From: Acetobacteraceae bacterium
GTDB lineage: Bacteria > Pseudomonadota > Alphaproteobacteria > Acetobacterales > Acetobacteraceae
Direction of reading: 5' to 3'
Length of the DNA: 64,000 nucleotides
Assembly: GCA_947475245.1 (NCBI GenBank)
Contig: CANJLW010000003.1
Span: forward strand, 62,001-126,000
Both the position numbers and the translations under genes were made by a program. The notes under the pieces were generated by a model that ran no database searches, was not told where the DNA came from, and saw only the letters and a list, made by a program, of their open reading frames with translations. This document shows, one piece after another, positions 1-64,000 of the stretch (positions are counted from its first letter, which is position 1; each line of letters begins with the position of its first letter).

Positions 1-459
1 GGCAAAAGCGCCGGTCGCGACGGCGGTAACGGCATAGGCGGCGACGCTGTGCTCACTCCCTTGCAGCAACAGGGCAAAGCCGCTCGCAAAGGTCAGACCG
101 ACGGCGATGGGCGCGAACGCACGTTCCACCACATCGCGCCACGCCGATTTGCCGGCGCGATGCCAGACACGCGACACCAGATAAATAACGATGCAGGACG
201 GCGCGAACATCGCGACGAAAGAAACCGCCGCGCCCGCGGCACCGGCGGCCTTCTGACCGATCAGCACGACGATCAGCGATCCCGGCCCCGGCGCGGCGCG
301 GGAAATCGCGAACATATCCAGGAACTCCCGCGCGGTCAGCCAATGATACTGATCGACGACGGCGCGCTGCATGTCCGGAATGATGCCGGCGCCGCCGCCA
401 AAGGCGAGCATCGACAGCACGACGAAAAGACTGGCGAGTTGGACGAGGATTTGGCTCAT
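1..459 (-). CDS. Chromate transporter family protein, C-terminal partner of a split pair (truncated by window edge)
   Basis: The reading frame starts at ATG 459 and runs off the left edge; 153 residues are visible. It shows the hallmarks of a single CHR (chromate transporter) domain: an early FGGGAGIIPDMQR stretch (about residues 20-32), then an APGPG motif (about residues 55-59), followed by hydrophobic segments. CHR proteins are inner-membrane carriers that export chromate or related oxyanions. Single-domain (short) CHR proteins usually occur as two adjacent genes that together replace one long ChrA. That arrangement is seen here, as the upstream gene overlaps this one by 4 bp (ATGA). The C-terminus is outside the window. 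The true substrate is not deducible from sequence; chromate is the family name only. Confidence 0.85.
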   Translation of the reverse strand, partial: MSQILVQLASLFVVLSMLAFGGGAGIIPDMQRAVVDQYHWLTAREFLDMFAISRAAPGPGSLIVVLIGQKAAGAAGAAVSFVAMFAPSCIVIYLVSRVWHRAGKSAWRDVVERAFAPIAVGLTFASGFALLLQGSEHSVAAYAVTAVATGAFA

Positions 460-1034
460 CGCTGCCGGCTCAGCCAGGCCAGCAGCAGGGACAGCGGCAT
501 CATGACCGCCAGCACGTAAAGCAGCGGCAGCCCGAACACGCCGATCGACAGTGCAACGACGGTCATGATCGCAAACGGCACCAGGCGGCGGATGTTGCGC
601 CGAGCGAGGCGGATGCCGGTGCCGAGGTTGAGGCCGACCGCGACGGCGCCCATGCCCGTCAGCGCCAGGCTGAACCAGGCGCTGCCGACATTGCCCTGCA
701 TATGAAAATACAGCGCGCCGATGCTGAGCATGATCACCAGCGGCGGCGCGGTCAGCCCGGCAAAGGCGACAAGCGCGCCGGACAGGCCGCGCAACTGCGA
801 ACCGATGAACACCGCGAGATTGACGTTCGTCGCGCCGGGCACGAGTTGCGACAGCGCGTACCCGCTGAGAAATTGTCGATCGTCGAGCCAGCCGCGGCGC
901 GAGACGACCTCTCGGCGCACCGACGCGGTCAACCCGCCGCCGAAGCCCATCAGCCCGATGGTCACAAAGCCCCAGAACACCTGGGTCAGGGTAGGACTGG
1001 TCGAAGAGCCACCGGCAGTTTCTCGATTCCGCAT
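456..1034 (-). CDS. Chromate transporter family protein, N-terminal partner of a split pair
   Basis: This 192-residue protein has one CHR domain. FGGGLTASVRRE lies near residues 27-38, LVPGATN follows at about residues 63-69, and several transmembrane segments complete it. The reading frame is open further upstream to 1193, but that extension overlaps the divergent aldo/keto reductase gene and looks non-coding. ATG 1034 gives a typical short N-terminus before the first membrane helix. It is translationally coupled to the second CHR gene by an ATGA overlap. A full-length two-domain ChrA is also encoded at the other end of the window. Confidence 0.87.
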   Translation of the reverse strand: MRNRETAGGSSTSPTLTQVFWGFVTIGLMGFGGGLTASVRREVVSRRGWLDDRQFLSGYALSQLVPGATNVNLAVFIGSQLRGLSGALVAFAGLTAPPLVIMLSIGALYFHMQGNVGSAWFSLALTGMGAVAVGLNLGTGIRLARRNIRRLVPFAIMTVVALSIGVFGLPLLYVLAVMMPLSLLLAWLSRQR

Positions 1035-1089
1035 GATCCCATTCAAGCCCGTCTGATGTAAGCTGCACAGAGGAAACCGGGAGCTATCG

Positions 1090-2103
1090 ATGGAATACCG
1101 CGGTCTGGGGAAAAGCGGGCTGAAAGTGTCGCCCCTCTGTCTGGGCACGATGATGTTCGGCGGCGCGACGGAGGAGCCGGTCGGGCAGCGCATCGTCGAT
1201 CGCGCGCGCGATCAGGGGATCAATTTCATCGACACCGCCGACGGCTATAACGCCGGCCGGTCAGAGGAAATTGTCGGACGCGCCATCCGCGAACACCGAT
1301 CCTGGTGGGTGCTGGCAACCAAATGCGCGAACCCGACCGGCGTCGGCCCCAACGCGCGCGGATTGTCGCGGCGGCATCTGCTGCACGCGGCGGAGGCCAG
1401 CCTGCGGCGGCTGAACGTCGAGACGATCGATCTGCTGTATCTGCACAAGGAAGATCACGCGACCCCGCTGGCGGAAACCGTGCACGCGCTGGCCGACCTG
1501 ATCCGCGCGGGCAAAATCCGCTATTTCGGCGTATCGAATTACCGAAGCTGGCGCGTGGCGGAAATCTGCCGCCTGTGCGACGAGGCCGGGATCGACCGCC
1601 CGATCGCCAGCCAGCCGCTGTACAATGCGCTGAACCGGGAAATCGAGGTCGAACATCTGCCGGCCTGCGGCTATTTCGGCCTGGGTGTCGTGCCTTACAG
1701 CCCGTTGGCGCGCGGCGTCCTCACCGGAAAATACACTCCCGATGTCCCGCCTCCGCTCGGCACGCGCGCCGGGCGGCAGGATCGGCGCATGTTGGAATCG
1801 GAATGGCGACCGGAAAGCCTGCGGATCGCGCGCGTCATCGCTGACCACGCCGCGGCGCGGGGCGTGACGCCCGGCCAGTTCGCGATGGCCTGGGTGCTGA
1901 ACAACCGGCTGATTACCGGTGCCGTCGCAGGCCCCAGGACGGAAGAGCAGTGGGACGATTACATGGCATCGCTGGCCTGTCGGCTGGGGCCGGAGGACGA
2001 GGCGCTGATCGATCGCCTGGTATCCCCCGGCCATCCGTCCACCCCGGGCTACAACGACCCGGCCTATCCGCTGGAGGGCCGGATTCCGCGCGCGTCAACA
2101 TAG
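1090..2103 (+). CDS. Aldo/keto reductase
   Basis: A 337-residue NAD(P)H-dependent oxidoreductase with the (beta/alpha)8 fold. The N-terminus YRGLGKSGLKVSPLCLGTM is characteristic of the family. The catalytic tetrad is recognisable as D in FIDTADGYNAGRSEE (about residue 50), the adjacent Y, K in LATKCANP and H in LYLHKEDH. GAVAGPRTEEQ near residue 280 is the nucleotide-binding region. It is most like the YghZ/Tas-type bacterial AKRs that reduce small aldehydes. It is preceded by GAGGAAACCGGGAG as ribosome binding site, is divergent from the CHR genes and stands alone. Substrate unknown. Confidence 0.92.
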   Translation: MEYRGLGKSGLKVSPLCLGTMMFGGATEEPVGQRIVDRARDQGINFIDTADGYNAGRSEEIVGRAIREHRSWWVLATKCANPTGVGPNARGLSRRHLLHAAEASLRRLNVETIDLLYLHKEDHATPLAETVHALADLIRAGKIRYFGVSNYRSWRVAEICRLCDEAGIDRPIASQPLYNALNREIEVEHLPACGYFGLGVVPYSPLARGVLTGKYTPDVPPPLGTRAGRQDRRMLESEWRPESLRIARVIADHAAARGVTPGQFAMAWVLNNRLITGAVAGPRTEEQWDDYMASLACRLGPEDEALIDRLVSPGHPSTPGYNDPAYPLEGRIPRAST

Positions 2104-2129
2104 GTCTTCGCGCGCGGAGCGAGGGATTG

Positions 2130-2135
2130 TATAAT
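2130..2135 (+). promoter_or_regulatory. -10 element of the tRNA-Arg(CCT) promoter
   Basis: A perfect TATAAT ends 10 bases before the tRNA. The -35 region about 17 bp upstream (TTCGCG, 2108-2113) is poor, so only the -10 box is confident. Confidence 0.6.
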
Positions 2136-2145
2136 GTTCGCGGTT

Positions 2146-2222
2146 GTCTCCGTAGCTCAGCAGGATAGAGCACAGGATTCCTAATCCTGGGGCCGTGGGT
2201 TCGAATCCCGCCGGGGACACCA
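2146..2222 (+). tRNA. tRNA-Arg, anticodon CCT
   Basis: A 77-base cloverleaf with encoded CCA. The acceptor stem GTCTCCG pairs with CGGGGAC, leaving discriminator A and CCA. The D arm is GCTC/GAGC. The anticodon stem CAGGA/TCCTG encloses the loop TTCCTAA, giving anticodon CCT. The T arm GTGGG/CCCGC encloses TTCGAAT. It reads the rare AGG codon. Confidence 0.95.
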
Positions 2223-2233
2223 GAAATTCACAT

Positions 2234-2259
2234 TATCCAATTGTAAGAATTGGATATTT
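2234..2259 (+). terminator. Rho-independent terminator of tRNA-Arg(CCT)
   Basis: A perfect 9-bp stem TATCCAATT / AATTGGATA with loop GTAAG is followed by a T-rich TTTATTA stretch. It begins 12 bases after the tRNA CCA end. Confidence 0.7.
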
Positions 2260-2457
2260 ATTAGCATTCGGGCTGGCTCACACATTTCGCAGGCGCTTGC
2301 CTGCTTCGTCATGCTGCCGCATGACAGGGAAATCCTCCGCCCCCTTGGCAACTTCGCGACTGCGGAAGTTCAGGACCCAGTCGGTCGGAGCGAAATTAAG
2401 TTGCAGTGGTTGGATTGTGGTTGCATCTTCGGGCGACATTATTATCTGGGAACGCAT

Positions 2458-2925
2458 ATGAAGCGGTACGCCTTGCTTATCATCTTGGTGGGTATGGCAG
2501 GATGTGCTGCTCAGAAGCAGGCAAAATTTCAGGAATTAGAAGCGGAATGCCGGACCAAGATTCCAGCTGTCGTAGGTAACTACGTCGCCCTACAACAGTG
2601 CATCATTGCCGCGAGCCATGTGGCCGGCTTCTCCGGCTCTTCTCAGGAACTACTGAATGCGACCCGTTTGCAGCTTGCGGAGCAGGTTGACCAGGGACGT
2701 ATGACCGATACCCAGGCAAAGGTCGAATTCGCCAGGGTCCGCTATCAAATAACAAGCGCGGATGAGGAACGGAACGCCAGACAAGCGGCGGCTGCCGCCG
2801 CTATTCTGGGGTCGATGCCTCGCTCTTCCCCGGCAGTGGTGCAGCCCTATGTGATGCCGACGTCGCAACCTTGGTATGCTACATGCACACGGTCTGGCAA
2901 CACGACAAACTGCACCGGCAACTAG
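2458..2925 (+). CDS. Small putative lipoprotein of unknown function
   Basis: A 155-residue protein. The N-terminus MKRYALLIILVGMAGC is a lipoprotein signal peptide with lipobox MAGC, so Cys16 is the likely lipidated residue. The mature part is predicted mostly helical and alanine/glutamine-rich, with an AAAAA run near residue 115 and a Cys pair near the C-terminus (ATCTRSGNTTNC). ATG 2458, preceded by GGGA, starts exactly at the signal peptide; the frame upstream of it does not look coding. Base composition is clearly lower in GC than the neighbours, and the gene lies downstream of a tRNA, which may indicate acquired DNA. I do not recognise the family. Confidence 0.75.
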   Translation: MKRYALLIILVGMAGCAAQKQAKFQELEAECRTKIPAVVGNYVALQQCIIAASHVAGFSGSSQELLNATRLQLAEQVDQGRMTDTQAKVEFARVRYQITSADEERNARQAAAAAAILGSMPRSSPAVVQPYVMPTSQPWYATCTRSGNTTNCTGN

Positions 2926-3093
2926 GGCCTGTCGTCAATTGAGGCAGGCGAGCGCCCCGACCATGGAACCGCCGCCGCCTGTTCGGCTTCGCCCGGTTTC
3001 CATGGCAGGATGCCCAGATCGGCGTCCATCTCAGCCGTCACCGATACCAGAGCGAACCGCGCGGCCACGCCCCCGAACGGTATAACCCCGATC
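2926..3093. other. Intergenic stretch with possible gene remnant
   Basis: 168 bases without a convincing gene. A plus-strand frame with no start codon can be read from about 2943 to 3132 (containing RRLFGFARFPWQD and PERYNPDLS). It may be the tail of a broken gene. An inverted repeat CCATGGAA (2961-2968) / TTCCATGG (2998-3005) lies inside it. Confidence 0.3.
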
Positions 3094-3654
3094 TCAGTTC
3101 ATCGCGGGCCGACGGCACGCCTTGCCGACGATAAAGGCAACGCCTTCCGGGCCGACCTTGGTCGTGTGCTGGCAACCCGCCGGAATCTCGCAGTGATCGC
3201 CGGCATGGAAGGTGTCCGCCTTACCGTCGCGGGTGACCGTGATCTCACCGGAAAGCACCATGATCCGCGCATCGAAATCATGCGCGTGCATGTCTTCCGC
3301 GAAGTTCGGCTGTTGTCCCCCGTTCACGATGTCGAAGCCTTCCCGCCGCAGGTCGCTTTCGAAGGCTTCCAGCGTCAACACGCCTTCCTTCCGCCGCCGC
3401 CCCGACAAAAACGCAACGCCTTCCGGCCCAACATGTTCGGCGTGCATGCAGCCCATCGGAACTTCGAAGCATTGCCCCGTCCGGAACGTCGTCGGGCAAT
3501 TATCGCGAGTCACCGTAATTTCGCCGCCCAGGACCAGAACCTTGGCATCGAAATCATGGCAATGGTTCGGCACGACCAGATTAGGCTTCACGCTGGTGTT
3601 CACGACGCGATATCCCTCGCGCCGCAATTCGGCTTCGAATGCAGTCTTGTCCAT
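3094..3654 (-). CDS. Duplicated-cupin protein
   Basis: A 186-residue protein built from two copies of one small cupin domain (about residues 4-85 and 96-177, offset 92). Each copy has LRREG, then HxHDFDA (HCH at 31-33, HAH at 123-125), GEITVTRD, a P-x-G-C-x-H motif and VGPEGVAF. The three histidines per domain suggest a metal site, but the glutamate usual in cupin motif 1 is not in place. The high similarity of the halves implies a recent internal duplication. The gene is divergent from an XRE-cupin regulator with only 47 bp between them, so control by that regulator is likely. Catalytic activity unknown. Confidence 0.85.
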   Translation of the reverse strand: MDKTAFEAELRREGYRVVNTSVKPNLVVPNHCHDFDAKVLVLGGEITVTRDNCPTTFRTGQCFEVPMGCMHAEHVGPEGVAFLSGRRRKEGVLTLEAFESDLRREGFDIVNGGQQPNFAEDMHAHDFDARIMVLSGEITVTRDGKADTFHAGDHCEIPAGCQHTTKVGPEGVAFIVGKACRRPAMN

Positions 3655-3683
3655 CGCCTCTGCTCCTTGCTTGGATGGCGGAT

Positions 3684-3693
3684 TAGTGTACTA
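3684..3693. promoter_or_regulatory. Candidate operator between bicupin and XRE-cupin genes
   Basis: TAGTGTACTA is a near-perfect palindrome (TAGT/ACTA arms) in the middle of the 47-bp divergent region. Its position just upstream of the regulator start fits an autoregulatory site. Inference only. Confidence 0.4.
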
Positions 3694-3701
3694 TAGAGGA
3701 T

Positions 3702-4274
3702 ATGATGTCAACTTTAGAGGACGAAATCAGCCACCGCACCGGCCAGGCCGTCAAACAGCGGCGGGAAGCGGCCGGGCTCAGCCTGCGGGTTCTGGCCGCG
3801 CGCAGCGGCGTTTCGTCCTCGATGATTTCGGATATCGAGCGGGGAACGAAGTCGCCGACCGTCATCACGGTGGTGCGGCTTGCTCAGGCGCTGGGGGTCA
3901 GCGCGTCGGCGCTGGTTGACGGCGGCGCGGAACAGGCGCCGCGCATTCGTATTCTACGCCACGGCGACGCCGCCGGCGGATTGCATCCCGCCCCGTGGGC
4001 AAGCCTGGGGCCGACAACGCCGGGCAGCCGCATCGACTTCGTGCGCTATCGGATCCCGCCGTCCGCCGTCCTGGGGCCGGCCGCGGCCCACGCATCCGGA
4101 ACGATCGAGCACATCCATCTCGCCGCGGGTACAATCCGCGTCACTGTCGGCGAAGAAATGGTAGACCTTACTGCCGGTGATAGTTGCAGCTGCCGAGCGG
4201 ACGCGGCGCATGGAGTGGAGAATTTGGACACGGTGATGGAGGCAACGATCTATTTGATCGTCGAACGGGGTTGA
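3702..4274 (+). CDS. XRE-family regulator with C-terminal cupin domain
   Basis: A 190-residue transcription factor. The N-terminal helix-turn-helix (about residues 12-68) contains VKQRREAAGLSLRVLAARSG and ISDIERGTKSPT, typical of the XRE fold. The C-terminal half (about 110-188) is a cupin sensor ending LTAGDSCSCRADAAHGVEN. Such regulators bind a small ligand through the cupin and control adjacent catabolic or stress genes. ATG 3702 is used because AGAGGA precedes it; ATG 3705 is equally possible. It is divergent from the duplicated-cupin gene, its probable target. Confidence 0.88.
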   Translation: MMSTLEDEISHRTGQAVKQRREAAGLSLRVLAARSGVSSSMISDIERGTKSPTVITVVRLAQALGVSASALVDGGAEQAPRIRILRHGDAAGGLHPAPWASLGPTTPGSRIDFVRYRIPPSAVLGPAAAHASGTIEHIHLAAGTIRVTVGEEMVDLTAGDSCSCRADAAHGVENLDTVMEATIYLIVERG

Positions 4275-4297
4275 TACGGATCCGTTAGAAGAAAATA

Positions 4298-4329
4298 CCG
4301 CCGTCGCGACGCAAAGGTCGCGGCGGCGG
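4298..4329. terminator. Bidirectional terminator hairpin
   Basis: CCGCCGTCGCGAC and GTCGCGGCGGCGG form a 13-bp stem (one T-G pair) with loop GCAAAG, between convergent genes. Read on the minus strand it is followed by GGTATTTTCTT, so it should terminate the NIPSNAP transcript best. Confidence 0.75.
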
Positions 4330-4342
4330 CATTCGTTCGTGC

Positions 4343-4666
4343 TTAGCGAACCGTGGAACGCGGCGTCGGCACCATGCGGGTGACGACGATGCCCGAACGA
4401 TCCAGATACTGCGGAACGCGCGGAGAAATCTGGGTCTTCCAGTATTCGGACTCATACACCGCCGCATACAGGGCGACGCGCTGCTCTTCGCTCTCGAAAC
4501 GACGCAGCCAAACGTAAACCGACTCGTCGGTCTCGCCGCCGAAGCTGCCGCAGATGACCATGCCCTTGGACACCTGGAAGGGGATGATTTCCTCCTCCAT
4601 GATCTTCACCCACTCGGCCAGCTTGCCGGGCAGCACTTTGTATTGGCGCAGTTCGTAAAATGCCAT
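4343..4666 (-). CDS. NIPSNAP family protein
   Basis: A 107-residue protein beginning MAFYELRQYKVLPGKLAEW, the standard NIPSNAP N-terminus. These are small dimeric alpha+beta-barrel proteins, often encoded beside catabolic enzymes and of unclear biochemical role. The start at 4666 has a good site (AAGGAGACAAGAG); the upstream open frame lies inside the neighbouring hydrolase. It lies 22 bp downstream of an alpha/beta hydrolase gene and is probably co-transcribed with it. Confidence 0.85.
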   Translation of the reverse strand: MAFYELRQYKVLPGKLAEWVKIMEEEIIPFQVSKGMVICGSFGGETDESVYVWLRRFESEEQRVALYAAVYESEYWKTQISPRVPQYLDRSGIVVTRMVPTPRSTVR

Positions 4667-4688
4667 CTCTTGTCTCCTTGTTGCAGTA

Positions 4689-5639
4689 TTAAACCGACGA
4701 CTCCAGGAACCCGCCGATCGCGGCGATGAAACCCTTGGTATTTTGCCCATGCACGTTGTGCCCGCAATCCGGCACCGTGATCAGCGTCCCCCGCGGCAGC
4801 GCATCGCGAAACCGCTCCGCCGCGTCAGGCTCCAGAATGTTCGAGTTGGCGCCCCGGATCAGCAGCACCGGCAGATCGAACGCGCCCACCTCCTCCAGCG
4901 ACACGTTGTCCATCGGACCGTTGCCGCGCGGAATGCCCAACCGCCGAGACGTGGCGTCGCACTTGCTCACGAACTTACCGTCGGCGCGTTGCAGCATGTT
5001 GTACTTCACGGTGCGCTCGATATGCTCGCGGGACCGGTACGGATCGTATTTCCGCACATTCTCCACGAAATGATCCAGGCTTTCGAACTCCTGATTGGCC
5101 TGCACGAAACCCTGGATGATCTCCCGCCCGCGCCCGGACAGTTCCGGGCCGACATCGACGATCACCAACGCCCCAAGCCGCTTTGGGTTCATCTTCGTCA
5201 GGATCATGGCATTTCGCCCGCCCATCGAGTGCCCCATCACGATCGGCTTTTCCAGCCCCATCGCGTCCAGGAACGCCGCGGCGTCCAATGCCATCGTGTG
5301 GTTGGAGTATTCGACATCGCGCGCCCACTCGCTGTCGCCGTGCCCGCGCTGATCCAGCGCCAGCACACGATAGCGTTGCGCCAGATGCAAACTCACGAGG
5401 TCCCACGAATGCGCCGATTGATGCCCGCCGTGCAGCAATACGATCGTCGGCGCGTCCTTCGCGCCCCATTCCAGGAAATGGAACCGCTGCTGGCGCAGCA
5501 CGATGTTGCAGGAGGCATAGGGCACGTCCGGGCGATGCGGAATCCCAAGCTCCCCGGCGCTGGTCAGCAGACTGCGAAACTCCGCCGTCTCGGTCATGTC
5601 CAGCGGCTCGGAGCCCTGGGCGTAGGTATTCAGATACAT
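4689..5639 (-). CDS. Alpha/beta hydrolase
   Basis: A 316-residue soluble hydrolase. IVLLHGGHQSAHSWD (about residues 68-82) forms the oxyanion-hole HGG region. GHSMGGRNA (about 137-145) is the nucleophile elbow with the catalytic Ser. PVLLIRGANS carries the acid region, and DCGHNVHGQN (about 295) supplies the catalytic His. No signal peptide. The start at 5639 is preceded by GGGGAAGAG; a second ATG at 5597 is possible. It is followed by the NIPSNAP gene in a likely two-gene operon. Esterase or C-C hydrolase activity is plausible; substrate unknown. Confidence 0.9.
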   Translation of the reverse strand: MYLNTYAQGSEPLDMTETAEFRSLLTSAGELGIPHRPDVPYASCNIVLRQQRFHFLEWGAKDAPTIVLLHGGHQSAHSWDLVSLHLAQRYRVLALDQRGHGDSEWARDVEYSNHTMALDAAAFLDAMGLEKPIVMGHSMGGRNAMILTKMNPKRLGALVIVDVGPELSGRGREIIQGFVQANQEFESLDHFVENVRKYDPYRSREHIERTVKYNMLQRADGKFVSKCDATSRRLGIPRGNGPMDNVSLEEVGAFDLPVLLIRGANSNILEPDAAERFRDALPRGTLITVPDCGHNVHGQNTKGFIAAIGGFLESSV

Positions 5640-5732
5640 CGGAACGCACTCTTCCCCGCGATTTTCCCCACTCTACAGCCCGCTCCGCCGATTGGACAAT
5701 GGCCGGAAATTCCAGGCAAATTCGGCTTTTTC

Positions 5733-5761
5733 TTGACTTTATTCCTATTGTTGCGGCATAT
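5733..5761 (+). promoter_or_regulatory. Sigma-70-type promoter for the gene at 5794
   Basis: TTGACT (5733-5738), a 17-bp spacer and GCATAT (5756-5761), located in an AT-rich patch 33 bp upstream of the start codon. Confidence 0.5.
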
Positions 5762-5793
5762 CCTGGCCGGTTAAGCCCCATTCAGGAACCCCG

Positions 5794-6429
5794 ATGCGCT
5801 CTTCGACCGCCGCCAATCCGCCCTCCGCTTTGGGCGATGGATTTACCGAGGAACTTTACCGCGGCGTCTTCGGCGCCATCGTCTCACCCGACGACGAAGC
5901 GCGCGACTGCCGCATGGTCGCCGCCGTCACCGAGTTGCAGTCGTTGCAACCGCGCACGCAACTGGAATCGATGCTGGCGGGCCAGGTCGTCGTCACCCAC
6001 CACGCCGCCATGGATTGCTTCCGACGCGCCAACAATCCGGCGCTGTCCGACGACGTCGCCGTTCGACTGTGCAAGGCCGGCGCAAGCCTGATGCGCGCGA
6101 TGGGCGATGCGATGCGCAGCCTGGAACGCCTGCAGGCCCGCCCGGCCCCGACGCCGGCCGCCCCCGTGCCGGAGGAACCGCCGCCTCGCGACGCGCCCCC
6201 GGAAGACCCCGCCCCCACGTCCGATCCGATCGAGCGCGCAATGGCCGGCGTCATCCCCCCCGAACCTCAACCCGTCCCCGAAGCGCTCATCCGCCAACGC
6301 ATCGCCCGCGCTCGGCAAGCCATCGCGGCGACAAACGGCTTTGGCGATTGGGAAGCCGAACCGGAAACCGATCCGTTCTCGGTCGAGGCACTGACCGCCA
6401 CCCTGCGCGCCAATCAAATGCGAAGGTAG
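5794..6429 (+). CDS. Conserved-looking protein of unknown function
   Basis: A 211-residue, cytoplasmic-looking protein. Residues about 20-115 are helical (GVFGAIVSPDDEARDCR, TQLESMLAGQVVVTHHAAMDCFRRA, KAGASLMRAMGDAMRSLERL). A proline-rich linker (about 117-155) follows, then a short helical C-terminus ending VEALTATLRANQMRR. The codon use is like its neighbours, and a promoter and start context are visible, so I treat it as a real gene. No enzymatic motif is recognised. It is followed by repeated non-coding DNA. Confidence 0.65.
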   Translation: MRSSTAANPPSALGDGFTEELYRGVFGAIVSPDDEARDCRMVAAVTELQSLQPRTQLESMLAGQVVVTHHAAMDCFRRANNPALSDDVAVRLCKAGASLMRAMGDAMRSLERLQARPAPTPAAPVPEEPPPRDAPPEDPAPTSDPIERAMAGVIPPEPQPVPEALIRQRIARARQAIAATNGFGDWEAEPETDPFSVEALTATLRANQMRR

Positions 6430-6469
6430 CGGGCAAAGGGGCGAACGATCGCCCTGCCGCCCATCTGGA

Positions 6470-6860
6470 CCAACAATGCGACGAAAACACCTCACGCGAC
6501 GTGAGCACGCCTCCGGCTGCCCGCCAGGGAGGCTCCGTGAAACTCCGCGCCAACACCGCGAAACTCCCAAGCACCGAATGTCGCCCGACACGCCCCCGCC
6601 GGGGCCACGCGGAAAGGAAACGCGCCGAAAACATCGCACGGCCGCCCAAGCGATCGCTCAGTCCTCCACGCGGATCAACGATTCTACGGAAAAAACCTCA
6701 TGCACCGTGAGCGCACATCTGTCCGACCAGGAGGCTCCGTGAAACTCCGCGCCAACACCGCGAAACTCCCACGCAAACAATGTCGCCCAACCCGCCCCCG
6801 CCGGAGCCGCGTGGACAGGAAGCGCGCCGAAAACGCCGCAACAAAACCCCATACACCCAG
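6470..6860. repeat. Two imperfect direct repeats of about 200 bp, non-coding
   Basis: The same block occurs twice, 202 bp apart. An invariant core, GGAGGCTCCGTGAAACTCCG and about 25 further bases, begins at 6528 and again at 6730. Each core is preceded by a motif of the type AAAACACCTCACGCGACGTG (6484 onward) or AAAAAACCTCATGCACCGTG (6690 onward), and followed by a conserved AATGTCGCCC(G/A)ACACGCCCCCGCC-like stretch. Short open frames cross it but have no start or codon signature I trust. The stretch 6430-6870 holds nothing else. Confidence 0.75.
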
Positions 6861-6870
6861 AGGAACCCAA

Positions 6871-7050
6871 TCAGGTGTAAGCCGCCTCCAGCATCTTCTT
6901 CAGTTCGGCATACTCGGGATCGTCAATCTCCCGCGGCCGCTCGACAGGGGCACGCGGCGGCACAGCCTCGCGCACATACTCCGCCACCACGGGCAGATCG
7001 GTCACACGGGGGCGGGAACGGCGAACGGGACGGGTCATGCCCATCAGCAT
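6871..7050 (-). CDS. Small hypothetical protein
   Basis: Up to 59 residues. It is arginine/proline-rich at the N-terminus and ends in a plausible charged helix, REIDDPEYAELKKMLEAAYT. Possible starts are ATG 7050, 7044 and 7038; GGGACGGGG lies just upstream of the first. It is 28 bp downstream of the Gly/His-rich secreted protein gene on the same strand. No homology recognised; it is kept because the C-terminus looks like real protein and no competing frame is better. Confidence 0.45.
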   Translation of the reverse strand: MLMGMTRPVRRSRPRVTDLPVVAEYVREAVPPRAPVERPREIDDPEYAELKKMLEAAYT

Positions 7051-7078
7051 GCCCCGTCCCGTCGCGGGAACCAAGAGA

Positions 7079-7450
7079 TTACCGCACCCAACCGGGCTGC
7101 GCGTAGTAAACCGGCGCCGGCGGCGGGTAGTAGCCATAAGCGACGGGCGGCGGCGGCGCATACACGACCGGCGGAGGCGCATAGTATTGCGGCTGCTGCG
7201 CCGCGATCACACCGCCGACCACCGCCAGCGCGCCCAGCCCGACCAGCGCGCCGACCAACGGCCCGTTGCCGCCGCCATGGCGATAATGGCGCTGCGGCTG
7301 ATAATGCCCGCCGCCATGGCCGTAGCCATGGCTGTATCCGCCACCGCCGTAACCACCGCCATGCCCGCGCCATTCCGCATGCGCGGACGGCGCCGCCAAC
7401 AGACCAACCGCAACCGGAGCCGCAATCAACAAGGCCTTCAGGCGAGACAT
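7079..7450 (-). CDS. Secreted Gly/His/Tyr-rich protein with one membrane segment
   Basis: 123 residues. A clear signal peptide (MSRLKALLIAAPVAVGLLAAPSAHA, cleavage after AHA near residue 25) is followed by a low-complexity region of GHGGGYGGGGYSHGYGHGGGH type. A glycine/alanine-rich hydrophobic segment (about 68-82) and a Pro/Tyr-rich tail complete it. Such proteins occur widely in Rhizobiales/Rhodospirillales envelopes with no assigned function; metal binding by the His-rich part is only a guess. Confidence 0.7.
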   Translation of the reverse strand: MSRLKALLIAAPVAVGLLAAPSAHAEWRGHGGGYGGGGYSHGYGHGGGHYQPQRHYRHGGGNGPLVGALVGLGALAVVGGVIAAQQPQYYAPPPVVYAPPPPVAYGYYPPPAPVYYAQPGWVR

Positions 7451-7533
7451 GGGACCAATCCTTCAACCAGGGGTTCGTAAGAAGAAGGATGGTCCCCGAT
7501 CGTGGCGAGATCGCGGCGGGTTCGTGATATCAT

Positions 7534-8598
7534 TCAGTCCAACAACCAGGCTGCCGCCGAGGCCTGGGCGATCTGCCGCACCTGCTGCATCAGCCCCGGA
7601 CCGACCGGAATACCCTCCGCCATGCGCTTCGCCGCATAGGCCCATTGCGGATCGCCCGCCACCATCACCGGGCGCGCCGGATCGATCGGCGTCGTCGCCC
7701 GCAGATCGCCGCAGAACTGCGCCACGTCCTTCTCGAAATCGGCCTGATCGCGGAAAATGCCGGGATCGATCGCCATGAAGAAATGGCCGATATCCATGCC
7801 CTGCGGCTTCTTCGTATGCATGGGATCGGTGATCAGGGTCGCGCCCGACAGGCACGAACCCAGAATGTTCACCATCGCCGCCAACCCATAGCCCTTGTAG
7901 CTGGAATTCTCCGGAGAGCCGCCCAACGACGTCAGGAACCCGCCCTTTTCCTTGGCCACCAGCGGATCGTTGCTGGGCGAGCCTTCCTTGTCCAACACCC
8001 AGCCGTCCGGAGTCGGCAGATTCTCGTTCGCCTTGTTACGGATACGACCCGCCGCCACCGTCGTCGTCGCCATATCCAGCAAAAACGGCACCCCGTCCGC
8101 GCTCGGCGCCGCGAACGACCAGGGGTCCGTGCCCAGACGCGCCTGCTTGCCGAAGGTCGGCGCAACCTGAATACCGGAAGCAGAGGTGCAGGCCATGCCG
8201 ATCAACCCCTCCTTCGCCGCCATCAACGTGTAGTAGCCGGTCGCGCCGAAATGGGCGGAGTTGTGTACCGCCGTCACCGCCATGCCGACCGTCTTGGCCT
8301 TCTGAATCGCCACGTTCATGGCGAAGTGCGACGGCACATGGCCAAGCCCGCCGCCCGCGTCGATCAACGCGGAAACCGGAGTCTCCCGCACGATCTTCGG
8401 ACGCGCGTCCATCTTGGCGCGGCCCGACCGGCGCAACCCGTCATAGCCGGGGATCATCGACATGCCGTGGCTGTCGACGCCATGCAGATCGGCCCACGAC
8501 AGAATGTCGGCGGTGACCTCGGCATTGTCTTCCGGCATGCCCCAGGCAAGCAGAATCGCCTTCAACTGGGCGCGATGGTTGGCATACGAAGCGGGCAT
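7534..8598 (-). CDS. Ldh-family (malate/L-lactate-type) dehydrogenase
   Basis: 354 residues of the LDH2/MDH2 oxidoreductase family, NAD(P)-dependent dehydrogenases of 2-hydroxy acids such as malate, lactate, ureidoglycolate or sulfolactate. Visible family motifs are ADLHGVDSHGMSM (about residues 37-49), AVHNSAHFGATGYY (about 112-125), MACTSASG, LGTDPWSFAAP and the late SSYKGYGLAAMVNILGS region. The start at ATG 8598 has CAGGAGACGACC before it; the frame is open further upstream without support. Exact substrate cannot be assigned. Confidence 0.9.
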   Translation of the reverse strand: MPASYANHRAQLKAILLAWGMPEDNAEVTADILSWADLHGVDSHGMSMIPGYDGLRRSGRAKMDARPKIVRETPVSALIDAGGGLGHVPSHFAMNVAIQKAKTVGMAVTAVHNSAHFGATGYYTLMAAKEGLIGMACTSASGIQVAPTFGKQARLGTDPWSFAAPSADGVPFLLDMATTTVAAGRIRNKANENLPTPDGWVLDKEGSPSNDPLVAKEKGGFLTSLGGSPENSSYKGYGLAAMVNILGSCLSGATLITDPMHTKKPQGMDIGHFFMAIDPGIFRDQADFEKDVAQFCGDLRATTPIDPARPVMVAGDPQWAYAAKRMAEGIPVGPGLMQQVRQIAQASAAAWLLD

Positions 8599-8693
8599 GG
8601 TCGTCTCCTGGATTGGTTGCCGCAAATTCGCCCGAAGCAGCCATTCCCGCAAGAGCGTGCTAAAGCGGTTCAACGATACCGGAGGAACGAACC

Positions 8694-9419
8694 ATGACGT
8701 TACGCCGAACCGCCCTCGCTCTCTGCCTGCTCGTCCCGGGTCTTCTGGCCCTGACCGTCGCCCCGGCCCGGGCGCAGGACTACGCCGCCATCGTCGCCCA
8801 ACCCGATCGGACCGACGCCGATCGGACGACGGACAAAAAGCGCGATCCCGTCAACCTGCTGAGCTTCGCCGCCCCGAAGACGGGCGCGCGCGTGCTCGAT
8901 ATGGGCGCCGGCGCCGGCTACAGCACCGAACTGATGGCCCGCGCCGTCGGCCCGACCGGCAAGGTCTATGCCCAGAGCGCCAACGTCTCGGAAAAACTGA
9001 CCGCCCGCCTCGCGACTCCCCCCATGGCAAAAGTCATCGCCCTGACCCGCCCGTTCGACGATCCCACGCCCGCCGATGTCACCGGCCTCGACCTCATCAC
9101 CTTCTTCTTCGCCTATCACGACACGACCTTTCAGCCCGTCGATCGCGCCAAAATGAACCAGGCCATGTTCGCCGCCCTCCGCCCCGGCGGCCTCCTCATT
9201 CTCGCCGACCACGCCGCTCGGCCCGAGGACGGAACAACCGTCGGCAAGACCCTGCATCGGATCGCCGAACACAGCGTGCGGACGGAACTCGAAGCCGCCG
9301 GCTTCGTCTTCGTCGCCGCCGCCGACTTCCTGCGCCATCCCGAAGACGAACGGACCGCCGTCGTCTTCCGCAACCCAACCCCGGTCGACGAGTTCGTGCT
9401 GAAGTTCCGCAAGCCGTAA
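8694..9419 (+). CDS. Exported class I SAM-dependent methyltransferase
   Basis: 241 residues. The N-terminus is a signal peptide (MTLRRTALALCLLVPGLLALTVAPARAQ, cut after ARA near residue 27). The remainder is a Rossmann methyltransferase: VLDMGAGAGYSTELMAR (motif I, about 65-81), an acidic residue after KVYA, LDLITFFFAYHD (motif IV) and ALRPGGLLILADH (about 162-174). It resembles the predicted exported methyltransferase group (COG4798-like). An exported SAM enzyme is puzzling because SAM is cytoplasmic. AGGAGGAACGAACC precedes the ATG. Divergent from the Ldh-type gene. Confidence 0.82.
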   Translation: MTLRRTALALCLLVPGLLALTVAPARAQDYAAIVAQPDRTDADRTTDKKRDPVNLLSFAAPKTGARVLDMGAGAGYSTELMARAVGPTGKVYAQSANVSEKLTARLATPPMAKVIALTRPFDDPTPADVTGLDLITFFFAYHDTTFQPVDRAKMNQAMFAALRPGGLLILADHAARPEDGTTVGKTLHRIAEHSVRTELEAAGFVFVAAADFLRHPEDERTAVVFRNPTPVDEFVLKFRKP

Positions 9420-9438
9420 CGGTGCCCTTACAAACCTC

Positions 9439-9468
9439 GGGACCGACCTTGCGCCAAGGGTCGGTTCC
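9439..9468 (+). terminator. Hairpin after the exported methyltransferase gene
   Basis: GGGACCGACCTTG pairs with CAAGGGTCGGTTCC (one bulge, one G-T) around a CGC loop. It has no T-run, so termination is probable rather than certain. Confidence 0.5.
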
Positions 9469-9504
9469 GGCAACTCTGCCGCACCGATAGACAGGGAGAG
9501 AGCG

Positions 9505-10329
9505 ATGGCCGACAACCGGGAATTGCTGCAGGCACGCTTCGGGATGGACATCCCGGACGCGGAGGTACCGGACGCCATCGCGCCCCTGCTCGATCGGCGC
9601 GTGGTGCGGCGCTACAAGGACGAACCCGTGCCCGACTCGCTGCTCGACGGCCTGCTCGCCGCCGCGCAATCCGCGCCCGCCAAGTCGGACCTGCAACAGT
9701 ATTCCGTCATCGTGATGCGCGACGCCCCGCGCATCAAACAGATCGCCGACTGGATCGGCACCATGGACTGGATCGCCACCGCGCCGGTATTCCTGATCTG
9801 GTGCGGCGACATGCGGCGCGGCCAGCGCCTGTGCGACATGCACGAGATGCCCCACGCCAACAACAACCTCGATACGTTCCTGAACACCGCGGTCGACTGC
9901 GCGCTCGCCATGGGCGCCTTCATGGCGGCGGCGGAGGCAGTCGGTCTCGGCACCTGCCCGATCAGCTACGTCCGCAGCCACATCGAACGCGTCTCCCCCC
10001 TCCTCGGCCTGCCGTCCGGAGTCTACCCGGTGGCCGGGCTGACCGTCGGCTGGCCGGTGTTCCGCCGCCCCACCTCGATGCGCCTGCCGCCGTCCGTCGT
10101 CGTGCACCGCGAACGCTACGACGACCGCAAGCTGGCGGAAGACATCGCGGGCTATAACCACCGCCGCCGCACCCGCGAACCGGTGGCCGCGGCCGGCCTG
10201 AAGAACAACGACATCTACCCGCCGCGCGACGGCGTGGGATGGAGCGAGAACGTCGCCCGCCAGTTATCGGTGCCCGAGCGCTTCGGCTTCAAGGCTTACC
10301 TCAAGACCAAGGGTTTCGATCTTGCCTGA
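9505..10329 (+). CDS. Nitroreductase / flavin reductase family protein
   Basis: 274 residues resembling NfsA-type FMN nitroreductases. An N-terminal RRVVRRYKDEPVPDSLL is followed by AAQSAPAKSDLQQYSVIVM (FMN contact region, about 52-70). DCALAMGAFMAAAEAVGLGTCPISYVR (about 132-158) is the core helix and cofactor site, and GLTVGWP lies near residue 180. The family transfers electrons from NAD(P)H to nitroaromatics, quinones or flavins. It overlaps the start of the first Nudix gene by 8 bp, so the three genes 9505-11587 probably form one operon. Confidence 0.9.
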   Translation: MADNRELLQARFGMDIPDAEVPDAIAPLLDRRVVRRYKDEPVPDSLLDGLLAAAQSAPAKSDLQQYSVIVMRDAPRIKQIADWIGTMDWIATAPVFLIWCGDMRRGQRLCDMHEMPHANNNLDTFLNTAVDCALAMGAFMAAAEAVGLGTCPISYVRSHIERVSPLLGLPSGVYPVAGLTVGWPVFRRPTSMRLPPSVVVHRERYDDRKLAEDIAGYNHRRRTREPVAAAGLKNNDIYPPRDGVGWSENVARQLSVPERFGFKAYLKTKGFDLA

Positions 10330-10966
10330 CGACCATACCCACCCCATCGATCAGAACGAGGCCCCTCGTCCGAAGACGGTGCAGGCGCGCCACGCCGCCA
10401 GCCTGATCGTGCTGCGCCACGGCGCGGAACCCGAGATGCTGATGGGCATGCGCGGCGCGAAGCACCGCTTCATGCCCAACCGGCTCGTCTTCCCCGGCGG
10501 GCGCGTCGATCGCGCCGACCTGTCCGCCGCCTGCGGCGCGGGCCTGTCGGAACGCACCGAAACCGCGCTGCGCAAGACCGCCAACCAGCGTTTGGCCTAC
10601 GGTCTCGCGATCTGCGCCGCCCGCGAACTGCGCGAAGAAACCGGCCTGACCCTGGGCGAACCGCCCGATCTCGACGGGCTGCACTACCTCGCCCGCGCCG
10701 TCACTCCGCCCAAGCTGCCCATCCGCTTCAACGCCCGCTTTCTCGTGGTTCACGAGGATCGCGTGTCCGGCACCCTCGGCGGCGACGGCGAACTGGACAA
10801 CCTGCGCTACTACGGCCTGACGGAGGCCCTGGCGCTCGACCTCGCGCTGCCCACCCGGCTGGTGCTGGAACAACTCAAGCTCTGGCTGGCAAAGTCCGAC
10901 GCGGAGCGCGCGGATGTGACGCGCACGCCGGTCCTGCTGCGCGATCGCGGTTGGAAGATGGAATAG
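10322..10966 (+). CDS. Nudix hydrolase, NUDT19-like, copy 1
   Basis: 214 residues. HAASLIVLRHG opens the fold, MLMGMRGAKHRFMPNRLVFPGGRVD gives the FPGG entry to the Nudix box, and AARELREETGL (about residues 100-110) carries the metal-binding RELxEE core. The G-x5-E half of the box is separated from REx2EE by a roughly 35-residue insertion, as in NUDT19/RP2-type acyl-CoA diphosphatases. The start is TTG 10322, inside the nitroreductase gene end. A tandem paralogue follows immediately (stop 10966, next ATG 10967). Substrate unknown; CoA derivatives are a reasonable guess. Confidence 0.85.
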   Translation: MPDDHTHPIDQNEAPRPKTVQARHAASLIVLRHGAEPEMLMGMRGAKHRFMPNRLVFPGGRVDRADLSAACGAGLSERTETALRKTANQRLAYGLAICAARELREETGLTLGEPPDLDGLHYLARAVTPPKLPIRFNARFLVVHEDRVSGTLGGDGELDNLRYYGLTEALALDLALPTRLVLEQLKLWLAKSDAERADVTRTPVLLRDRGWKME

Positions 10967-11587
10967 ATGGACACCGCGCCAAAGCCCAAGGCCGCCCGCG
11001 CCCGCCACGCCGCCAGTCTGATCCTGCTGCGCGGCGACCCCGCGAACCCCGAGATGCTGATGGGCATGCGCGGCGCGAAGCACCGCTTTCTGCCCAACCG
11101 TCTGGTGTTCCCCGGCGGCTCCGTCGACCCCGCCGACCTACGCGCCCCCTGCGCCACGCCGCTGTCGGAGCGCACCGAATGGGCCCTGCGCAAGGCCGCC
11201 AACCCGCGGCTGGCCTTCGGCCTCGCCAGTTGCGCCGCGCGGGAACTGGAAGAAGAAACCGGACTGTCCCTCGGCAGCCCGCCCGATCTCGGCGTGCTGG
11301 CCTATCTGATGCGCGCCGTGGCGCCGCTGACCGCGCCGGTGCGCTTCAATGCCCGCTTCTTCGTGGCCTGGGACAGCAACGTCACCGGGCAACTCGGCGG
11401 CGACGGAGAGTTGGAGAACCTGCGCTACTACGGCCTGCAGGAAGCGCTCGACCTCGATCTCGCCACGCCGACGCGGCGGGTGGTGGAGTATCTGCGGGAA
11501 TGGCTGGCCATGCCCGACGCCGACAAGGCGGCGGCCGCCAAGACCTTCGTGCTGCGCGCGCGCGAACCGCGCCGCTGGATGGAATAA
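10967..11587 (+). CDS. Nudix hydrolase, NUDT19-like, copy 2
   Basis: 206 residues, clearly a tandem duplicate of the gene before it. RHAASLILLRG, MLMGMRGAKHRFLPNRLVFPGG, AARELEEETGLSLGSPPDL and GGDGELENLRYYGLQEALDLDL are matched in copy 1. The catalytic REx2EE is intact. There are no bases between the copies. A strong terminator follows at 11588. Two intact copies suggest slightly different substrates or gene-dose selection. Confidence 0.87.
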   Translation: MDTAPKPKAARARHAASLILLRGDPANPEMLMGMRGAKHRFLPNRLVFPGGSVDPADLRAPCATPLSERTEWALRKAANPRLAFGLASCAARELEEETGLSLGSPPDLGVLAYLMRAVAPLTAPVRFNARFFVAWDSNVTGQLGGDGELENLRYYGLQEALDLDLATPTRRVVEYLREWLAMPDADKAAAAKTFVLRAREPRRWME

Positions 11588-11617
11588 CCGCCGTCTTCCC
11601 CACGGGGAAGACGGCGG
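11588..11617. terminator. Bidirectional terminator between Nudix copy 2 and the SDR gene
   Basis: A perfect 14-base inverted repeat CCGCCGTCTTCCCC / GGGGAAGACGGCGG with AC between, starting at the base after the TAA stop, between convergent genes. Confidence 0.75.
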
Positions 11618-11632
11618 CCGAAGCTCAGTCGA

Positions 11633-12547
11633 TCAGATCGGATCCCAGTCGAACACTTCGCCGGAACGATCCAGCGGCATGAACGCCTTTTCCAGCGCCG
11701 GGGCGGCGATCTTCGCGATGCTCTCCGGTGTCCAGCCGTCGGCGTTGTGCACGATGCGCACGGGACGCGGGGAGCTGAACAGGATGATCTCGTTCATCCG
11801 CGTGCCGAACACCTGACCGCTCACGTTCTTGGCGGCGTCGGAGGACAGGAACACCGCCATCGGCGCGTTCTTGTCCGGCGTCATCTGCTGGATCTTGGCC
11901 ACCCGCGCCTGCTGTTCCGGCGTCGTCGCGGGAATGGAGCTGGTCATGCGGCTCCACGCGAACGGCGCGATGCAGTTGGAGCGGACGTTGTAGCGCTGCA
12001 TGTCGAGCGCGATCGACTTCGACAGCGCGGTGATCCCGAGCTTGGCGGCGGAGTAGTTGGCCTGCCCAAAATTGCCGATCAGCCCGGATGTGGAGCTGAT
12101 ATGGACGAAGCTGCCGCTTTCCTGCTTGCGGTAATGTTCCGCCGCAGCGCGGGCTACGAAGAAGCTGCCGTTCAGATGCACGGCGATGACCGACAGCCAG
12201 TCGTCTTCGGTCATCTTGTGGAAGATCACGTCGCGCAGGATGCCGGCATTGTTCACCACGGCGTCGATCCGGCCGAAATGATCCATCGCGGCTTGCACGA
12301 TCTTCTGCGCCGATCCCCAGGCCGCCACGGATTCCGTGCAGATCGCGGCCTCGCCGCCGTTCTGCTCGATCAACGCCTTGGTCTGTTCGGCCGGAGACGC
12401 CGATCCGCCTTCGCCCGTCAGCGACGCGCCGATATCGGCCACGATTACCTTGGCGCCCGCTTTCGCCATCATGATCGCGATTTCGCGCCCGATCCCGCCG
12501 CCGGCACCGGTCACGACCGCGACCTTGCCCTCCATCATGCCCGCCAT
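11633..12547 (-). CDS. Short-chain dehydrogenase/reductase, fatty-acyl type
   Basis: 304 residues. The N-terminal Rossmann fold has VTGAGGGIGREIA (about 11-23), VNNAGILRD (about 94-102), a Ser in HISSTSG and YSAAKLG (catalytic Y-x3-K, about 163-169). A roughly 60-residue C-terminal extension follows the usual SDR length. The sequence is closest in style to the (3R)-hydroxyacyl-CoA dehydrogenase domain of multifunctional beta-oxidation enzymes. GGAGGGACGTAA precedes the ATG. Monocistronic, convergent with the Nudix genes. Confidence 0.87.
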   Translation of the reverse strand: MAGMMEGKVAVVTGAGGGIGREIAIMMAKAGAKVIVADIGASLTGEGGSASPAEQTKALIEQNGGEAAICTESVAAWGSAQKIVQAAMDHFGRIDAVVNNAGILRDVIFHKMTEDDWLSVIAVHLNGSFFVARAAAEHYRKQESGSFVHISSTSGLIGNFGQANYSAAKLGITALSKSIALDMQRYNVRSNCIAPFAWSRMTSSIPATTPEQQARVAKIQQMTPDKNAPMAVFLSSDAAKNVSGQVFGTRMNEIILFSSPRPVRIVHNADGWTPESIAKIAAPALEKAFMPLDRSGEVFDWDPI

Positions 12548-12652
12548 TTACGTCCCTCCAGTATGAGATGGCGGGAAACTAAGGGGATGCGGCACGGTTG
12601 GAAACCCTGTTTGCCGAAGGCGGGGAATCCGGCAAAGCGGACAGTGAACCTC

Positions 12653-12681
12653 TTGACGACACATCGTCGATAAGCCATCTG
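12653..12681 (+). promoter_or_regulatory. Promoter and candidate operator of the suf operon
   Basis: TTGACG (12653-12658) lies 15 bp from GCCATCTG (12674-12681). The palindrome GACGACACATCGTC (12655-12668) sits between the boxes, where a repressor such as the Rrf2 protein encoded just downstream would block transcription. Site and regulator pairing are inferred. Confidence 0.45.
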
Positions 12682-12746
12682 CACTCAATCAGGACCCGTA
12701 TGGTCCCCTTAGCACCGCACGCCAACCGCAAGGATGTCCCGACGCC

Positions 12747-13205
12747 ATGTTGAGGCTGTCGAAATTGACGGATTACGCCGTCGTCGTTCTGGTGCGTCTG
12801 GCGCGATCCGCCGATGTGCAGACGTCGCCCGGCATCGCCCTCGCCACCGGGATCCCCGAACCCACCGTCGCGAAGGTGCTGAAAACCCTCTCCGCCGGCG
12901 GCCTTGTCTCCTCCCAACGCGGCGCGCGCGGCGGCTACCGCCTGATGCGCGAATTGCACGCCATCCCCGTTTCCGACGTCATCGCCGCCATCGACGGCCC
13001 GATCGCGCTGACCGCCTGCGTCGACGGCTCCCTGACGGAATGCGAATCCCAGGGCCTTTGCCCGATGCGCGGCCGCTGGGACCCCGTGAACGACGCGATC
13101 CAGCAGGCGCTGGCCTCCATCTCTCTCGCCGATATGCAGGATGCCGCCCTGCCCGCCGCCTTCCGTGTGCCGCACCACGCCGTCTCGCTGCCCGCCGCCG
13201 AATAG
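12747..13205 (+). CDS. Rrf2-family Fe-S-responsive regulator of the SUF system
   Basis: 152 residues. The N-terminal winged helix is typical of Rrf2/IscR (LRLSKLTDYAVVVLVRLA; GIPEPTVAKVLKTLSAGGLV; GARGGYRL). Three cysteines in TACVDGSLTECESQGLCPM (about 98-114) match the Fe-S cluster ligands of IscR-type sensors. It is the first gene of the suf operon, 22 bp before sufB, as in other alphaproteobacteria where it represses suf when clusters are sufficient. It is often annotated as SUF system regulator. Confidence 0.93.
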   Translation: MLRLSKLTDYAVVVLVRLARSADVQTSPGIALATGIPEPTVAKVLKTLSAGGLVSSQRGARGGYRLMRELHAIPVSDVIAAIDGPIALTACVDGSLTECESQGLCPMRGRWDPVNDAIQQALASISLADMQDAALPAAFRVPHHAVSLPAAE

Positions 13206-13227
13206 CGTCGCCGAATAGGATCGCACC

Positions 13228-14712
<1,485 letters not shown>

Positions 14713-14717
14713 CGACG

Positions 14718-15467
14718 ATGCTGAACATTCGCGGCCTCGCCGCTTCGATCGACGACAAGCCCATCCTGAAGGGCATCGACCTGATCGTCCCGCCCGGCGA
14801 AGTACACGCCGTCATGGGGCCGAACGGCGCCGGCAAATCCACCCTCGGCTACGTGCTGGCGGGGCGGGAGGACTATGTCGTCACCGCCGGTTCCGCCGTC
14901 TTCAACGGCACCGAATTGCTGGGCATGGACCCGGAAGCCCGCGCAGCCGCCGGCGTGTTCCTGGCCTTCCAGGCGCCGATCGAACTGCCCGGCGTCAACA
15001 ACGCCAACTTCCTGCGCACCGCGCTGAACGCCATCCGCCGCTCGCGCGGCGAAGGCGAACTGGACGCGGTGCAGTTTCTCAAGTTGGCCCGCGCGGAAAC
15101 CAAACGCCTCGCGATGCCCGACGACATGCTCAAGCGCAACGTCAATGTCGGCTTCTCCGGCGGTGAGAAAAAGCGCAACGAAGTGCTCCAGATGGCGCTG
15201 CTGCGCCCGAAACTCGCCATCCTCGACGAAACCGACAGCGGTCTCGACATCGACGCGTTGAAGATCGTCGCCGACGGCGTCAACGCCCTGCGCGGCCCGG
15301 ACTTCTCCGCCCTCGTCATCACCCATCATCAGCGCCTGCTCGATCACCTCGTGCCCAACCGCGTTCATGTCCTGTCGGCCGGACGCATCGTGCGCAGCGG
15401 CGGGCCGGAACTCGCCCGCGAACTGGAAAAAAGCGGCTACGCCGGCATCGTCGCGGAGGCCGCGTAA
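14718..15467 (+). CDS. sufC: Fe-S cluster assembly ATPase SufC
   Basis: 249-residue ABC-type ATPase of the SufBCD complex. Walker A is GPNGAGKSTLGYVLAG (about 35-50). The Q-loop is in FLAFQAPIELPGV, the signature is GFSGGEKKRNE (SufC-specific, about 144-154), Walker B is LAILDETDSGLD, and the switch His is in VITHHQRL. No membrane segments, as expected for this soluble family member. ATG 14718 was chosen because it gives the standard MLNIRGL start 5 bp after sufB; longer upstream frames lie inside sufB. Confidence 0.97.
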   Translation: MLNIRGLAASIDDKPILKGIDLIVPPGEVHAVMGPNGAGKSTLGYVLAGREDYVVTAGSAVFNGTELLGMDPEARAAAGVFLAFQAPIELPGVNNANFLRTALNAIRRSRGEGELDAVQFLKLARAETKRLAMPDDMLKRNVNVGFSGGEKKRNEVLQMALLRPKLAILDETDSGLDIDALKIVADGVNALRGPDFSALVITHHQRLLDHLVPNRVHVLSAGRIVRSGGPELARELEKSGYAGIVAEAA

Positions 15468-15472
15468 CGGTC

Positions 15473-16729
15473 ATGAACGCCGTATCGCCGCCCCCGCGTC
15501 CCGGAGCCGCCGGCTTCCTCGCCCGCTACGAGTCCCTGATCGGCGCGCTGCCCGGCGACTCCGCCCTGCGCGCCGCCGCCGCCGCCGCGTTTCGCGCCGC
15601 CGGCCTGCCCGGCGGCGGGCCGGGGCGACGCATCGAGGCGTGGAAATACACCGCCCTGCGTCCGCTGGCCGATATGCTCTTCGCGCCCGCGCAAGCCCCC
15701 GACATCGCCGAACCGCCCACCCTCGCCGGTGCCGCCGCCAAGGTCGTCTTCGTCAACGGCGCTTACCGCGCCGCGATGTCCGCCCCACCCGCCTTCTTCG
15801 CGCGCTTCGCCGATCGGCCCGATTTCGGCACCCTGTCCTGGCCGGATCGCGAGCCGATGACGGCGCTGAACACCATGCTCGCCGCCGACGGCATGACCCT
15901 CGATATCCCCGCCAATACCGACGGCGGCACGGTCCATCTGGCCTCCATCGGCGTCGGCCCCACCGCCTTCCATCCCCGCCATCTCGTCCGCCTCGCCCCC
16001 GGCGCCAGCCTCACCCTGCTGGAAACCGCGAACGGGACCGGCCCATACCTGCACAATCCCGTCACCGAAATTCATGTCGGCGCCGGCGCCCGCCTGATCC
16101 ATGTCCGCCTGCAGAACGAGGACATCGCCGCCTTCGGCCTGTCCACCCTGTACGCGGACATCGCCGAACACGGCACCTACGACAGCTTCTCGCTGAACCT
16201 CGGCGGACGCATCGCGCGGGCGGAAATCCGCGCCACGCTCAGCGGGCCGCACGCAACCGCCCATCTGAACGCCGCCCAATTGCTGACCGGCACCCAGCAC
16301 AGCGACTTCACCACCGTCGTGCGCCACGCCGAACCGCACGGCGCATCCCGCCAGACCGTGAAGAACGTCCTCGCCGGCCAATCCCGCGGCGTCTTCCAGG
16401 GCCGGATCGAAGTCGCCCGCGACGCGCAGAAAACCGACGGCTACCAGATGAACCAGGCCCTGCTGCTGTCGCCCGACGCCGAGATGGACTGCAAGCCGGA
16501 ACTCGAAATCTTCGCCGACGACGTCAAATGCAGCCACGGCGCGACCATCGGCGCGCTCGACGCCGATCAGATCTTCTACCTCCGCAGCCGCGGCGTGCCG
16601 GCGGCGGAGGCGCGCGCCATCCTGGTGCGCGCCTTCCTGACCGAAGCGATCGACGCGGTCGCCGATGACGCGATCCGCGCCCTGTTGGAAGCCGGCATCG
16701 CCGGCTGGTGGGACAACCAAGCAGCATGA
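15473..16729 (+). CDS. sufD: Fe-S cluster assembly protein SufD
   Basis: 418-residue partner of SufB. The N-terminal helical part (about 1-110) is alanine-rich. The SufBD beta-helix core carries KNVLAGQSRGVFQGRIEVARDAQKTD split over about residues 300-325 and CSHGATIGALDADQIFYLRSRG (about 345-365), the strongly conserved SufB/D C-terminal signature. It starts 5 bp after sufC, and its stop overlaps the sufS start (ATGA), indicating coupled translation. Confidence 0.95.
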   Translation: MNAVSPPPRPGAAGFLARYESLIGALPGDSALRAAAAAAFRAAGLPGGGPGRRIEAWKYTALRPLADMLFAPAQAPDIAEPPTLAGAAAKVVFVNGAYRAAMSAPPAFFARFADRPDFGTLSWPDREPMTALNTMLAADGMTLDIPANTDGGTVHLASIGVGPTAFHPRHLVRLAPGASLTLLETANGTGPYLHNPVTEIHVGAGARLIHVRLQNEDIAAFGLSTLYADIAEHGTYDSFSLNLGGRIARAEIRATLSGPHATAHLNAAQLLTGTQHSDFTTVVRHAEPHGASRQTVKNVLAGQSRGVFQGRIEVARDAQKTDGYQMNQALLLSPDAEMDCKPELEIFADDVKCSHGATIGALDADQIFYLRSRGVPAAEARAILVRAFLTEAIDAVADDAIRALLEAGIAGWWDNQAA

Positions 16730-17970
16730 ACGCCCTTTCGCCCCCGACCTTCGACGTCGCGCGCATCCGCCGGGATTTCCCGATCCTGAGCCAGACCATC
16801 CGCGGCAAACCCTTCGTCTTCCTCGACAGCGGCGCATCGGCGCAAAAGCCGACCGCGGTGATCGACGCGATGCGCAACGCGATGGAAACCCAGTACGCCA
16901 ACGTCCACCGCGGCCTGCACTGGATGAGCGAGCGCACCACCGAAGCCTACGAAGCCGCCCGCGACGCCATCGCCACGCTGATGAACGCATCGGACCGGCA
17001 CGAGATCGTGATCACCGGCAGCGTCACCGGATCGTTCAACCTGATGGCGCACAGCTTCGGGCGCGGCGTGCTCAAGCCCGGCCAGGCCGTGCTGATCTCG
17101 GCGATGGAGCATCACTCCAACATCGTCCCGTGGCAGATGCTGCGCGACGAACGCGGCATCGAACTGCGCGTGGCGCCGATCACCGACGCCGGCGAACTCG
17201 ACATGGACGCGTTCGAGGCCCTGCTGGCCGACGGCAAGGTCGGCCTCGTCTCCATCACCCACATGTCCAACGTTCTCGGCACCGTCACCCCCGCGGCGCG
17301 CATCGTCGATCTGGCGCATCGCTACGGCGCCAAGGTGCTGTTCGACGGGGCGCAGGCGATCGTTCACCGCAAGGTCGACGTGCAGGCCCTGGGCTGCGAC
17401 TTCTACGCCTGGACCGGACACAAGCTGTACGGCCCGACCGGCATCGGCGTGTTGTGGGGACGGCGCGAACTGCTGGAACAGATGCCCCCTTTCATGGGCG
17501 GCGGCGACATGATCTCCTCCGTCAGTTTCGAGAAATCCACCTGGGCGCAGGTCCCGCACAAGTTTGAAGCCGGAACCCCCGCCATCCTGGAAGGCATCGG
17601 CCTGAAGGCGGCCATCGATTACGTTCAGGCGATCGGCTACGACGCCATCGCGGCGCACGAGGCATCGCTCGTCGATCACGCCCTCGCCCGCCTGTCCGCC
17701 ATCCCCGGCCTGACGGTGATCGGACGCGCGCAGGATCGCGGCGGCGTCGTGTCGTTCACGCTGGACAAGGCGCATTCCCACGATGTCGCGACGCTGCTCG
17801 ATCGCCAGGGCATCGCCGTGCGCGCCGGCCACCACTGCGCCGAACCGCTGATGCGCCGCCTGGGGCTGGACAGCACCGCGCGCGCCACCTTCGGGATGTA
17901 CACGACGCGGGAAGAAATCGACGTCCTCGCCGATACCCTCCTGCGGGTGCGGGAGTTCTTCTCGAAATGA
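16726..17970 (+). CDS. sufS: Cysteine desulfurase SufS
   Basis: 414-residue PLP enzyme that takes sulfur from L-cysteine for cluster assembly. Visible landmarks are GASAQKP, MEHHSNIVPWQ (PLP-stacking His), DGAQAIVHRKVDVQ (PLP Asp/Gln), TGHKLYGPTGIGVLWG with the Schiff-base Lys (about residue 230), and RAGHHCAEPLM with the catalytic Cys (about residue 370). Group II type, as expected for SUF. ATG 16726 overlaps the sufD stop; upstream ATG 16708 is less likely. No sufE is nearby; SufU probably serves as partner. Confidence 0.96.
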   Translation: MNALSPPTFDVARIRRDFPILSQTIRGKPFVFLDSGASAQKPTAVIDAMRNAMETQYANVHRGLHWMSERTTEAYEAARDAIATLMNASDRHEIVITGSVTGSFNLMAHSFGRGVLKPGQAVLISAMEHHSNIVPWQMLRDERGIELRVAPITDAGELDMDAFEALLADGKVGLVSITHMSNVLGTVTPAARIVDLAHRYGAKVLFDGAQAIVHRKVDVQALGCDFYAWTGHKLYGPTGIGVLWGRRELLEQMPPFMGGGDMISSVSFEKSTWAQVPHKFEAGTPAILEGIGLKAAIDYVQAIGYDAIAAHEASLVDHALARLSAIPGLTVIGRAQDRGGVVSFTLDKAHSHDVATLLDRQGIAVRAGHHCAEPLMRRLGLDSTARATFGMYTTREEIDVLADTLLRVREFFSK

Positions 17971-18443
17971 GCGGCGCGACCTTCGACGACATGCGCGACC
18001 TGTACCAGGAAGTCATCCTGGATCACGGTCGCAATCCGCGCCACGCCAAACGCCTGGACGATTTCGATTCAACCGCCAAGGGCGACAACCCCATGTGCGG
18101 CGATCGCGTCCAGGTCTGGCTGAAGTTCACCCCCGCCGGCGCCATCGCCGCGACGGGGTTTGAGGCACGCGGCTGCGCCATCAGCGTCGCCTCCGCCGAT
18201 CTGATGGCCGAAACCGTGCAAGGCCGCGACCCCGCCGATACCCGCGCGCTGTTCGCCGCCTTCCGCGACATGGCCCGCACCGGTACCTGCCCGGCCTGCG
18301 ACGCCGCCTTGACCGAACCGATGGAACGCCTCGCCCCGCTGTCGGGCGTTCACGAATACCCATCACGGGTGAAATGCGCGACGCTGCCCTGGCACGCGCT
18401 GATCGCCGCCCTCGACGGTACGAAGGAGACGAGCAGTGAATGA
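17967..18443 (+). CDS. sufU: SufU-type Fe-S scaffold / sulfur acceptor
   Basis: 158-residue IscU-fold protein. Three conserved cysteines occur in KGDNPMCGDRV (about residue 44), EARGCAISVASADL (about residue 70) and RVKCATLPWHAL (about residue 138). The insertion between the second and third Cys distinguishes SufU from IscU. In Firmicutes SufU is a zinc protein that accepts persulfide from SufS. Its place directly after sufS, overlapping by 4 bp, supports the same job here. An extra CPAC pair (about residue 110) is present. Confidence 0.92.
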   Translation: MSGATFDDMRDLYQEVILDHGRNPRHAKRLDDFDSTAKGDNPMCGDRVQVWLKFTPAGAIAATGFEARGCAISVASADLMAETVQGRDPADTRALFAAFRDMARTGTCPACDAALTEPMERLAPLSGVHEYPSRVKCATLPWHALIAALDGTKETSSE

Positions 18444-18795
18444 CATGAGCGCTGCGCCCGGAAGCTGGACGCCGGATGGGGAGAAAGTGCCCCCGCCGAA
18501 CGAAGACGCCGTGATCGCCGCCACCGCGTCGGTCTACGATCCGGAAATCCCGGTCAATATCTACGAACTCGGCCTGATCTACGCGATCGACATCCGCGAC
18601 GACGGCGCCATCAAGGTCGAAATGACCCTGACCGCGCCCGGCTGCCCCAGCGCGCAGGAACTGCCCGAACAGGTGCGCAACGCCGTGCTCGCGCTGCCCG
18701 GCGTAACGTCCTGCGAGGTGGAAACCGTCTGGGATCCGCCGTGGGATCAGACGCGCATGACGGAAGAAGCGCGCCTGCAATTGAACATGTTCTGA
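18436..18795 (+). CDS. sufT: SufT / MIP18-family (DUF59) Fe-S assembly factor
   Basis: 119 residues. The DUF59 core is seen in VYDPEIPVNIYELGLIYAIDI (residues about 34-54) and TLTAPGCPSAQELPEQVRNAV with the conserved Cys in a PGCP motif (about 75). The C-terminus VWDPPWDQTRMTEEARLQL is typical. It helps mature Fe-S proteins. The start is GTG 18436, with GAAGGAG seven bases before it and overlapping the sufU end. Confidence 0.93.
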   Translation: MNDMSAAPGSWTPDGEKVPPPNEDAVIAATASVYDPEIPVNIYELGLIYAIDIRDDGAIKVEMTLTAPGCPSAQELPEQVRNAVLALPGVTSCEVETVWDPPWDQTRMTEEARLQLNMF

Positions 18796-18828
18796 GCCCT
18801 TCCCAGTTTTGACCCATAGCCGGGACGC

Positions 18829-19206
18829 ATGACCATGAGCACAACGACCACGACGCCGACCCGCACGCGCCGCCCCCTGCCGCAGTTGATGACACTGACG
18901 GACACCGCCGCCGAACGCCTGACCCGCCTCTATGAAAAGGGCGAACAGGGCAAGCTGCTGCGCATTTCCGTCAAGACCAAGGGCTGCTCCGGCCTGTCCT
19001 ACGACATGAGCTGGACCGACGAACCCGCCCCCAGCGACGAGATCGTGACCGACAAGGGGCTGACCGTTCTGGTGGACCGCAAGGCCAGCCTGTTCCTGAT
19101 CGGCACCGTGATGGATTACGAGACCAAGGCGCTGACCTCCGGGTTCACGTTCACCAACCCGAACGAAAAAGGCCGCTGCGGCTGCGGTGAGAGCTTTCAC
19201 GTTTAA
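18829..19206 (+). CDS. A-type Fe-S carrier (SufA/IscA/ErpA family)
   Basis: 125 residues. After a Thr-rich, probably disordered N-terminus the A-type fold begins at LTDTAAERLTRLYEKG. The three ligand cysteines are in TKGCSGLSYDM (about 53) and the C-terminal KGRCGCGESFHV (Cys-x-Cys). It delivers clusters to apoproteins. Last identifiable suf gene, 33 bp after sufT. Starts ATG 18829 and 18835 are both possible. SufA is favoured over ErpA by context. Confidence 0.93.
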   Translation: MTMSTTTTTPTRTRRPLPQLMTLTDTAAERLTRLYEKGEQGKLLRISVKTKGCSGLSYDMSWTDEPAPSDEIVTDKGLTVLVDRKASLFLIGTVMDYETKALTSGFTFTNPNEKGRCGCGESFHV

Positions 19207-19225
19207 CCCGGAACGACAGCGCCCC

Positions 19226-20590
19226 ATGACCCAGGACCCCGCCTTCGCCCTCGCCGATCACGTCGTCGCCACCGGCTTCGCCGACCTCCCGGCCTCCGCC
19301 ATCGACGCCACCAAGCGCGACATCCTCGATACATTCGGCTGTATGCTCGGCGGCACCGCCTCCCCCGGCATCGACGACCTCTGCGCCGTGCTCGGCCATT
19401 GGGGCGGGCGAGAGGAAAGCCGGGTCCTGCTGCGCGGCACCAGACTGCCGGCGCCGCAGGCCGCGCTGCTGAACGCAGCCATGGGCCACGCGCTGGATTT
19501 CGACGATACGCTGGATCACGGCGGCTCCATCCATCCCGGCGTGTCCGTGCTGGGCGCGACACTGGCCGCCGCCGACATGCTGGGCGGCGTATCCGGGCGA
19601 GATTTCGTGCTGGCGGTAACGCTGGGCATGGATGTGTCGTGCCGCATCGCCATCGCCTCCACGCTGGATCGCGGCTGGCACCGCACGGCCGCGATCGGCA
19701 TCTTCGGCGCCGCCGCCGCCGTCGGCAAAATGATGGGGCTGAACGCCGAACAAATGCGCCACGCGCTGGGCATCGCCTATAGCCACGCGGCGGGCAACCG
19801 CCAGTGCATCGTCGACGCCGCGCTGACCAAGCGCATGCAGGCAGGTCAGGCCGCCGGCGACGCCATCCTGTCGGCCGTGCTGGCCCAACGCGGCTTTACC
19901 GGCGCGCATAACGTCTTCAACGGCAAGTTCGGCTTTTTCGAACTCTACCAGCCGAACGGCGCCGATCCGTCACTCCTGTTAAAGGATCTGGGAACGGCGT
20001 TTCGCGGCGAGGAAGTCAGCTTCAAGCCCTACCCCTGCGGTCGCCCCCTGCATGCCGCCATCGACGCCGCCCTGGCGCTGCGCGGACAATTGGGCATCAA
20101 CGGCGCGGACGATATCGAAAGCCTGACCATCGCCGCCGATCCCGCCGGCTATGCCGATCAGTTCGAGGGCGGCGCGCACAAACGCCATCCGACCCAGGTC
20201 GTGGAAGCACAGTTCGCCGTGCCGTTCCTGGTCGCCGCCGCCATGGCATACGGCCAGGTCGGCATCGCCCAGGTCGCCAACTGCGACGACCCCACGGTGC
20301 GCGCTTTGTCCGCCCGCATCGCCGGCGTGTCGGTCGCCGACAAGCCGAAAGGCTGGGTCAGCATCGCCGCCACCGTCCGATCCGGCCGAACCGCGACCGT
20401 GATCGCCACCGATCCGATCGGCTCCCCACACCGCCCGCTCAGCGCCGAACTGTGCGAAACCAAGTTCCGCGACTGCGCCGCCAACGCGCTGCGTGCACCG
20501 GCGGAAGCCGATATCGCCGCCGCCATCCGCGACATCGGCCGCCTGGAACAACTCTCCGACGCCACCGCCTGGATGCGCCCCTTCGCCTGA
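19226..20590 (+). CDS. MmgE/PrpD family protein
   Basis: 454 residues, the family's normal size. The members include 2-methylcitrate dehydratase and cis-aconitate decarboxylase. Visible regions are DTFGCMLGGTASPGIDDL (about 34-51), ALLNAAMGHALDFDDTLDHGGSIHPG split over about 75-98 (the HALDFDD motif is diagnostic) and KPYPCGRPLHAAIDAAL (about 268-284). ATG 19226 is preferred because the upstream ATG 19187 lies inside the Fe-S carrier gene. It may be read from the suf operon. No other methylcitrate-cycle genes are present, so the substrate is uncertain. Confidence 0.9.
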   Translation: MTQDPAFALADHVVATGFADLPASAIDATKRDILDTFGCMLGGTASPGIDDLCAVLGHWGGREESRVLLRGTRLPAPQAALLNAAMGHALDFDDTLDHGGSIHPGVSVLGATLAAADMLGGVSGRDFVLAVTLGMDVSCRIAIASTLDRGWHRTAAIGIFGAAAAVGKMMGLNAEQMRHALGIAYSHAAGNRQCIVDAALTKRMQAGQAAGDAILSAVLAQRGFTGAHNVFNGKFGFFELYQPNGADPSLLLKDLGTAFRGEEVSFKPYPCGRPLHAAIDAALALRGQLGINGADDIESLTIAADPAGYADQFEGGAHKRHPTQVVEAQFAVPFLVAAAMAYGQVGIAQVANCDDPTVRALSARIAGVSVADKPKGWVSIAATVRSGRTATVIATDPIGSPHRPLSAELCETKFRDCAANALRAPAEADIAAAIRDIGRLEQLSDATAWMRPFA

Positions 20591-20614
20591 TCGATCCACG
20601 CCGCAACGCCGCAA

Positions 20615-20643
20615 TTGACTCCCCTGCCCCGTAACCGCATAAA
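20615..20643 (+). promoter_or_regulatory. Sigma-70-type promoter of the ffh operon
   Basis: TTGACT (20615-20620), an exact 17-bp spacer, and CATAAA (20638-20643). It lies 110 bp upstream of the ffh start, leaving a long structured 5' leader. Confidence 0.65.
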
Positions 20644-20675
20644 GCGGGAATCCGAGGAACCCATGGTCCCCCGGT

Positions 20676-20726
20676 CCCCGCCTGACGCGGGGGCTCCGCC
20701 GCTCCGCGAGTGTTCGCGCAGCGGCG
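20676..20726 (+). other. Two hairpins in the ffh leader
   Basis: CCCCGC/GCGGGG (20676-20681 and 20687-20692), then a stronger stem CGCCGCT/AGCGGCG (20697-20703 and 20720-20726) with an inner CGCGA/TCGCG stem. There is no T-run. They could shape the ffh leader or attenuate transcription; function unknown. Confidence 0.5.
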
Positions 20727-20753
20727 TAATTTGCGTTGAAGGGTATCGCACCA

Positions 20754-22133
<1,380 letters not shown>

Positions 22134-22153
22134 TCTAAAGGAGAAAGTTGCTC

Positions 22154-22495
22154 ATGGGTCTCAAGATCCGCCTGTCCCGCGCCGGTGCCAAGAAGCGCCC
22201 GTACTATCACATTGTCGTCGCCGACAGCCGCAGCCCGCGCGACGGTCGTTTCATCGAACGTCTGGGCAGCTACAACCCGATGCTGCCGGCCGACCACGCC
22301 GACCGCGTCCGCCTGCAGGACGAGCGTATTCAGCATTGGCTGGGTAACGGCGCCATCGCGACCGATCGCGTCGCGAAGTTCCTGGGCAAGGCCGGTCTGG
22401 CCCCGATGCCCGTCTGGAACGAGCAGCCGATCCAGTCCGCGCCGAAGAAGAAGGCGCAAGAGCGCGCCAAGGCCGCCGCAGCGGCCGCCGGCTAG
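22154..22495 (+). CDS. rpsP: 30S ribosomal protein S16
   Basis: 113 residues. [19 protein letters not shown] is the classical S16 N-terminus, with [18 protein letters not shown] and YNPML following. An alanine/lysine-rich C-terminal tail extends it beyond E. coli S16, usual in alphaproteobacteria. ATG 22154 has AAAGGAGAAAG upstream. It assembles early into the 30S body. Confidence 0.97.
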
Positions 22496-22503
22496 ACTGA
22501 CTT

Positions 22504-23088
22504 ATGCCGGATAATCGTATCCTGGTTGGGGTGATCGGCCGCGCGCACGGTGTGCGCGGACGCGCGCGCGTGACCAGCTATACGACCGTTCCGGAAGAAC
22601 TGACCGAGTACGGCCCGCTCGCCACCGCCGACGGGCGCCGCTTCCTGGTGCAGTGGTGCAGCGAAGGCGTGGCCGAACTGTCGGAGATGATCGACGGCCA
22701 ACCCGTGCGCGTGCGCGATCGCAACACGACGGAAAAGCTGACGGGGACCGAGCTTTACATCGACCGCGACCAGTTGCCCGACCCCGAGGACGACGAATTC
22801 TACTTCGCCGACCTGATCGGGCTGGACGCCTGCGATGTCGACGGCGGTTCCCTCGGCGTCATCCGTGTCGTGCATGACTATGGTGCCGGTGCCAGTCTTG
22901 AAATCGTTCAGGACGACAAGCCGGCGTTGATCGTGCCCTTCACCCGCGTCGCCGTGCCCAACATCGATCTCGCGGCGCGCAAGGTGACGGTCATCCCGCC
23001 GGAAGCGATCATCGTCACCGAACCCACTCATCTGGTGGGCCTCGCCGAAGAGACGCTCGGGACCAAGCGGGAGGAGACCGTCGAATGA
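22504..23088 (+). CDS. rimM: 16S rRNA processing protein RimM
   Basis: 194 residues. The N-terminal barrel ([20 protein letters not shown]) is followed by a PRC-like barrel ([36 protein letters not shown]). RimM binds S19 and assists 30S head maturation. Between rpsP (8 bp gap) and trmD (4-bp overlap). Confidence 0.95.
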
Positions 23089-23834
23089 CCTGGCGCGCCT
23101 CTGTCCTGACCTTGTTCCCGGAGATGTTTCCGGGTCCCCTCGGCCAGTCCCTGGCCGGTCGGGCGATGGAAAACGGCACCTGGTCGTTGGATGTGACCCA
23201 TATCCGCGACTTCGCCACCGATCGGCATCGCACCGTCGACGACACGCCGTTCGGCGGCGGCGCCGGCATGGTGCTGCGGCCGGATATCGTGGACGCGGCG
23301 CTGGCATCGGTGGCTGACGATCGGCCGATGATCGCGCTGACGCCGCGCGGTCGCCGGTTCAGTCAGGAAGACGCCCGCGCCCTTGCGGCCGGACCCGGCG
23401 TGATCCTGCTGTGCGGCCGGTACGAGGGCATCGATCAGCGGGTTATCGAGGCGCGCGGCATGCAAGAGTACAGCATCGGCGACTATGTGTTGTCCGGTGG
23501 CGAACTCGCCGCCCTGGTCTTGCTGGACTCGATCGTCCGCCTGTTGCCGGGGGTCATGGGATCGGCCGACAGCGCGACTGAGGAAAGCTTCTCCGGCGGT
23601 CTGCTGGAATATCCGCATTACACCCGCCCGGCCGAATGGGCGGGGCGCGCGGTGCCGGCAGTTCTGTTGTCGGGCCATCACGGCGCCGTTGCCGACTGGC
23701 GACGGCAGGAAGCCGAACGAATCACACGTGAACGTCGCCCCGATCTATGGGCGGCCCACCTATCTGCCAATCGAACGGCGACGGCTGCCAGGACGGCACC
23801 CACGCCACAGGGAATGAGAGGATATCCGCAATGA
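23085..23834 (+). CDS. trmD: tRNA (guanine-37-N1)-methyltransferase TrmD
   Basis: 249 residues, a SPOUT-fold enzyme that makes m1G37 in tRNAs. [20 protein letters not shown] opens it, [18 protein letters not shown] is the substrate loop, [13 protein letters not shown] and [18 protein letters not shown] build the trefoil-knot SAM site. Its start overlaps the rimM stop and its end overlaps rplS by ATGA. Confidence 0.96.
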
Positions 23835-24232
23835 ACATCATCCAGCAGCTGGAAGCCGAGCAGATCGCGCGTTTGACGGAAACGCGGCCGGTGCCGGAGT
23901 TCGGGCCGGGCGATACCGTGCGCGTTTCGGTGAAGGTCGTCGAAGGCGACCGCTCCCGCGTGCAGGCGTTCGAGGGCGTTTGCATCGCGCGTTCGAATCG
24001 CGGCGTGAACAGCAACTTCACCGTCCGTAAGATCAGCTATGGCGAAGGCGTGGAACGCGTGTTCCCGCTCTATGCGCCGACGATCGCCGACATCACCGTC
24101 GTGCGTCGCGGCGACGTGCGTCGGGCGAAGCTGTATTACCTGCGCGATCGTCGCGGCAAGTCCGCGCGCATCGCCGAAAAGGCCCGCGCGACGGTCGAAG
24201 TTCCCTCGACCGGCACCGCCGCGGCCGAATAA
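23831..24232 (+). CDS. rplS: 50S ribosomal protein L19
   Basis: 133 residues. [22 protein letters not shown] split at about 21-42, [21 protein letters not shown], and [29 protein letters not shown] are the L19 core. A C-terminal alanine-rich tail is present. ATG 23831 overlaps the trmD stop; the open frame upstream lies within trmD. Last gene of the operon, followed by a strong hairpin. Confidence 0.96.
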
Positions 24233-24242
24233 CACCGCTTAC

Positions 24243-24269
24243 CAGGGTGAGAGGCTTCCTCTCACCCTG
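24243..24269. terminator. Terminator of the ffh-rplS operon
   Basis: A perfect 12-bp stem CAGGGTGAGAGG / CCTCTCACCCTG with a CTT loop, 10 bases after the rplS stop and between convergent genes, so it may act in both directions. No long T-run. Confidence 0.75.
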
Positions 24270-24284
24270 CGCCATGGCGTGCGA

Positions 24285-25130
24285 TCAGAGCCAGAAATGC
24301 GCGGTCAGTTTGTCCTCGCGCATGAACTGTGCCGTCGGCTCGACCTTCATTTCGGCGAACAGCGCCTCCAGCCCAATATCGGCCAGGGTCCACGACATCA
24401 TGGTCGTGACGTGGCGCGTATAGTTGTCGTCCAGGATGCGGTCGTCGGGGTTCAGGTTGGTGATCATGATCAATCCGGTCGGCGCGGCGTCCAGCGCGAC
24501 CATGTGCAGATCGGGGCGCACCCGCTTCAGCAGCAGCGCCGCGCGCCAGACATCGCCCGCCCACCAGTTGTGCCGGTGCGGACGTTGCGTGGGCATCGGC
24601 GTTTCCAGCGTGTCCGGCAAGGCGCGGTAGGTAATCGCTTCTTCCACCGGCAGGCAGTCGTGCAGCACGACGATGGAATTACGCTTGCAGTGCCGCTCTG
24701 TATTGATGAAATCGCGGAGCAGGAATTCGCACCTGTGCATGCCGTCCAGGAAAGCCATGTCGATTTTGCCGCCGAGGAGCGCGGTCAGGTCGTAGTTGCC
24801 GAAGAAGTCGTCGCTGCGCATTCTGAACAGGGATATCGCCGGCTTTGCCAGCACCTGCGCGACGACATCGGGGTCGGAGATGGTATAGGCGGGATCGACC
24901 GCGACGGTGCGGCAATTGCCCAAAGCGAGCGTCGTGCCGGTATCGATCCCGATTTCGAAATACGAGGCCGGCTGAAAATACGCATGTAATTGCGCCAGGA
25001 TTTCCTCGTACCAGGGGCCCGGCAAATCGTTCAGCACGTTCCCCATCGGGGCACCGGCCGGGGCCGCGGCTGGCGTGACGGCACCTTGAGGCCGCAGGAA
25101 ATCGGTCGAGATGGAAAATCCGCTTGGCAT
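24285..25130 (-). CDS. Class I SAM-dependent methyltransferase-like protein
   Basis: 281 residues. [18 protein letters not shown] (about 54-71) is a motif-I glycine loop, followed by VAVDPAYTI (acidic residue), a long insert, [20 protein letters not shown] (motif IV, about 120-139) and [10 protein letters not shown]. This pattern matches the Methyltransf_24/rhamnosyl or cephalosporin hydroxylase-like group often linked to surface polysaccharide. The ATG at 25130 lacks a close ribosome site; ATG 25046 is an alternative. It interrupts the SRP and leu genes on the opposite strand. Substrate unknown. Confidence 0.7.
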
Positions 25131-25308
25131 GGTTCGGTCTGCTCTTCCGAGGTCAATATCGCCTCAGCATAGCAGTTCTCCCGAGCACGAGCGAAGCGAA
25201 ACACACAAGGCCTTCGGCGTTCCGGGGTTTCACGGGTTGCACATCCCAGCCCATTCGTCCAAATCATCGCGGATCGATCGACCAATCGCGCAAGCCCGGG
25301 GAGCAGAC

Positions 25309-26727
25309 ATGTCCGCCAGCAGGCCAAGGACCTTATTCGACAAGATTTGGGACAGCCACGTCGTTGAACGGCTGCCGGACGGCACTTGCATCCTCTACAT
25401 CGACCGACACCTCGTGCACGAGGTCACCAGCCCGCAGGCGTTCGAAGGCCTGCGCATGGCCGGTCGTCCGGTGCGCCGCCCGGACTGCACGATCGCCGTC
25501 GCCGATCACAACATCCCCACCGTCGGCTCGCGCATTCCGTCCGACATCAAGGAAACCGACAGCCGCATCCAGGTCGAAACCCTGGAAGCCAACGTCAAGG
25601 AATTCGGCGTCCCCTACATCCCCATCCTGGATGAGCGTCAGGGCATCGTGCACATCATCGGGCCGGAGCTGGGCATTTCGCTGCCGGGCACGACTCTGGT
25701 GTGCGGCGACAGCCATACCTCCACCCACGGCGCCCTGGGATCGCTGGCCTTCGGCATCGGCACGTCGGAGGTCGAGCATGTGCTCGCCACCCAAACGCTG
25801 TTGCAGAACCCCGCCAAGAACATGCGCATCGATGTCTCGGGCACGCTCGGCTTCGGCTGCTCCGGCAAGGACATCGTGCTGGCGATCATCGGCAAGATCA
25901 CGACCGCCGGCGGCACCGGCCACGTGATCGAATACACCGGCGACACCATCCGCGCGCTGGACATGGCCGGTCGCATGACCGTGTCGAACATGTCGATCGA
26001 AGCGGGTGCGCGCGCCGGTCTGATCGCGCCGGACCAGACCACGTTCGACTATATCAAGGGCCGCGAGTTCGCCCCCAAGGGCGACGCGTTCGAACAGGCA
26101 GTCGCCTACTGGAAGACCCTGCCGTCCGACCCCGGCGCGCATTTCGACCAGACCGTGTTCCTGACCACCGACGAAATCGCGCCGATGGTGACCTGGGGCA
26201 CGACCCCCGGCGCGGTGATCCCGGTCACCGGCATCGTGCCGAACCCGATGGACGAACCGGACGAAGGCAAGCGCTTCCAGCTTCAGCGCATGCTCGACTA
26301 CATGGCGCTGACCGCCGGTCAGAAGCTGCAGGACGTGCCGATCGACGTCGTGTTCATCGGCTCCTGCACCAACGGACGGATCGAGGACATCCGCGCCGCC
26401 GCCGCCGTCGCCAAGGGCCGCAAGGTTCCCTTCGGCGTCCAGGCGCTGGTCGTGCCGGGCTCCGGCCTGGTGAAAAAGCAGGCGGAGGCCGAGGGCCTGG
26501 ACCGCATCCTGCTCGAAGCCGGCTTTGAATGGCGCGATCCCTGCTGCTCGATGTGTCTCGGCATGAACCCGGACAAGCTGACGCCGGGCCAACGCTGCGC
26601 CAGCACGTCGAACCGCAACTTCGAAGGTCGCCAAGGCCCGAACGGTCGCACGCATCTGCTGTCGCCCGCGATGGCCGCCGCCGCCGCCGTCACCGGACGC
26701 CTGACCGACGTGCGTCAGTTGGGCTGA
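25309..26727 (+). CDS. leuC: 3-isopropylmalate dehydratase large subunit
   Basis: 472 residues, standard LeuC length. It isomerises 2-isopropylmalate to 3-isopropylmalate in leucine synthesis with LeuD. It starts [33 protein letters not shown] (about 130-143) and the 4Fe-4S ligands in [14 protein letters not shown] (about 350) and [15 protein letters not shown] (about 410-424) are intact. ATG 25309 has CGGGGAGCAGAC upstream. Followed by leuD and leuB. The SUF operon in this window could supply its cluster. Confidence 0.97.
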
Positions 26728-26770
26728 TCGGACCGCTCTGTATCCTTCCCTGGGGAACCACGAGGAACCA

Positions 26771-27391
26771 ATGGATAAGTTCACTACCCTGACGGGCGTC
26801 GCCGCGCCGATGCCGATGCAGAACATCGACACCGACAAGATCATTCCGGCCCGCTTCCTGAAGACCATCAAGCGCTCCGGCCTTGGCGTGCATCTGTTCG
26901 ACCCGCTGCGGTTCAACAAGGACGGCTCGGAAAACCCCGATTTCATCCTGAACCAGGAACCCTTCCGCAAGGCCGAAGTGATCATCGCGCACGAGAACTT
27001 CGGCTGCGGCTCCTCTCGCGAACACGCCCCCTGGGCGCTGCTGGATTTCGGCATCCGTTGCATCATCGCGCCGGATTTCGCCGACATCTTCTACAACAAC
27101 AGCTTCAAGAACGGCATCCTGCCCGTCCGCCTGCCCCGCGCCGTCTGCGATCAGTTGATCGAGGACACCAAGCTGGGCGGCAACGCGCGCATCACCGTCG
27201 ATCTGCAACGCCAGGTCGTCGTGCGCCCGAACGGCGAAGAAATCGCTTTCGAGATCGACCCGTTCCGCAAGCACTCGCTGCTGAATGGCCTGGACGATAT
27301 CGGCCAGACCCTGCAACACAGCGGATCGATCGACCGCTACGAGACCACCCAGCGCGCCGGCCAACCCTGGATGCCGTCCACCGCCGCCTGA
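26771..27391 (+). CDS. leuD: 3-isopropylmalate dehydratase small subunit
   Basis: 206 residues. [18 protein letters not shown] and the swivel-domain signature [14 protein letters not shown] (about 78-91) identify LeuD. Forms the active dehydratase with LeuC. 43 bp after leuC with GAGGAACCA before the ATG, 16 bp before leuB. Confidence 0.97.
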
Positions 27392-27407
27392 AGAAAAGGG
27401 AATACCG

Positions 27408-28520
27408 ATGGCCGCCAACAAAAGACTGCTCATCCTGCCAGGCGACGGGATTGGCCCCGAGGTGATGCGCGAAGTCCGCCGCGTCATCGACTGGATGGAT
27501 CGCCGGCGCATGGTCAGCTTCGACCTGTCGGAAGACTATGTCGGCGGCGCGTCCATCGACGCCAAGGGCACGCCGATCACCGACGCCACCCTGCAAGCCG
27601 CGAAAGACGCCGACGCCATCCTCTTCGGCTCCGTCGGCGGTCCCAAATGGGAAAAGCTCGGCTTTGACATGCGGCCGGAAATCGCGATCCTGCGCCTGCG
27701 CAAGGAACTCGACCTGTTCGCCAATCTGCGCCCCGCCATCGTGCTCGATCCCCTGGTGGATGCATCCACCTTGAAGCCCGACGTGGTGCGCGGACTCGAC
27801 ATCATGATCGTTCGGGAAAGCACCGGCGGCATCTATTTCGGCGAACCGCGCGGCGTGGAAACCCTGCCCGACGGGCAAAAGCGCGGCTTCGACACCGAAA
27901 CCTACACGACGAACGAAATCGAACGCGTCGCCCGGGTCGCCTTCGATCTGGCCCGCAAGCGCCAGAACCGCGTGTGCAGCGTCGAAAAAGCCAACGTCAT
28001 GCAGTCCGGCCTGTTCTGGCGTCAGGTCGTCACCGACCTGCAAAAGCGCGAATACCCGGATGTCGAGCTGTCCCACATGTACGCGGACAACTGTGCCATG
28101 CAATTGGTGCGTAACCCGCGCCAGTTCGATGTCATCGTGACGTCCAACATCTTCGGCGATCTGCTGTCCGACCTCGCTTCCATGCTGACCGGCAGCCTGG
28201 GCATGCTGCCCTCCGCCACGCTGGGTGCCGTACAGCCCTCCGGCAAGCGTCACGCCTTGTATGAGCCGATTCACGGCAGCGCGCCGGATATCGCCGGCAA
28301 GGGCGTCGCCAACCCGATCGCGCAGATGCTCAGCTTCGCCATGCTGCTGCGCTTCTCCTTCGGCATGGACGAAGACGCGCTGCTGGTCGAAACCGCCTGC
28401 ACCAACGTCCTGAAAAACGGCCTGCGCACGGCCGATATCATGGCCGCCGGCTCCGCGCGCGTCGGCACCAGCGTGATGGGCGAATCGATCCTCAGAGAAT
28501 TGGATAAACTCGCCGCATAG
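27408..28520 (+). CDS. leuB: 3-isopropylmalate dehydrogenase
   Basis: 370 residues. [17 protein letters not shown] is the N-terminal signature. [27 protein letters not shown] (substrate site, about 138-153), [19 protein letters not shown] with its catalytic Asp, and [19 protein letters not shown] (NAD site) follow. It oxidatively decarboxylates 3-isopropylmalate. Last leu gene here; a tRNA-Arg follows. leuA is not in the window. Confidence 0.97.
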
Positions 28521-28523
28521 GAC

Positions 28524-28552
28524 TTGCTCTCCGGCGGGGGTTCGGCTACATC
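28524..28552 (+). promoter_or_regulatory. Promoter of tRNA-Arg(ACG)
   Basis: TTGCTC (28524-28529), 15 bp, then GCTACATC (28545-28552), a full match to the GCtANAWC -10 described for Caulobacter housekeeping promoters. The tRNA begins 14 bases later. The same bases include part of an inverted repeat GGCGGGG/CCCCGCC (28533-28539, 28552-28558) that may also end the leu transcript. Confidence 0.6.
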
Positions 28553-28565
28553 CCCGCCCCTGACT

Positions 28566-28642
28566 GCGCCCGTAGCTCAATTGGATAGAGCACCAGACTA
28601 CGAATCTGGGGGTTGGAGGTTCGAGTCCTTCCGGGCGCGCCA
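28566..28642 (+). tRNA. tRNA-Arg, anticodon ACG
   Basis: 77 bases with encoded CCA. Acceptor GCGCCCG/CGGGCGC, discriminator G. D arm GCTC/GAGC. Anticodon stem CCAGA/TCTGG with loop CTACGAA, so anticodon ACG (A34 normally edited to inosine by TadA). T arm GGAGG/CCTTC with loop TTCGAGT. Reads the CGN box, mainly CGU/CGC/CGA. Confidence 0.95.
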
Positions 28643-28670
28643 GTCTTTCCGCAAAACATCCCGACCAACG

Positions 28671-30014
28671 TCATTCCGTCAGTTCGGCGTCGTCCGGCCC
28701 AACGCGCAAAATCCGCGCGATCTGCTCCATCGCCCCGCGCAGCGTCACATGATCCGGCTGCCCCAACGCAATCCGCACCGCGTTCGGCGCATGGCCCGGC
28801 ACCACGGTAAACGCGCTGGACGCCGTGATGGCGATCCCCTCCCGCGCCGCCGCCGCCACGAAGGCGTCGGACCGCCACCCATCCGGTAACCGCAGCCAGA
28901 CGTGATACGACCGGCTGTCGCCCGACCAGGAAAACCCGCCCAGCGCGTCCGCCACGATCTTGTGCCGCACCGGCGCGTCCAGGCGCTTCAACCTTTGTAT
29001 CTCCGCCACGGTCCCGTCGGCCATCAGCGCCGAACCGATATCCAGCGCCATGCCCGGCGCCGACCATGCGCCGGCGCGGACGGTCGCCGATGCCCGACTC
29101 CACAACGCCCGCGGCACCGACAGCAGGCCCAGCCCAATCCCCGGCGCCACCCGCTTGGACAGCGAATCGACGCACAGACACAAATCCGGCGCCAGGGCGC
29201 TTAACGGCGTCTCGTCGGCGAGGAAGCCGTAAACCAGATCCTCGATCACAAAGACACCCAACGCCCGCGCGGTCTCGATCAGTGCCTCTCGCCGAACCCG
29301 CGACATCGAATGCCCCAGGGGATTGTGCAGGACGGGCTGCACATAGATCGCCGACAGCGCGCCCGCCTGATGCGCCTTGACGATCCCGTCGGGCAGCACG
29401 CCCTCCTGATCCATCGCAATCGGCACGAGCGTGACGCCGCAGCGCGCGGCAATCGCCTTGACCAGCGGATAGGTCACCGCCTCCACCGCCACGCGCCCGC
29501 CGATCGGCGCCAGCGTGGCGATCGCGGCGGCCAGCGATTGTCGCCCGCTGCCGGTGAACAACAGCGACTCCGGTTCGGGCGACCAATGGCGAGAGGACAG
29601 AAACGCCGCCGTCGTCGACCGTGCCGCCCGCAAGCGCGCGAGCGAAATCGGCCGCATCGAGGCATCGACCCGATCGGCGCGTTGAAATGGCGCGAGTGAG
29701 CGGGCAATCAGCGCCGACTGCGCCTCGACACGCGGGAAGTTGAATTCCAGATCGACACGCCGATCGCCGGCCTCCGCGCCGACCGAGGCGGCGGACGGCG
29801 TCGGTTCGGCCACGAACGTCCCACGACCGATTTCCCCGACCGCCAGGCCGCGTCGCAGCAGCTCCGTATAAACCCGACTCGCGGTCGAGACGGCGATCCC
29901 CTGCTCGAACGCAAAGACGCGCTGCGGCGGCAGACGATCGCCGGGCTTCAGGCGTCCGGCGGCGATCGCCGTGGCCAATGCCTCGACATGGGTGAGATAG
30001 GCCGCTGTCGACAT
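28671..30014 (-). CDS. MocR-type regulator (GntR HTH fused to aminotransferase-like domain)
   Basis: 447 residues. The N-terminal GntR winged helix (about 1-75) contains LKPGDRLPPQRVFAFEQGIA and STASRVYTELLRRG. The rest is a fold-type I aminotransferase domain with VDSLSKRVAPGIGLG carrying the PLP-lysine (about 270-284). Such proteins use bound PLP adducts as a signal and usually activate a divergent gene. Here the divergent gene encodes a PLP-dependent threonine-dehydratase-like enzyme. ATG 30014 gives a normal N-terminus; the frame continues to GTG 30065, which would cross the putative operator. Confidence 0.88.
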   Translation of the reverse strand: MSTAAYLTHVEALATAIAAGRLKPGDRLPPQRVFAFEQGIAVSTASRVYTELLRRGLAVGEIGRGTFVAEPTPSAASVGAEAGDRRVDLEFNFPRVEAQSALIARSLAPFQRADRVDASMRPISLARLRAARSTTAAFLSSRHWSPEPESLLFTGSGRQSLAAAIATLAPIGGRVAVEAVTYPLVKAIAARCGVTLVPIAMDQEGVLPDGIVKAHQAGALSAIYVQPVLHNPLGHSMSRVRREALIETARALGVFVIEDLVYGFLADETPLSALAPDLCLCVDSLSKRVAPGIGLGLLSVPRALWSRASATVRAGAWSAPGMALDIGSALMADGTVAEIQRLKRLDAPVRHKIVADALGGFSWSGDSRSYHVWLRLPDGWRSDAFVAAAAREGIAITASSAFTVVPGHAPNAVRIALGQPDHVTLRGAMEQIARILRVGPDDAELTE

Positions 30015-30031
30015 TATTGCACCGAGTTCAA

Positions 30032-30063
30032 TGTATCGATTGATCCGAGATTTGTACTGGATC
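30032..30063. promoter_or_regulatory. Candidate MocR operator: direct repeat with 21-bp phasing
   Basis: TGTATCGATTGATC (30032-30045) and TGTACTGGATC (30053-30063) share TGTA...GATC, with starts 21 bp apart, about two helical turns, in the MocR/dehydratase divergent region. MocR proteins typically bind paired direct repeats. Inferred. Confidence 0.4.
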
Positions 30064-30128
30064 ACAGATTATGCCGCAAGCAACGATCCACTCCCCCAAT
30101 CCCCCCGGATCAATCGACAGAGGATACG

Positions 30129-31130
30129 ATGACGACCACCATCGATCTGCTCGGCTTCGCCGATATCGAAGACGCCGCCGCACGAATCGCATCGGTTTGC
30201 GTCAGAACACCCCTGCTGGAATCCCCCGCCATCAACGAGTTGCTCGGCGGTCGGCTGTTCCTGAAGGCCGAAAGCCTGCAAACAACGGGATCGTTCAAAC
30301 TGCGCGGCGCATTGAACCGCCTCGCGGCGCTGACCCCATACGAACGGGAAAAAGGCGTCGCCGCCCGTTCCTCCGGCAATCACGGCCTCGCCATCGCCCA
30401 TTGCGCCAGGCTGCTGAAACTGCGCGCCGTGGTGATTGCTCCGAGAAGTGCTCCGCGTGCAAAGATCGATCGTATTGCAAGCCTGGGCACCGAGATCGTG
30501 CTGGTGGACGATATCCATCAACTCGCCGCGGTGGCCGATCGGATCGTGCGCGACCGCAATCTGGTCCTTGTCCCACCCGCCGACGATCCCTGGATCGTCG
30601 CGGGGGCCGGCACCGTCGGGCTTGAAGTCGTCGAACAGGCCCATGCCGCCCGCACCACCCTCGACGCGCTCCTGGTCGGCTGCTCCGGCGGCGGCCTGAC
30701 CGCCGGCTGCGTCGTGGCGCTCGACACCATGTCGCCCACCACATCCGTGGTCGCGGTCGAACCGGCGGGCTTCGCCAAAATGGCTCGCTCCATCGCGGCG
30801 GGACGCCGGATCGACAACACGGCCGACAACACCCCGGCCGGTCACACGATCTGCGACGCGCTCAGCGGCCCCTATACCGCCGCCCTGCCGTTCGAAATCG
30901 TCCGCGACATCGGCATGGCCCCGCCTTTGGCCGTCACCGATGCCGAGGTCAGACATGCCATGCGGGTCGCCTTCGCCGAGTTCGGCCTGTCGGTCGAACC
31001 CGGCGGTGCCGCCGCCTTGGCTGCGGTCCTGTCAGGCCGATTCCCGTTGCAAGGCCGATCCGTCGCGGTCGTGCTGTCCGGGCGCAACGTCGATGCCGAT
31101 CTGGCCGGCGCAATCCTCGGCGGCGCATAG
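30129..31130 (+). CDS. Threonine dehydratase-like PLP enzyme
   Basis: 333 residues of fold-type II. SLQTTGSFKLRGALNRL (about 50-66) carries the PLP lysine, SSGNHGLAIAH binds the phosphate side, and VGCSGGGLTAG is the glycine loop (about 180-190). It lacks the C-terminal ACT-like regulatory domain of biosynthetic IlvA, so it belongs with catabolic threonine/serine or hydroxyaspartate dehydratases or racemases. AGAGGATACG precedes ATG 30129. Divergent from a MocR regulator that probably controls it. Confidence 0.88.
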   Translation: MTTTIDLLGFADIEDAAARIASVCVRTPLLESPAINELLGGRLFLKAESLQTTGSFKLRGALNRLAALTPYEREKGVAARSSGNHGLAIAHCARLLKLRAVVIAPRSAPRAKIDRIASLGTEIVLVDDIHQLAAVADRIVRDRNLVLVPPADDPWIVAGAGTVGLEVVEQAHAARTTLDALLVGCSGGGLTAGCVVALDTMSPTTSVVAVEPAGFAKMARSIAAGRRIDNTADNTPAGHTICDALSGPYTAALPFEIVRDIGMAPPLAVTDAEVRHAMRVAFAEFGLSVEPGGAAALAAVLSGRFPLQGRSVAVVLSGRNVDADLAGAILGGA

Positions 31131-31153
31131 CCGCCGAGGACCAAACGCGCGTT

Positions 31154-32305
31154 CTACCGCGGCGCGGTGCCGATCCCCGCGGGACCGCCGCTGACCTTGA
31201 TCGCCCCGCGCGGAGTCAGCGACTTGCCGTCAAAGCCGAAGACCTGGATCTCCTGCTCCACCATGCACTGAACCAGCAACGTCTTGCTGTCCTTGCTCCA
31301 CGCCGCGCCCTGGCACCAATGCCCGACTTTCGCCTCCGCCACCTTCCGGAACTTCATGCCCTGCACGGCATAAACCGATGCCAGCCCATGCGGATTCAGA
31401 AACGGGGAGCCCGCCGGCTTGTTGGAACCGTTCATCACGGTGACGACGACATGCTTGCCGTCCGGCGCGACGGTCATGCCTTCCGGCGTCTGACCGACGG
31501 AGATGGTGTCGACCACGCGCGGCGGCACCGCCTTGATGTCGATCAGGCTCATGGTATCGGAATCGCCGCCGCCCATGCCGATATTGGTCGTCGCCGCCCA
31601 AAGCCCGCTGGAGCTCACGCCGACCGGATACGGCTTCAACCCGGCATGCACATCCCGCTTGGTATATTCGACCGAGGGGCCGTTAATCGCCAGGACCGAA
31701 ACCTTGTGATCGCCGTCGCGCGTCACCAGCGCCATCTTCCCATCCGGCGTGAACGCCACCGCGCTCGGCCCCGACTTGGGATCGCCGATCGTCACCTTGC
31801 CCGCCGGCATCAGCTTGTTGCCGGCGATCATGAACACCGAAACCGTGCCCTCCAACCGATTGGCCACCAGCGCCAGCGTGCCCTCTCGGTTGATATCGAC
31901 GCCCGACGCCCCCGCGCCGGTTTCATGCGTCGCGATGACCTTCGGCGGCGACGCCTTCAGGTCCAGCACGCTGACGATATTGTGCCCGATCACCTTCTTC
32001 GGATCGGCCGGGTCCAGCTTCGTCGCGGCGGTCACCAACGCAAACGATTCGTCCTTCGCGACCGCCACGCTCGACGGCGGGCCAACCAGGCTCGTCGGCA
32101 TCTCGATCGTCGCGACGACCTTGGGCGGAGACACGTTCAGATTGATGATGCTGACGTTATCCGCCGCCGGCTTGTCCGGAACCACGTTCACGCCGTTGAT
32201 CAGCACGCCCTTGCCGTCATTGGCGGACACGACAAGCTGAGCGGATGCCGCGACGGACATCATCGTCAAAATCCCGGCGGCGACGCCGGTTACGCGGTAC
32301 TTCAT
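31154..32305 (-). CDS. Secreted beta-propeller (YncE-like) protein
   Basis: 383 residues. A signal peptide (MKYRVTGVAAGILTMMSVAASAQ) is followed by repeated blade motifs such as VSIINLNVSPPKVVATIE, VSVLDLKASPPKVIATHE and MSLIDIKAVPPRVVDTIS, a seven-bladed lactonase/cytochrome-cd1-like propeller. Function unknown; family members are often periplasmic partners of metabolic loci. ATG 32305 is preferred over ATG 32311 because AAGGGAGA is then correctly spaced. Last gene of a three-gene minus-strand set. Confidence 0.82.
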   Translation of the reverse strand: MKYRVTGVAAGILTMMSVAASAQLVVSANDGKGVLINGVNVVPDKPAADNVSIINLNVSPPKVVATIEMPTSLVGPPSSVAVAKDESFALVTAATKLDPADPKKVIGHNIVSVLDLKASPPKVIATHETGAGASGVDINREGTLALVANRLEGTVSVFMIAGNKLMPAGKVTIGDPKSGPSAVAFTPDGKMALVTRDGDHKVSVLAINGPSVEYTKRDVHAGLKPYPVGVSSSGLWAATTNIGMGGGDSDTMSLIDIKAVPPRVVDTISVGQTPEGMTVAPDGKHVVVTVMNGSNKPAGSPFLNPHGLASVYAVQGMKFRKVAEAKVGHWCQGAAWSKDSKTLLVQCMVEQEIQVFGFDGKSLTPRGAIKVSGGPAGIGTAPR

Positions 32306-32367
32306 GGCCATTCTCCCTTGTTTTCAGCGACGCGCGTTGCCCGCGCGCCGGTCGACACCTCTGGGTT

Positions 32368-33942
32368 TCAACTACCCTCGCGACGAACGTTCCAGAACAC
32401 ATGCAAGCCGTTGTGCAACACGCCCTTCAGATTGGATCGATACGCGTTCGGCGCCGAAAACTGCCCCAGGAACATCTGCGGCGCCTGGTCCAGAACGCGA
32501 ATTTGCATCTCCTCCGCCAAAGCCAACCGCTTCTTCGGATCGGCCTCGACCTCGAACCGGGAAACCAGCGCCGGCATCTCCGGATCGCAATTCCAACCCG
32601 GATACGATCCGCCGCAGCTATAGGCTGTCGTGTAATGCGACAGCGGGTTGATCATGTCGTACCCGCTCCACACGACCGGCATCAGGCTCCATCCGCCCTG
32701 CTCCACCGGTGCCTTCAGCAGCCGCCGTTGCGCCTGGGAACTGTAATCCGACGAAACGACATCCAGATTGAACCCTGCTCGGCGCAACTGCTCGATCACC
32801 ACCAACGTGATCGGATTGATCAAGGCGGAATCCGTGCTGTGCAGCAACACGACCCGCTCATTCTTGTACCCCGCCTCCTTCAGCAGCGCCCGCGCCTTCT
32901 CGGCGCTCGGCTTGCGCAACCGCTCGACGCCCACTTCGGTCGCATAAGGCCCGCCGCAGAGGAAAATCGACTGGCAGAACGGCAGATACATGTCGTCCGG
33001 CAGGCCCAGGCCGACCATGATTTCCTGCTGATCCAGCGCGATCTGCGCCGCGCGGCGGATGCGGACATCGTTGAACGGCGGCTGAATGTTGTTGATCGAC
33101 AGGCCCCCGGTGATCTGCGCGATCGCCGGCAGACGCACGACGCTGATGTTCGGGTCCTTGCGCAGCAGCGCCACGTAGTCGATCGGCAAAACCTCCAGGT
33201 AATCGATCCCGCCGGTTTGCAGCGCCGCCACCTTCGTCGCCGGGTCCGGCATGCTGACAAGCTCGATCGAGTCGAAATGCACGACCTTCCCGCCCGCCAA
33301 CCCGTCGGCGGGCTCCGACCGAGGCTTATAGGCGGCATTGCGGCGGAAGATCGCCTTGTCGCCGGGACGCCACTCATCCCGCCGGAACGTGAATGGCCCC
33401 GAACCCATCACCTCCACATTCGGCTTGCTTGGCTCGTTCGCCGCCATCCGCGCGGGCATCATGAACGGCACGATCGCATTGGGCTTGCCGATGGCCTCGA
33501 TCACAAACGCAAAGGGACGCGACAACTCCAACGTGAAGCTGCGCGCATCGACCACGCGCAGGTCCTTCGTCGCGCTCATCAACTGCTTGCCGAAACCGTC
33601 GATCTTCGCCCAGCGCCGCAGCGAGGCGACGCAATCCTCCGCCGTGACCGGTGCCCCGTCATGCCAGGCCAGACCCGGACGCAAGGTGAAGGTCCAGCGC
33701 AGCCGATCGTCGTCGACCTTCCAGGATTCCAGCATTTGCGGGTGAAACACCCCCTTGGAATCCATCGCGATCAGCGTGTCGTAAACCATGTAGCCGAACG
33801 CACGCGTAACCGTCGCCGTCGTCGAATGCGGATCGAGCACCTGAAGCTCGATATTCATCACCGCCCGCAGCGGTTTTTGTTGCGCCGACAACGACGACGC
33901 GAAAGACATCAGAACGGCCGCGAGGCATAAAATCCGGCGCAT
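32368..33942 (-). CDS. ABC transporter substrate-binding protein, peptide/nickel family 5
   Basis: 524 residues with signal peptide MRRILCLAAVLMSFASSLSAQ. DTLIAMDSKGVFHPQMLESW, WTFTLRPGLAWHDGAPVTAEDC (about 80-101), MGSGPFTFRRDEW and VRIRRAAQIALDQQEIM (about 295-311) are the usual DppA/OppA-type landmarks. It captures a peptide or other small solute in the periplasm. No permease or ATPase genes are adjacent, so it must use a transporter encoded elsewhere. It begins 6 bp after the oxygenase gene stop. Confidence 0.93.
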   Translation of the reverse strand: MRRILCLAAVLMSFASSLSAQQKPLRAVMNIELQVLDPHSTTATVTRAFGYMVYDTLIAMDSKGVFHPQMLESWKVDDDRLRWTFTLRPGLAWHDGAPVTAEDCVASLRRWAKIDGFGKQLMSATKDLRVVDARSFTLELSRPFAFVIEAIGKPNAIVPFMMPARMAANEPSKPNVEVMGSGPFTFRRDEWRPGDKAIFRRNAAYKPRSEPADGLAGGKVVHFDSIELVSMPDPATKVAALQTGGIDYLEVLPIDYVALLRKDPNISVVRLPAIAQITGGLSINNIQPPFNDVRIRRAAQIALDQQEIMVGLGLPDDMYLPFCQSIFLCGGPYATEVGVERLRKPSAEKARALLKEAGYKNERVVLLHSTDSALINPITLVVIEQLRRAGFNLDVVSSDYSSQAQRRLLKAPVEQGGWSLMPVVWSGYDMINPLSHYTTAYSCGGSYPGWNCDPEMPALVSRFEVEADPKKRLALAEEMQIRVLDQAPQMFLGQFSAPNAYRSNLKGVLHNGLHVFWNVRREGS

Positions 33943-33948
33943 CGCGCG

Positions 33949-34965
33949 TTACTCCGCCGCCTGGGTTTCCGCCGGCTTTCGCCGGTGGTCGAAATTCGTC
34001 ATGTTCAGTTTCCGACGGTGATCGGCATACAGCAGCGGCTCGTACTTCGCCGGATTATCCGCGCTGACGCACGGGTCGACCGGACGGATCACCGCATCCA
34101 GACCCGGCCCGAAGAAGAACGGAATGGCATGACGCAGCGCATTGTTCGCGTTGACGACGCGATGCGGCGTCGGAATGTAGCGATCGTTGGAATACCGCCC
34201 CAGCATCTCTCCGGTATTGACCACGAACGTGCCGGGAATGGCGGGCGGTCGGATCCACTCGCCCTCCCGCGTGCGCACTTCCAGACCCGGCAGCTTCGAT
34301 TGCGCCAGCAGCGTCAGGAAATTGGTGTCGATATGCGGCGCGAAACCGAACTGATTATCCTCCGCCCCGTCATGCGACGGATAGCGGATCAGCCGCAGTG
34401 TGCAGGTCGGTTCCGCGCCGAAATCCCGCTCGAAGTAATCCGGCGCGACGCCCAGCGACGTCCCGACGGCGGAAACCATCGCGCGCGCCAACGGCCGCAT
34501 CGCGTTGCAATACGCCATCGTCGCCGCCTTGAACGCGGGCATGTCGGCGGGCCAGCGGTTCAGCCCATACAGCGGATCGCCGGCCAGAATGCGCGGATCG
34601 TCCGCCGCCAAATCCGTCACGATATAGAAACTCTCGCTCAGGTTCGGCTTGGTGTTGTTGTTGATCTTCGACGTGCGCACGATCTGCGCCCCATACGGCA
34701 GATAGCCGATGTTCAGATCGCCGATTTTGTGGGCCAGCTTGAAGTCTTCCGCGCGATCGAAAAACGACCCCGCCGCCGCGAACGTCGCGTCGATCAAGGC
34801 CTGATCGATGCCGTGATTGGCGATCACCAGAAATCCGGTGTCCTGACAGGTGCGGTCGATCTGCTCCGCCAACCGCTCCCGCGCGCCCGGCTCATTCGCG
34901 CGATACGGACCAATATCCAGAACCGGAATGCGTCCCTCTCTGTCGGAGATACTGATCTGGGTCAT
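33949..34965 (-). CDS. Isopenicillin-N-synthase-like 2-oxoglutarate/Fe(II) oxygenase
   Basis: 338 residues. The DIOX_N part (IPVLDIGPYR..., DRTCQDTGFLVIANHGID, about 12-60) precedes the jelly-roll core. GFAPHIDTNFLTLLAQ supplies the HxD iron ligands (about 210-212), and YIPTPHRVVNAN supplies the distal His (about 267), followed by RHAIPFFFGP. ATG 34965 with AAAAGGA upstream is chosen over upstream ATGs. It heads the oxygenase - binding protein - propeller set and is divergent from the AtuA operon. Substrate unknown. Confidence 0.88.
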   Translation of the reverse strand: MTQISISDREGRIPVLDIGPYRANEPGARERLAEQIDRTCQDTGFLVIANHGIDQALIDATFAAAGSFFDRAEDFKLAHKIGDLNIGYLPYGAQIVRTSKINNNTKPNLSESFYIVTDLAADDPRILAGDPLYGLNRWPADMPAFKAATMAYCNAMRPLARAMVSAVGTSLGVAPDYFERDFGAEPTCTLRLIRYPSHDGAEDNQFGFAPHIDTNFLTLLAQSKLPGLEVRTREGEWIRPPAIPGTFVVNTGEMLGRYSNDRYIPTPHRVVNANNALRHAIPFFFGPGLDAVIRPVDPCVSADNPAKYEPLLYADHRRKLNMTNFDHRRKPAETQAAE

Positions 34966-35033
34966 CGCACCGATCCTTTTCCGCATTCTGATGCAACAGC
35001 CTATCACGCGGACAAATCGGTTCAAGCGGACTT

Positions 35034-35149
35034 AAGGCAACGCCGACAAACACGTGCGTCTGCACGTCGGCGAAGTTGGCGTCAAAGACAATAACTTAGG
35101 GCTCGTTCAACACGATTGATCGATTCGACGATCGTGGAACAAGCCCTAA
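35034..35149 (+). repeat. 116-bp double-hairpin repeat, copy 1
   Basis: It begins AAGGCAACGCCGACAAA and ends AACAAGCCCTAA. It holds two inverted repeats: CGCCGAC...GTCGGCG, and TTAGGGCTCGTTCAAC...with GTGGAACAAGCCCTAA as its partner. The second copy (40347-40462) has the same length and orientation, with roughly 87% identity by eye. The pair brackets the operon 35201-40334. It lacks outer terminal inverted repeats and an open frame, so it is REP- or MITE-like. Confidence 0.85.
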
Positions 35150-35200
35150 GGTTGCGAAACCGCCGATAGTAGGGTGGATTGAAGCGGGAGAACGACGACC

Positions 35201-35224
35201 ATGACCACCGGAACGCACATATGA
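35201..35224 (+). CDS. Possible 7-codon leader peptide overlapping the AtuA-family gene
   Basis: ATG at 35201 preceded by AAGCGGGAG reads MTTGTHI and stops at TGA 35222, overlapping the ATG of the next gene (ATGA). The downstream ATG has no good ribosome site of its own, so coupling through this short frame is plausible. Confidence 0.35.
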   Translation: MTTGTHI

Positions 35225-36588
35225 CCAAGGAAATCCGCCTGCTCTCGACCAGCGCCATTCTGGGGTACGGCTTCCCGGAGGCATCGCTGAAGGCCGGCAT
35301 GGCTCGAAACCCCGACATGATCGGCGTCGACGGCGGCAGCGTCGATCCGGGGCCGCATTATCTCGGCTCCGGCAAGCCGTTCTGCTCCCCCATCGCCATC
35401 CGCCGCGACCTGAAGCTGATGCTGCACGCCGCCATCGCCGCGAAAATCCCGCTGGTCATCGGCACCTGCGGCGGCGCGGGCGGCGAACCCCATCTGCAAC
35501 TCGTCGCCGACATGGCCCGCGACATCGCCCGCGAAGACGGGCTGCACTTCAAGATGGCGCTGATCCACGCCGAACAATCCAAGGACGAGATCAGGCGCCG
35601 CAACGCCGCCGGACGCATCCGCGGCCTCGCGCATCAACCCAACCTGACAGACGCCGTCATCGACCGATCCAGCCGCATCGTCGGCATGATGGGTCCGGAA
35701 CCGTTCATCGAGGCGCTGGACAACGGCGCGCAGGTCGTCCTCGCCGGTCGCGGTTCCGATCCCGCCCCCTGGGCCGCCGCTGCCATCCGCGCGCAACTGC
35801 CCCCCGCCCCCGCCTGGTACGCCGGTAAGATGTTGGAGTGCGGCGCCACGCCGTCGATCCCCAAGGGCCACGACTGCCTGTTCGTGACGGTGCGCGAGGA
35901 TCACGTGGAGTGTGAACCGACCAACCCCGCCCGACGCTGCACCCCGCTGTCGATCGCCAATCACTCGCTGCACGAAAACGCCAGCCCGATCCATCATATC
36001 GAACCGGGCGGCATGCTCGATACCTCGGCCTGCCGTTTCGATGCCGTCTCCGACCGCGCCGTCCGCATCTCCGGCATGACCTGGAACCCGGCAACGCAAT
36101 ACACGGTGAAACTCGAAGGCGTCGAACTGGCCGGCTACCGCGCCATCTGCGTCGCCGGCACGCGCGATCCGCTGCTCATCGGCCGGTTGGATAACTTCCT
36201 CGACTCCGTCCGCGCCGAAGTCGCCACCAAGGCGGCCAATTTCGGCGCAACCCCCGATACCTACCAACTCGGCATCCGTGTCTATGGCCGCGACGGAGTC
36301 ATGGGCGTGCGCGAACCCGTGTGCGACTCTCTCGGCCACGAACTCGGCTTCGTGATCGAGGTCGTCCATCGCGACAGCCAGGAAATGGCCGGCGCCGTGC
36401 TGGGCATGGCGCGCGCCAACATGCTGCACACCGACTTTCCGGGCCGCCTGTGCCGCGAGGGCAACATGGCCTTCCCCTTCTCCCCTTCCGACATCGATGT
36501 CGGACCGGTCTACCGGTTCAGCGTCTATCACGTCGCCGAAGTGGACAATCCGACCGAACTCTTCCCCATCGAATACGAGACGGTGTGA
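35221..36588 (+). CDS. AtuA family (DUF1446) acyclic-terpene-utilisation-type protein
   Basis: 455 residues. The N-terminal MTKEIRLLSTSAILGYGF, then IGVDGGSVDPGPHYLGSG (about 40-57), LVIGTCGGAGGEPHLQL (about 80-96) and VLAGRGSDPAPWAAAAIRA (about 178-196) are family hallmarks. AtuA was named from the citronellol/geraniol pathway of Pseudomonas but has no established reaction. The protein is usually paired with a DUF4387 protein, as here. First gene of a five-gene operon with an oxygenase and CoA-ester enzymes. Confidence 0.88.
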   Translation: MTKEIRLLSTSAILGYGFPEASLKAGMARNPDMIGVDGGSVDPGPHYLGSGKPFCSPIAIRRDLKLMLHAAIAAKIPLVIGTCGGAGGEPHLQLVADMARDIAREDGLHFKMALIHAEQSKDEIRRRNAAGRIRGLAHQPNLTDAVIDRSSRIVGMMGPEPFIEALDNGAQVVLAGRGSDPAPWAAAAIRAQLPPAPAWYAGKMLECGATPSIPKGHDCLFVTVREDHVECEPTNPARRCTPLSIANHSLHENASPIHHIEPGGMLDTSACRFDAVSDRAVRISGMTWNPATQYTVKLEGVELAGYRAICVAGTRDPLLIGRLDNFLDSVRAEVATKAANFGATPDTYQLGIRVYGRDGVMGVREPVCDSLGHELGFVIEVVHRDSQEMAGAVLGMARANMLHTDFPGRLCREGNMAFPFSPSDIDVGPVYRFSVYHVAEVDNPTELFPIEYETV

Positions 36589-36589
36589 C

Positions 36590-36901
36590 ATGGCGACGAT
36601 CCGCGAGACCGCCCGCGTCTGCAAAAGCAAAAATGCCGGCCCCTTCGAACTCACCATCGACGTGGTGTTCGACAACGCGGACATCTTCAACCGCGTGAAG
36701 GCGACCGGCGTGCTGTGTCCCGACCTGTTCGCCAGACTCTACAACGTGCCGGCCGAACACGTCCTGTTCACCCCATACGATGCCGCCTTCGCGTTCAAGG
36801 CGACCTTCCCCCGACTGGTTCCCGCCGGAGAATTCGGCGACACCGATGTCTATGGCTGCCAGCAGCACGCACCGCTGCTGGACGTCGATCTTCCCATCTG
36901 A
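36590..36901 (+). CDS. DUF4387 domain protein
   Basis: 103 residues. RVCKSKNAGPFELTIDVVF near the N-terminus and RLYNVPAEHVLFTPYDAAFAFK with the C-terminal FGDTDVYGCQQHAPLLDVDL match the DUF4387 pattern. It accompanies AtuA-family proteins so regularly that the two are presumed subunits of one enzyme. ATG 36590 follows the AtuA gene stop by 1 bp. Confidence 0.85.
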   Translation: MATIRETARVCKSKNAGPFELTIDVVFDNADIFNRVKATGVLCPDLFARLYNVPAEHVLFTPYDAAFAFKATFPRLVPAGEFGDTDVYGCQQHAPLLDVDLPI

Positions 36902-36916
36902 AAGCGAGACGGTCCA

Positions 36917-38278
36917 ATGAACCGCATGATGACTCTGGTGGCCTTCCTGCAGGCCCAGAACTGCTCCAACCTGCCGGGCTCCTGGCGCCATCCGGAAACC
37001 ATGCTGGATTTCATGACGCCGGAATACTACCAGCGCATCGCCCGCACGCTGGAAGACGGCAAAATCCAACTGGCCTTCTTCGACGACCGCCTGGCCCTGC
37101 CCGATCTTTACACCGGCAACCACCTCGAAGCGATCGGCGCGGGCGTCCGCGCGGTCAAGATGGACCCCTCCACCCTGCTCATGGCCATGGGCATGGCCAC
37201 CAGCAAGCTGGGTCTCGGCACCACCTATTCAACCACTTACTACGAGCCCTACCACGTCGCCCGCGTCTTCTCGACGATGGACCTGATGCTCAAGGGCCGC
37301 GTCGGCTGGAACATCGTCACCTCGCTGAACAGCGCGGAGGCGCTGAACTTCGGCAAGGCCGAACACATGGAACACGACGCCCGCTACGATCGCGCCGATG
37401 AGTTCATGGACGTGGTCATGGGCCACTGGAACACCTGGGACGACGACGCCCTGATCCTCGATAAGGCCACCAGCCGCTTCGCCGACGCGACCAAGGTGCA
37501 TCGCCTGGATCATGAAGGCACCTATTTCCGCTCACGCGGCCCGTTCAGCGTGCCGCGCTCACAGCAGGGCCACCCCGTGCTGATCCAGGCCGGCCAGTCC
37601 GGCCGCGGCCAGGCCTTCGCCGCCAAATGGGCGGAACTCGTGTTCGTGATCTACCATGACCTGGAAGCCGGCAAAAAATCCTATGCCAACTTCAAGGCCG
37701 CCGTCGCCGCCAACGGACGCGACCCGTCCCAGGTCCACGTCGCCCCGGCCTGCTACGTCTGCGTCGCCGGTTCCGAGGACGAAGCCCAGGAAAAGCGCGC
37801 CATCGTCGAGGCCACCGCCCGCCCCGTTGACGCCCTGGTGCTGATCTCCGAAGTGCTGAACTACGATTTCGGCGCAAAGGGCTACGACGAACCGTTCAGC
37901 GACGAAGAACTCGCCGGCTTCAGCTGGCACGGCTTCCGCGAACGCGTCGTGCAATATTCCGGTAAAAAGAACCCCACCGTCCGCGACTTCGTCGAGGTCT
38001 CCGGCCGCGGCACCGTCAAGGAACACAAAATGTTCTGCGGCACCCCCAAAAGCGTCGCCGATCAGATGGAAGAATGGTTCACCGCCCCCGCCTGCGACGG
38101 CTTCGTCCTGGCCGCGACCCATATGCCCGGCGCTTACGAAGACGTCGTCAGACTTCTGGTGCCCGAACTGCAACGGCGCGGCCTGTTCCAGAAGGAATAC
38201 GCCGGCACGACTCTGCGCGACAATCTCGGCCTGCCGATCCCCCGCGCGGCGGATTACCACCGGGCGAAAGGCCGCTGA
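36917..38278 (+). CDS. LLM-class flavin-dependent monooxygenase (NtaA/SnaA/DszA type)
   Basis: 453 residues, the size of the NtaA/SnaA/DszA group rather than of the smaller F420 enzymes. WRHPETMLDFMTPEYYQRIARTLE replaces the usual N-terminal helix. MGMATSKLGLGTTYSTTYYEPYHVARVFSTMD, GWNIVTSLNSAEALNFG (about 131-147) and PVLIQAGQSGRGQAFAAKWAE (about 216-236) are the FMN-binding landmarks. It uses FMNH2 from a separate reductase to hydroxylate or cleave its substrate. No flavin reductase gene is adjacent. Middle gene of the operon. Confidence 0.9.
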   Translation: MNRMMTLVAFLQAQNCSNLPGSWRHPETMLDFMTPEYYQRIARTLEDGKIQLAFFDDRLALPDLYTGNHLEAIGAGVRAVKMDPSTLLMAMGMATSKLGLGTTYSTTYYEPYHVARVFSTMDLMLKGRVGWNIVTSLNSAEALNFGKAEHMEHDARYDRADEFMDVVMGHWNTWDDDALILDKATSRFADATKVHRLDHEGTYFRSRGPFSVPRSQQGHPVLIQAGQSGRGQAFAAKWAELVFVIYHDLEAGKKSYANFKAAVAANGRDPSQVHVAPACYVCVAGSEDEAQEKRAIVEATARPVDALVLISEVLNYDFGAKGYDEPFSDEELAGFSWHGFRERVVQYSGKKNPTVRDFVEVSGRGTVKEHKMFCGTPKSVADQMEEWFTAPACDGFVLAATHMPGAYEDVVRLLVPELQRRGLFQKEYAGTTLRDNLGLPIPRAADYHRAKGR

Positions 38279-38280
38279 TC

Positions 38281-39135
38281 ATGCTGCGCAGCTTCCTGTT
38301 CGCCCCCGGCAATCACGCCCGCCGGGTCGAAAAAGCCCTGACCATCCCCGCCGACGCCGTCATCCTGGATCTGGAGGACGCCGTCGCGGTCGCCGAAAAA
38401 CCCGCGACACGCCCCCTGGTCGTCGCCGCCTTCACCCAACCGCGCGCGGGCAAACTCTACGTCCGCGTCAACGCGCTCTCCACCGACTGGTGCCACGCCG
38501 ACATCGTCGCCATCGCGCACCCGGGCCTCGACGGCATCATCCTGCCGAAAGTCGAATCCGCCGATCAACTGCGCACCGCCGACTGGCTTCTCGCGAACCT
38601 GGAACGCGAACGCGGCCTGCCGGTCGGCGCGATCGACCTGATCCCGATCATCGAAACCGCCCTGGGCATGAGCGCGATTGACGCCATCGCCCGATCCGGC
38701 ACCCGCGCCGCGCGTCTCGCCTTCGGCGCGGGCGACTACACCCTCGATCTCGGCATGCGCTGGTCACGCGACGAACTGGAACTCCTGCCGGCGCGATCCG
38801 CCGTCGTCATGGCATCGCGCGCCGCCGGCATCGAACCGCCGATCGATACCGTCTGGGCCGACCTGCGCGACGCGGAAGGCTTCGTCCGCTCCGCCGATCA
38901 CGCCGCCGCCCTCGGCTTTCAGGGCAAGATGTGCATCCACCCCGACCAGATCGCCCCCGCCAACGCCGCCTTCTCCCCCAGCGAGGCCGCCCTGGCCCAG
39001 GCCCGCCGCGTCGTCGCCGCCTTCGAGGAAGCCGAAGCCAACGGCCTCGCCTCCATCCAACTCGACGGCCAGTTCATCGACTACCCGATCGTGCAGCGCG
39101 CCCGCCGCATCGTCGAACAGGGAGACCGCGCATGA
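38281..39135 (+). CDS. HpcH/HpaI-CitE family CoA-ester lyase
   Basis: 284 residues. LRSFLFAPGNHARRVEKAL and DAVILDLEDAVAVAEKP (about 20-36, the metal-binding LEDAV) are the CitE signature. PKVESADQLRTADW, LIPIIETALGMSAID and FGAGDYTLDLGMRW (about 141-154) complete the TIM barrel. Members cleave citryl-, malyl- or methylmalyl-CoA type esters or hydrolyse malyl-CoA. It starts 2 bp after the monooxygenase and overlaps the CoA-transferase gene by 4 bp. Confidence 0.92.
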   Translation: MLRSFLFAPGNHARRVEKALTIPADAVILDLEDAVAVAEKPATRPLVVAAFTQPRAGKLYVRVNALSTDWCHADIVAIAHPGLDGIILPKVESADQLRTADWLLANLERERGLPVGAIDLIPIIETALGMSAIDAIARSGTRAARLAFGAGDYTLDLGMRWSRDELELLPARSAVVMASRAAGIEPPIDTVWADLRDAEGFVRSADHAAALGFQGKMCIHPDQIAPANAAFSPSEAALAQARRVVAAFEEAEANGLASIQLDGQFIDYPIVQRARRIVEQGDRA

Positions 39136-40334
39136 TCGACGTCCAGGCCCTGCAAGGCTGCCGCGTGCTCGATGTCGCCAGCTTTCTCGCCGGCCCCTTC
39201 TGCGCCACCCAGCTGGGGGAATTCGGCGCGGAGGTCATCAAGGTCGAACTCCCCGGCGTCGGCGACGCCACGCGCCGCTTCGGCACCATGACCGATTGCG
39301 GCGACTCGCTCCCCTGGATGTCCGAATCCCGCAATAAAAAATGCATCACCCTCGACCTGCGCAAACCCGACGGCGTCGTGCTGATCAAGCGCCTGGTCGA
39401 ACAGGCCGACGTGCTGGTGGAAAATTTTCAGCCCGGCACGATGGAGCGTTGGGGCCTGGGCTGGGACATTCTGAGCGCCATCAACCCGCGCCTGATCATG
39501 GTGCGCATCTCCGGCTTCGGGCAGACCGGCCCGTATAAGGACCGACCCGGCTTCGGCCGCATCGGCAACGCCTTCGGCGGCCTGTCCTTCCTCGCCGGCT
39601 ACCCCGATCGCGCGCCCGTCACCCCAGGCTCCGCCACCATCCCCGACTATATGGCCGGCCTCTACGGCGCGCTGGGCACCCTGCTGGCCTTGCAGGCACG
39701 GGAAAAAACCGGTCGCGGGCAGGTCGTCGATATCGGCCTGTACGAGCCCATCTTCCGCATCCTCGACGAACTCGCCCCCGCCTTCGCCTACAAGGGCTAT
39801 GTCCGCCAGCGCATGGGACCCGGCACCGTCAACGTCGTTCCGCACAGCCATTATCCGACCAAGGACGGCCGCTGGATCGCCATCGCCTGCACCAACGACA
39901 AAATCTTCGCCCGCCTCGCCGCCGCGATGGGCCGCCCCGAACTCGCCGACGAAACAAGCTGGGGTCCCCTCGCCAATCGCGAATGCGACCGCGCCCTGGT
40001 CGACGAAACCGTCGCCGCCTGGACCGCGCAATTCGACCGCGGCGCACTGATGGACCTATGCGAGGACAATCAGGTCCCCTGCGGCCCGGTCTATGCCATC
40101 GATGAAATCTTCCAGGACCCGCACTACGCCGCCCGCGAAAACATCCTGCGCATGCAGGACCCGCGTTTGGGCGAGGTCGCGATCCCCAACCTCGTCCCCC
40201 GCCTCTCCGAAACCCCCGGCGCCGTCAACTGGCTCGGCGCGGCACTCGGGGCGCATAACGAGGAAATCTATCAGGGCATGCTGGGCCTGGACGCCGCCGA
40301 ACTTCAGCGGCTGCGCGATAGCGGAGTCGTCTGA
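39132..40334 (+). CDS. CaiB/BaiF-type (class III) CoA transferase
   Basis: 400 residues. LQGCRVLDVASFLAGPFCATQLGEFGAEVIKVELPG spans residues about 5-40. KKCITLDLRKPDGV, VLVENFQPGTMERWGLG (about 97-113), FGQTGPYKDRPGF and RGQVVDIGLYEPIF (with the catalytic Asp, near 199) are all present. It moves CoA between carboxylates. Last gene of the AtuA operon; ATG 39132 overlaps the lyase stop. Confidence 0.94.
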   Translation: MIDVQALQGCRVLDVASFLAGPFCATQLGEFGAEVIKVELPGVGDATRRFGTMTDCGDSLPWMSESRNKKCITLDLRKPDGVVLIKRLVEQADVLVENFQPGTMERWGLGWDILSAINPRLIMVRISGFGQTGPYKDRPGFGRIGNAFGGLSFLAGYPDRAPVTPGSATIPDYMAGLYGALGTLLALQAREKTGRGQVVDIGLYEPIFRILDELAPAFAYKGYVRQRMGPGTVNVVPHSHYPTKDGRWIAIACTNDKIFARLAAAMGRPELADETSWGPLANRECDRALVDETVAAWTAQFDRGALMDLCEDNQVPCGPVYAIDEIFQDPHYAARENILRMQDPRLGEVAIPNLVPRLSETPGAVNWLGAALGAHNEEIYQGMLGLDAAELQRLRDSGVV

Positions 40335-40346
40335 TCCCGCGCCGCC

Positions 40347-40462
40347 AAGGCAACGCCGACAAATAAGTGCGTCTGCACGTCGGCGAAGTTGCCGTCAAAA
40401 ACAATAATTTAGGGCTTGTTCAACACGGTTGATCGATTCGATTATTGTTGAACAAGCCCTAA
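40347..40462 (+). repeat. 116-bp double-hairpin repeat, copy 2
   Basis: Same length and orientation as copy 1 (35034-35149). The distal inverted repeat is perfect here: TTAGGGCTTGTTCAAC and GTTGAACAAGCCCTAA, 16 bp each. It starts 12 bp after the CoA-transferase stop and ends 4 bp inside the 3' end of the convergent GST gene (40459), so the hairpin may also act as terminator. Confidence 0.87.
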
Positions 40463-41127
40463 AAATCCAGATCGGCATAGTGGGCCGGGGGCGTCACCCC
40501 CGGCACGCGATCCGTCAGCAAACCGCGAAATCCCGGCCGCGACTTCACCCGCGCATACCATTCCTTGGCCGCCGGCGATAACGCCCAATCCACGTCGCCG
40601 ATGAAGTCGAGCGACGACAGATGCGCCGCCGCCGCGAAATCGGCCAGCGACAACGTGCCCCCGGCCAGCCATTTGCGGGTTTCCGCCAGCCAGCCCACAT
40701 ATTCCATGTGATACCGCAACGCGACATAGCCGGTGCGGATCGCCGCCGGATCGGGATTGCCCCGCCCGGTCAGCCGACGCATGAACTTCTCGCCCAACAG
40801 GTTCTGCGTCACCTCGGCGGCGAACTTGCCGTCGAACCAGGCCGTCAGCCGCCGGACTTCCACCCGCTCCGCCAGGGTCCGCCCCATCAGCCCGGAATCC
40901 GGATACGCCTCGTCCAGGTATTCGCAAATCACGCCGGAATCCGGAATGACCAGGCCGTTGTCCTCGATCAGCGTCGGCACGGTCCCCGCCGGGTTCAGGT
41001 CGAGGTATTCCGACCGACGCTCCCACGTCTTTTCCAGCCGCAACTCGAACGGCAGCCGCTTCTCGGCCAGCACCAGTCGGACCTTGCGCGCATAAGGCGA
41101 CAGCGGCAGATGATAGAGCAGGCGCAC
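40459..41127 (-). CDS. Glutathione S-transferase family protein
   Basis: 222 residues. Thioredoxin-like N-terminal domain: LLYHLPLSPYARKVRLVLAE (Ser/Cys-type active-site region), LNPAGTVPTLIEDNG (cis-Pro, about 47-61), IPDSGVICEYLDEAYP (Ser of the glutathione site). The C-terminal helical domain has LSLADFAAAAHLSSLDFIG. The start is GTG 41127, 6 bp after the stop of the upstream NDUFA9-like gene, so the two are co-transcribed. The last few codons lie in repeat copy 2, suggesting the repeat insertion trimmed or replaced the C-terminus. Confidence 0.88.
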   Translation of the reverse strand: MRLLYHLPLSPYARKVRLVLAEKRLPFELRLEKTWERRSEYLDLNPAGTVPTLIEDNGLVIPDSGVICEYLDEAYPDSGLMGRTLAERVEVRRLTAWFDGKFAAEVTQNLLGEKFMRRLTGRGNPDPAAIRTGYVALRYHMEYVGWLAETRKWLAGGTLSLADFAAAAHLSSLDFIGDVDWALSPAAKEWYARVKSRPGFRGLLTDRVPGVTPPAHYADLDF

Positions 41128-41133
41128 GGCGAT

Positions 41134-42099
41134 TTATCGCGCATCCGGCATCGGCAGGACCGGACGGCGGCCGCCGCCGGGCTGGTAGCGCTTCATATAG
41201 CCGGGAACCACCAACTCGACCGGCGTCGGCACGATGCCGAGATCGGCCAACCCCTTGACCCCCGCGGGAACGACGGTGTCCGTCTGGATCAGCAGCAGTT
41301 GATCCCGGGTCAGCGGTTTGCCGGGCATCCGTTCCATGAAGAACGCCTGAATCCGCGCGATCGGCAGCGGAATATTCACCAGCCGCCGATCCGTCCGCCC
41401 GGTTTCCTTCAGGATATAGGCCAACACCTCGCGAAAGGACCAAACCCGCGGCCCGCCCAGCACATACAGCCCGCCCGCGGCATCCGCCGACGCCAAAGCC
41501 GCCATCACGGCATCGGCCACGTCGCCGACATACACCGGCTGCATCTTCGAATCGCCGGAAATCACCGGCATGAACGGCGCCATGCGCGCCATGCCCGCGA
41601 ACATGTTGAAGAAATTATCCTCCGCCCCGAACACCACGCCCGGCCGCAGAACGATCGCCGACGGAAACGCCGCCCGCACCGCCTGCTCTCCCGCGAATTT
41701 GGAACGCGCGTACAGGCTTGGGCTGCCGGCGTCCGCCGCGATGGCGGAGATTTGGACGAACTGCCGCACGCCCGCCGCCGCCGAAGCGCGGGCCAGCGCG
41801 CCCGCCGCATCGGCATGAATGCGCTGGAAGTCGCCGGCTTTGCCCTCGGCCAGGATGCCGACGAGATTAACGACCACGTCGGCGCCCTCGACGGCCCGCC
41901 GTACGGCGCCGTCGTTCGTGATGTCGGCCTGCAACAGCACGATCTGCCCGACACCCCCCATGGGCTTCAGGAACATCGCCGCCTCGGTGTCGCGCACCGC
42001 CGCCCGCACGACATATCCGGCCTTCGCCAGCCGCTTGACCACATAGCGGCCGATAAAACCCGAGCCGCCGAATACCGTTGCTACCTTGCGCGTCGTCAT
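41134..42099 (-). CDS. NDUFA9-like atypical SDR (complex I accessory type)
   Basis: 321 residues. VATVFGGSGFIGRYVVKRLAKAG (about 7-29) is a Rossmann GxxGxxG. QADITNDGAVRRAVEGADVVVNLVG follows at about 57-81, and YARSKFAGEQAVRAAFP (YxxxK, about 130-146) at the catalytic position. The C-terminus TPVELVVPGYMKRYQPGGGR is typical of bacterial NDUFA9 relatives. In mitochondria the homologue stabilises complex I; in bacteria the role is open. GGGGACGATCGACG precedes the ATG. Confidence 0.85.
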   Translation of the reverse strand: MTTRKVATVFGGSGFIGRYVVKRLAKAGYVVRAAVRDTEAAMFLKPMGGVGQIVLLQADITNDGAVRRAVEGADVVVNLVGILAEGKAGDFQRIHADAAGALARASAAAGVRQFVQISAIAADAGSPSLYARSKFAGEQAVRAAFPSAIVLRPGVVFGAEDNFFNMFAGMARMAPFMPVISGDSKMQPVYVGDVADAVMAALASADAAGGLYVLGGPRVWSFREVLAYILKETGRTDRRLVNIPLPIARIQAFFMERMPGKPLTRDQLLLIQTDTVVPAGVKGLADLGIVPTPVELVVPGYMKRYQPGGGRRPVLPMPDAR

Positions 42100-42183
42100 C
42101 GTCGATCGTCCCCGTCACGCCGAACCCGCGCCGTTTTGTCACCACCGCTCGCTTCGCGCCATGGGGAATTTTCAGAAAGCCTG

Positions 42184-42212
42184 TTGACGTCACCGCGAAC
42201 GGGGGCTACATC
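42184..42212 (+). promoter_or_regulatory. Promoter of tRNA-Leu(CAG)
   Basis: TTGACG (42184-42189), 15 bp, GCTACATC (42205-42212). The -10 is identical to that before tRNA-Arg(ACG), with identical spacing. Confidence 0.65.
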
Positions 42213-42259
42213 GCCCGCCCTACCGCACCTCCATGGTCGCAAGCCACGGAGTTCCTGGT

Positions 42260-42347
42260 GCCCAGGTGGCGGAATTGGTAGACGCGCAGGTTTCAGGTAC
42301 CTGTGGCCGTAAAGGTCGTGGAAGTTCGAGTCTTCTCCTGGGCACCA
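42260..42347 (+). tRNA. tRNA-Leu, anticodon CAG
   Basis: 88 bases, class II with a long variable arm and encoded CCA. Acceptor GCCCAGG/CCTGGGC, discriminator A. Anticodon stem CAGGT/ACCTG with loop TTCAGGT gives anticodon CAG. T loop TTCGAGT. It reads CUG, the dominant leucine codon in this GC-rich DNA. Confidence 0.95.
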
Positions 42348-42355
42348 ACAACATC

Positions 42356-43018
42356 ATGAGCACAACACTCTTCATGCCAAACGGCGCCATTCATCTGCAT
42401 CGGCACGACCTGCCCGATGGGCTTTCCCTTGGCCCCGTGGTCGCGGTCGACACAGAGACGATGGGCCTGAACCCGCACCGTGACCGGCTTTGCCTGGTGC
42501 AACTGTCCGGCGGCGACGGCCATGCGCATCTTGTGCAACTGATCCCCCCCCATCTCGGCGGACGCGGCTTCGATTGCCCCAATCTGAAGCGCATGATGGC
42601 AGATCGCGACGTCGTAAAGCTGATGCATTTCGCGCGCTTCGACGTCACCGCCCTCCAACACAGCCTCGATATCGTCGTCGCGCCCGTGCGCTGCACCAAA
42701 ATCGCCGCCAAGCTGATTCGCACCTTCACCGACCGGCACGGGCTTAAAGACCTGTGCAAGGAACTGCTGGGCGTCGAACTGTCCAAGCAGCAGCAAAGCT
42801 CGGACTGGGGCGCGCCGACCCTGACGGCGGAGCAAATGGCCTATGCGGCATCCGATGTGCTCTATCTGCACGCCCTCTGGGCCAAGCTGGAAGCCATCCT
42901 GATCCGCGAAAACCGCCTGGAACTCGCCCAGGAATGCTTCGCCTTCCTCCCGACTCGCGGGCGACTCGACATGCTCGGCTACGAAACGCCGGATTTATTC
43001 GCTCACGAATCCAGGTAA
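42356..43018 (+). CDS. rnd: Ribonuclease D-like 3'-5' exonuclease
   Basis: 220 residues, a short RNase D with the exonuclease domain but without the C-terminal HRDC domains. The DEDDy catalytic motifs are VAVDTETMGLN (about 26-36), LMHFARFDVTAL (about 87-98) and MAYAASDVLYLHAL (about 159-172, Tyr and Asp). It trims 3' ends of stable RNAs. It starts 9 bp after the tRNA-Leu CCA end, so tRNA and mRNA share a transcript that would have to be cut. Confidence 0.92.
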   Translation: MSTTLFMPNGAIHLHRHDLPDGLSLGPVVAVDTETMGLNPHRDRLCLVQLSGGDGHAHLVQLIPPHLGGRGFDCPNLKRMMADRDVVKLMHFARFDVTALQHSLDIVVAPVRCTKIAAKLIRTFTDRHGLKDLCKELLGVELSKQQQSSDWGAPTLTAEQMAYAASDVLYLHALWAKLEAILIRENRLELAQECFAFLPTRGRLDMLGYETPDLFAHESR

Positions 43019-43040
43019 CGTTTTGATAATCTTCGGCTGG

Positions 43041-43070
43041 TTGACCCGGGCTGTCGCGCGGGGCCATAGA
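43041..43070 (+). promoter_or_regulatory. Promoter of the kdsD-lpt operon
   Basis: TTGACC (43041-43046), 18 bp, CATAGA (43065-43070), about 30 bp upstream of the kdsD start. Confidence 0.5.
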
Positions 43071-43099
43071 CCCCCATCCGCGAAGAGTCAGGACAGCGT

Positions 43100-44107
43100 T
43101 TGACGCGCAACCCAGCCGCCCAGCTTTCAGAAACCATCGTGCCTTCCAGTACCGATCTGGACGTGGCGCGCACGGTGCTGAACACCGAAGCCGCCGGACT
43201 GCACGCGCTGGCCGCAAGCCTTGCCGGCGAATTCTCCCGCGCCGTCGATGCGCTTCAGGCCGCGACCGGACGCATCGTGGTATCCGGCATGGGCAAATCC
43301 GGCCACGTCGCGCGCAAAATCGCCGCGACCATGGCCTCCACCGGCACCCCGGCCCTATTCGTTCACCCCGGTGAGGCATCGCACGGCGATCTCGGCATGA
43401 TCGTCGCCGGCGACGCCGTGCTGGCGCTGTCAAATTCCGGCGAAACGACGGAACTGGCCGACCTCGTCGCCCATACCCGCCGCCACGCCCTGAAACTGGT
43501 CGCCATCACCGCCAGCGCCGCCTCCGCCCTCGCCACCGCCGCCGACGTCGCGCTGATCCTGCCGCACGCGGCGGAAGCCTGTCCGATGGGCCTCGCGCCG
43601 ACCACCTCGACCACCATGCAAATGGGTCTCGGGGACGCCCTGGCCGTCGCGCTGCTGCGCCGACGCGGCTTCACCGCCGCCGACTTCCGTCAGTTCCACC
43701 CCGGCGGACGCCTGGGCGCAAGGCTGCGTCGCGTCCGCGACATGATGCACCACGGCGCCGCCGTCCCCCTGGCGCGCGCCGACCTGCCCATGAGCCAGGC
43801 ATTGGTGCTGATCACCGAAAAACGCTTCGGCTGCCTGGGTGTGATCGATGCGGACGGCGCGCTGATCGGCATCCTGACCGACGGCGACCTGCGACGCGCC
43901 ATGGGGCCGGACCTGCTCGCCCGCAGCGTCGGCGACATCATGACCAGGGCACCGCGAACGATCGGTCCGGAAGCCCTGGCCGAGGAAGCCCTGCACGCCA
44001 TGAACGCGCGCGACCGGCCCGTCACCGCGCTGTTCGTCGTCGATACCGCGTCCCGCCCCGTCGGCATCCTGCATGTCCACGATCTGCTCCGCGCGGGGCT
44101 GGCATGA
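43100..44107 (+). CDS. kdsD: Arabinose-5-phosphate isomerase KdsD
   Basis: 335 residues. SIS domain: GRIVVSGMGKSGHVARKIAATMASTGTPA split at about 56-84, HGDLGMIVAGDAVLALSNSGET (about 96-117), with VPLAPT replaced by MGLAPTTSTTMQMGLGDALA. A pair of CBS domains (about 213-335) ends it. It converts ribulose-5-P to arabinose-5-P, the first step to Kdo of LPS. The start is TTG 43100 with AGGA seven bases before. First gene of the LPS-export operon; overlaps lptC by 4 bp. Confidence 0.94.
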   Translation: MTRNPAAQLSETIVPSSTDLDVARTVLNTEAAGLHALAASLAGEFSRAVDALQAATGRIVVSGMGKSGHVARKIAATMASTGTPALFVHPGEASHGDLGMIVAGDAVLALSNSGETTELADLVAHTRRHALKLVAITASAASALATAADVALILPHAAEACPMGLAPTTSTTMQMGLGDALAVALLRRRGFTAADFRQFHPGGRLGARLRRVRDMMHHGAAVPLARADLPMSQALVLITEKRFGCLGVIDADGALIGILTDGDLRRAMGPDLLARSVGDIMTRAPRTIGPEALAEEALHAMNARDRPVTALFVVDTASRPVGILHVHDLLRAGLA

Positions 44108-44763
44108 CAGTCCCGACCGCCGGCCTCACCATCGCCAATCGCGCCGCGATCGTGCGCAACCGCCCCCCGCCGTCGCCCGGCGGCCTGCTGCGCCGACGCA
44201 TCGTCATCACCCTCGGCAAGCTGCTGCTGCCCGCCGCCGCGCTTGGCCTGTTGGCGCTCATCGCCATCTGGCCCGAACTGGATCACGCCAACGATCACCC
44301 CCGCATCGCCCTGCGCCAGGTCTCCGGTGAGATCGAGGGTGGGCGGATCGTCAATGCGCGCTATCATGGCATCGATGAAAAAGGCCGCCCCTTCACCGTT
44401 ACCGCCGCGACCGCTCGGCAAAATGGACCGGACCAGGTGGACATGACCGCCCCAAAGGGAGACATGACGCTGGAGAACGGAACCTGGCTGATGCTTCAGG
44501 CCAAAAACGGCAACTACCGGCAACGCGCCGGCCTGCTCGACCTGTCGACGGACGTGACGCTCTATCGCGACGACGGCACGACCCTGGTCACCGCCAGCGC
44601 CGCGGTCGATCTGCGCGGCGGCGCGGCCACGGGATCCGACCCGGTCCACGCGGAAGGCCCGTTCGGCACACTCGACGCGCAAGGCTTCACCATCGTGGAC
44701 AAGGGCACCGCGATCCAGTTCCAGGGACCGGCGCATCTGGTCCTGAGCGGAGCATCGCCATGA
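44104..44763 (+). CDS. lptC: LPS export protein LptC
   Basis: 219 residues. One N-terminal membrane anchor (about 32-57, LGKLLLPAAALGLLALIAIWP), then a periplasmic beta-jellyroll with repeated strands (GGRIVNARYHGIDEKGRPFTVTA, DMTAPKGDMTLENGTWL, GLLDLSTDVTLYRDDGTTL). It links LptB2FG to LptA. Sequence identity in this family is low; assignment rests on topology and on lying between kdsD and lptA. Confidence 0.9.
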   Translation: MTVPTAGLTIANRAAIVRNRPPPSPGGLLRRRIVITLGKLLLPAAALGLLALIAIWPELDHANDHPRIALRQVSGEIEGGRIVNARYHGIDEKGRPFTVTAATARQNGPDQVDMTAPKGDMTLENGTWLMLQAKNGNYRQRAGLLDLSTDVTLYRDDGTTLVTASAAVDLRGGAATGSDPVHAEGPFGTLDAQGFTIVDKGTAIQFQGPAHLVLSGASP

Positions 44764-45719
44764 AAATCGCGGTTCCGGGTTTCCTGATCGCGATGCTCGC
44801 CGCCCAGGCAGCAATGGCGCAGCCGATCGACCTGTCGCAAGGCGGACCGATCGCCATCACCGCCCGCGACGGTATCGAGTGGCGTCAGGAAGACCAACAG
44901 GTCGTCGCCCGCGGCGATGCCCGCGCGGTGCGCGAAAACGTCACCGTGACGGCGGATCGGCTGACCGCCTGGTACCGCAAGAAAAGCGGCGCCAACACTC
45001 CCCCTGCCCGCCCCGGTGCCGTCGCCGACACCGATAGCGGCGGGAACGAGATCTACCGCATCCAGGCCGACGGCAACGTGGTCATCCATACCGAAACCGA
45101 TCGGGCCGAGGGCGATCGCGCCACCTACGATATCGATCAGGCCGTGCTGGTCATGACCGGACGGGCGCTGAAGCTCACCACCCCGAATGAGGTCCTCACC
45201 GCCCGCGACATCGTCGAATACTGGTCGCAGAAGCATATGGCCGTCGCGCGCGGCAATGCCGTGGTCGTCACCAAGGATGCCCGCCGCCTCGCCGCCGACA
45301 CCCTCGTCGCCTACACCGCCGACAACCCGCAACCCGCCGCCAAACCCGCCGCGCCGAAACCGGCCGCGGGCAGCGATCCCCTGGCGGCATCCGGCAAGCT
45401 GGAAAAGGTCGAAGCCTTCGGCAACGTCTCCATCCGCACCGTCACCGACATCGTCACCGGCGATCGCGCCGTTTACGTCCCGGAATCCGGCATTGCCCGT
45501 CTGGGAGGCAATGTCCGCATCACCCGAGGGCAGAATCAACTCAATGGCGCGGAGGCCGAGGTCAACATGAAGACCGGCATCTCCCGCCTTCTGTCCAGCG
45601 CGGCCGGACGGGTCGAAGGGCTGGTGGTGCCCAACGACCAGACCAATCAGGGATTGACGGGCGACCCGCAAGCCCCCGCAAATGCGAAGCCCAAGCCGTC
45701 ACAGCCGGTGAAACGATGA
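44760..45719 (+). CDS. lptA: LPS export periplasmic bridge protein LptA
   Basis: 319 residues with signal peptide MKIAVPGFLIAMLAAQAAMAQ. OstA-type beta-jellyroll repeats are interrupted by a roughly 35-residue Ala/Pro-rich segment (about 180-210, PAAKPAAPKPAAGSDP). The C-terminus is low complexity and basic. Longer than E. coli LptA (185 residues), as usual in Acetobacterales. It carries LPS across the periplasm. ATGA overlaps on both sides. Confidence 0.9.
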   Translation: MKIAVPGFLIAMLAAQAAMAQPIDLSQGGPIAITARDGIEWRQEDQQVVARGDARAVRENVTVTADRLTAWYRKKSGANTPPARPGAVADTDSGGNEIYRIQADGNVVIHTETDRAEGDRATYDIDQAVLVMTGRALKLTTPNEVLTARDIVEYWSQKHMAVARGNAVVVTKDARRLAADTLVAYTADNPQPAAKPAAPKPAAGSDPLAASGKLEKVEAFGNVSIRTVTDIVTGDRAVYVPESGIARLGGNVRITRGQNQLNGAEAEVNMKTGISRLLSSAAGRVEGLVVPNDQTNQGLTGDPQAPANAKPKPSQPVKR

Positions 45720-46489
45720 ACGTCATGGACCCCCGCGCGGTGCCGACCATTCGCCCGCCGAACACCGAAACCGGGCTGGTCGCGCATGGCGTGGGCAAAA
45801 CCTACAAAAAGCGCCCGGTCGTCCGAAACGTCTCCATCAACCTGCGCCGGGGCGAAGCCGTCGGTCTCCTCGGCCCCAACGGCGCGGGCAAGACCACCAC
45901 CTTCTACATGATCGTCGGCCTCGTGAAGCCCGACACCGGGACCATCAGCATCGACGGCGCGGACATCACCACACTGCCGATGTACCGCAGAGCGCGCCTC
46001 GGCATCGGCTACCTGCCGCAGGAAGCCAGCGTGTTTCGCGGCCTGAACGTCGAACAGAACATCATGGCCGTGCTGGAAGTCGCCGAACCCGACCCCGATA
46101 CGCGCGGCCTGATGCTGGATGAACTGCTGGCCGAATTCGGCATCGGACACCTGCGCCGAACCCCGGCCCTCGCCCTGTCGGGCGGCGAACGCCGCCGCCT
46201 GGAAATCGCCCGCGCCCTCGCCACCCAGCCGTCCTATATCCTGCTCGACGAACCGCTCGCCGGCATCGACCCCATCGCCGTCGGGGAAATCCGCGACCTC
46301 GTCAAGCATCTCAAGGATCGCGGCATCGGCGTTCTGATCACCGATCACAATGTCCGCGAAACGCTGGAAATCATCGATCGCGCCTACATCATGCACGACG
46401 GCGCGGTGCTGATGGAAGGCAAGCCGGAAGACGTGGTGGCGCACGAAGACGTCCGCCGCGTTTACCTCGGAGAAAGATTTACGATGTAG
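45716..46489 (+). CDS. lptB: LPS export ABC ATPase LptB
   Basis: 257 residues. Walker A GPNGAGKTTTFYMIVGL (about 53-69), YLPQEASVFRGLNVEQNIMA (Q-loop), LSGGERRRLEIARAL (signature, about 158-172), YILLDEPLAGIDP (Walker B) and the switch His in LITDHNVRETL. It powers LPS extraction with LptFG, which lie elsewhere. Overlaps lptA by 4 bp. Confidence 0.96.
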   Translation: MNVMDPRAVPTIRPPNTETGLVAHGVGKTYKKRPVVRNVSINLRRGEAVGLLGPNGAGKTTTFYMIVGLVKPDTGTISIDGADITTLPMYRRARLGIGYLPQEASVFRGLNVEQNIMAVLEVAEPDPDTRGLMLDELLAEFGIGHLRRTPALALSGGERRRLEIARALATQPSYILLDEPLAGIDPIAVGEIRDLVKHLKDRGIGVLITDHNVRETLEIIDRAYIMHDGAVLMEGKPEDVVAHEDVRRVYLGERFTM

Positions 46490-46523
46490 CATGCTTCTTG
46501 CATGCCCTACGCACAGAATTCGT

Positions 46524-46551
46524 TTGACCCTGTCGGCGGACAGCCGATAAT
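46524..46551 (+). promoter_or_regulatory. Promoter immediately upstream of rpoN
   Basis: TTGACC (46524-46529), 16 bp, GATAAT (46546-46551). Transcription would begin about base 46557-46559, on the rpoN ATG (46558), implying a leaderless mRNA. No ribosome site is seen before the ATG. Confidence 0.55.
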
Positions 46552-46557
46552 CGCCCC

Positions 46558-48057
46558 ATGGCGATAGCCCCCCGTCTCGACCTCCGCCAGAGCCAGACTC
46601 TGGTCATGACGCCCCAATTGCGTCAGGCGATCCAACTTCTGCAATTTTCCAACATCGAAGCCGCCTCGTTCGTCGAGCAGGAACTCGAACGCAACCCCCT
46701 GCTGGAACGCGACGAAAGCACCGACCTTCCCCCCGCGGAACGCGCCGCGCTCGACCAGGCACCCGGCACAGGCGATCGCGCCGGAGACTCCTCCGACGCC
46801 GCCCGATCGGAAACACTGCCGCACGAAGCCGCGGCACCGCTGGATGCCGAACACGCCGAAACCTACGATCCCGGCGGCGCCGGCGACGGAGCACCCGCGC
46901 CGGGCGGCGCTGGGGGCGGCGGCAGCCAAAGCTTCGACGACAGCGATCGCACGATGGACGATTTCGCCGACTCGCGCCCCCCGCTGCGCGACCATCTGGG
47001 CGAACAGCTGCGGCTGAACTTCAGCGATCCCGTCGATCGCATGATCGGCGCGCATCTCATCGCCCTGCTCAGCCCCGCCGGCCGCCTGACCGCCGAACCC
47101 GCCGCCATCGCCGCCGCGATGAACCTGCCGTTGGAACGCATCGAAGCCGTGCGCGCGCAGATGATGCGCTTCGATCCGACAGGCATGTTCGCCCGCGACC
47201 TACGGGAATGTCTGGCGGCGCAGCTGGCCGAGAGAAACCGTCTCGACCCGGCCATGGTTCGGCTGCTCGACAACCTCGAACTCCTGGCCCGCCGCGACAA
47301 CAAGCGCCTGATGACGGTCTGCGAAGTCGACGCGGAAGACCTGATCGAGATGATCGCGGAAATCCGCGCGCTCGACCCCAAGCCCGGCGCGACCTACGAC
47401 GACACCCCGATCCAACCGCTGGTCCCCGATATTCTGATGCGAACCGGCCCCGACGGCGCCTGGTTGATCGAACTGAACCCGGACACGATGCCGCGCGTCT
47501 TGGTCAACGAGCGCTTCTATGCCGAAGTCGCGCCCAAGGCCCGCAAGGAAGACAAGGTGTTCATCGCCGAACGCCTGGCGACCGCCAACTGGCTTGTCCG
47601 TTCGCTGCAACAGCGCGCGCAGACCATCCTGCGCGTCTCGGCCGAAATCGTGCGTCAGCAAGACGCCTTCTTCCGCCACGGCGTCGCCCATCTGCGCCCC
47701 TTGATCCTGCGCGATATCGCCGAGGCGGTCGAACTCCACGAAAGCACCGTCAGCCGCGTGACGTCGAACAAATACATCGCCACGCCGCGCGGCACGTATG
47801 AACTGAAGTATTTCTTCACCACCGCCATTCACAGCAGCGACGGCGGCGAAACCCACAGCGCCGAAGCCGTTCGTTTCCGAATCAAAAACCTGATCGACGC
47901 CGAGGCCGCGAGCGATATTTTGTCAGATGACACACTTGTCACCATGCTTCGCAAAGAAGGTGTGGACATCGCGCGGCGGACAGTGGCCAAATACCGGGAG
48001 GCGCTGCGCATTCCAAACTCCGTGCAGCGCCGGCGGGAAAAGGCGGTGCCGGCATGA
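46558..48057 (+). CDS. rpoN: RNA polymerase sigma-54 factor
   Basis: 499 residues. The activator-interaction region I is glutamine/leucine-rich (LDLRQSQTLVMTPQLRQAIQ at 5-24). Region II (about 58-130) is acidic and Gly/Ala-rich. The core-binding part is LREHL-like with RPPLRDHLGEQL. A helix-turn-helix VELHESTVSRVTSNKYIATP lies near 390-410, and the RpoN box ARRTVAKYREALRIP near 475-489. It directs transcription from -24/-12 promoters with enhancer-binding activators. Follows lptB, with its own promoter. Confidence 0.96.
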   Translation: MAIAPRLDLRQSQTLVMTPQLRQAIQLLQFSNIEAASFVEQELERNPLLERDESTDLPPAERAALDQAPGTGDRAGDSSDAARSETLPHEAAAPLDAEHAETYDPGGAGDGAPAPGGAGGGGSQSFDDSDRTMDDFADSRPPLRDHLGEQLRLNFSDPVDRMIGAHLIALLSPAGRLTAEPAAIAAAMNLPLERIEAVRAQMMRFDPTGMFARDLRECLAAQLAERNRLDPAMVRLLDNLELLARRDNKRLMTVCEVDAEDLIEMIAEIRALDPKPGATYDDTPIQPLVPDILMRTGPDGAWLIELNPDTMPRVLVNERFYAEVAPKARKEDKVFIAERLATANWLVRSLQQRAQTILRVSAEIVRQQDAFFRHGVAHLRPLILRDIAEAVELHESTVSRVTSNKYIATPRGTYELKYFFTTAIHSSDGGETHSAEAVRFRIKNLIDAEAASDILSDDTLVTMLRKEGVDIARRTVAKYREALRIPNSVQRRREKAVPA

Positions 48058-48111
48058 AGCCGCAACTTGCTTCACCGACGCCGCGCCGCATCCTTATCAG
48101 GGATGAAGCGC

Positions 48112-48462
48112 ATGCAGATCATTGTATCCGGCAAACAAGTCGAGTTGTCTGACGCCCTGCGGACCCGCGTTTCGGGTCAACTGGACACGGTCGCGCGTAA
48201 ATACTTCGATGACGCGATGGAGGCGCATGTAACCTTCAGCCGCGCCCGCAGCTTCTTTAAGTGCGATATCGATGTGCATCCCGGACGCGGGCTGCGCGTG
48301 CGGGGAGAGGCGGAAGCCGCCGATGCCAACACCGCGTTCGACGCGGCCGCGGAACATGTCGCGAAGCAGTTGCGGCGGTATCGCCGGAAGGTCAACGACC
48401 ACAGCCGCGATATGGCGCATCGCGCCCGTATCGAGCCGGAACTGCGCGCCGTGCAGGCTTAA
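48112..48462 (+). CDS. hpf: Ribosome hibernation-promoting factor, short form
   Basis: 116 residues. MQIIVSGKQVELSDALRTRV and VTFSRARSFFKCDIDVHPGRG are the S30AE fold. The C-terminal part is basic (KQLRRYRRKVNDHSRD). It lacks the C-terminal dimerisation domain of long HPF as far as can be seen. CAGGGATG lies before ATG 48112; ATG 48103 and 48067 are upstream alternatives. A TTGCTT-15-GCATCC promoter-like pair (48067-48093) suggests separate expression. Classic neighbour of rpoN. Confidence 0.9.
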   Translation: MQIIVSGKQVELSDALRTRVSGQLDTVARKYFDDAMEAHVTFSRARSFFKCDIDVHPGRGLRVRGEAEAADANTAFDAAAEHVAKQLRRYRRKVNDHSRDMAHRARIEPELRAVQA

Positions 48463-48473
48463 ACGTCAAAACA

Positions 48474-48498
48474 CCCACCCCGCATCGCGCGGGGTGGG
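48474..48498. terminator. Bidirectional terminator between hpf and the DUF1150 gene
   Basis: A perfect 10-bp stem CCCACCCCGC / GCGGGGTGGG with loop ATCGC, between convergent genes. Confidence 0.75.
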
Positions 48499-48509
48499 CA
48501 ACCATTTGA

Positions 48510-48773
48510 TCAGTGAACCGAAACGGCCTGCATTTCGTGCTGGTTAATCGCCGCGATCGCAATCGCGCGGTCGCCCGCCACCGCCATCGCCGTTCCATCC
48601 GCCGCATGAATTGAAAATCCGGCGATCCCGTTCACGACAATCGGCTTCACATACGCAATCTGCGAGACGCCGAGCTTGCCGAGTTGGTCGGCGGAGAGGT
48701 GACGAACGTCGAAGCGCATCGGCTCGGTTGCCGGGGAAACGTCGTTGTCGTCGCGGTTGGCATTGTCCGACAT
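48510..48773 (-). CDS. DUF1150 family protein
   Basis: 87 residues. LGVSQIAYVKPIVVNGIAGFSIHAADGT (about 34-61) is the DUF1150 core, and the C-terminus ends in the family's usual VH. Function unknown, but in alphaproteobacteria it is regularly found beside a small heat-shock protein gene, as here (47 bp apart, same strand). Confidence 0.85.
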   Translation of the reverse strand: MSDNANRDDNDVSPATEPMRFDVRHLSADQLGKLGVSQIAYVKPIVVNGIAGFSIHAADGTAMAVAGDRAIAIAAINQHEMQAVSVH

Positions 48774-48820
48774 GTTTTGACACTCCTGAATAGCCGCGTT
48801 CTGTGCGCGGCAGCGCGCCT

Positions 48821-49303
48821 TTAGGCTTCGTCGTTCCCGTCTCGAACGACCGTCGATCTCACCGTCGGCGTGGCATGCACGCTTACGCCGTTGTTCGGCC
48901 GGGTGATCGGGATTGTCTTCACCTTGGGTTCCGGCTGGGGACGGGCAAGATCGATATGCAGCAAACCGCTGTCGATCCAGGCCCCTTTCACGTCGATCCC
49001 TTCGGCAAGAACAAACGCCCGTTGAAACTGCCGAGCGGCGATGCCCCGATGGATGAAGATGCGGCCATGGCTGTCGTCGGTTTGCCGACCGCGGATAACA
49101 AGCTGGTTATCCTCTTGGGTGATCTGAAGATCGTCCATGGTAAAACCGGCGACGGCAAGTGTAATGCGCAGTCCGACGGGACTGATCTGCTCGATATTGT
49201 ATGGCGGATAGCCGTCGGACGCGGTTTTGGACGCACGTTCGAGCATCTGCTCGAGATGGTCGAAACCGAGAAACAGCGGCGACGTAAACATTCGGGTCGT
49301 CAT
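48821..49303 (-). CDS. Small heat-shock protein, Hsp20/IbpA family
   Basis: 160 residues. The N-terminus PLFLGFDHLEQMLERASK is the class A alphaproteobacterial sHsp start, and the alpha-crystallin core contains YNIEQISPVGLRITLAVAGF and DNQLVIRGRQ. FIHRGIAARQFQRAFVLAEG with the core A-x-x-x-x-R-x-F region and a C-terminal IPI anchor motif (KTIPITRP) complete it. ATP-independent holdase. AGGAGGGGGCCC lies immediately before the ATG. It is divergent from def. Confidence 0.93.
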   Translation of the reverse strand: MTTRMFTSPLFLGFDHLEQMLERASKTASDGYPPYNIEQISPVGLRITLAVAGFTMDDLQITQEDNQLVIRGRQTDDSHGRIFIHRGIAARQFQRAFVLAEGIDVKGAWIDSGLLHIDLARPQPEPKVKTIPITRPNNGVSVHATPTVRSTVVRDGNDEA

Positions 49304-49371
49304 GGGCCCCCTCCTGCGAGCGAAGCGTGTTGCGGGACCCGATCAGCGGCATCCCGGTCCACTCCATCTTG

Positions 49372-49397
49372 GCAGTGAGGTCGGCGGTTGCAAGGGG
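49372..49397 (-). promoter_or_regulatory. Possible heat-shock (RpoH-type) promoter of the Hsp20 gene
   Basis: Read on the minus strand, CCCTTGCAA is followed 18 bp after CTTG by CCAAGAT. CTTG is the core of the RpoH -35. Weak -10. Confidence 0.3.
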
Positions 49398-49425
49398 CAA
49401 ATCCAACGGAGGTCGGCAAACGACG

Positions 49426-49454
49426 TTGATCCCTGGGCGCGGCCTCGCTACATG
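49426..49454 (+). promoter_or_regulatory. Promoter of def
   Basis: TTGATC (49426-49431), 15 bp, GCTACATG (49447-49454). The architecture equals the two tRNA promoters. Transcription should begin near 49461, the ATG of def. Confidence 0.5.
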
Positions 49455-49460
49455 CGGCCC

Positions 49461-50015
49461 ATGTCCAACCATTCTCCGATCGACGACAGCGTCGCGTCAC
49501 TCCCCATCGTCATTGCTCCCTCGCCGATTTTGAAAGCCCGCGCCTTGCCGGTCGGGCCGGCCGACGCGGATATCGTCCGCGATCTGATCCCGCGCATGTT
49601 CCAGACCATGTATCGCGCGCCCGGCATCGGCCTTGCCGCGCCGCAGGTCAGCCACGGGTTGCGCGTTATCGTGATCGACCTGATGCGCGAGGACAAAAGC
49701 GTGCCTTATGCGATGGTGAACCCGGAAATCGTCGCGACCGCCGACGAACTGGCGACACGGGAAGAAGGCTGCCTGTCGCTGCCGAACCAGTATGCCGAAA
49801 TCACCCGGCCCGCGCGGGTGAAGGTCCGCTACTTCGATCCGCAGGGCGCCAAGCGCGAGGTCGAGGCCGACGGCCTGTTTTCCGCCTGCCTGCAACACGA
49901 AATCGACCATCTGAACGGCGTCCTGTTCGTCGATCACCTGTCCAATCTGAAGCGCAACATGATCATGCGCCGCCTGGCCAAGGAAATCCGCCAGAAGTCG
50001 GAAGGCAAATCATGA
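49461..50015 (+). CDS. def: Peptide deformylase
   Basis: 184 residues. The three metal-site motifs are intact: GIGLAAPQVS (about 51-60), EEGCLSLPN (about 100-108) and QHEIDHLNGVLF (about 143-154). It removes the formyl group from nascent proteins. ATG 49461 is chosen over ATG 49452 because the latter lies inside the -10 element. The message is then leaderless or nearly so. Followed by fmt and truA in the same direction. Confidence 0.95.
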   Translation: MSNHSPIDDSVASLPIVIAPSPILKARALPVGPADADIVRDLIPRMFQTMYRAPGIGLAAPQVSHGLRVIVIDLMREDKSVPYAMVNPEIVATADELATREEGCLSLPNQYAEITRPARVKVRYFDPQGAKREVEADGLFSACLQHEIDHLNGVLFVDHLSNLKRNMIMRRLAKEIRQKSEGKS

Positions 50016-50059
50016 CGCCGTCGCTTCCCGTCGCCTCCGCTTCCTGAACCGCCCCGATC

Positions 50060-50968
50060 ATGCGCGTCGCCTTCATGGGCAGCCCCGATTTCGCCGTACC
50101 GGCGCTGCGCGCCCTGCACGCCGCCGGGCACGAGATCGCGGCGGTTTACTGCCAGCCGCCCCGCCCGGCCGGTCGCGGGCAATCCGTGCGCCGCTGCCCC
50201 GTGCACGTGGCGGCGGACGACCTGGGCATCCCGGTTCGCACTCCTGCCCGCCTGCGCGCCGACACCGACGCGCACGCCGCCTTCGCGGCCCTGGACCTGG
50301 ATGTCGCCGTCGTCGCCGCCTATGGGCTGATCCTGCCCGCCGCGATGCTCGACGCGCCCCGGTTTGGCTGCCTGAATATCCATGCCAGCCTGCTGCCGCG
50401 CTGGCGCGGCGCCGCCCCCATCCATGCCGCGATCCTGGCGGGCGACGAACAGACAGGCATCACGATCATGCAGATGGATGTCGGCCTCGACACCGGCGCC
50501 ATGCTGTCGCGGGAGTCCGTCGCCATCGGCCCGACTACCACGACCGCCGCGCTGCATGACGTTCTGGCCGATCTGGGCGCGCGGATGGTCCTGAGCGTGC
50601 TCGACCGGCCGCCGGTTGCCGTTCCGCAACCCGCAGACGGAGTCACCTACGCCGCGAAACTCTCGCGCGACGATGGGCGGATCGATTGGACTCGCGATGC
50701 CGCCGCGATCGAACGTCAGGTGCGCGCCTATGACCCCTGGCCCGGCACCTTTACCCTGTGCAACGGATCGGTCCTGAAAATCCTGTCCGTCGCCTTCGCC
50801 GAAGGCCATGGCGTTCCCGGCACGGTGCTGGACGATCGCCTGACAATCGCATGCGGCACCGGCGCGCTGCGCCTGACGCGCGTGCAAATCGCCGGCCGCT
50901 CCGCCATGGACGCCGACGCGTTCCTGCGCGGCAACCGCGTGGCAATCGGTACAGTCCTGGGCGCATGA
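50060..50968 (+). CDS. fmt: Methionyl-tRNA formyltransferase
   Basis: 302 residues. RVAFMGSPDFAVPALRALHAAG opens the N-terminal formyltransferase domain. LNIHASLLPRWRGAAPIHAAI (about 108-128) holds the catalytic Asn/His region, and MDVGLDTGAML follows. The C-terminal tRNA-binding barrel includes YDPWPGTFT. Counterpart of def, 44 bp upstream. Overlaps truA by 4 bp. Confidence 0.96.
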   Translation: MRVAFMGSPDFAVPALRALHAAGHEIAAVYCQPPRPAGRGQSVRRCPVHVAADDLGIPVRTPARLRADTDAHAAFAALDLDVAVVAAYGLILPAAMLDAPRFGCLNIHASLLPRWRGAAPIHAAILAGDEQTGITIMQMDVGLDTGAMLSRESVAIGPTTTTAALHDVLADLGARMVLSVLDRPPVAVPQPADGVTYAAKLSRDDGRIDWTRDAAAIERQVRAYDPWPGTFTLCNGSVLKILSVAFAEGHGVPGTVLDDRLTIACGTGALRLTRVQIAGRSAMDADAFLRGNRVAIGTVLGA

Positions 50969-51723
50969 CGCGTTGGGCACTTTTGCTGGAGTACGACGGC
51001 ACCAACTTCGTCGGCTGGCAACGCCAGGATTCCGGGATTTCCATCCAAGAGGTCCTGGAGGCCGCCGCGACCAACCTGACCGGCGGAGAGCGCGTCGCCT
51101 GCACCACGGCGGGGCGGACCGATTCCGGCGTGCACGCGATGGGGCAGGTCGTCCATCTGGACCTGCCGGACCGCTACGACGCCCGCCGCGTGCGCGATGC
51201 GCTGAACTACCACATGAAGCCGCACCCGATCGTCATCGTAAGGGCGGCCATCGTCGCGCCGGACTGGAATGCCCGCTTCGGCGCCATCCATCGCGCCTAC
51301 CGCTACCTTATCCTCAACCGTCGTGCTCGGCCTGCCCTGATGGCCAATCGGGTCTGGCACGTCGCGGCCCCGCTCGATTCCGATGCCATGCGCCGCGCGG
51401 CGCGGCATTTGCTGGGCCGCCACGATTTTACCAGCTTCCGCGCCGCGGCCTGCCAGGCAAAAAGCCCGATCCGCACGCTTGAACGCCTGGATGTGGACCG
51501 CGACGGCGATCTGATCACGCTATCGGTGGAGGCGCGCAGCTTCCTGCATCATCAGGTCCGCAACTTCGCCGGCACGTTGCGACTGGTCGGCGACGGCAGT
51601 TGGTCGGAAGACCGCATCCCCGCCGTGCTCGCCGCCCTGGACCGTTCGGCGGCGGGCCCCACGGCACCGGCCGCCGGGCTAAGCCTCGTATCCGTGCGCT
51701 ACCCGGAAGACCCGTTTCAGTAA
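50965..51723 (+). CDS. truA: tRNA pseudouridine(38-40) synthase TruA
   Basis: 252 residues. LEYDGTNFVGWQRQ, TAGRTDSGVHAMGQV (catalytic Asp, about 50-64), GRHDFTSFRAAACQAKSPIRT and FLHHQVRNFAGTLRLVG (about 193-209) are the family motifs. ATG 50965 overlaps the fmt stop. It modifies the anticodon stem of many tRNAs. Convergent with the next gene (6-bp gap). Confidence 0.96.
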   Translation: MTRWALLLEYDGTNFVGWQRQDSGISIQEVLEAAATNLTGGERVACTTAGRTDSGVHAMGQVVHLDLPDRYDARRVRDALNYHMKPHPIVIVRAAIVAPDWNARFGAIHRAYRYLILNRRARPALMANRVWHVAAPLDSDAMRRAARHLLGRHDFTSFRAAACQAKSPIRTLERLDVDRDGDLITLSVEARSFLHHQVRNFAGTLRLVGDGSWSEDRIPAVLAALDRSAAGPTAPAAGLSLVSVRYPEDPFQ

Positions 51724-51729
51724 CCCCGC

Positions 51730-52302
51730 TTACCGGCCCGACAGCGCGAAACCGATCGATGCCACGGTCAGGCTGAGGGATTCATCGATCAGCACGATCC
51801 AGGCGGCGGTCAGCATCCCAACGCCGAGGGTCAACCGGACGGCATACCATTCAAGCCATAGTGCCCAGCCCATGACGACGAACTGCGCGACCTGGCTCAG
51901 GATCGTCGGCGCGCCCAGGAACTGCGGAACGGCGCCCGCCAGAACCAACAGGTTCTGCACGACGCTGCACCAGTTCCACGCGACGATAAAACGCGGCCAG
52001 TTCTCTTGCCGCTTGAACAGCCCGCTCAAGTGCCACGAGAACACGGCAAAGCCGAGCCAGGCGACGGTGAACATGGCCATGTCGCGCGACAGGACACGGC
52101 CGGGATTGGCGGGAATGACGGTATCGGACCATGCCATCAGGCGCAGCGCGATCAGGATCGGCATGCACAGTGCCAACGCCCGGAAACTGCCCGCGACGCC
52201 GCCGAGGGCGTCCTGCATGATCCGCACGCCGTCGGCCTGCCCGCACGCCAGTCGCATGGCACCGGACAGCCCGGCATGAACGCCGGCGAACAGCGTGTTC
52301 AA
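51730..52302 (-). CDS. Membrane protein of unknown function, paralogue B
   Basis: 190 residues, about five hydrophobic segments (for example LALCMPILIALRLMAW, DMAMFTVAWLGFAVFSWHL, WNWCSVVQNLLVLAGAVPQFLG and FVVMGWALWLEWYAVRLTLG). TTG 52302 is favoured as start: it overlaps the upstream gene's TGA (TTGA) and gives [16 protein letters not shown]. The only in-frame ATG is 52257. It resembles the preceding gene in length, topology and the AxNWC plus WxLWxxW motifs. No known function. Confidence 0.7.
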   Translation of the reverse strand: MNTLFAGVHAGLSGAMRLACGQADGVRIMQDALGGVAGSFRALALCMPILIALRLMAWSDTVIPANPGRVLSRDMAMFTVAWLGFAVFSWHLSGLFKRQENWPRFIVAWNWCSVVQNLLVLAGAVPQFLGAPTILSQVAQFVVMGWALWLEWYAVRLTLGVGMLTAAWIVLIDESLSLTVASIGFALSGR

Positions 52303-52868
52303 AGCGTTCGGGTAAGCAGGCGCGGGATGATGACGATACCGATGGTGCCGATGTTGACGCCGATCACGAACAGCACGGAACGCCAGCCGGACAGCGCCAG
52401 GCCGCGGCGCACCAGGAACCAATGCAGCCACATGGCATAGACCGCCAGCCCCAGCAGAAACGCCTCACTCGCGGTCCGCTGCGACAGCCCGGCGGCCATC
52501 GCGAAGCCCAACAGGATCAGCATGATCGCGCCGATGACCGGCAGCACCCATTGGCACCAGTTGAACGCGGTCGCATAGCGCAGCCAGGCGTCCTCCCGGC
52601 CCCAGCGCCGAGCAATCTCGTGCGACAGAACCGGGGGCGCGAGCAGCGCGCAGATGGTTGCCAGCAGGTCGGCGACCGCGCGTATGCCGCCGCCGCCGAA
52701 CACCATCAGCAGCCCGCCGACGACGGGGAACGCGATCAGCGGCGCCAGGCTGGACAGAAAGGCCTGTGTCGTGTCGCCGAACAGCAGGATACCGTCCGCC
52801 CTGCCGCGCGCGACCCGGAATATTCCGGTCAGAACCGTCATCGTCTTCGAACGCGGCGGCTGGCTCAT
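52299..52868 (-). CDS. Membrane protein of unknown function, paralogue A
   Basis: 189 residues, about five membrane segments ([90 protein letters not shown]). ATG 52868 overlaps the dapE stop (ATGA); the frame upstream lies in dapE. It is translationally coupled to dapE above and paralogue B below. Function unknown; its fixed place after dapE may only reflect shared expression. Confidence 0.78.
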
Positions 52869-53986
52869 GCCAGAAAGGCCGCGATCACACCGCGATAGAT
52901 GGACGCCAGATCCCGCAATTCCGCGACGGGCACGCATTCATCGATCTGGTGCATGGTCGCGCCGACCAGACCGAATTCCGCCACGGGGCAGTAATTGGCG
53001 ATAAACCGCGCATCCGACGTGCCGCCGCCGGTATCCAGCTTTGGCTCGACGCCGGTTGCCGCGACGATCGCGCCGCGCAGGATATCGACCAGGGGGCCGG
53101 GCTTGGTGACGAAGGATTCGCCGCTGATGGACGAATCGAGATCGAACCGATCGGCATGCAGCGCCACCGTCGCGCGCACCCAATCCGTTAGCGATTTGCC
53201 GGAATGCTTGTCGTTGAACCGGATGTTCAGCGCCGCCCGCGCCGAAGCCGGGATGACGTTGGTCGCGGTATTGCCGACGTCCAGGCTGGTGATCTGCAAG
53301 GACGACGGTTCAAACCAATCCGTTCCGGCATCGACCGGCGCCGCGGTCAATGCGCTGACCGCGCGGATCAGGCGATGCACCGGGTTATCGGCGCGCTGCG
53401 GATAGGCCACATGACCCTGGGTGCCGTGCACCTCGATCTTCATGTTGACGCTGCCGCGACGCCCGATCTTGACCATGTCGCCGAGTTTGACGGGACAGGT
53501 TGGTTCCCCGACCAGGCAGAAGTCCGGGATTTGATTGTTGGCCTGCATCCACTCCAGCACCTTGACGGTGCCGTCGGTAGCCGGGCCTTCCTCGTCCCCG
53601 GTGATCAGGAAGCTGATGGAACCGTTCGGCTTGCCCGCTTCGAGATGCCGAGCAACCCCGGCGACGAAGGCGGCGATGGCGCCTTTCATGTCGCAGGCGC
53701 CGCGACCGTACAGGATGCCGTCCCGCACCTCCGCCGCGAAGGGGTTGCTGCGCCAGTTGCCGCCGACCGGCACGACATCGGTATGGCCGGCGAAGCACAG
53801 ATGCGGGCCTTCGTCGCCCAAGCGAGCGAAGATGTTCTCGATCTCGCCGAAGCGGAGGCGATGGACGGTGAAGCCGAGTTGTTCCAAAGCCGCCGACAGC
53901 ACCCCAATGGCACCGGCATCGGCCGGCGTCACCGAGGCGCAGCGGATCAGCGACTGCGCCAGCGGCAACGGGTCGAGGAAGTCCAT
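52865..53986 (-). CDS. dapE: Succinyl-diaminopimelate desuccinylase
   Basis: 373 residues, M20 metallopeptidase fold. [12 protein letters not shown] (about 65-76) gives His and Asp ligands, [18 protein letters not shown] (about 95-112) the bridging Asp, [13 protein letters not shown] (about 130-142) the catalytic Glu pair, [11 protein letters not shown] and [11 protein letters not shown] the last ligands. Lysine/diaminopimelate pathway. ATG 53986 shares its A with the dapD stop (TGATG). Confidence 0.95.
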
Positions 53987-54825
53987 CAATCGCGCAGCAG
54001 TTCGTTGATCGAGGTTTTCGCGCGGGTCTGCGCGTCGACGATTTTCACGATGACGGCGCAATACAGCGACGGCCCCTGCGAACCGTCCGGCAGCGGCTTG
54101 CCCGGCAGCGATCCCGGCACCACGACGGAATAGGCCGGCACGCGGCCCATGAAGATTTCGCCGGTCGCGCGGTCGATGATCTTGGTGGAGGCGCCAATGA
54201 ACACACCCATCGACAGCACCGCGCCGCGTTCAACGATCACGCCTTCGGCGACTTCGGAACGGGCACCGATGAAGCAATCGTCCTCGATGATGACGGGATT
54301 GGCCTGTAGCGGTTCCAGCACGCCGCCGATGCCGACGCCGCCGGACAGATGGCAGTTGGCGCCGATCTGGGCGCAGGAGCCGACGGTGGCCCAAGTGTCG
54401 ACCATCGTATTACGGCCCACATAGGCCCCGAGGTTCACGAAGCTGGGCATCAGCACCGCGCCCGGCGCGATGAAGGCGGATTTGCGGACGACGGCGCCGG
54501 GGACGGCGCGGAAACCGGCTTCCTTGAAGCGGTTCGGGCCCCAACCGTCGAATTTCATCGGCACCTTGTCCCACACGGGGGCACCGCCGGGGCCTTCCAT
54601 CGGCCCGGAATCGGTCAGACGAAATGACATCAGCACGGCTTTTTTCAGCCACTGATTAACGGTCCAACCATCGGCCCCCTTATCGGCGACGCGGACGGAG
54701 CCATTGTCGAGCGCTTCCAACGCCGCTTCGACGGCATCGCGCGCTTCTCCCTTGGTGGAGGAGGTCAGGCTGTCCCGCTGCTCCCACAGAGTTTCGATCG
54801 GTTGCTGCAGACTGTGTTCGGTCAT
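53986..54825 (-). CDS. dapD: Tetrahydrodipicolinate N-succinyltransferase
   Basis: 279 residues. The N-terminal helical domain ([14 protein letters not shown]) is followed by a left-handed beta-helix of hexapeptide repeats: [21 protein letters not shown] (split at about 117-137), [26 protein letters not shown] and [27 protein letters not shown]. It catalyses the succinylation before dapC/dapE. Directly followed by dapE. Confidence 0.96.
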
Positions 54826-54855
54826 CCCTTGGCGTTCCCTGCTTTACGCGGCGGA

Positions 54856-54884
54856 CGATGCGCAAGGGCTGCCCTTTCTGTCAA
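54856..54884 (-). promoter_or_regulatory. Promoter of dapDE
   Basis: On the minus strand, TTGACA (54884-54879), 15 bp, then GCGCATCG (54863-54856), 31-38 bp upstream of dapD. Perfect -35, weaker -10. Confidence 0.5.
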
Positions 54885-55100
54885 CGCGGGCCGCGCGTTG
54901 GGTCTGTTAACAAAGGGTTATGCTTGTGGTCATTGCTTCCGGTCATCGACTTTCGCGGCTTGGGGAGGTCCTTGGCGCCGCACGTCGCGGTTGGCGCGAA
55001 ATTGGCGATTGGGTAGTACGGTTGGATGATCGAACTTCTGCGCGACTCTTCATCCATCGTGGCTGTCCGGCCGGGCGCGCGCCGGAAGCCTGTGCCGCAT
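54885..55100. other. Intergenic DNA without recognised gene
   Basis: Two short open frames on opposite strands cross this stretch (54881-55132 minus, 54920-55231 plus). Neither has a convincing start, codon pattern or domain. The non-coding interval 54826-55963 is otherwise the tandem repeat and the ftsB promoter region. Confidence 0.5.
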
Positions 55101-55800
55101 CGCCGCGAACTCCGGCCAACTCCATCTTTCACCCAGGCAAGATCAAAGCCGGGTCATCCGGCGCTGCCCCATCCCTGGGTTCCAGCGCAGGCTACGTGCG
55201 TTTTCAGTGGGAAGAACCCTGTGCAACGTGAGAGTCTGGATCGGCGTCCGAGGATTCAACACAAAGGAAGTCGGAGGAACAGGAAGGGCACCGAGACGCT
55301 GGATCGCGGTCGGTTTCCCCGCCTACGCGGAAATGGGGAACAAGACCCCTTGCGACGTGAGGCCCATGCCGCGCAGGCGCGCCTTCGGGAACGTCGGCCA
55401 ACGCGATCTTTCTCCCAGGCAAAATCAACGCCGGGTCATCCGCCGCCGCCCCATCCCTGGGTCCCAGCGCAGGCTACGTGTGTTTCCAGGGGGAAGAACC
55501 CTGTGCAACGTGAGAGTTTGGATCGGCATCCGAGGATTCAACACAGAGGAAGTCGGAGGAACACGAAGGGCACCGAGATGCTGGATCGCGGTCGGTTTCC
55601 CCGCCTACGCGGAAATGGGGAACAAGACCCCTTGCGACGTGAGACCCATGCCGCGCAGCCGCGCCTTCGGGAACTCCCGCAGACCTGGGCTTCCGCCCGG
55701 GCACAATCAAAACCCGGCCATCCGCCGCCGCCCCATCCCCGGGTCCCCGCGCAGGCTCAGCGCGTTTCCAGGGGGAAGAACCCCTTGCAACCTGAGACTC
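55101..55800. repeat. Tandem repeat, 282-bp period, about 2.5 copies
   Basis: Landmarks recur at exactly 282 bp: GGGTCATCC at 55151 and 55433 (variant at 55715), GCAACGTG at 55223 and 55505 (GCAACCTG at 55787), GCGACGTG at 55352 and 55634. Each unit has two half-units (129 and 153 bp) that end in related motifs, GGAAGAACCCTGTGCAACGT and GGAACAAGACCCCTTGCGAC followed by GTGAG. Because 282 is a multiple of 3, long open frames run through it on both strands, but these look like by-products. The final half-unit is more diverged. Confidence 0.88.
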
Positions 55801-55893
55801 CACAGCGAAGCCATCGCATGCGCCCGGACCGGCTGCCGCCCAATCGCGTTAAAGTTGCATATCCGCCAAACCGACAACCACGCGAGATATGCT

Positions 55894-55920
55894 TTGCAGC
55901 CGAACGACTCCGCGCTAAAG
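55894..55920 (+). promoter_or_regulatory. Possible promoter of the FtsB-like gene
   Basis: TTGCAG (55894-55899), 14 bp, GCTAAAG (55914-55920), 44 bp before the start codon. Confidence 0.4.
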
Positions 55921-55963
55921 TCAGGTGCACGCGAAAAATCAAGCGTCAACAGGAAAGTACGGT

Positions 55964-56293
55964 ATGGTGTTCGAGTGGAACTTCAAGCGCAGGTTGCGGG
56001 CCGTCGCGGCACCTGTCGTGTTCCTCGCGATTACCGGCTATTTCGGCTGGAACGCCACCCAAGGCAATCGCGGCCTGGTCGCGCAGGGCCACCGACAGGA
56101 ACTCCTGCGGCAGGTCCAAACCGATAACGCCACCGCCCGATCGGACAAGGAGGGCTGGGAACGCCGCGTCTCCGGTCTGCGCACATCCCGGCTCAACCCC
56201 GACACGCTCGACGAACGCGCCCGCGCCATGCTCAATTTGGCCGACCCGAACGAGGTCGTGGTGCAGTACGCGCCCAAGGAAAAGCTCTTCTGA
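55964..56293 (+). CDS. Septum formation initiator family protein (FtsB/DivIC-like)
   Basis: 109 residues. A short cytoplasmic N-terminus (MVFEWNFKRRLR), one membrane helix (about 13-30, AVAAPVVFLAITGYFGWNA), a coiled-coil-compatible stretch (GHRQELLRQVQTDNATARSDKEGWERRV, split about 42-69) and the family's C-terminal LDERARAMLNLADPNEVVVQ. In other bacteria FtsB links FtsL/FtsQ in the divisome. ATG 55964 has AGGAAAGTACGGT upstream. Preceded by the tandem repeat, followed by a terminator. Confidence 0.88.
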   Translation: MVFEWNFKRRLRAVAAPVVFLAITGYFGWNATQGNRGLVAQGHRQELLRQVQTDNATARSDKEGWERRVSGLRTSRLNPDTLDERARAMLNLADPNEVVVQYAPKEKLF

Positions 56294-56301
56294 TCGGGCT
56301 A

Positions 56302-56322
56302 TGCTGCACCGCAGCAATTTTT
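56302..56322 (+). terminator. Rho-independent terminator after the FtsB-like gene
   Basis: Stem TGCTGC / GCAGCA with loop ACC followed by ATTTTT, 9 bases after the stop codon. Confidence 0.7.
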
Positions 56323-56387
56323 ACCTGATGTAAACCGTTCCGCGCTATAAGGCACGCCTTGACGCATCCGAGGCGAGGTCCCAACCG

Positions 56388-58001
56388 GTGACGGCGCGTA
56401 CACTTCCCCATTCGGCCCTCCCGATCCTCACCGGCGCGGGGTGGAGCCGGCTGATCCTCGCCGGGCTGTTGGCCGCATGTCTGGCCAAGGGACTCCTGTT
56501 CTCCACCGGCCTGACCGTGCCGCCGGACGCCGACATCGTCCGCGACCTTGGGTTCATCCAGGGGATCCTCGACGGCAACCTGTTCGGCGATCCCGCGCAC
56601 CAGGGTGCGTGGCGCTGGTATCCGCCGCTGATCCACGCGATGGCCGCGGCCATCGCGCGGGTGACCGGCGCGGACGTCATGCCGTTATGGCTTCTGATCG
56701 GCCCCTGGCTCAATCTTTTGGCGCCGCTGACCTTCCATCTGATGGCCGAACGGCTGATGGGGCGTTGGCCCGCCTGCATCGCGACAACGGTGTTCGTGCT
56801 GTTCAACAGCGCGGTCATGAACGGCGACGAGGCCGCCGGCTATACGCCCTGGCCGCTGACGCCCGGACTGACCTGGCCGATCTTCTTCGCCTCCGTATCA
56901 CTGATCCATGCCCGCGCGGGATCGACCCGCTTCGTCGACGCCCTGTTGATCGGCTCCGCCCTGGGGATTGCCTTTCTCGCCCATACCGTGCCGGCAATCC
57001 TGCTTTCGGCCATCGTCACGGTCGTGGCGCTCCGCGCATCCGCCCCGCGCGCGCGCGTCGTCGCGTGGCTGGCGGTCGTCGCGCTGGTGGAACTGGCGTG
57101 GGCCGCGCCGTTCCTCGGGCCGCTGGTGCTCGACTATCGCCTGCATATCGCCAACCCGGTCCCGGGCACCTGGGTCCATACCCTGCTCGGTCACGACGGC
57201 CTGCCGCACCTGATCGCTGTAAACCTGCCCGGCGTTCTGGCCATGGGCGTCGTGCTGATCCGCCACCCGCGTCCCGTCTGGTCGGGTGCCACGCGCGCGA
57301 TCGTCGCCACCTGGACCGTTACCTGCCTTGCCTTCCTCGCGCGTCACTTCACCTGTTCGGCGTTGGAGGAAACCGGCGGCACCTGCGGTGTGTTCGTGAT
57401 CGCCGCGCACCACTATCATGTCTATCTGCAAGCCGCCTGGGCGCTGGCGATCGGGCAGGCCCTATGGCTGCTGGCCGAGGCATTGCCGCGACGCGACAGG
57501 CGCGCACTGCTCGCCGCGCCGGCGGGTCTGGCGACCCTGGCGGGGTTCTGCCTGTTGGCCGCCAATCCGCGCGACCGCGAAATGCGCACCGGAACCGTAG
57601 AACATCCGGAAACCGTGCTGGATCGACAGGCCTACGCCTGGATCCTGCGCAACACCGCGCCAACCGACGTCTTCGTGACCACCCTGCCGGCAGCAACGGA
57701 TCAGATGGGTCCGTCGGCGGCGACCGTCATCGCCGCCGGCCGCCATCTGGTCGCGCCGCCGGCGATCCATGCCAACCCGTATCTGATCTGGCCCCCGATG
57801 AACCGGGCACGCCTGACCTGGCTGCACGGGTTTGAGACCGGGAACGCGGCCGAACTCTGCGCTTTCAGCCGAGCGACGGGTCCCGACCGCGGCGCCTATT
57901 TCCTGCTGACCGCGGATACGGCCCGGTCCCCGATCGTCAAGCCGCACTTCCGAAGTGCCGGCCATACGGTCTGGCAGGTCGACGCCGCCGCCTGCGGTTA
58001 G
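56388..58001 (+). CDS. Polytopic membrane protein, glycosyltransferase-like
   Basis: 537 residues, about 10 membrane segments. After the first helix comes an acidic loop (PPDADIVRDLGFIQGILDGNLFGDP, split about 44-68), followed by WRWYPPLIHAMAAAIA. An Asp-containing loop after the first helix plus a long C-terminal soluble part (about 410-537) resembles GT-C/GT39-type transferases and O-antigen-like enzymes, but no diagnostic motif is certain. The start is GTG 56388. It ends overlapping the convergent flavin oxidoreductase by 4 bp. Substrate unknown. Confidence 0.65.
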   Translation: MTARTLPHSALPILTGAGWSRLILAGLLAACLAKGLLFSTGLTVPPDADIVRDLGFIQGILDGNLFGDPAHQGAWRWYPPLIHAMAAAIARVTGADVMPLWLLIGPWLNLLAPLTFHLMAERLMGRWPACIATTVFVLFNSAVMNGDEAAGYTPWPLTPGLTWPIFFASVSLIHARAGSTRFVDALLIGSALGIAFLAHTVPAILLSAIVTVVALRASAPRARVVAWLAVVALVELAWAAPFLGPLVLDYRLHIANPVPGTWVHTLLGHDGLPHLIAVNLPGVLAMGVVLIRHPRPVWSGATRAIVATWTVTCLAFLARHFTCSALEETGGTCGVFVIAAHHYHVYLQAAWALAIGQALWLLAEALPRRDRRALLAAPAGLATLAGFCLLAANPRDREMRTGTVEHPETVLDRQAYAWILRNTAPTDVFVTTLPAATDQMGPSAATVIAAGRHLVAPPAIHANPYLIWPPMNRARLTWLHGFETGNAAELCAFSRATGPDRGAYFLLTADTARSPIVKPHFRSAGHTVWQVDAAACG

Positions 58002-58906
58002 GAGAACGTCGCAAAGACCTCGTCGATCGCCTTCAACTGGTTGCCCGCGGCGGAGGACGGCACAAGGATCAAATCCCGCACCCCGGCGGCTTTCCAGGCC
58101 TCGACCCCTTCGCGCACCTTGGCGGTCGGTCCGAACAAGGTGTTGTCCGCCAACCAGCGGTCGGAGAAGCAGGTCGGCACATCCGCGTTCCGCCCCTCGG
58201 CGATGGCTTTCTCGATCGCCTCCATCTCCTCCACGTAGCCGGCTTCCTTCCAGTAGTTCCGATAGTTGGGCAGGAAGCCGTAGCTGGTCAGCGTGCGGCG
58301 GTTGACCGCCTTCGCGGCCTCCACATCGTCGCTGATGCAGGTTGGGATCATGTTGCCGATGAAGAAGTTCGGGTCGTTGCGTTTGGCGTCGGGCAGCGCC
58401 GCCAGAGACGTCGCCATGTGCGACAGCGATGCGTTGGCGAAAACAACGCCTTCGGCGATCTCGCCGGCCAGCGCCACCATCTTCTTGCGCAGCGCGGCAA
58501 TGATGATCGGCGGCAAGGGACCAAGCCCGTCCTGCGCACGGAAGCGTTCGACGAAGCTGCGGATATCGCCCAGCGGCTTACCCGGCGTAACGCCCATCCG
58601 CACATGCGACGGGCCATGCGCGACGCCGATCCCCAGCCGGAACCGACCGCCCGACACTTCGTGCATCACCGCCGCGCTCTGCGCGAAGTCGGTGACGGTG
58701 CGCTGATAGATCGGCGCGATGGCCGTGCCGAAGGTGATCGTGTCGGTGTTCCACGACAGCGCCTCGCACAGCGACATGTTGCCGAACGGGCTGGGGGAGA
58801 AGATGCCCGCGAAGCCCCGACGCTCCACCTCTTTCGCCAGTTCCAGCGTGCGGCGGCGGCGGCCGGGGACAGCAATCAGGCAAAGCGCGGGCAGAGCATC
58901 GGACAT
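57998..58906 (-). CDS. LLM-class flavin-dependent oxidoreductase
   Basis: 302 residues, single-domain bacterial luciferase-like barrel. FAGIFSPSPFGNMSLCEALSW, ITFGTAIAPIYQRTVTDFAQSAAVMHEVSGGRFRLGIGVAHG spread over about 53-95, and PPIIIAALRKKMVALAGEIAEGVVFANAS (about 130-158) are F420/FMN family features. AAGGAACCGTTCC precedes the ATG. It is 31 bp downstream of lnt on the same strand. Cofactor (FMN or F420) and substrate unresolved. Confidence 0.87.
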   Translation of the reverse strand: MSDALPALCLIAVPGRRRRTLELAKEVERRGFAGIFSPSPFGNMSLCEALSWNTDTITFGTAIAPIYQRTVTDFAQSAAVMHEVSGGRFRLGIGVAHGPSHVRMGVTPGKPLGDIRSFVERFRAQDGLGPLPPIIIAALRKKMVALAGEIAEGVVFANASLSHMATSLAALPDAKRNDPNFFIGNMIPTCISDDVEAAKAVNRRTLTSYGFLPNYRNYWKEAGYVEEMEAIEKAIAEGRNADVPTCFSDRWLADNTLFGPTAKVREGVEAWKAAGVRDLILVPSSAAGNQLKAIDEVFATFS

Positions 58907-58937
58907 GGAACGGTTCCTTGTATCGGTTGCGCCCAGC

Positions 58938-60491
58938 CTATCCCGAGGCTTCGCGTCCTGCCAATCCGCGCCGCTCGGGGCCGCGCCGTTCGGGGCCGCG
59001 CCGCCGCAAGACCCACGCGCCGACCAAGGCTGCCATCGCCAGCAGGCCGGGAATGGCCAGACCGAAGCGCGCGAAGACGGTCGGCGGTAACGCGGGCGGC
59101 AGATCGACCACCAAAACGCCGGTTTCGCGCATGCCCAGACGACCGATCTCGTGCCCGCGCGCGTCGAAGGCGGCGGATATCCCGGTATTGGCCGCGCGCA
59201 TCAGCGGCAAGCCTTCCTCCACCGCGCGAAACCGCGCCGCCGACAGATGCTGTCGCGGGCCGGAGGAGTTGCCGAACCAGGCATCGTTCGTAACGTTGAC
59301 CAGCCACGCCGGGCGATCGCCGGCATCGACGATCTGGCCGGGGAAGATCGCCTCGTAACACACCAACGGCCCAAACGCCGGCAGCCCCGGAACGCGCAGA
59401 CTGGCGGGTCCCGCGCCGGGGGCAAACCCGCCGCCCGGCACAAGCTGGATACCGACGGAGGCCCACCACGGCTGGTATTCCCCGAACGGGACCAGATGCC
59501 ACTTATCGTAAAGCGCCTCGATCCGCCCGCCCGGTCCGATCGCCATCAGGCTGTTTCGGGGACGCTGCTCTGCGTCGAAGCGCACCGAACCCGCCAGCAC
59601 CATTCCCGACCCGGCTGCCTCCGCGATCGCCTCCCGCGCGTTTCGGTCCGTTTCCAACAGCCAGGGGCTTGCCGTTTCCGGCCAAACGACAACCGTCGCC
59701 GCCTGCCCCGCGCGGGCAACGCCTTCGGCCGTCAAATCGAGGTAACGTTGGAATATCCGGACCGCCAGGCCGCGATCCCATTTCTGCCCCTGGTCGACAT
59801 TGCCTTGCACGATCGCGATCTTCACCGCCTGACCGCCATCGACCCCCGCCCCAAGGCGGGCCGAACCAAAAGCGACCCAGCACAGCAACACCGCGCCGCC
59901 GACCAGACGCCAGCGTGTCGCCAGCAACGGCGTTCCCGCCAGCAGCACGGTGACAAGCGTCATCCCATGCACGCCGATCCACGCAGCGGGCTGAATCATG
60001 ATGTCGCCGACCGCGCCGGGAATGCCCCACACGCTGCCCAACGGGTTCCACGGGAAGCCGGTGGCGACGAACTGCCGCGCCAGATCCGCAAGGAGCCAGG
60101 CACCGGCGAACGCCAAAAGCCGAGCGGGACCTTGGCCGGCGCGCCAGGCGACCCAGGCGGCAAACGCGGTAAACAGCCCGAGGACCGCCGCCAGCGCGGG
60201 CACCGCAAGCGGTACAAGCCACCAGAACCGCGCGGCCTCGATCAAGATCGCCTCGGTGATCCAGTACAGCCCGACGGCGTGCAGACCGAAGCCAAAGCAC
60301 CAGCCGCGACGGATCGCCGATCGCCCGCTTGGACAGGCACCCAGCAACGTCAGAAACGCCGGAATGGTCACCAGCAGCAGCGGGATCGCATGTAAGGGCG
60401 GCAGCGCGAGCGCCGACGCCGCGCCCAAACCCAGGCAAACGGCGTCGGCCTTCAGACCGCGCGGCGACGACAGGATCGACAGTATTCCCAT
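58938..60491 (-). CDS. lnt: Apolipoprotein N-acyltransferase
   Basis: 517 residues. The N-terminal half is a multi-pass membrane domain; the C-terminal half is a nitrilase-like domain. The catalytic triad is recognisable: Glu in VVWPETASPWLL (about 270), Lys in LYDKWHLVPFGEYQPWW (about 330), Cys in PLVCYEAIFPG (about 379). It adds the third acyl chain to lipoproteins in the inner membrane. Low-complexity Arg/Gly/Pro repeats (RRRGPERRGPERRG) form the C-terminus, an unusual tail. Confidence 0.95.
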   Translation of the reverse strand: MGILSILSSPRGLKADAVCLGLGAASALALPPLHAIPLLLVTIPAFLTLLGACPSGRSAIRRGWCFGFGLHAVGLYWITEAILIEAARFWWLVPLAVPALAAVLGLFTAFAAWVAWRAGQGPARLLAFAGAWLLADLARQFVATGFPWNPLGSVWGIPGAVGDIMIQPAAWIGVHGMTLVTVLLAGTPLLATRWRLVGGAVLLCWVAFGSARLGAGVDGGQAVKIAIVQGNVDQGQKWDRGLAVRIFQRYLDLTAEGVARAGQAATVVVWPETASPWLLETDRNAREAIAEAAGSGMVLAGSVRFDAEQRPRNSLMAIGPGGRIEALYDKWHLVPFGEYQPWWASVGIQLVPGGGFAPGAGPASLRVPGLPAFGPLVCYEAIFPGQIVDAGDRPAWLVNVTNDAWFGNSSGPRQHLSAARFRAVEEGLPLMRAANTGISAAFDARGHEIGRLGMRETGVLVVDLPPALPPTVFARFGLAIPGLLAMAALVGAWVLRRRGPERRGPERRGLAGREASG

Positions 60492-60515
60492 GCGGTGGCG
60501 TTTAGACCGATGGCG

Positions 60516-61871
60516 TCAGAAGCGTAACACCCCATCCAGAATCAACCCGGCCAGCGCCGCAACGCCCAGCGTGCGCAGGACACCGATTTTGAACCGGAAC
60601 AGGCACAGCGCCGCCAGGATCGCCAGCATCAGCGCCGACAGATCAAGGCTCGACAGCACCGGTACCTCGAACACGATACCGCCGACCGAAACGGGCTGCT
60701 GGGTATGGAACAGCACGCGCAAACCGAACCAAACCGCGAGGTTGGCGACAACGCCCACGACCGCCGCCGTGATCGCCGCCAACGCCCCGGCGAGCGAACG
60801 GTTCGACTGCAAACGCTCGATGACCGGCGCGCCGAGGAAGACAAAGGCGAAGCAAGGCGCGAAGGTCACCCACAGCGTCAGGACGGACGCAACGACCCCG
60901 CCGGCGACGCCGGTCAACGCGCCCGGTGCCCGAAACCCGGCCAGAAAGCCGACGAACTGCAAGACCAGGATCAGCGGGCCGGGCGTGGTTTCCGCCAGGC
61001 CAAGCCCCGCCAGCATTTCCGGCGCGGACAGCCAGCGATAGGACGCGACGGCGTCCTGCGCGACATAGGCCAGGACCGCATAGGCCCCACCGACCGTCAC
61101 CACCGCCATCTTGGAGAAGAACTGCGCGACATCGGCATAGGTTCCGCCGACCCAGACCGACAGTCCCACGACCGGCACCAGCCACACCACCAACGCGATC
61201 GCACCCGCTCGGCGGGCACCGGCCGCGAGGCGGGCCGGTCTGCCGGGATCAGTCGCCAGCAGCGCGTCAATCAAGGCGGGCGCGTCGGACTTCGCCGAAC
61301 CGTGTCCGCCATGGCTGAAACTGTCGGGCAGGAAGTAGCCGATCAACCCCGCGGCCAGCACCGTCAGCGGGAACGGCAGCCCCAGGAAGAACAAGGCAAC
61401 GAACGCCGCTGCCGCCAGGGACCATGCCATTGACCCTTTCAACGCCCGCTTGCCGATCCGCAACAGTGCCTCGACCACCAGCACCAGCACCGCCGCCTTC
61501 AGGCCGAAAAAGACGGCGGCGATCAGCGGCACATCGCCATACAGCGCATAGATCAGCGACAGGACCAGCATGACCGCCGCGCCCGGCAGGACAAACAGGA
61601 TGCCCGCCGCCAGCCCGCCGCGCACGCCGTGCATCAGCCACCCCAGATAGGTGGCGAGTTGCTGAGCCTCCGGCCCAGGCAACAGCGTGCAGAAGTTCAG
61701 CGCATGCAGAAACCGTCGGTCGCCGATCCATCGACGCTCATCGACCACCTCGCGATGCAGCATCGCGATCTGGCCCGCCGGCCCGCCGAACGACAGCAAG
61801 CCGATCTTCAGCCAAACGCGCAGCGCCTGCCCAAACGTGGGCATCTGCGCGTCCTTGGGATCAATGTTCAT
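60516..61871 (-). CDS. chrA: Chromate efflux transporter ChrA, two-domain
   Basis: 451 residues with two CHR domains (about 8-185 and 230-451). Domain 1 has SFGGPAGQIAMLHREVVDERRW and LLPGPEAQQLATYLG; domain 2 has TVGGAYAVLAYVAQ and ETTPGPLILVLQFVGF. About 11-12 membrane segments. It exports chromate by proton-motive force in characterised members. Its ATG overlaps the stop of the sulfotransferase-like gene, and a ChrB-domain gene heads the same set. Confidence 0.93.
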   Translation of the reverse strand: MNIDPKDAQMPTFGQALRVWLKIGLLSFGGPAGQIAMLHREVVDERRWIGDRRFLHALNFCTLLPGPEAQQLATYLGWLMHGVRGGLAAGILFVLPGAAVMLVLSLIYALYGDVPLIAAVFFGLKAAVLVLVVEALLRIGKRALKGSMAWSLAAAAFVALFFLGLPFPLTVLAAGLIGYFLPDSFSHGGHGSAKSDAPALIDALLATDPGRPARLAAGARRAGAIALVVWLVPVVGLSVWVGGTYADVAQFFSKMAVVTVGGAYAVLAYVAQDAVASYRWLSAPEMLAGLGLAETTPGPLILVLQFVGFLAGFRAPGALTGVAGGVVASVLTLWVTFAPCFAFVFLGAPVIERLQSNRSLAGALAAITAAVVGVVANLAVWFGLRVLFHTQQPVSVGGIVFEVPVLSSLDLSALMLAILAALCLFRFKIGVLRTLGVAALAGLILDGVLRF

Positions 61872-62917
61872 GTCGATACAGCCCAGGTTCGGGGTGGCAG
61901 ACCGCTATCCAACAGGAAACGATCGTACAAAGCGACCAACGCGTCGCGCGTGGCGGGTTCGCGCGTGTAATCGGGCGCAATCCAGGCAACGCGGTTGATC
62001 GACGGTTCGAACAAGCCTCGGGACGGGACCGGTTGGACGAGGCGGTCGCGATACTTCGCGGCCAATGCCGCGTGCAATCCTTCCAACCCGTGCATGGCGT
62101 CGGAAAGCTCCAGCTGTTGGGTGTGTCGCGCCATGGCCGATAACAGCGCCTCTGGAACAAGCGCGTTGCCGCCTTGCGTGATCCACTCCCGCACCGCCGC
62201 CCCCGCGACGCCGCCGCCGGCACCGTGCAGCGCGTTCAATGCGCGCACCGCTTCGACTTCAAGCGGCGTCATCGATCGGTTCGGCTGCGTGCCCAGAATG
62301 TCTGCCACGCCTCCAAGCGCCGCCCCCACTTCCGGCAAAAACGTATGGACGAAATGCGCGGCGATATCTGAGTTCGAACCGATGACGGCATCGTAGGAAA
62401 CCAGATGAATGGCATCCCGACCGAATGCCTGCCGCCATCGCGCCAGCACGCGGTCAAAGTCCACAAAACTCAACTGCGACGCCGACGCCAAGGCCGCCGA
62501 AACGAATTGCGGCAGAGTTTCGGTCGCACCGTGCTTGACGCGCTCTTGCCATACCGACGGCAACAAGCCCGACCAGCGACGGCAGTAGTAAACGATGCTG
62601 ACCGACTCCTCGCCGAACATCGCGCGCAGGGTCGCGACCGAGGATTCGGAAAGATAGCCCAAATCCTCGGCGGAAATGACGATCCGCTCCGCTCCATCCG
62701 CCAATAGTTCGGCGATATCGCGGCGCGCGGCATCGATCCGTTCGGCGTTCAGCGCGTCGTACAGTCCACGATGCCCGGGCTGATCGACGCTGTCCGACCA
62801 TTTCTCCGGGAATACGACTCCCCGCGAACGCAGCGCCGGCCGCAAGCGGGCCAGAACCTGTTGCAGATATGTGGTCCCGGTCTTGTGGGCACCGATATGG
62901 ATGAGAACCCGCGACAC
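61868..62917 (-). CDS. Sulfotransferase-like P-loop protein
   Basis: 349 residues. It starts MSRVLIHIGAHKTGTTYLQQ, in which HKTGTT matches the 5'-phosphosulfate (PAPS) loop of sulfotransferases. IVISAEDLGYLSESSVA (about 78-94) and IVYYCRRWSGLLPSVWQERV (about 107-126) correspond to the second, 3'-phosphate site region with Arg/Ser. Members sulfate polysaccharides or small molecules using PAPS. The gene sits between a ChrB-domain gene (14 bp upstream) and chrA (4-bp overlap), an unusual partnership. Confidence 0.78.
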   Translation of the reverse strand: MSRVLIHIGAHKTGTTYLQQVLARLRPALRSRGVVFPEKWSDSVDQPGHRGLYDALNAERIDAARRDIAELLADGAERIVISAEDLGYLSESSVATLRAMFGEESVSIVYYCRRWSGLLPSVWQERVKHGATETLPQFVSAALASASQLSFVDFDRVLARWRQAFGRDAIHLVSYDAVIGSNSDIAAHFVHTFLPEVGAALGGVADILGTQPNRSMTPLEVEAVRALNALHGAGGGVAGAAVREWITQGGNALVPEALLSAMARHTQQLELSDAMHGLEGLHAALAAKYRDRLVQPVPSRGLFEPSINRVAWIAPDYTREPATRDALVALYDRFLLDSGLPPRTWAVST

Positions 62918-62931
62918 GCTACGCCGCCTCC

Positions 62932-63750
62932 CTAGGAGGCGACGCCGGGCGTCGGCCAGTTATGCGCTTCGGTCACCGCATCCCGGCTCCATCGATAGAA
63001 CGCATCGTACAAACCCAAGGCGGCCTCCAACTGCGCAAGATCGTCACGATACATGCGTGACAATCCCAGGGAAGCCGCCAGCAGTCCGGCTGACTGCGGC
63101 GCAAGGTCAAGCCGAGCGGTGTCGGCGCAGCGAATAATGGTGGCGAGACGATCGAGGGGGTCGGAACGCAGGCCGAACGCATCGAGCATGACGTCAAAGG
63201 TGCAGCTATCGTCGCGATGACTCCAGAAAACACCTTCTATGTCGAACGGCGTGGCATTGAAGCGATCCGCGACCGACAGCACCTCCGACGGCGCGACGAA
63301 CAGGAAGCGCGCGGCGGGATCGATGAAACGTTTGATCAACCAGGGACAAGCGATTCGATCGATCTTGGGGCGCAGACGCGTGACCCATACGGTGCCGCCG
63401 CTCGCATCGCGCGGGGGCATGTGATCGGGCTTCACCAACAGTCCACCGGCGGCGGACCACGCGGCAAACCCGCCATCGAGTGTTTCGGCCGCGACACCGG
63501 CGCTGCGCAGCCAGGCCGCGACGCCCTGACTCAGCTTCAGGCCATTCTGACACACGACCACGACGGGGCGACCGACGTATTGCGCCGCCCAGACGTCAAC
63601 CGCGCGATAGTCGCGGCGGACCGAAGCCGGCAACATGCGGGGATCGAGGGCGTGATCCTCATCGATGCGGACATCGATAATGGCGGGTTGATCGGGGAGG
63701 CCGTTCAACCGCGTGAGTTGTTGAACGGATATGGCGTCCGGGTTTGGCAT
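62932..63750 (-). CDS. Rhodanese-ChrB fusion protein (chromate resistance domain)
   Basis: 272 residues. The N-terminal rhodanese domain (about 1-115) has IIDVRIDEDHALDP and the loop VVVCQNGLKLSQG, with Cys at the sulfur-transfer position (about 80). The C-terminal domain (about 120-272) is the chromate-resistance exported/ChrB type: VWVTRLRPKIDRIACPWLIKRFIDP split at 117-141, FNATPFDIEGVFWSHRDDSCTFD at about 163-185. ChrB relatives regulate or assist ChrA. AGGACGCAACGAT precedes the ATG. First gene of the chr set. Confidence 0.87.
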   Translation of the reverse strand: MPNPDAISVQQLTRLNGLPDQPAIIDVRIDEDHALDPRMLPASVRRDYRAVDVWAAQYVGRPVVVVCQNGLKLSQGVAAWLRSAGVAAETLDGGFAAWSAAGGLLVKPDHMPPRDASGGTVWVTRLRPKIDRIACPWLIKRFIDPAARFLFVAPSEVLSVADRFNATPFDIEGVFWSHRDDSCTFDVMLDAFGLRSDPLDRLATIIRCADTARLDLAPQSAGLLAASLGLSRMYRDDLAQLEAALGLYDAFYRWSRDAVTEAHNWPTPGVAS

Positions 63751-63836
63751 ATCGTTGCGTCCTATCCCAAAGGGTATTTCGGACGCGATGCTTTGGCCGA
63801 AGCCTCACGGGGCGATCGCGAATGGCCCCTTACCGA

Positions 63837-63867
63837 TATACTTCGAGCAGTGCGCAATCAGTGTCAA
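63837..63867 (-). promoter_or_regulatory. Possible promoter of the ChrB-rhodanese gene
   Basis: On the minus strand TTGACA (63867-63862) is perfect, with AGTATA/TATATC-like -10 choices 19-21 bp away. The spacing is longer than ideal, so this is tentative. Confidence 0.35.
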
Positions 63868-64000
63868 GTTCCGCGTGAATTTCCGTCGCGACGACGGTAG
63901 ACCTGTGACGACGCATCGGCTAAGTTTGCAGTGTTTGCAAGGCACGGATCGAATACATGGGTGTAGACTCCCTACCAACGGAAAGCCTTGAACCGCGGAA
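63868..64000. other. Right-edge intergenic DNA
   Basis: No gene recognised. An 86-codon open frame (63731-63991, plus) overlaps the start of the ChrB-domain gene and lacks protein character. Confidence 0.4.

Follow-up and report, generated by a model that had tools for sequence, protein, structure and literature searches.

A conserved proteobacterial operon predicted to combine a CmlAB-type lyase with a flavin-dependent monooxygenase

Several described systems share individual parts with the locus analyzed here. The closest is CmlAB, a two-subunit enzyme whose name and citramalate lyase function are taken from the titles of Protein Data Bank (PDB) entries 9ERQ and 9EVF, the latter titled as a complex with ADP and pyruvate. 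The methylaspartate clusters of glutamate-fermenting anaerobes share an AtuA-DUF4387 module, and citramalate is an expected intermediate in these clusters. The flavin-dependent monooxygenases DszA and NtaA open C-S and C-N bonds, respectively. The itaconate/citramalate degradation branch employs a CoA-transferase and a citramalyl-CoA lyase. The acyclic terpene utilization (Atu) pathway is like the locus only in the AtuA family name (PF07287). No other recognized terpene pathway gene was found among the window proteins scanned with Pfam and NCBIfam, and the terpenoid substrate entertained in the preliminary description, for which the family name was the sole pointer, was dropped.

The window, a 64,000-nucleotide stretch of DNA from an Acetobacteraceae bacterium, contains five plus-strand open reading frames between positions 35221 and 40334. 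The first (35221 to 36588) encodes an AtuA-family protein homologous to CmlA, the citramalate lyase large subunit (Pfam PF07287, E = 2e-19), and the second (36590 to 36901) encodes a DUF4387 protein homologous to the small subunit, CmlB (PF14330, E = 1.2e-31). They are followed by genes for a two-component FMN-dependent, bacterial-luciferase-like monooxygenase of the NtaA/DmoA/DszA clade (36917 to 38278; PF00296, E = 5.4e-41), an HpcH/HpaI-CitE family lyase resembling citramalyl-CoA and malyl-CoA lyases (38281 to 39135; PF03328, E = 2.9e-52), and a family III (CaiB/BaiF) CoA-transferase (39132 to 40334; PF02515, E = 4.1e-117). The genes are separated, in order, by 1, 15, and 2 bases, and the CitE and CaiB genes overlap by 4 bases; the CitE ATG is at 38281, and the codon at 38278 is not a start. 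Pfam confirmed all five family assignments, and neither AtuA nor DUF4387 had an NCBIfam match. The tight packing of the five genes, as first described, was borne out by these coordinates and Pfam matches, and their description as a single catabolic operon is supported, with families and gene order kept in 16 of 24 orthologous loci of the genus. On the left, the neighbors are minus-strand genes for a 2-oxoglutarate/Fe(II) oxygenase (33949 to 35025; PF14226, PF03171), which is shared with genomes G031 and G014, and a family 5 extracellular solute-binding protein of dipeptide/nickel-type ABC transport (32368 to 33942; PF00496, E = 1.8e-64). On the right lies a minus-strand fzlA-like gene of the glutathione-transferase fold (40459 to 41127; NF050814, 293 bits, slightly below the cutoff of 300).

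Both subunits of the putative lyase are homologous to CmlAB over almost their full length, and the genes are adjacent, as are those of CmlAB. AtuA matched 9erq_A across residues 2 to 444 (E = 8.5e-113); aligned with CmlA, it was 42.8% identical across 437 columns, and its AlphaFold model (pLDDT 94) matched 9evf_A in Foldseek with a TM score of 0.94. DUF4387 matched 9erq_B (E = 2.6e-22), and its predicted fold matched 9evf_B with TM scores of 0.88/0.86. DUF4387 is a constant companion of AtuA: it adjoined AtuA in all 30 fetched loci (from 40 matches listed) and was present in 77 of 80 named AtuA loci, the other 3 of which stop at contig ends. In a sample of the class, DUF4387 was found in 27 of 289 genomes. 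AtuA and DUF4387 are thus most likely, to judge from homology and modeled folds, a lyase of the CmlAB citramalate lyase kind. The role in a catabolic route with the monooxygenase that was originally proposed for the pair is refined to that of a probable CmlAB-type lyase.

The 80 named loci fall into 48 whose AtuA is closer to that of the window and 32 whose AtuA is farther, and the two sets differ in their genetic partners. A monooxygenase was found inside the AtuA locus in 35 of the 48 closer loci and in none of the 32 farther ones; 13 of the closer loci lacked any monooxygenase at 58% identity or more, and some of these were not short contigs. Anaerobe relatives of AtuA within methylaspartate clusters accounted for 16 of the 80 loci. 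On a tree, the FMN-linked and methylaspartate AtuA proteins separated cleanly; the window AtuA lay in the proteobacterial set tied to the monooxygenase, apart from the anaerobe proteins, whereas CmlA grouped weakly (support 80/83) with the anaerobe proteins. At 91 near-invariant positions the two groups have the same residue, and CmlA matches 86 of these. Another 16 positions are fixed differently in the FMN-linked and anaerobe groups (CmlA was left out of this count), and there CmlA has the anaerobe residue at 15, a third residue at 1, and the residue of the window group at none. This, together with the 42.8% identity, suggests that the window AtuA may act on a substrate other than citramalate. 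The window operon also differs from the methylaspartate clusters of the CmlAB-like anaerobe relatives in its flavin monooxygenase partner, as those clusters have no monooxygenase of this type. Mutase E and methylaspartate ammonia-lyase had no match in the window, and mutase E was not found in the whole genome.

The monooxygenase scored 490 bits against TIGR03860 (cutoff, 280), which places it by score in the NtaA/DmoA/DszA subfamily. The nearest solved structure was DszA (5tlc; E = 1.1e-109), and nitrilotriacetate monooxygenase also matched (3sdo; E = 3.4e-76). Unlike the described members of this family, the window enzyme is linked to a lyase, and its operon contains no flavin reductase; a query with one Achromobacter reductase had no match in the window. 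The same query had matches within the AtuA locus at 12 named loci, including those of Achromobacter, Candidimonas, Hydrogenophaga, and Variovorax. The label for linkage to AtuA requires 5 changes on the monooxygenase tree: two linked proteins (L141 and L150) are placed among other paralogues, and the linked set includes two proteins from G038 whose linkage was unchecked.

The preliminary assignment of the last two genes to a CoA-transferase and a CitE-type lyase is supported by PF02515 and PF03328. They are the same family pair as in the itaconate/citramalate branch. However, there is no hydratase among the five genes, and both proteins fall below equivalog cutoffs. CitE was under all four listed NCBIfam cutoffs (the best matches were citE, at 236 of 443 bits, and RipC, at 175 of 375 bits) and matched PDB entries 5ugr, 1sgj, 8khl, and 5vxc. 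The best NCBIfam match of CaiB was succinate-glutarate CoA-transferase (249 of the 750 bits needed), and its nearest PDB entry was succinate-hydroxymethylglutarate CoA-transferase (9br7).

An orthologous monooxygenase was found in 24 of the 33 genomes sampled from the genus, and 16 of these 24 carry the full set of five genes in the same order. By their neighboring genes, these loci form 8 groups upstream and 10 downstream, and the five families also occur inside one locus in three Belnapia, Neoroseomonas, and Caballeronia. The association of AtuA and DUF4387 with an NtaA/DszA-type monooxygenase, initially remarked on in a single genome, therefore extends far beyond it (35 of 48 loci; 16 of 24 orthologous). 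The genome is rich in paralogues, with at least 16 matches to the monooxygenase (17 of 43 candidates were scored), and such abundance might bring functionally unrelated genes together by chance, yet the constancy of order amid changing neighborhoods and the recurrence in other genera make a chance assembly scarcely credible. Some loci in the genus hold only part of the set. AtuA, DUF4387, and the monooxygenase occur without CitE and CaiB in G007 and G027, and the monooxygenase, CitE, and CaiB occur without AtuA and DUF4387 at the G006 locus. Such splitting would be anticipated if either cleavage module can substitute for the other. However, G019 and G030 have kept CitE without CaiB, G004 retains the monooxygenase alone, and the losses could be ordinary decay.

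Our preferred reading, to which we give a probability of about 0.5, is that the five genes form a catabolic operon on the chromosome in which an oxidation yields a tertiary hydroxy acid for a Cml-type lyase, with CaiB and CitE forming an additional CoA-dependent branch. We infer that the FMN monooxygenase would act first, oxidizing the true substrate, probably by breaking a bond between carbon and sulfur or nitrogen in the manner of DszA and NtaA, and releasing a tertiary hydroxy acid, either citramalate or one resembling it. Its reduced flavin would be supplied by a reductase encoded elsewhere. AtuA would serve as the large subunit and DUF4387 as the small subunit of a CmlAB-type lyase, which would then split this tertiary 2-hydroxy dicarboxylate (citramalate or a closely related compound) to give acetate plus a 2-oxo acid, for instance pyruvate. 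Alternatively, CaiB may transfer CoA to the hydroxy acid from a donor such as succinyl-CoA, and CitE may split the CoA ester into acetyl-CoA and a 2-oxo acid, which would provide a second way to form products of the same kind. Itaconate-cysteine adducts, complexones, and siderophores might qualify as substrates, and they lie outside this claim.

It is possible, but rather unlikely, that the FMN-linked AtuA/DUF4387 cleaves some other tertiary hydroxy acid, such as a 2-substituted malate containing N or S or a tricarboxylate resembling citrate, and that CaiB and CitE act in series with it on a second fragment. The 16 group-specific positions of AtuA would suit a different acid, as would the genes found nearby in other loci: matches to MmgE/PrpD, a family that includes tricarboxylate dehydratases and epimerases, lie near AtuA in many proteobacterial loci; TctC receptors lie near many loci; and a class III aminotransferase lies near the block in G027 (by Pfam) and in G007 and G004 (by eye). 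However, the 91 near-invariant positions common to both AtuA groups argue against a different acid, and series action is less expected because, within the genus, each module can be absent while the other is present. A simple chain would result if AtuA/DUF4387 instead hydrated a branched unsaturated dicarboxylate, converting mesaconate to citramalate to feed CaiB and CitE. This agrees with the 8 of 16 anaerobe clusters that lack a fumarase-type subunit in the fetched stretch. The other 8 do hold such a subunit (both subunits in 6), which is better explained by a lyase acting after a mesaconate hydratase than by replacement of that hydratase. Together with the recovery of CmlAB in the PDB search, a solved homologue deposited as citramalate lyase with pyruvate bound, this makes the hydratase reading improbable.

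Literature on these families is sparse. Searches of the open-access literature found no paper on DUF4387, none on CmlAB or 9erq among the matches listed (judged by titles and the beginnings of abstracts), and no description of the pathway, though the pairing of AtuA with the monooxygenase was not itself among the queries. Queries for "AtuA family protein" and for AtuA with methylaspartate returned a single study, on iron in Prevotella and Porphyromonas, a table of which shows methylaspartate ammonia-lyase beside AtuA-family genes (PMC10434189). We tentatively suggest, at somewhat less than even odds, that the FMN-linked AtuA/DUF4387 is a distinct nucleotide-binding C-C lyase acting on a tertiary hydroxy acid of its own, that with the DszA/NtaA-type monooxygenase it forms an undescribed aerobic pathway across Alpha- and Betaproteobacteria, and that the AtuA of terpene degraders might by extension be an acetate-releasing lyase. 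The analysis turns two vague or uncharacterized families (AtuA/PF07287 and DUF4387/PF14330) into a testable candidate two-subunit, acetate-releasing lyase. It also distinguishes two AtuA groups with different genetic partners and offers the 16 positions as candidates for determinants of substrate choice. The operon suggests that proteobacteria have a route that depends on oxygen, and screening by growth or metabolomics could reveal its substrate.

The block is flanked by two copies of a MITE-like repeat on the plus strand. The left copy (35033 to 35149) lies between the divergent 2-oxoglutarate oxygenase and AtuA genes, with TAA at both ends (35033 to 35035 and 35147 to 35149) around a 111-base core (35036 to 35146). 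The right copy (40346 to 40462) follows CaiB, extends into the stop codon of the neighboring fzlA, and has unlike end triplets, CAA and TAA. Repeat copies on both outer edges of the block, as initially reported, are real: 35034 to 35149 and 40347 to 40462 are direct repeats of 116 nucleotides with 91% identity in the same orientation. We consider it highly improbable that they delimit a mobile unit that moved, or was lost, by recombination between direct repeats. That reading can draw on their placement, because a same-orientation pair within 5,313 bp arose in only 2.1% (7 random copies) or 3.5% (9 random copies) of simulation trials, and on the CaiB-fzlA junction with the right repeat, which was seen in this genome alone. 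A pair judged after the fact at this chance level is mildly unusual. The unlike triplets of the right copy were considered as a recombination trace and dropped, as 4 of the 7 near-full copies in the genome have unlike triplets. The idea that the repeats border a unit was not supported by comparison with other genomes. The element is scattered, with 7 near-full and 2 partial copies in this 5.23-Mb genome and occurrences in 6 of the 33 genus genomes, and it was absent (blastn, E threshold of 0.001) from 109 monooxygenase or AtuA loci of other genomes (23 from the genus, 6 from the family, and the 80 named loci). The same five genes at the same locus without repeats, which the preliminary description had named as counting against a unit, were found on the left side, where G031 and G014 have the five genes beside the left-hand genes of the window, but not on the right, where their neighbors are unlike those of the window. 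A relative without the block that keeps one repeat was not seen among the genomes examined, which were compared above strain level. Deletion of the block through recombination between the two copies is possible.

The repeats are thus an ordinary scattered MITE-like element. All 20 copies fetched from relatives have a matching triplet at both ends, as does the left window copy, the pattern expected after simple insertion. A genome search with the repeat end sequence revealed no transposase parent; it returned 17 places (3 in the reversed control), of which 15 were inside known copies and 2 were isolated, with one mismatch each. Both window copies fold far better on the plus strand than shuffled sequences do (z = -5.9 and -8.6).

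The window (bases 62001 to 126000 of contig 3 of a 5.23-Mb genome in 89 contigs) carries five genes on one strand (35221-40334, +), spaced by 1, 15, and 2 bases and then overlapping by 4. They encode, in order, an AtuA protein (PF07287), a DUF4387 protein (PF14330), a luciferase-like monooxygenase (PF00296; NtaA/DmoA family, TIGR03860), an HpcH/CitE lyase (PF03328), and a family III CoA-transferase (CaiB; PF02515). Coordinates and Pfam and TIGR03860 matches thus bear out the preliminary description of five tightly spaced or overlapping genes of these families.

A monooxygenase orthologue (81% identity or more) was found in 24 of the 33 genus genomes, counting the window's own and G016, whose match was partial in the first search. 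All 24 loci were inspected, and 16 hold the complete five-gene set in one order and on one strand across 4.8 to 5.4 kb; G026 is counted here although a contig end cuts its AtuA gene. Two loci start at a contig end, with monooxygenase, CitE, and CaiB visible (G032 and G009). At the locus, as distinct from the whole genome, CaiB is absent from G019 and G030, CitE and CaiB from G007 and G027, and AtuA and DUF4387 from G006, and G004 has the monooxygenase alone. The 16 five-gene loci span 8 upstream and 10 downstream neighborhood groups (11 and 14 for all 24 loci), a grouping in which short contigs may mask kinship and loci with less than 500 bases of flank are uncounted. Therefore, the block held together while its surroundings changed. 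The suggested co-occurrence of the five families is conserved, and the block is a real operon.

In profile searches of the PDB, citramalate lyase 9ERQ/9EVF was the sole match to DUF4387 ("subunit B (cmlB)") and the only strong match to AtuA ("citramalate lyase, subunit A (cmlA)"), with single-sequence E-values of 2.6e-22 and 8.5e-113, respectively. The AlphaFold models of the window's AtuA (pLDDT 94) and DUF4387 (pLDDT 92) superpose on 9EVF at TM-scores of 0.94 and 0.88, respectively. This entry is titled "Citramalate lyase - ADP - pyruvate complex," and no other PDB structure matches either model at E 0.001 or better. DUF4387 was found at AtuA in 77 of 80 named loci, the best 80 of at least 581 confirmed AtuA matches; the other three stop at contig ends. 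The CmlAB match agrees with the gene context, which was worked out before it. That the window's AtuA-DUF4387 works like CmlAB is well supported; as a citramalate lyase it is putative. Neither CmlAB nor this combination of genes turned up as the subject of a paper in limited searches of the open-access literature.

Methylaspartate-pathway genes were found in 16 of the 80 AtuA loci, all of anaerobes (Terrisporobacter, Natroniella, Vallitalea, Carboxydocella, Oscillospiraceae, and others), with genes called by Pfam/NCBIfam on one representative per protein cluster and by clustering for the remaining members. These loci have mutase E (16), mutase S (13), GlmL (12), methylaspartate ammonia-lyase (14), and fumarase-type alpha (7) and beta (7) subunits, at least one in 8 loci and both in 6. 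The pathway runs from glutamate through 3-methylaspartate, mesaconate, and citramalate to acetate and pyruvate; the step that fits AtuA-DUF4387 in these clusters is citramalate lyase. Mutase E is absent from the window's genome. Thirteen of the 16 clusters also encode a protein of ca. 305 amino acids (L188:4532-5443, L176:14556-15518, and 11 other loci) that looks by eye like a P-loop ATPase; in a scan of one representative, no Pfam match exceeded the cutoff, and a weak tRNA_SAD match fell below it.

In a tree of 90 AtuA proteins, 43 monooxygenase-linked and 16 methylaspartate rows split cleanly across a branch (100/98 both); the 31 rows in neither group, including closer loci without the monooxygenase, lie among both and were left out of the split. 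CmlA groups with the anaerobes, though weakly supported (80/83). The two groups share 91 near-invariant positions, at 86 of which CmlA agrees, and at 16 positions they are fixed differently. The window's AtuA group differs from CmlA at these 16: CmlA, outside the count, carries the letter of the anaerobes at 15, that of the monooxygenase group at 0, and a third letter at the remaining 1. Eight of the 43 rows come from the window itself or from relatives in its genus, and 2 more are genus contigs under their names, so these are not counts of independent events.

A monooxygenase (at least 58% identity) lies within 35 of 48 closer-set AtuA loci versus 0 of 32 farther-set loci; several of the 13 closer loci without it are short contigs, unlike those of Microvirga, Thalassobaculum, and others. 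With at least 16 family matches in the host genome, a paralogue might fall nearby by chance; we estimate that chance at perhaps 6% within 10 kb, well short of 35 of 48. On a monooxygenase tree (36 linked, 20 other), the linkage label changes 5 times versus 16.7 for shuffled labels. Linkage is thus mostly coinherited, with exceptions at L141 and L150 and possible ones at two G038 rows.

AtuA and the monooxygenase also have CaiB and CitE matches nearby in three Belnapia (where CitE reaches only 38 to 39%), Neoroseomonas, and Caballeronia. Other proteobacterial AtuA loci have matches to MmgE/PrpD, TctC receptors, and a flavin reductase with a fused IclR-type domain. Within the genus, an MmgE/PrpD gene (Pfam) ends ca. 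1.9 kb upstream of AtuA in G001, and G011, G016, and G003 have 24 to 28% matches to that family nearby. A class III aminotransferase (Pfam) lies directly upstream of AtuA in G027, with similar proteins, recognized by eye, near the block in G007 and G004. These neighbors point to carboxylic acids, possibly amino substituted, as candidate substrates.

DszA and NtaA open C-S and C-N bonds, and the monooxygenase would by that likeness open such a bond and free a tertiary hydroxy acid. AtuA-DUF4387 would then split this acid to acetate and a 2-oxo acid, and CaiB and CitE would reach the same products via a CoA ester. One or the other lyase module is missing from different genus members, a suggestive but not conclusive sign that each can replace the other. 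Families, gene order, conservation, subunit homology, and fold are observed. The operon is a variant of the citramalate-lyase type, whose structure was solved recently; it is linked to oxygen chemistry, and citramalate is a candidate substrate.

The preliminary description also proposed that repeats frame the block as a unit that could move or be lost. Two direct 116-nucleotide copies (35034-35149 and 40347-40462; 91% identical), each folding as a hairpin, do flank it. The genome has 7 near-full and 2 partial copies (6 further search rows were the second hairpin matching its own complement), and two of 7 randomly placed copies came this close in the same orientation in 2.1% of simulations (3.5% for two of 9). 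However, blastn at E 0.001 found no repeat in 23 genus and 6 family loci, each with the monooxygenase homologue, or in 80 AtuA loci of named genomes, a set in which some contigs appear twice under different names. In G031 and G014, the genes on the left (2OG oxygenase, solute-binding protein, and beta-propeller) adjoin the operon without a repeat, so that relatives with the left side of the locus but no repeat do exist. The left intergenic region aligned to G031 with a score of 58 with the repeat removed versus 45.5 with it kept, a weak result given the divergence of this region.

The right-hand repeat extends over the stop codon of fzlA, and the CaiB-fzlA junction at which it lies was seen in no genome but the window's; an fzlA orthologue (at least 79% identity) is present in 29 of 32 genomes searched, the window's included, and the operon was beside it in none of 18 regions fetched from other genomes. 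Six of 33 genus genomes carry the repeat family; G028 has at least 26 matches and G013 at least 27, lower bounds from scoring part of the candidates. All 20 copies fetched with flanks (19 from G028, 1 from G016) have a 111-base core with an identical triplet at each end (TAA 14, TTA 5, TAT 1), as a small nonautonomous transposon would leave. End triplets are equal in 3 of the 7 near-full copies of the window's genome, including the left window copy (TAA/TAA), and unequal in the right (CAA/TAA). The operon of the preliminary description stands, and its repeats are an ordinary element. The family is amplified in G028 and G016 (L273-L292) and also in G013, with nearly identical G028 copies; it is a recently active MITE there, with no transposase seen.

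Several further features were observed. The same genome has another AtuA-DUF4387 pair, distantly related (39.5% identity) and on a very long branch, left of the window at ca. 51.4 to 53.2 kb of contig 3 (L272), with an amidase-like match in the same stretch. The window has an MmgE/PrpD gene (19187-20587, +) 15 kb from the operon, a family matched near AtuA in many proteobacterial loci. FtsZ-like genes, by eye, also occur in the G027 and G004 loci, and in G004 a DUF2817 protein (L072:7115-8257, -) lies between the lone monooxygenase and the aminotransferase-like gene. An RNase D-like open reading frame, by eye (42233-43018), probably starts downstream of its listed start, which precedes a predicted tRNA gene (42260-42344). 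A chrB-a RNA (RF03078; 63748-63834, -) lies directly upstream of a ChrB-type gene (62935-63750, -), in the same stretch (60519-63834) as a chromate transporter (60519-61871, -).
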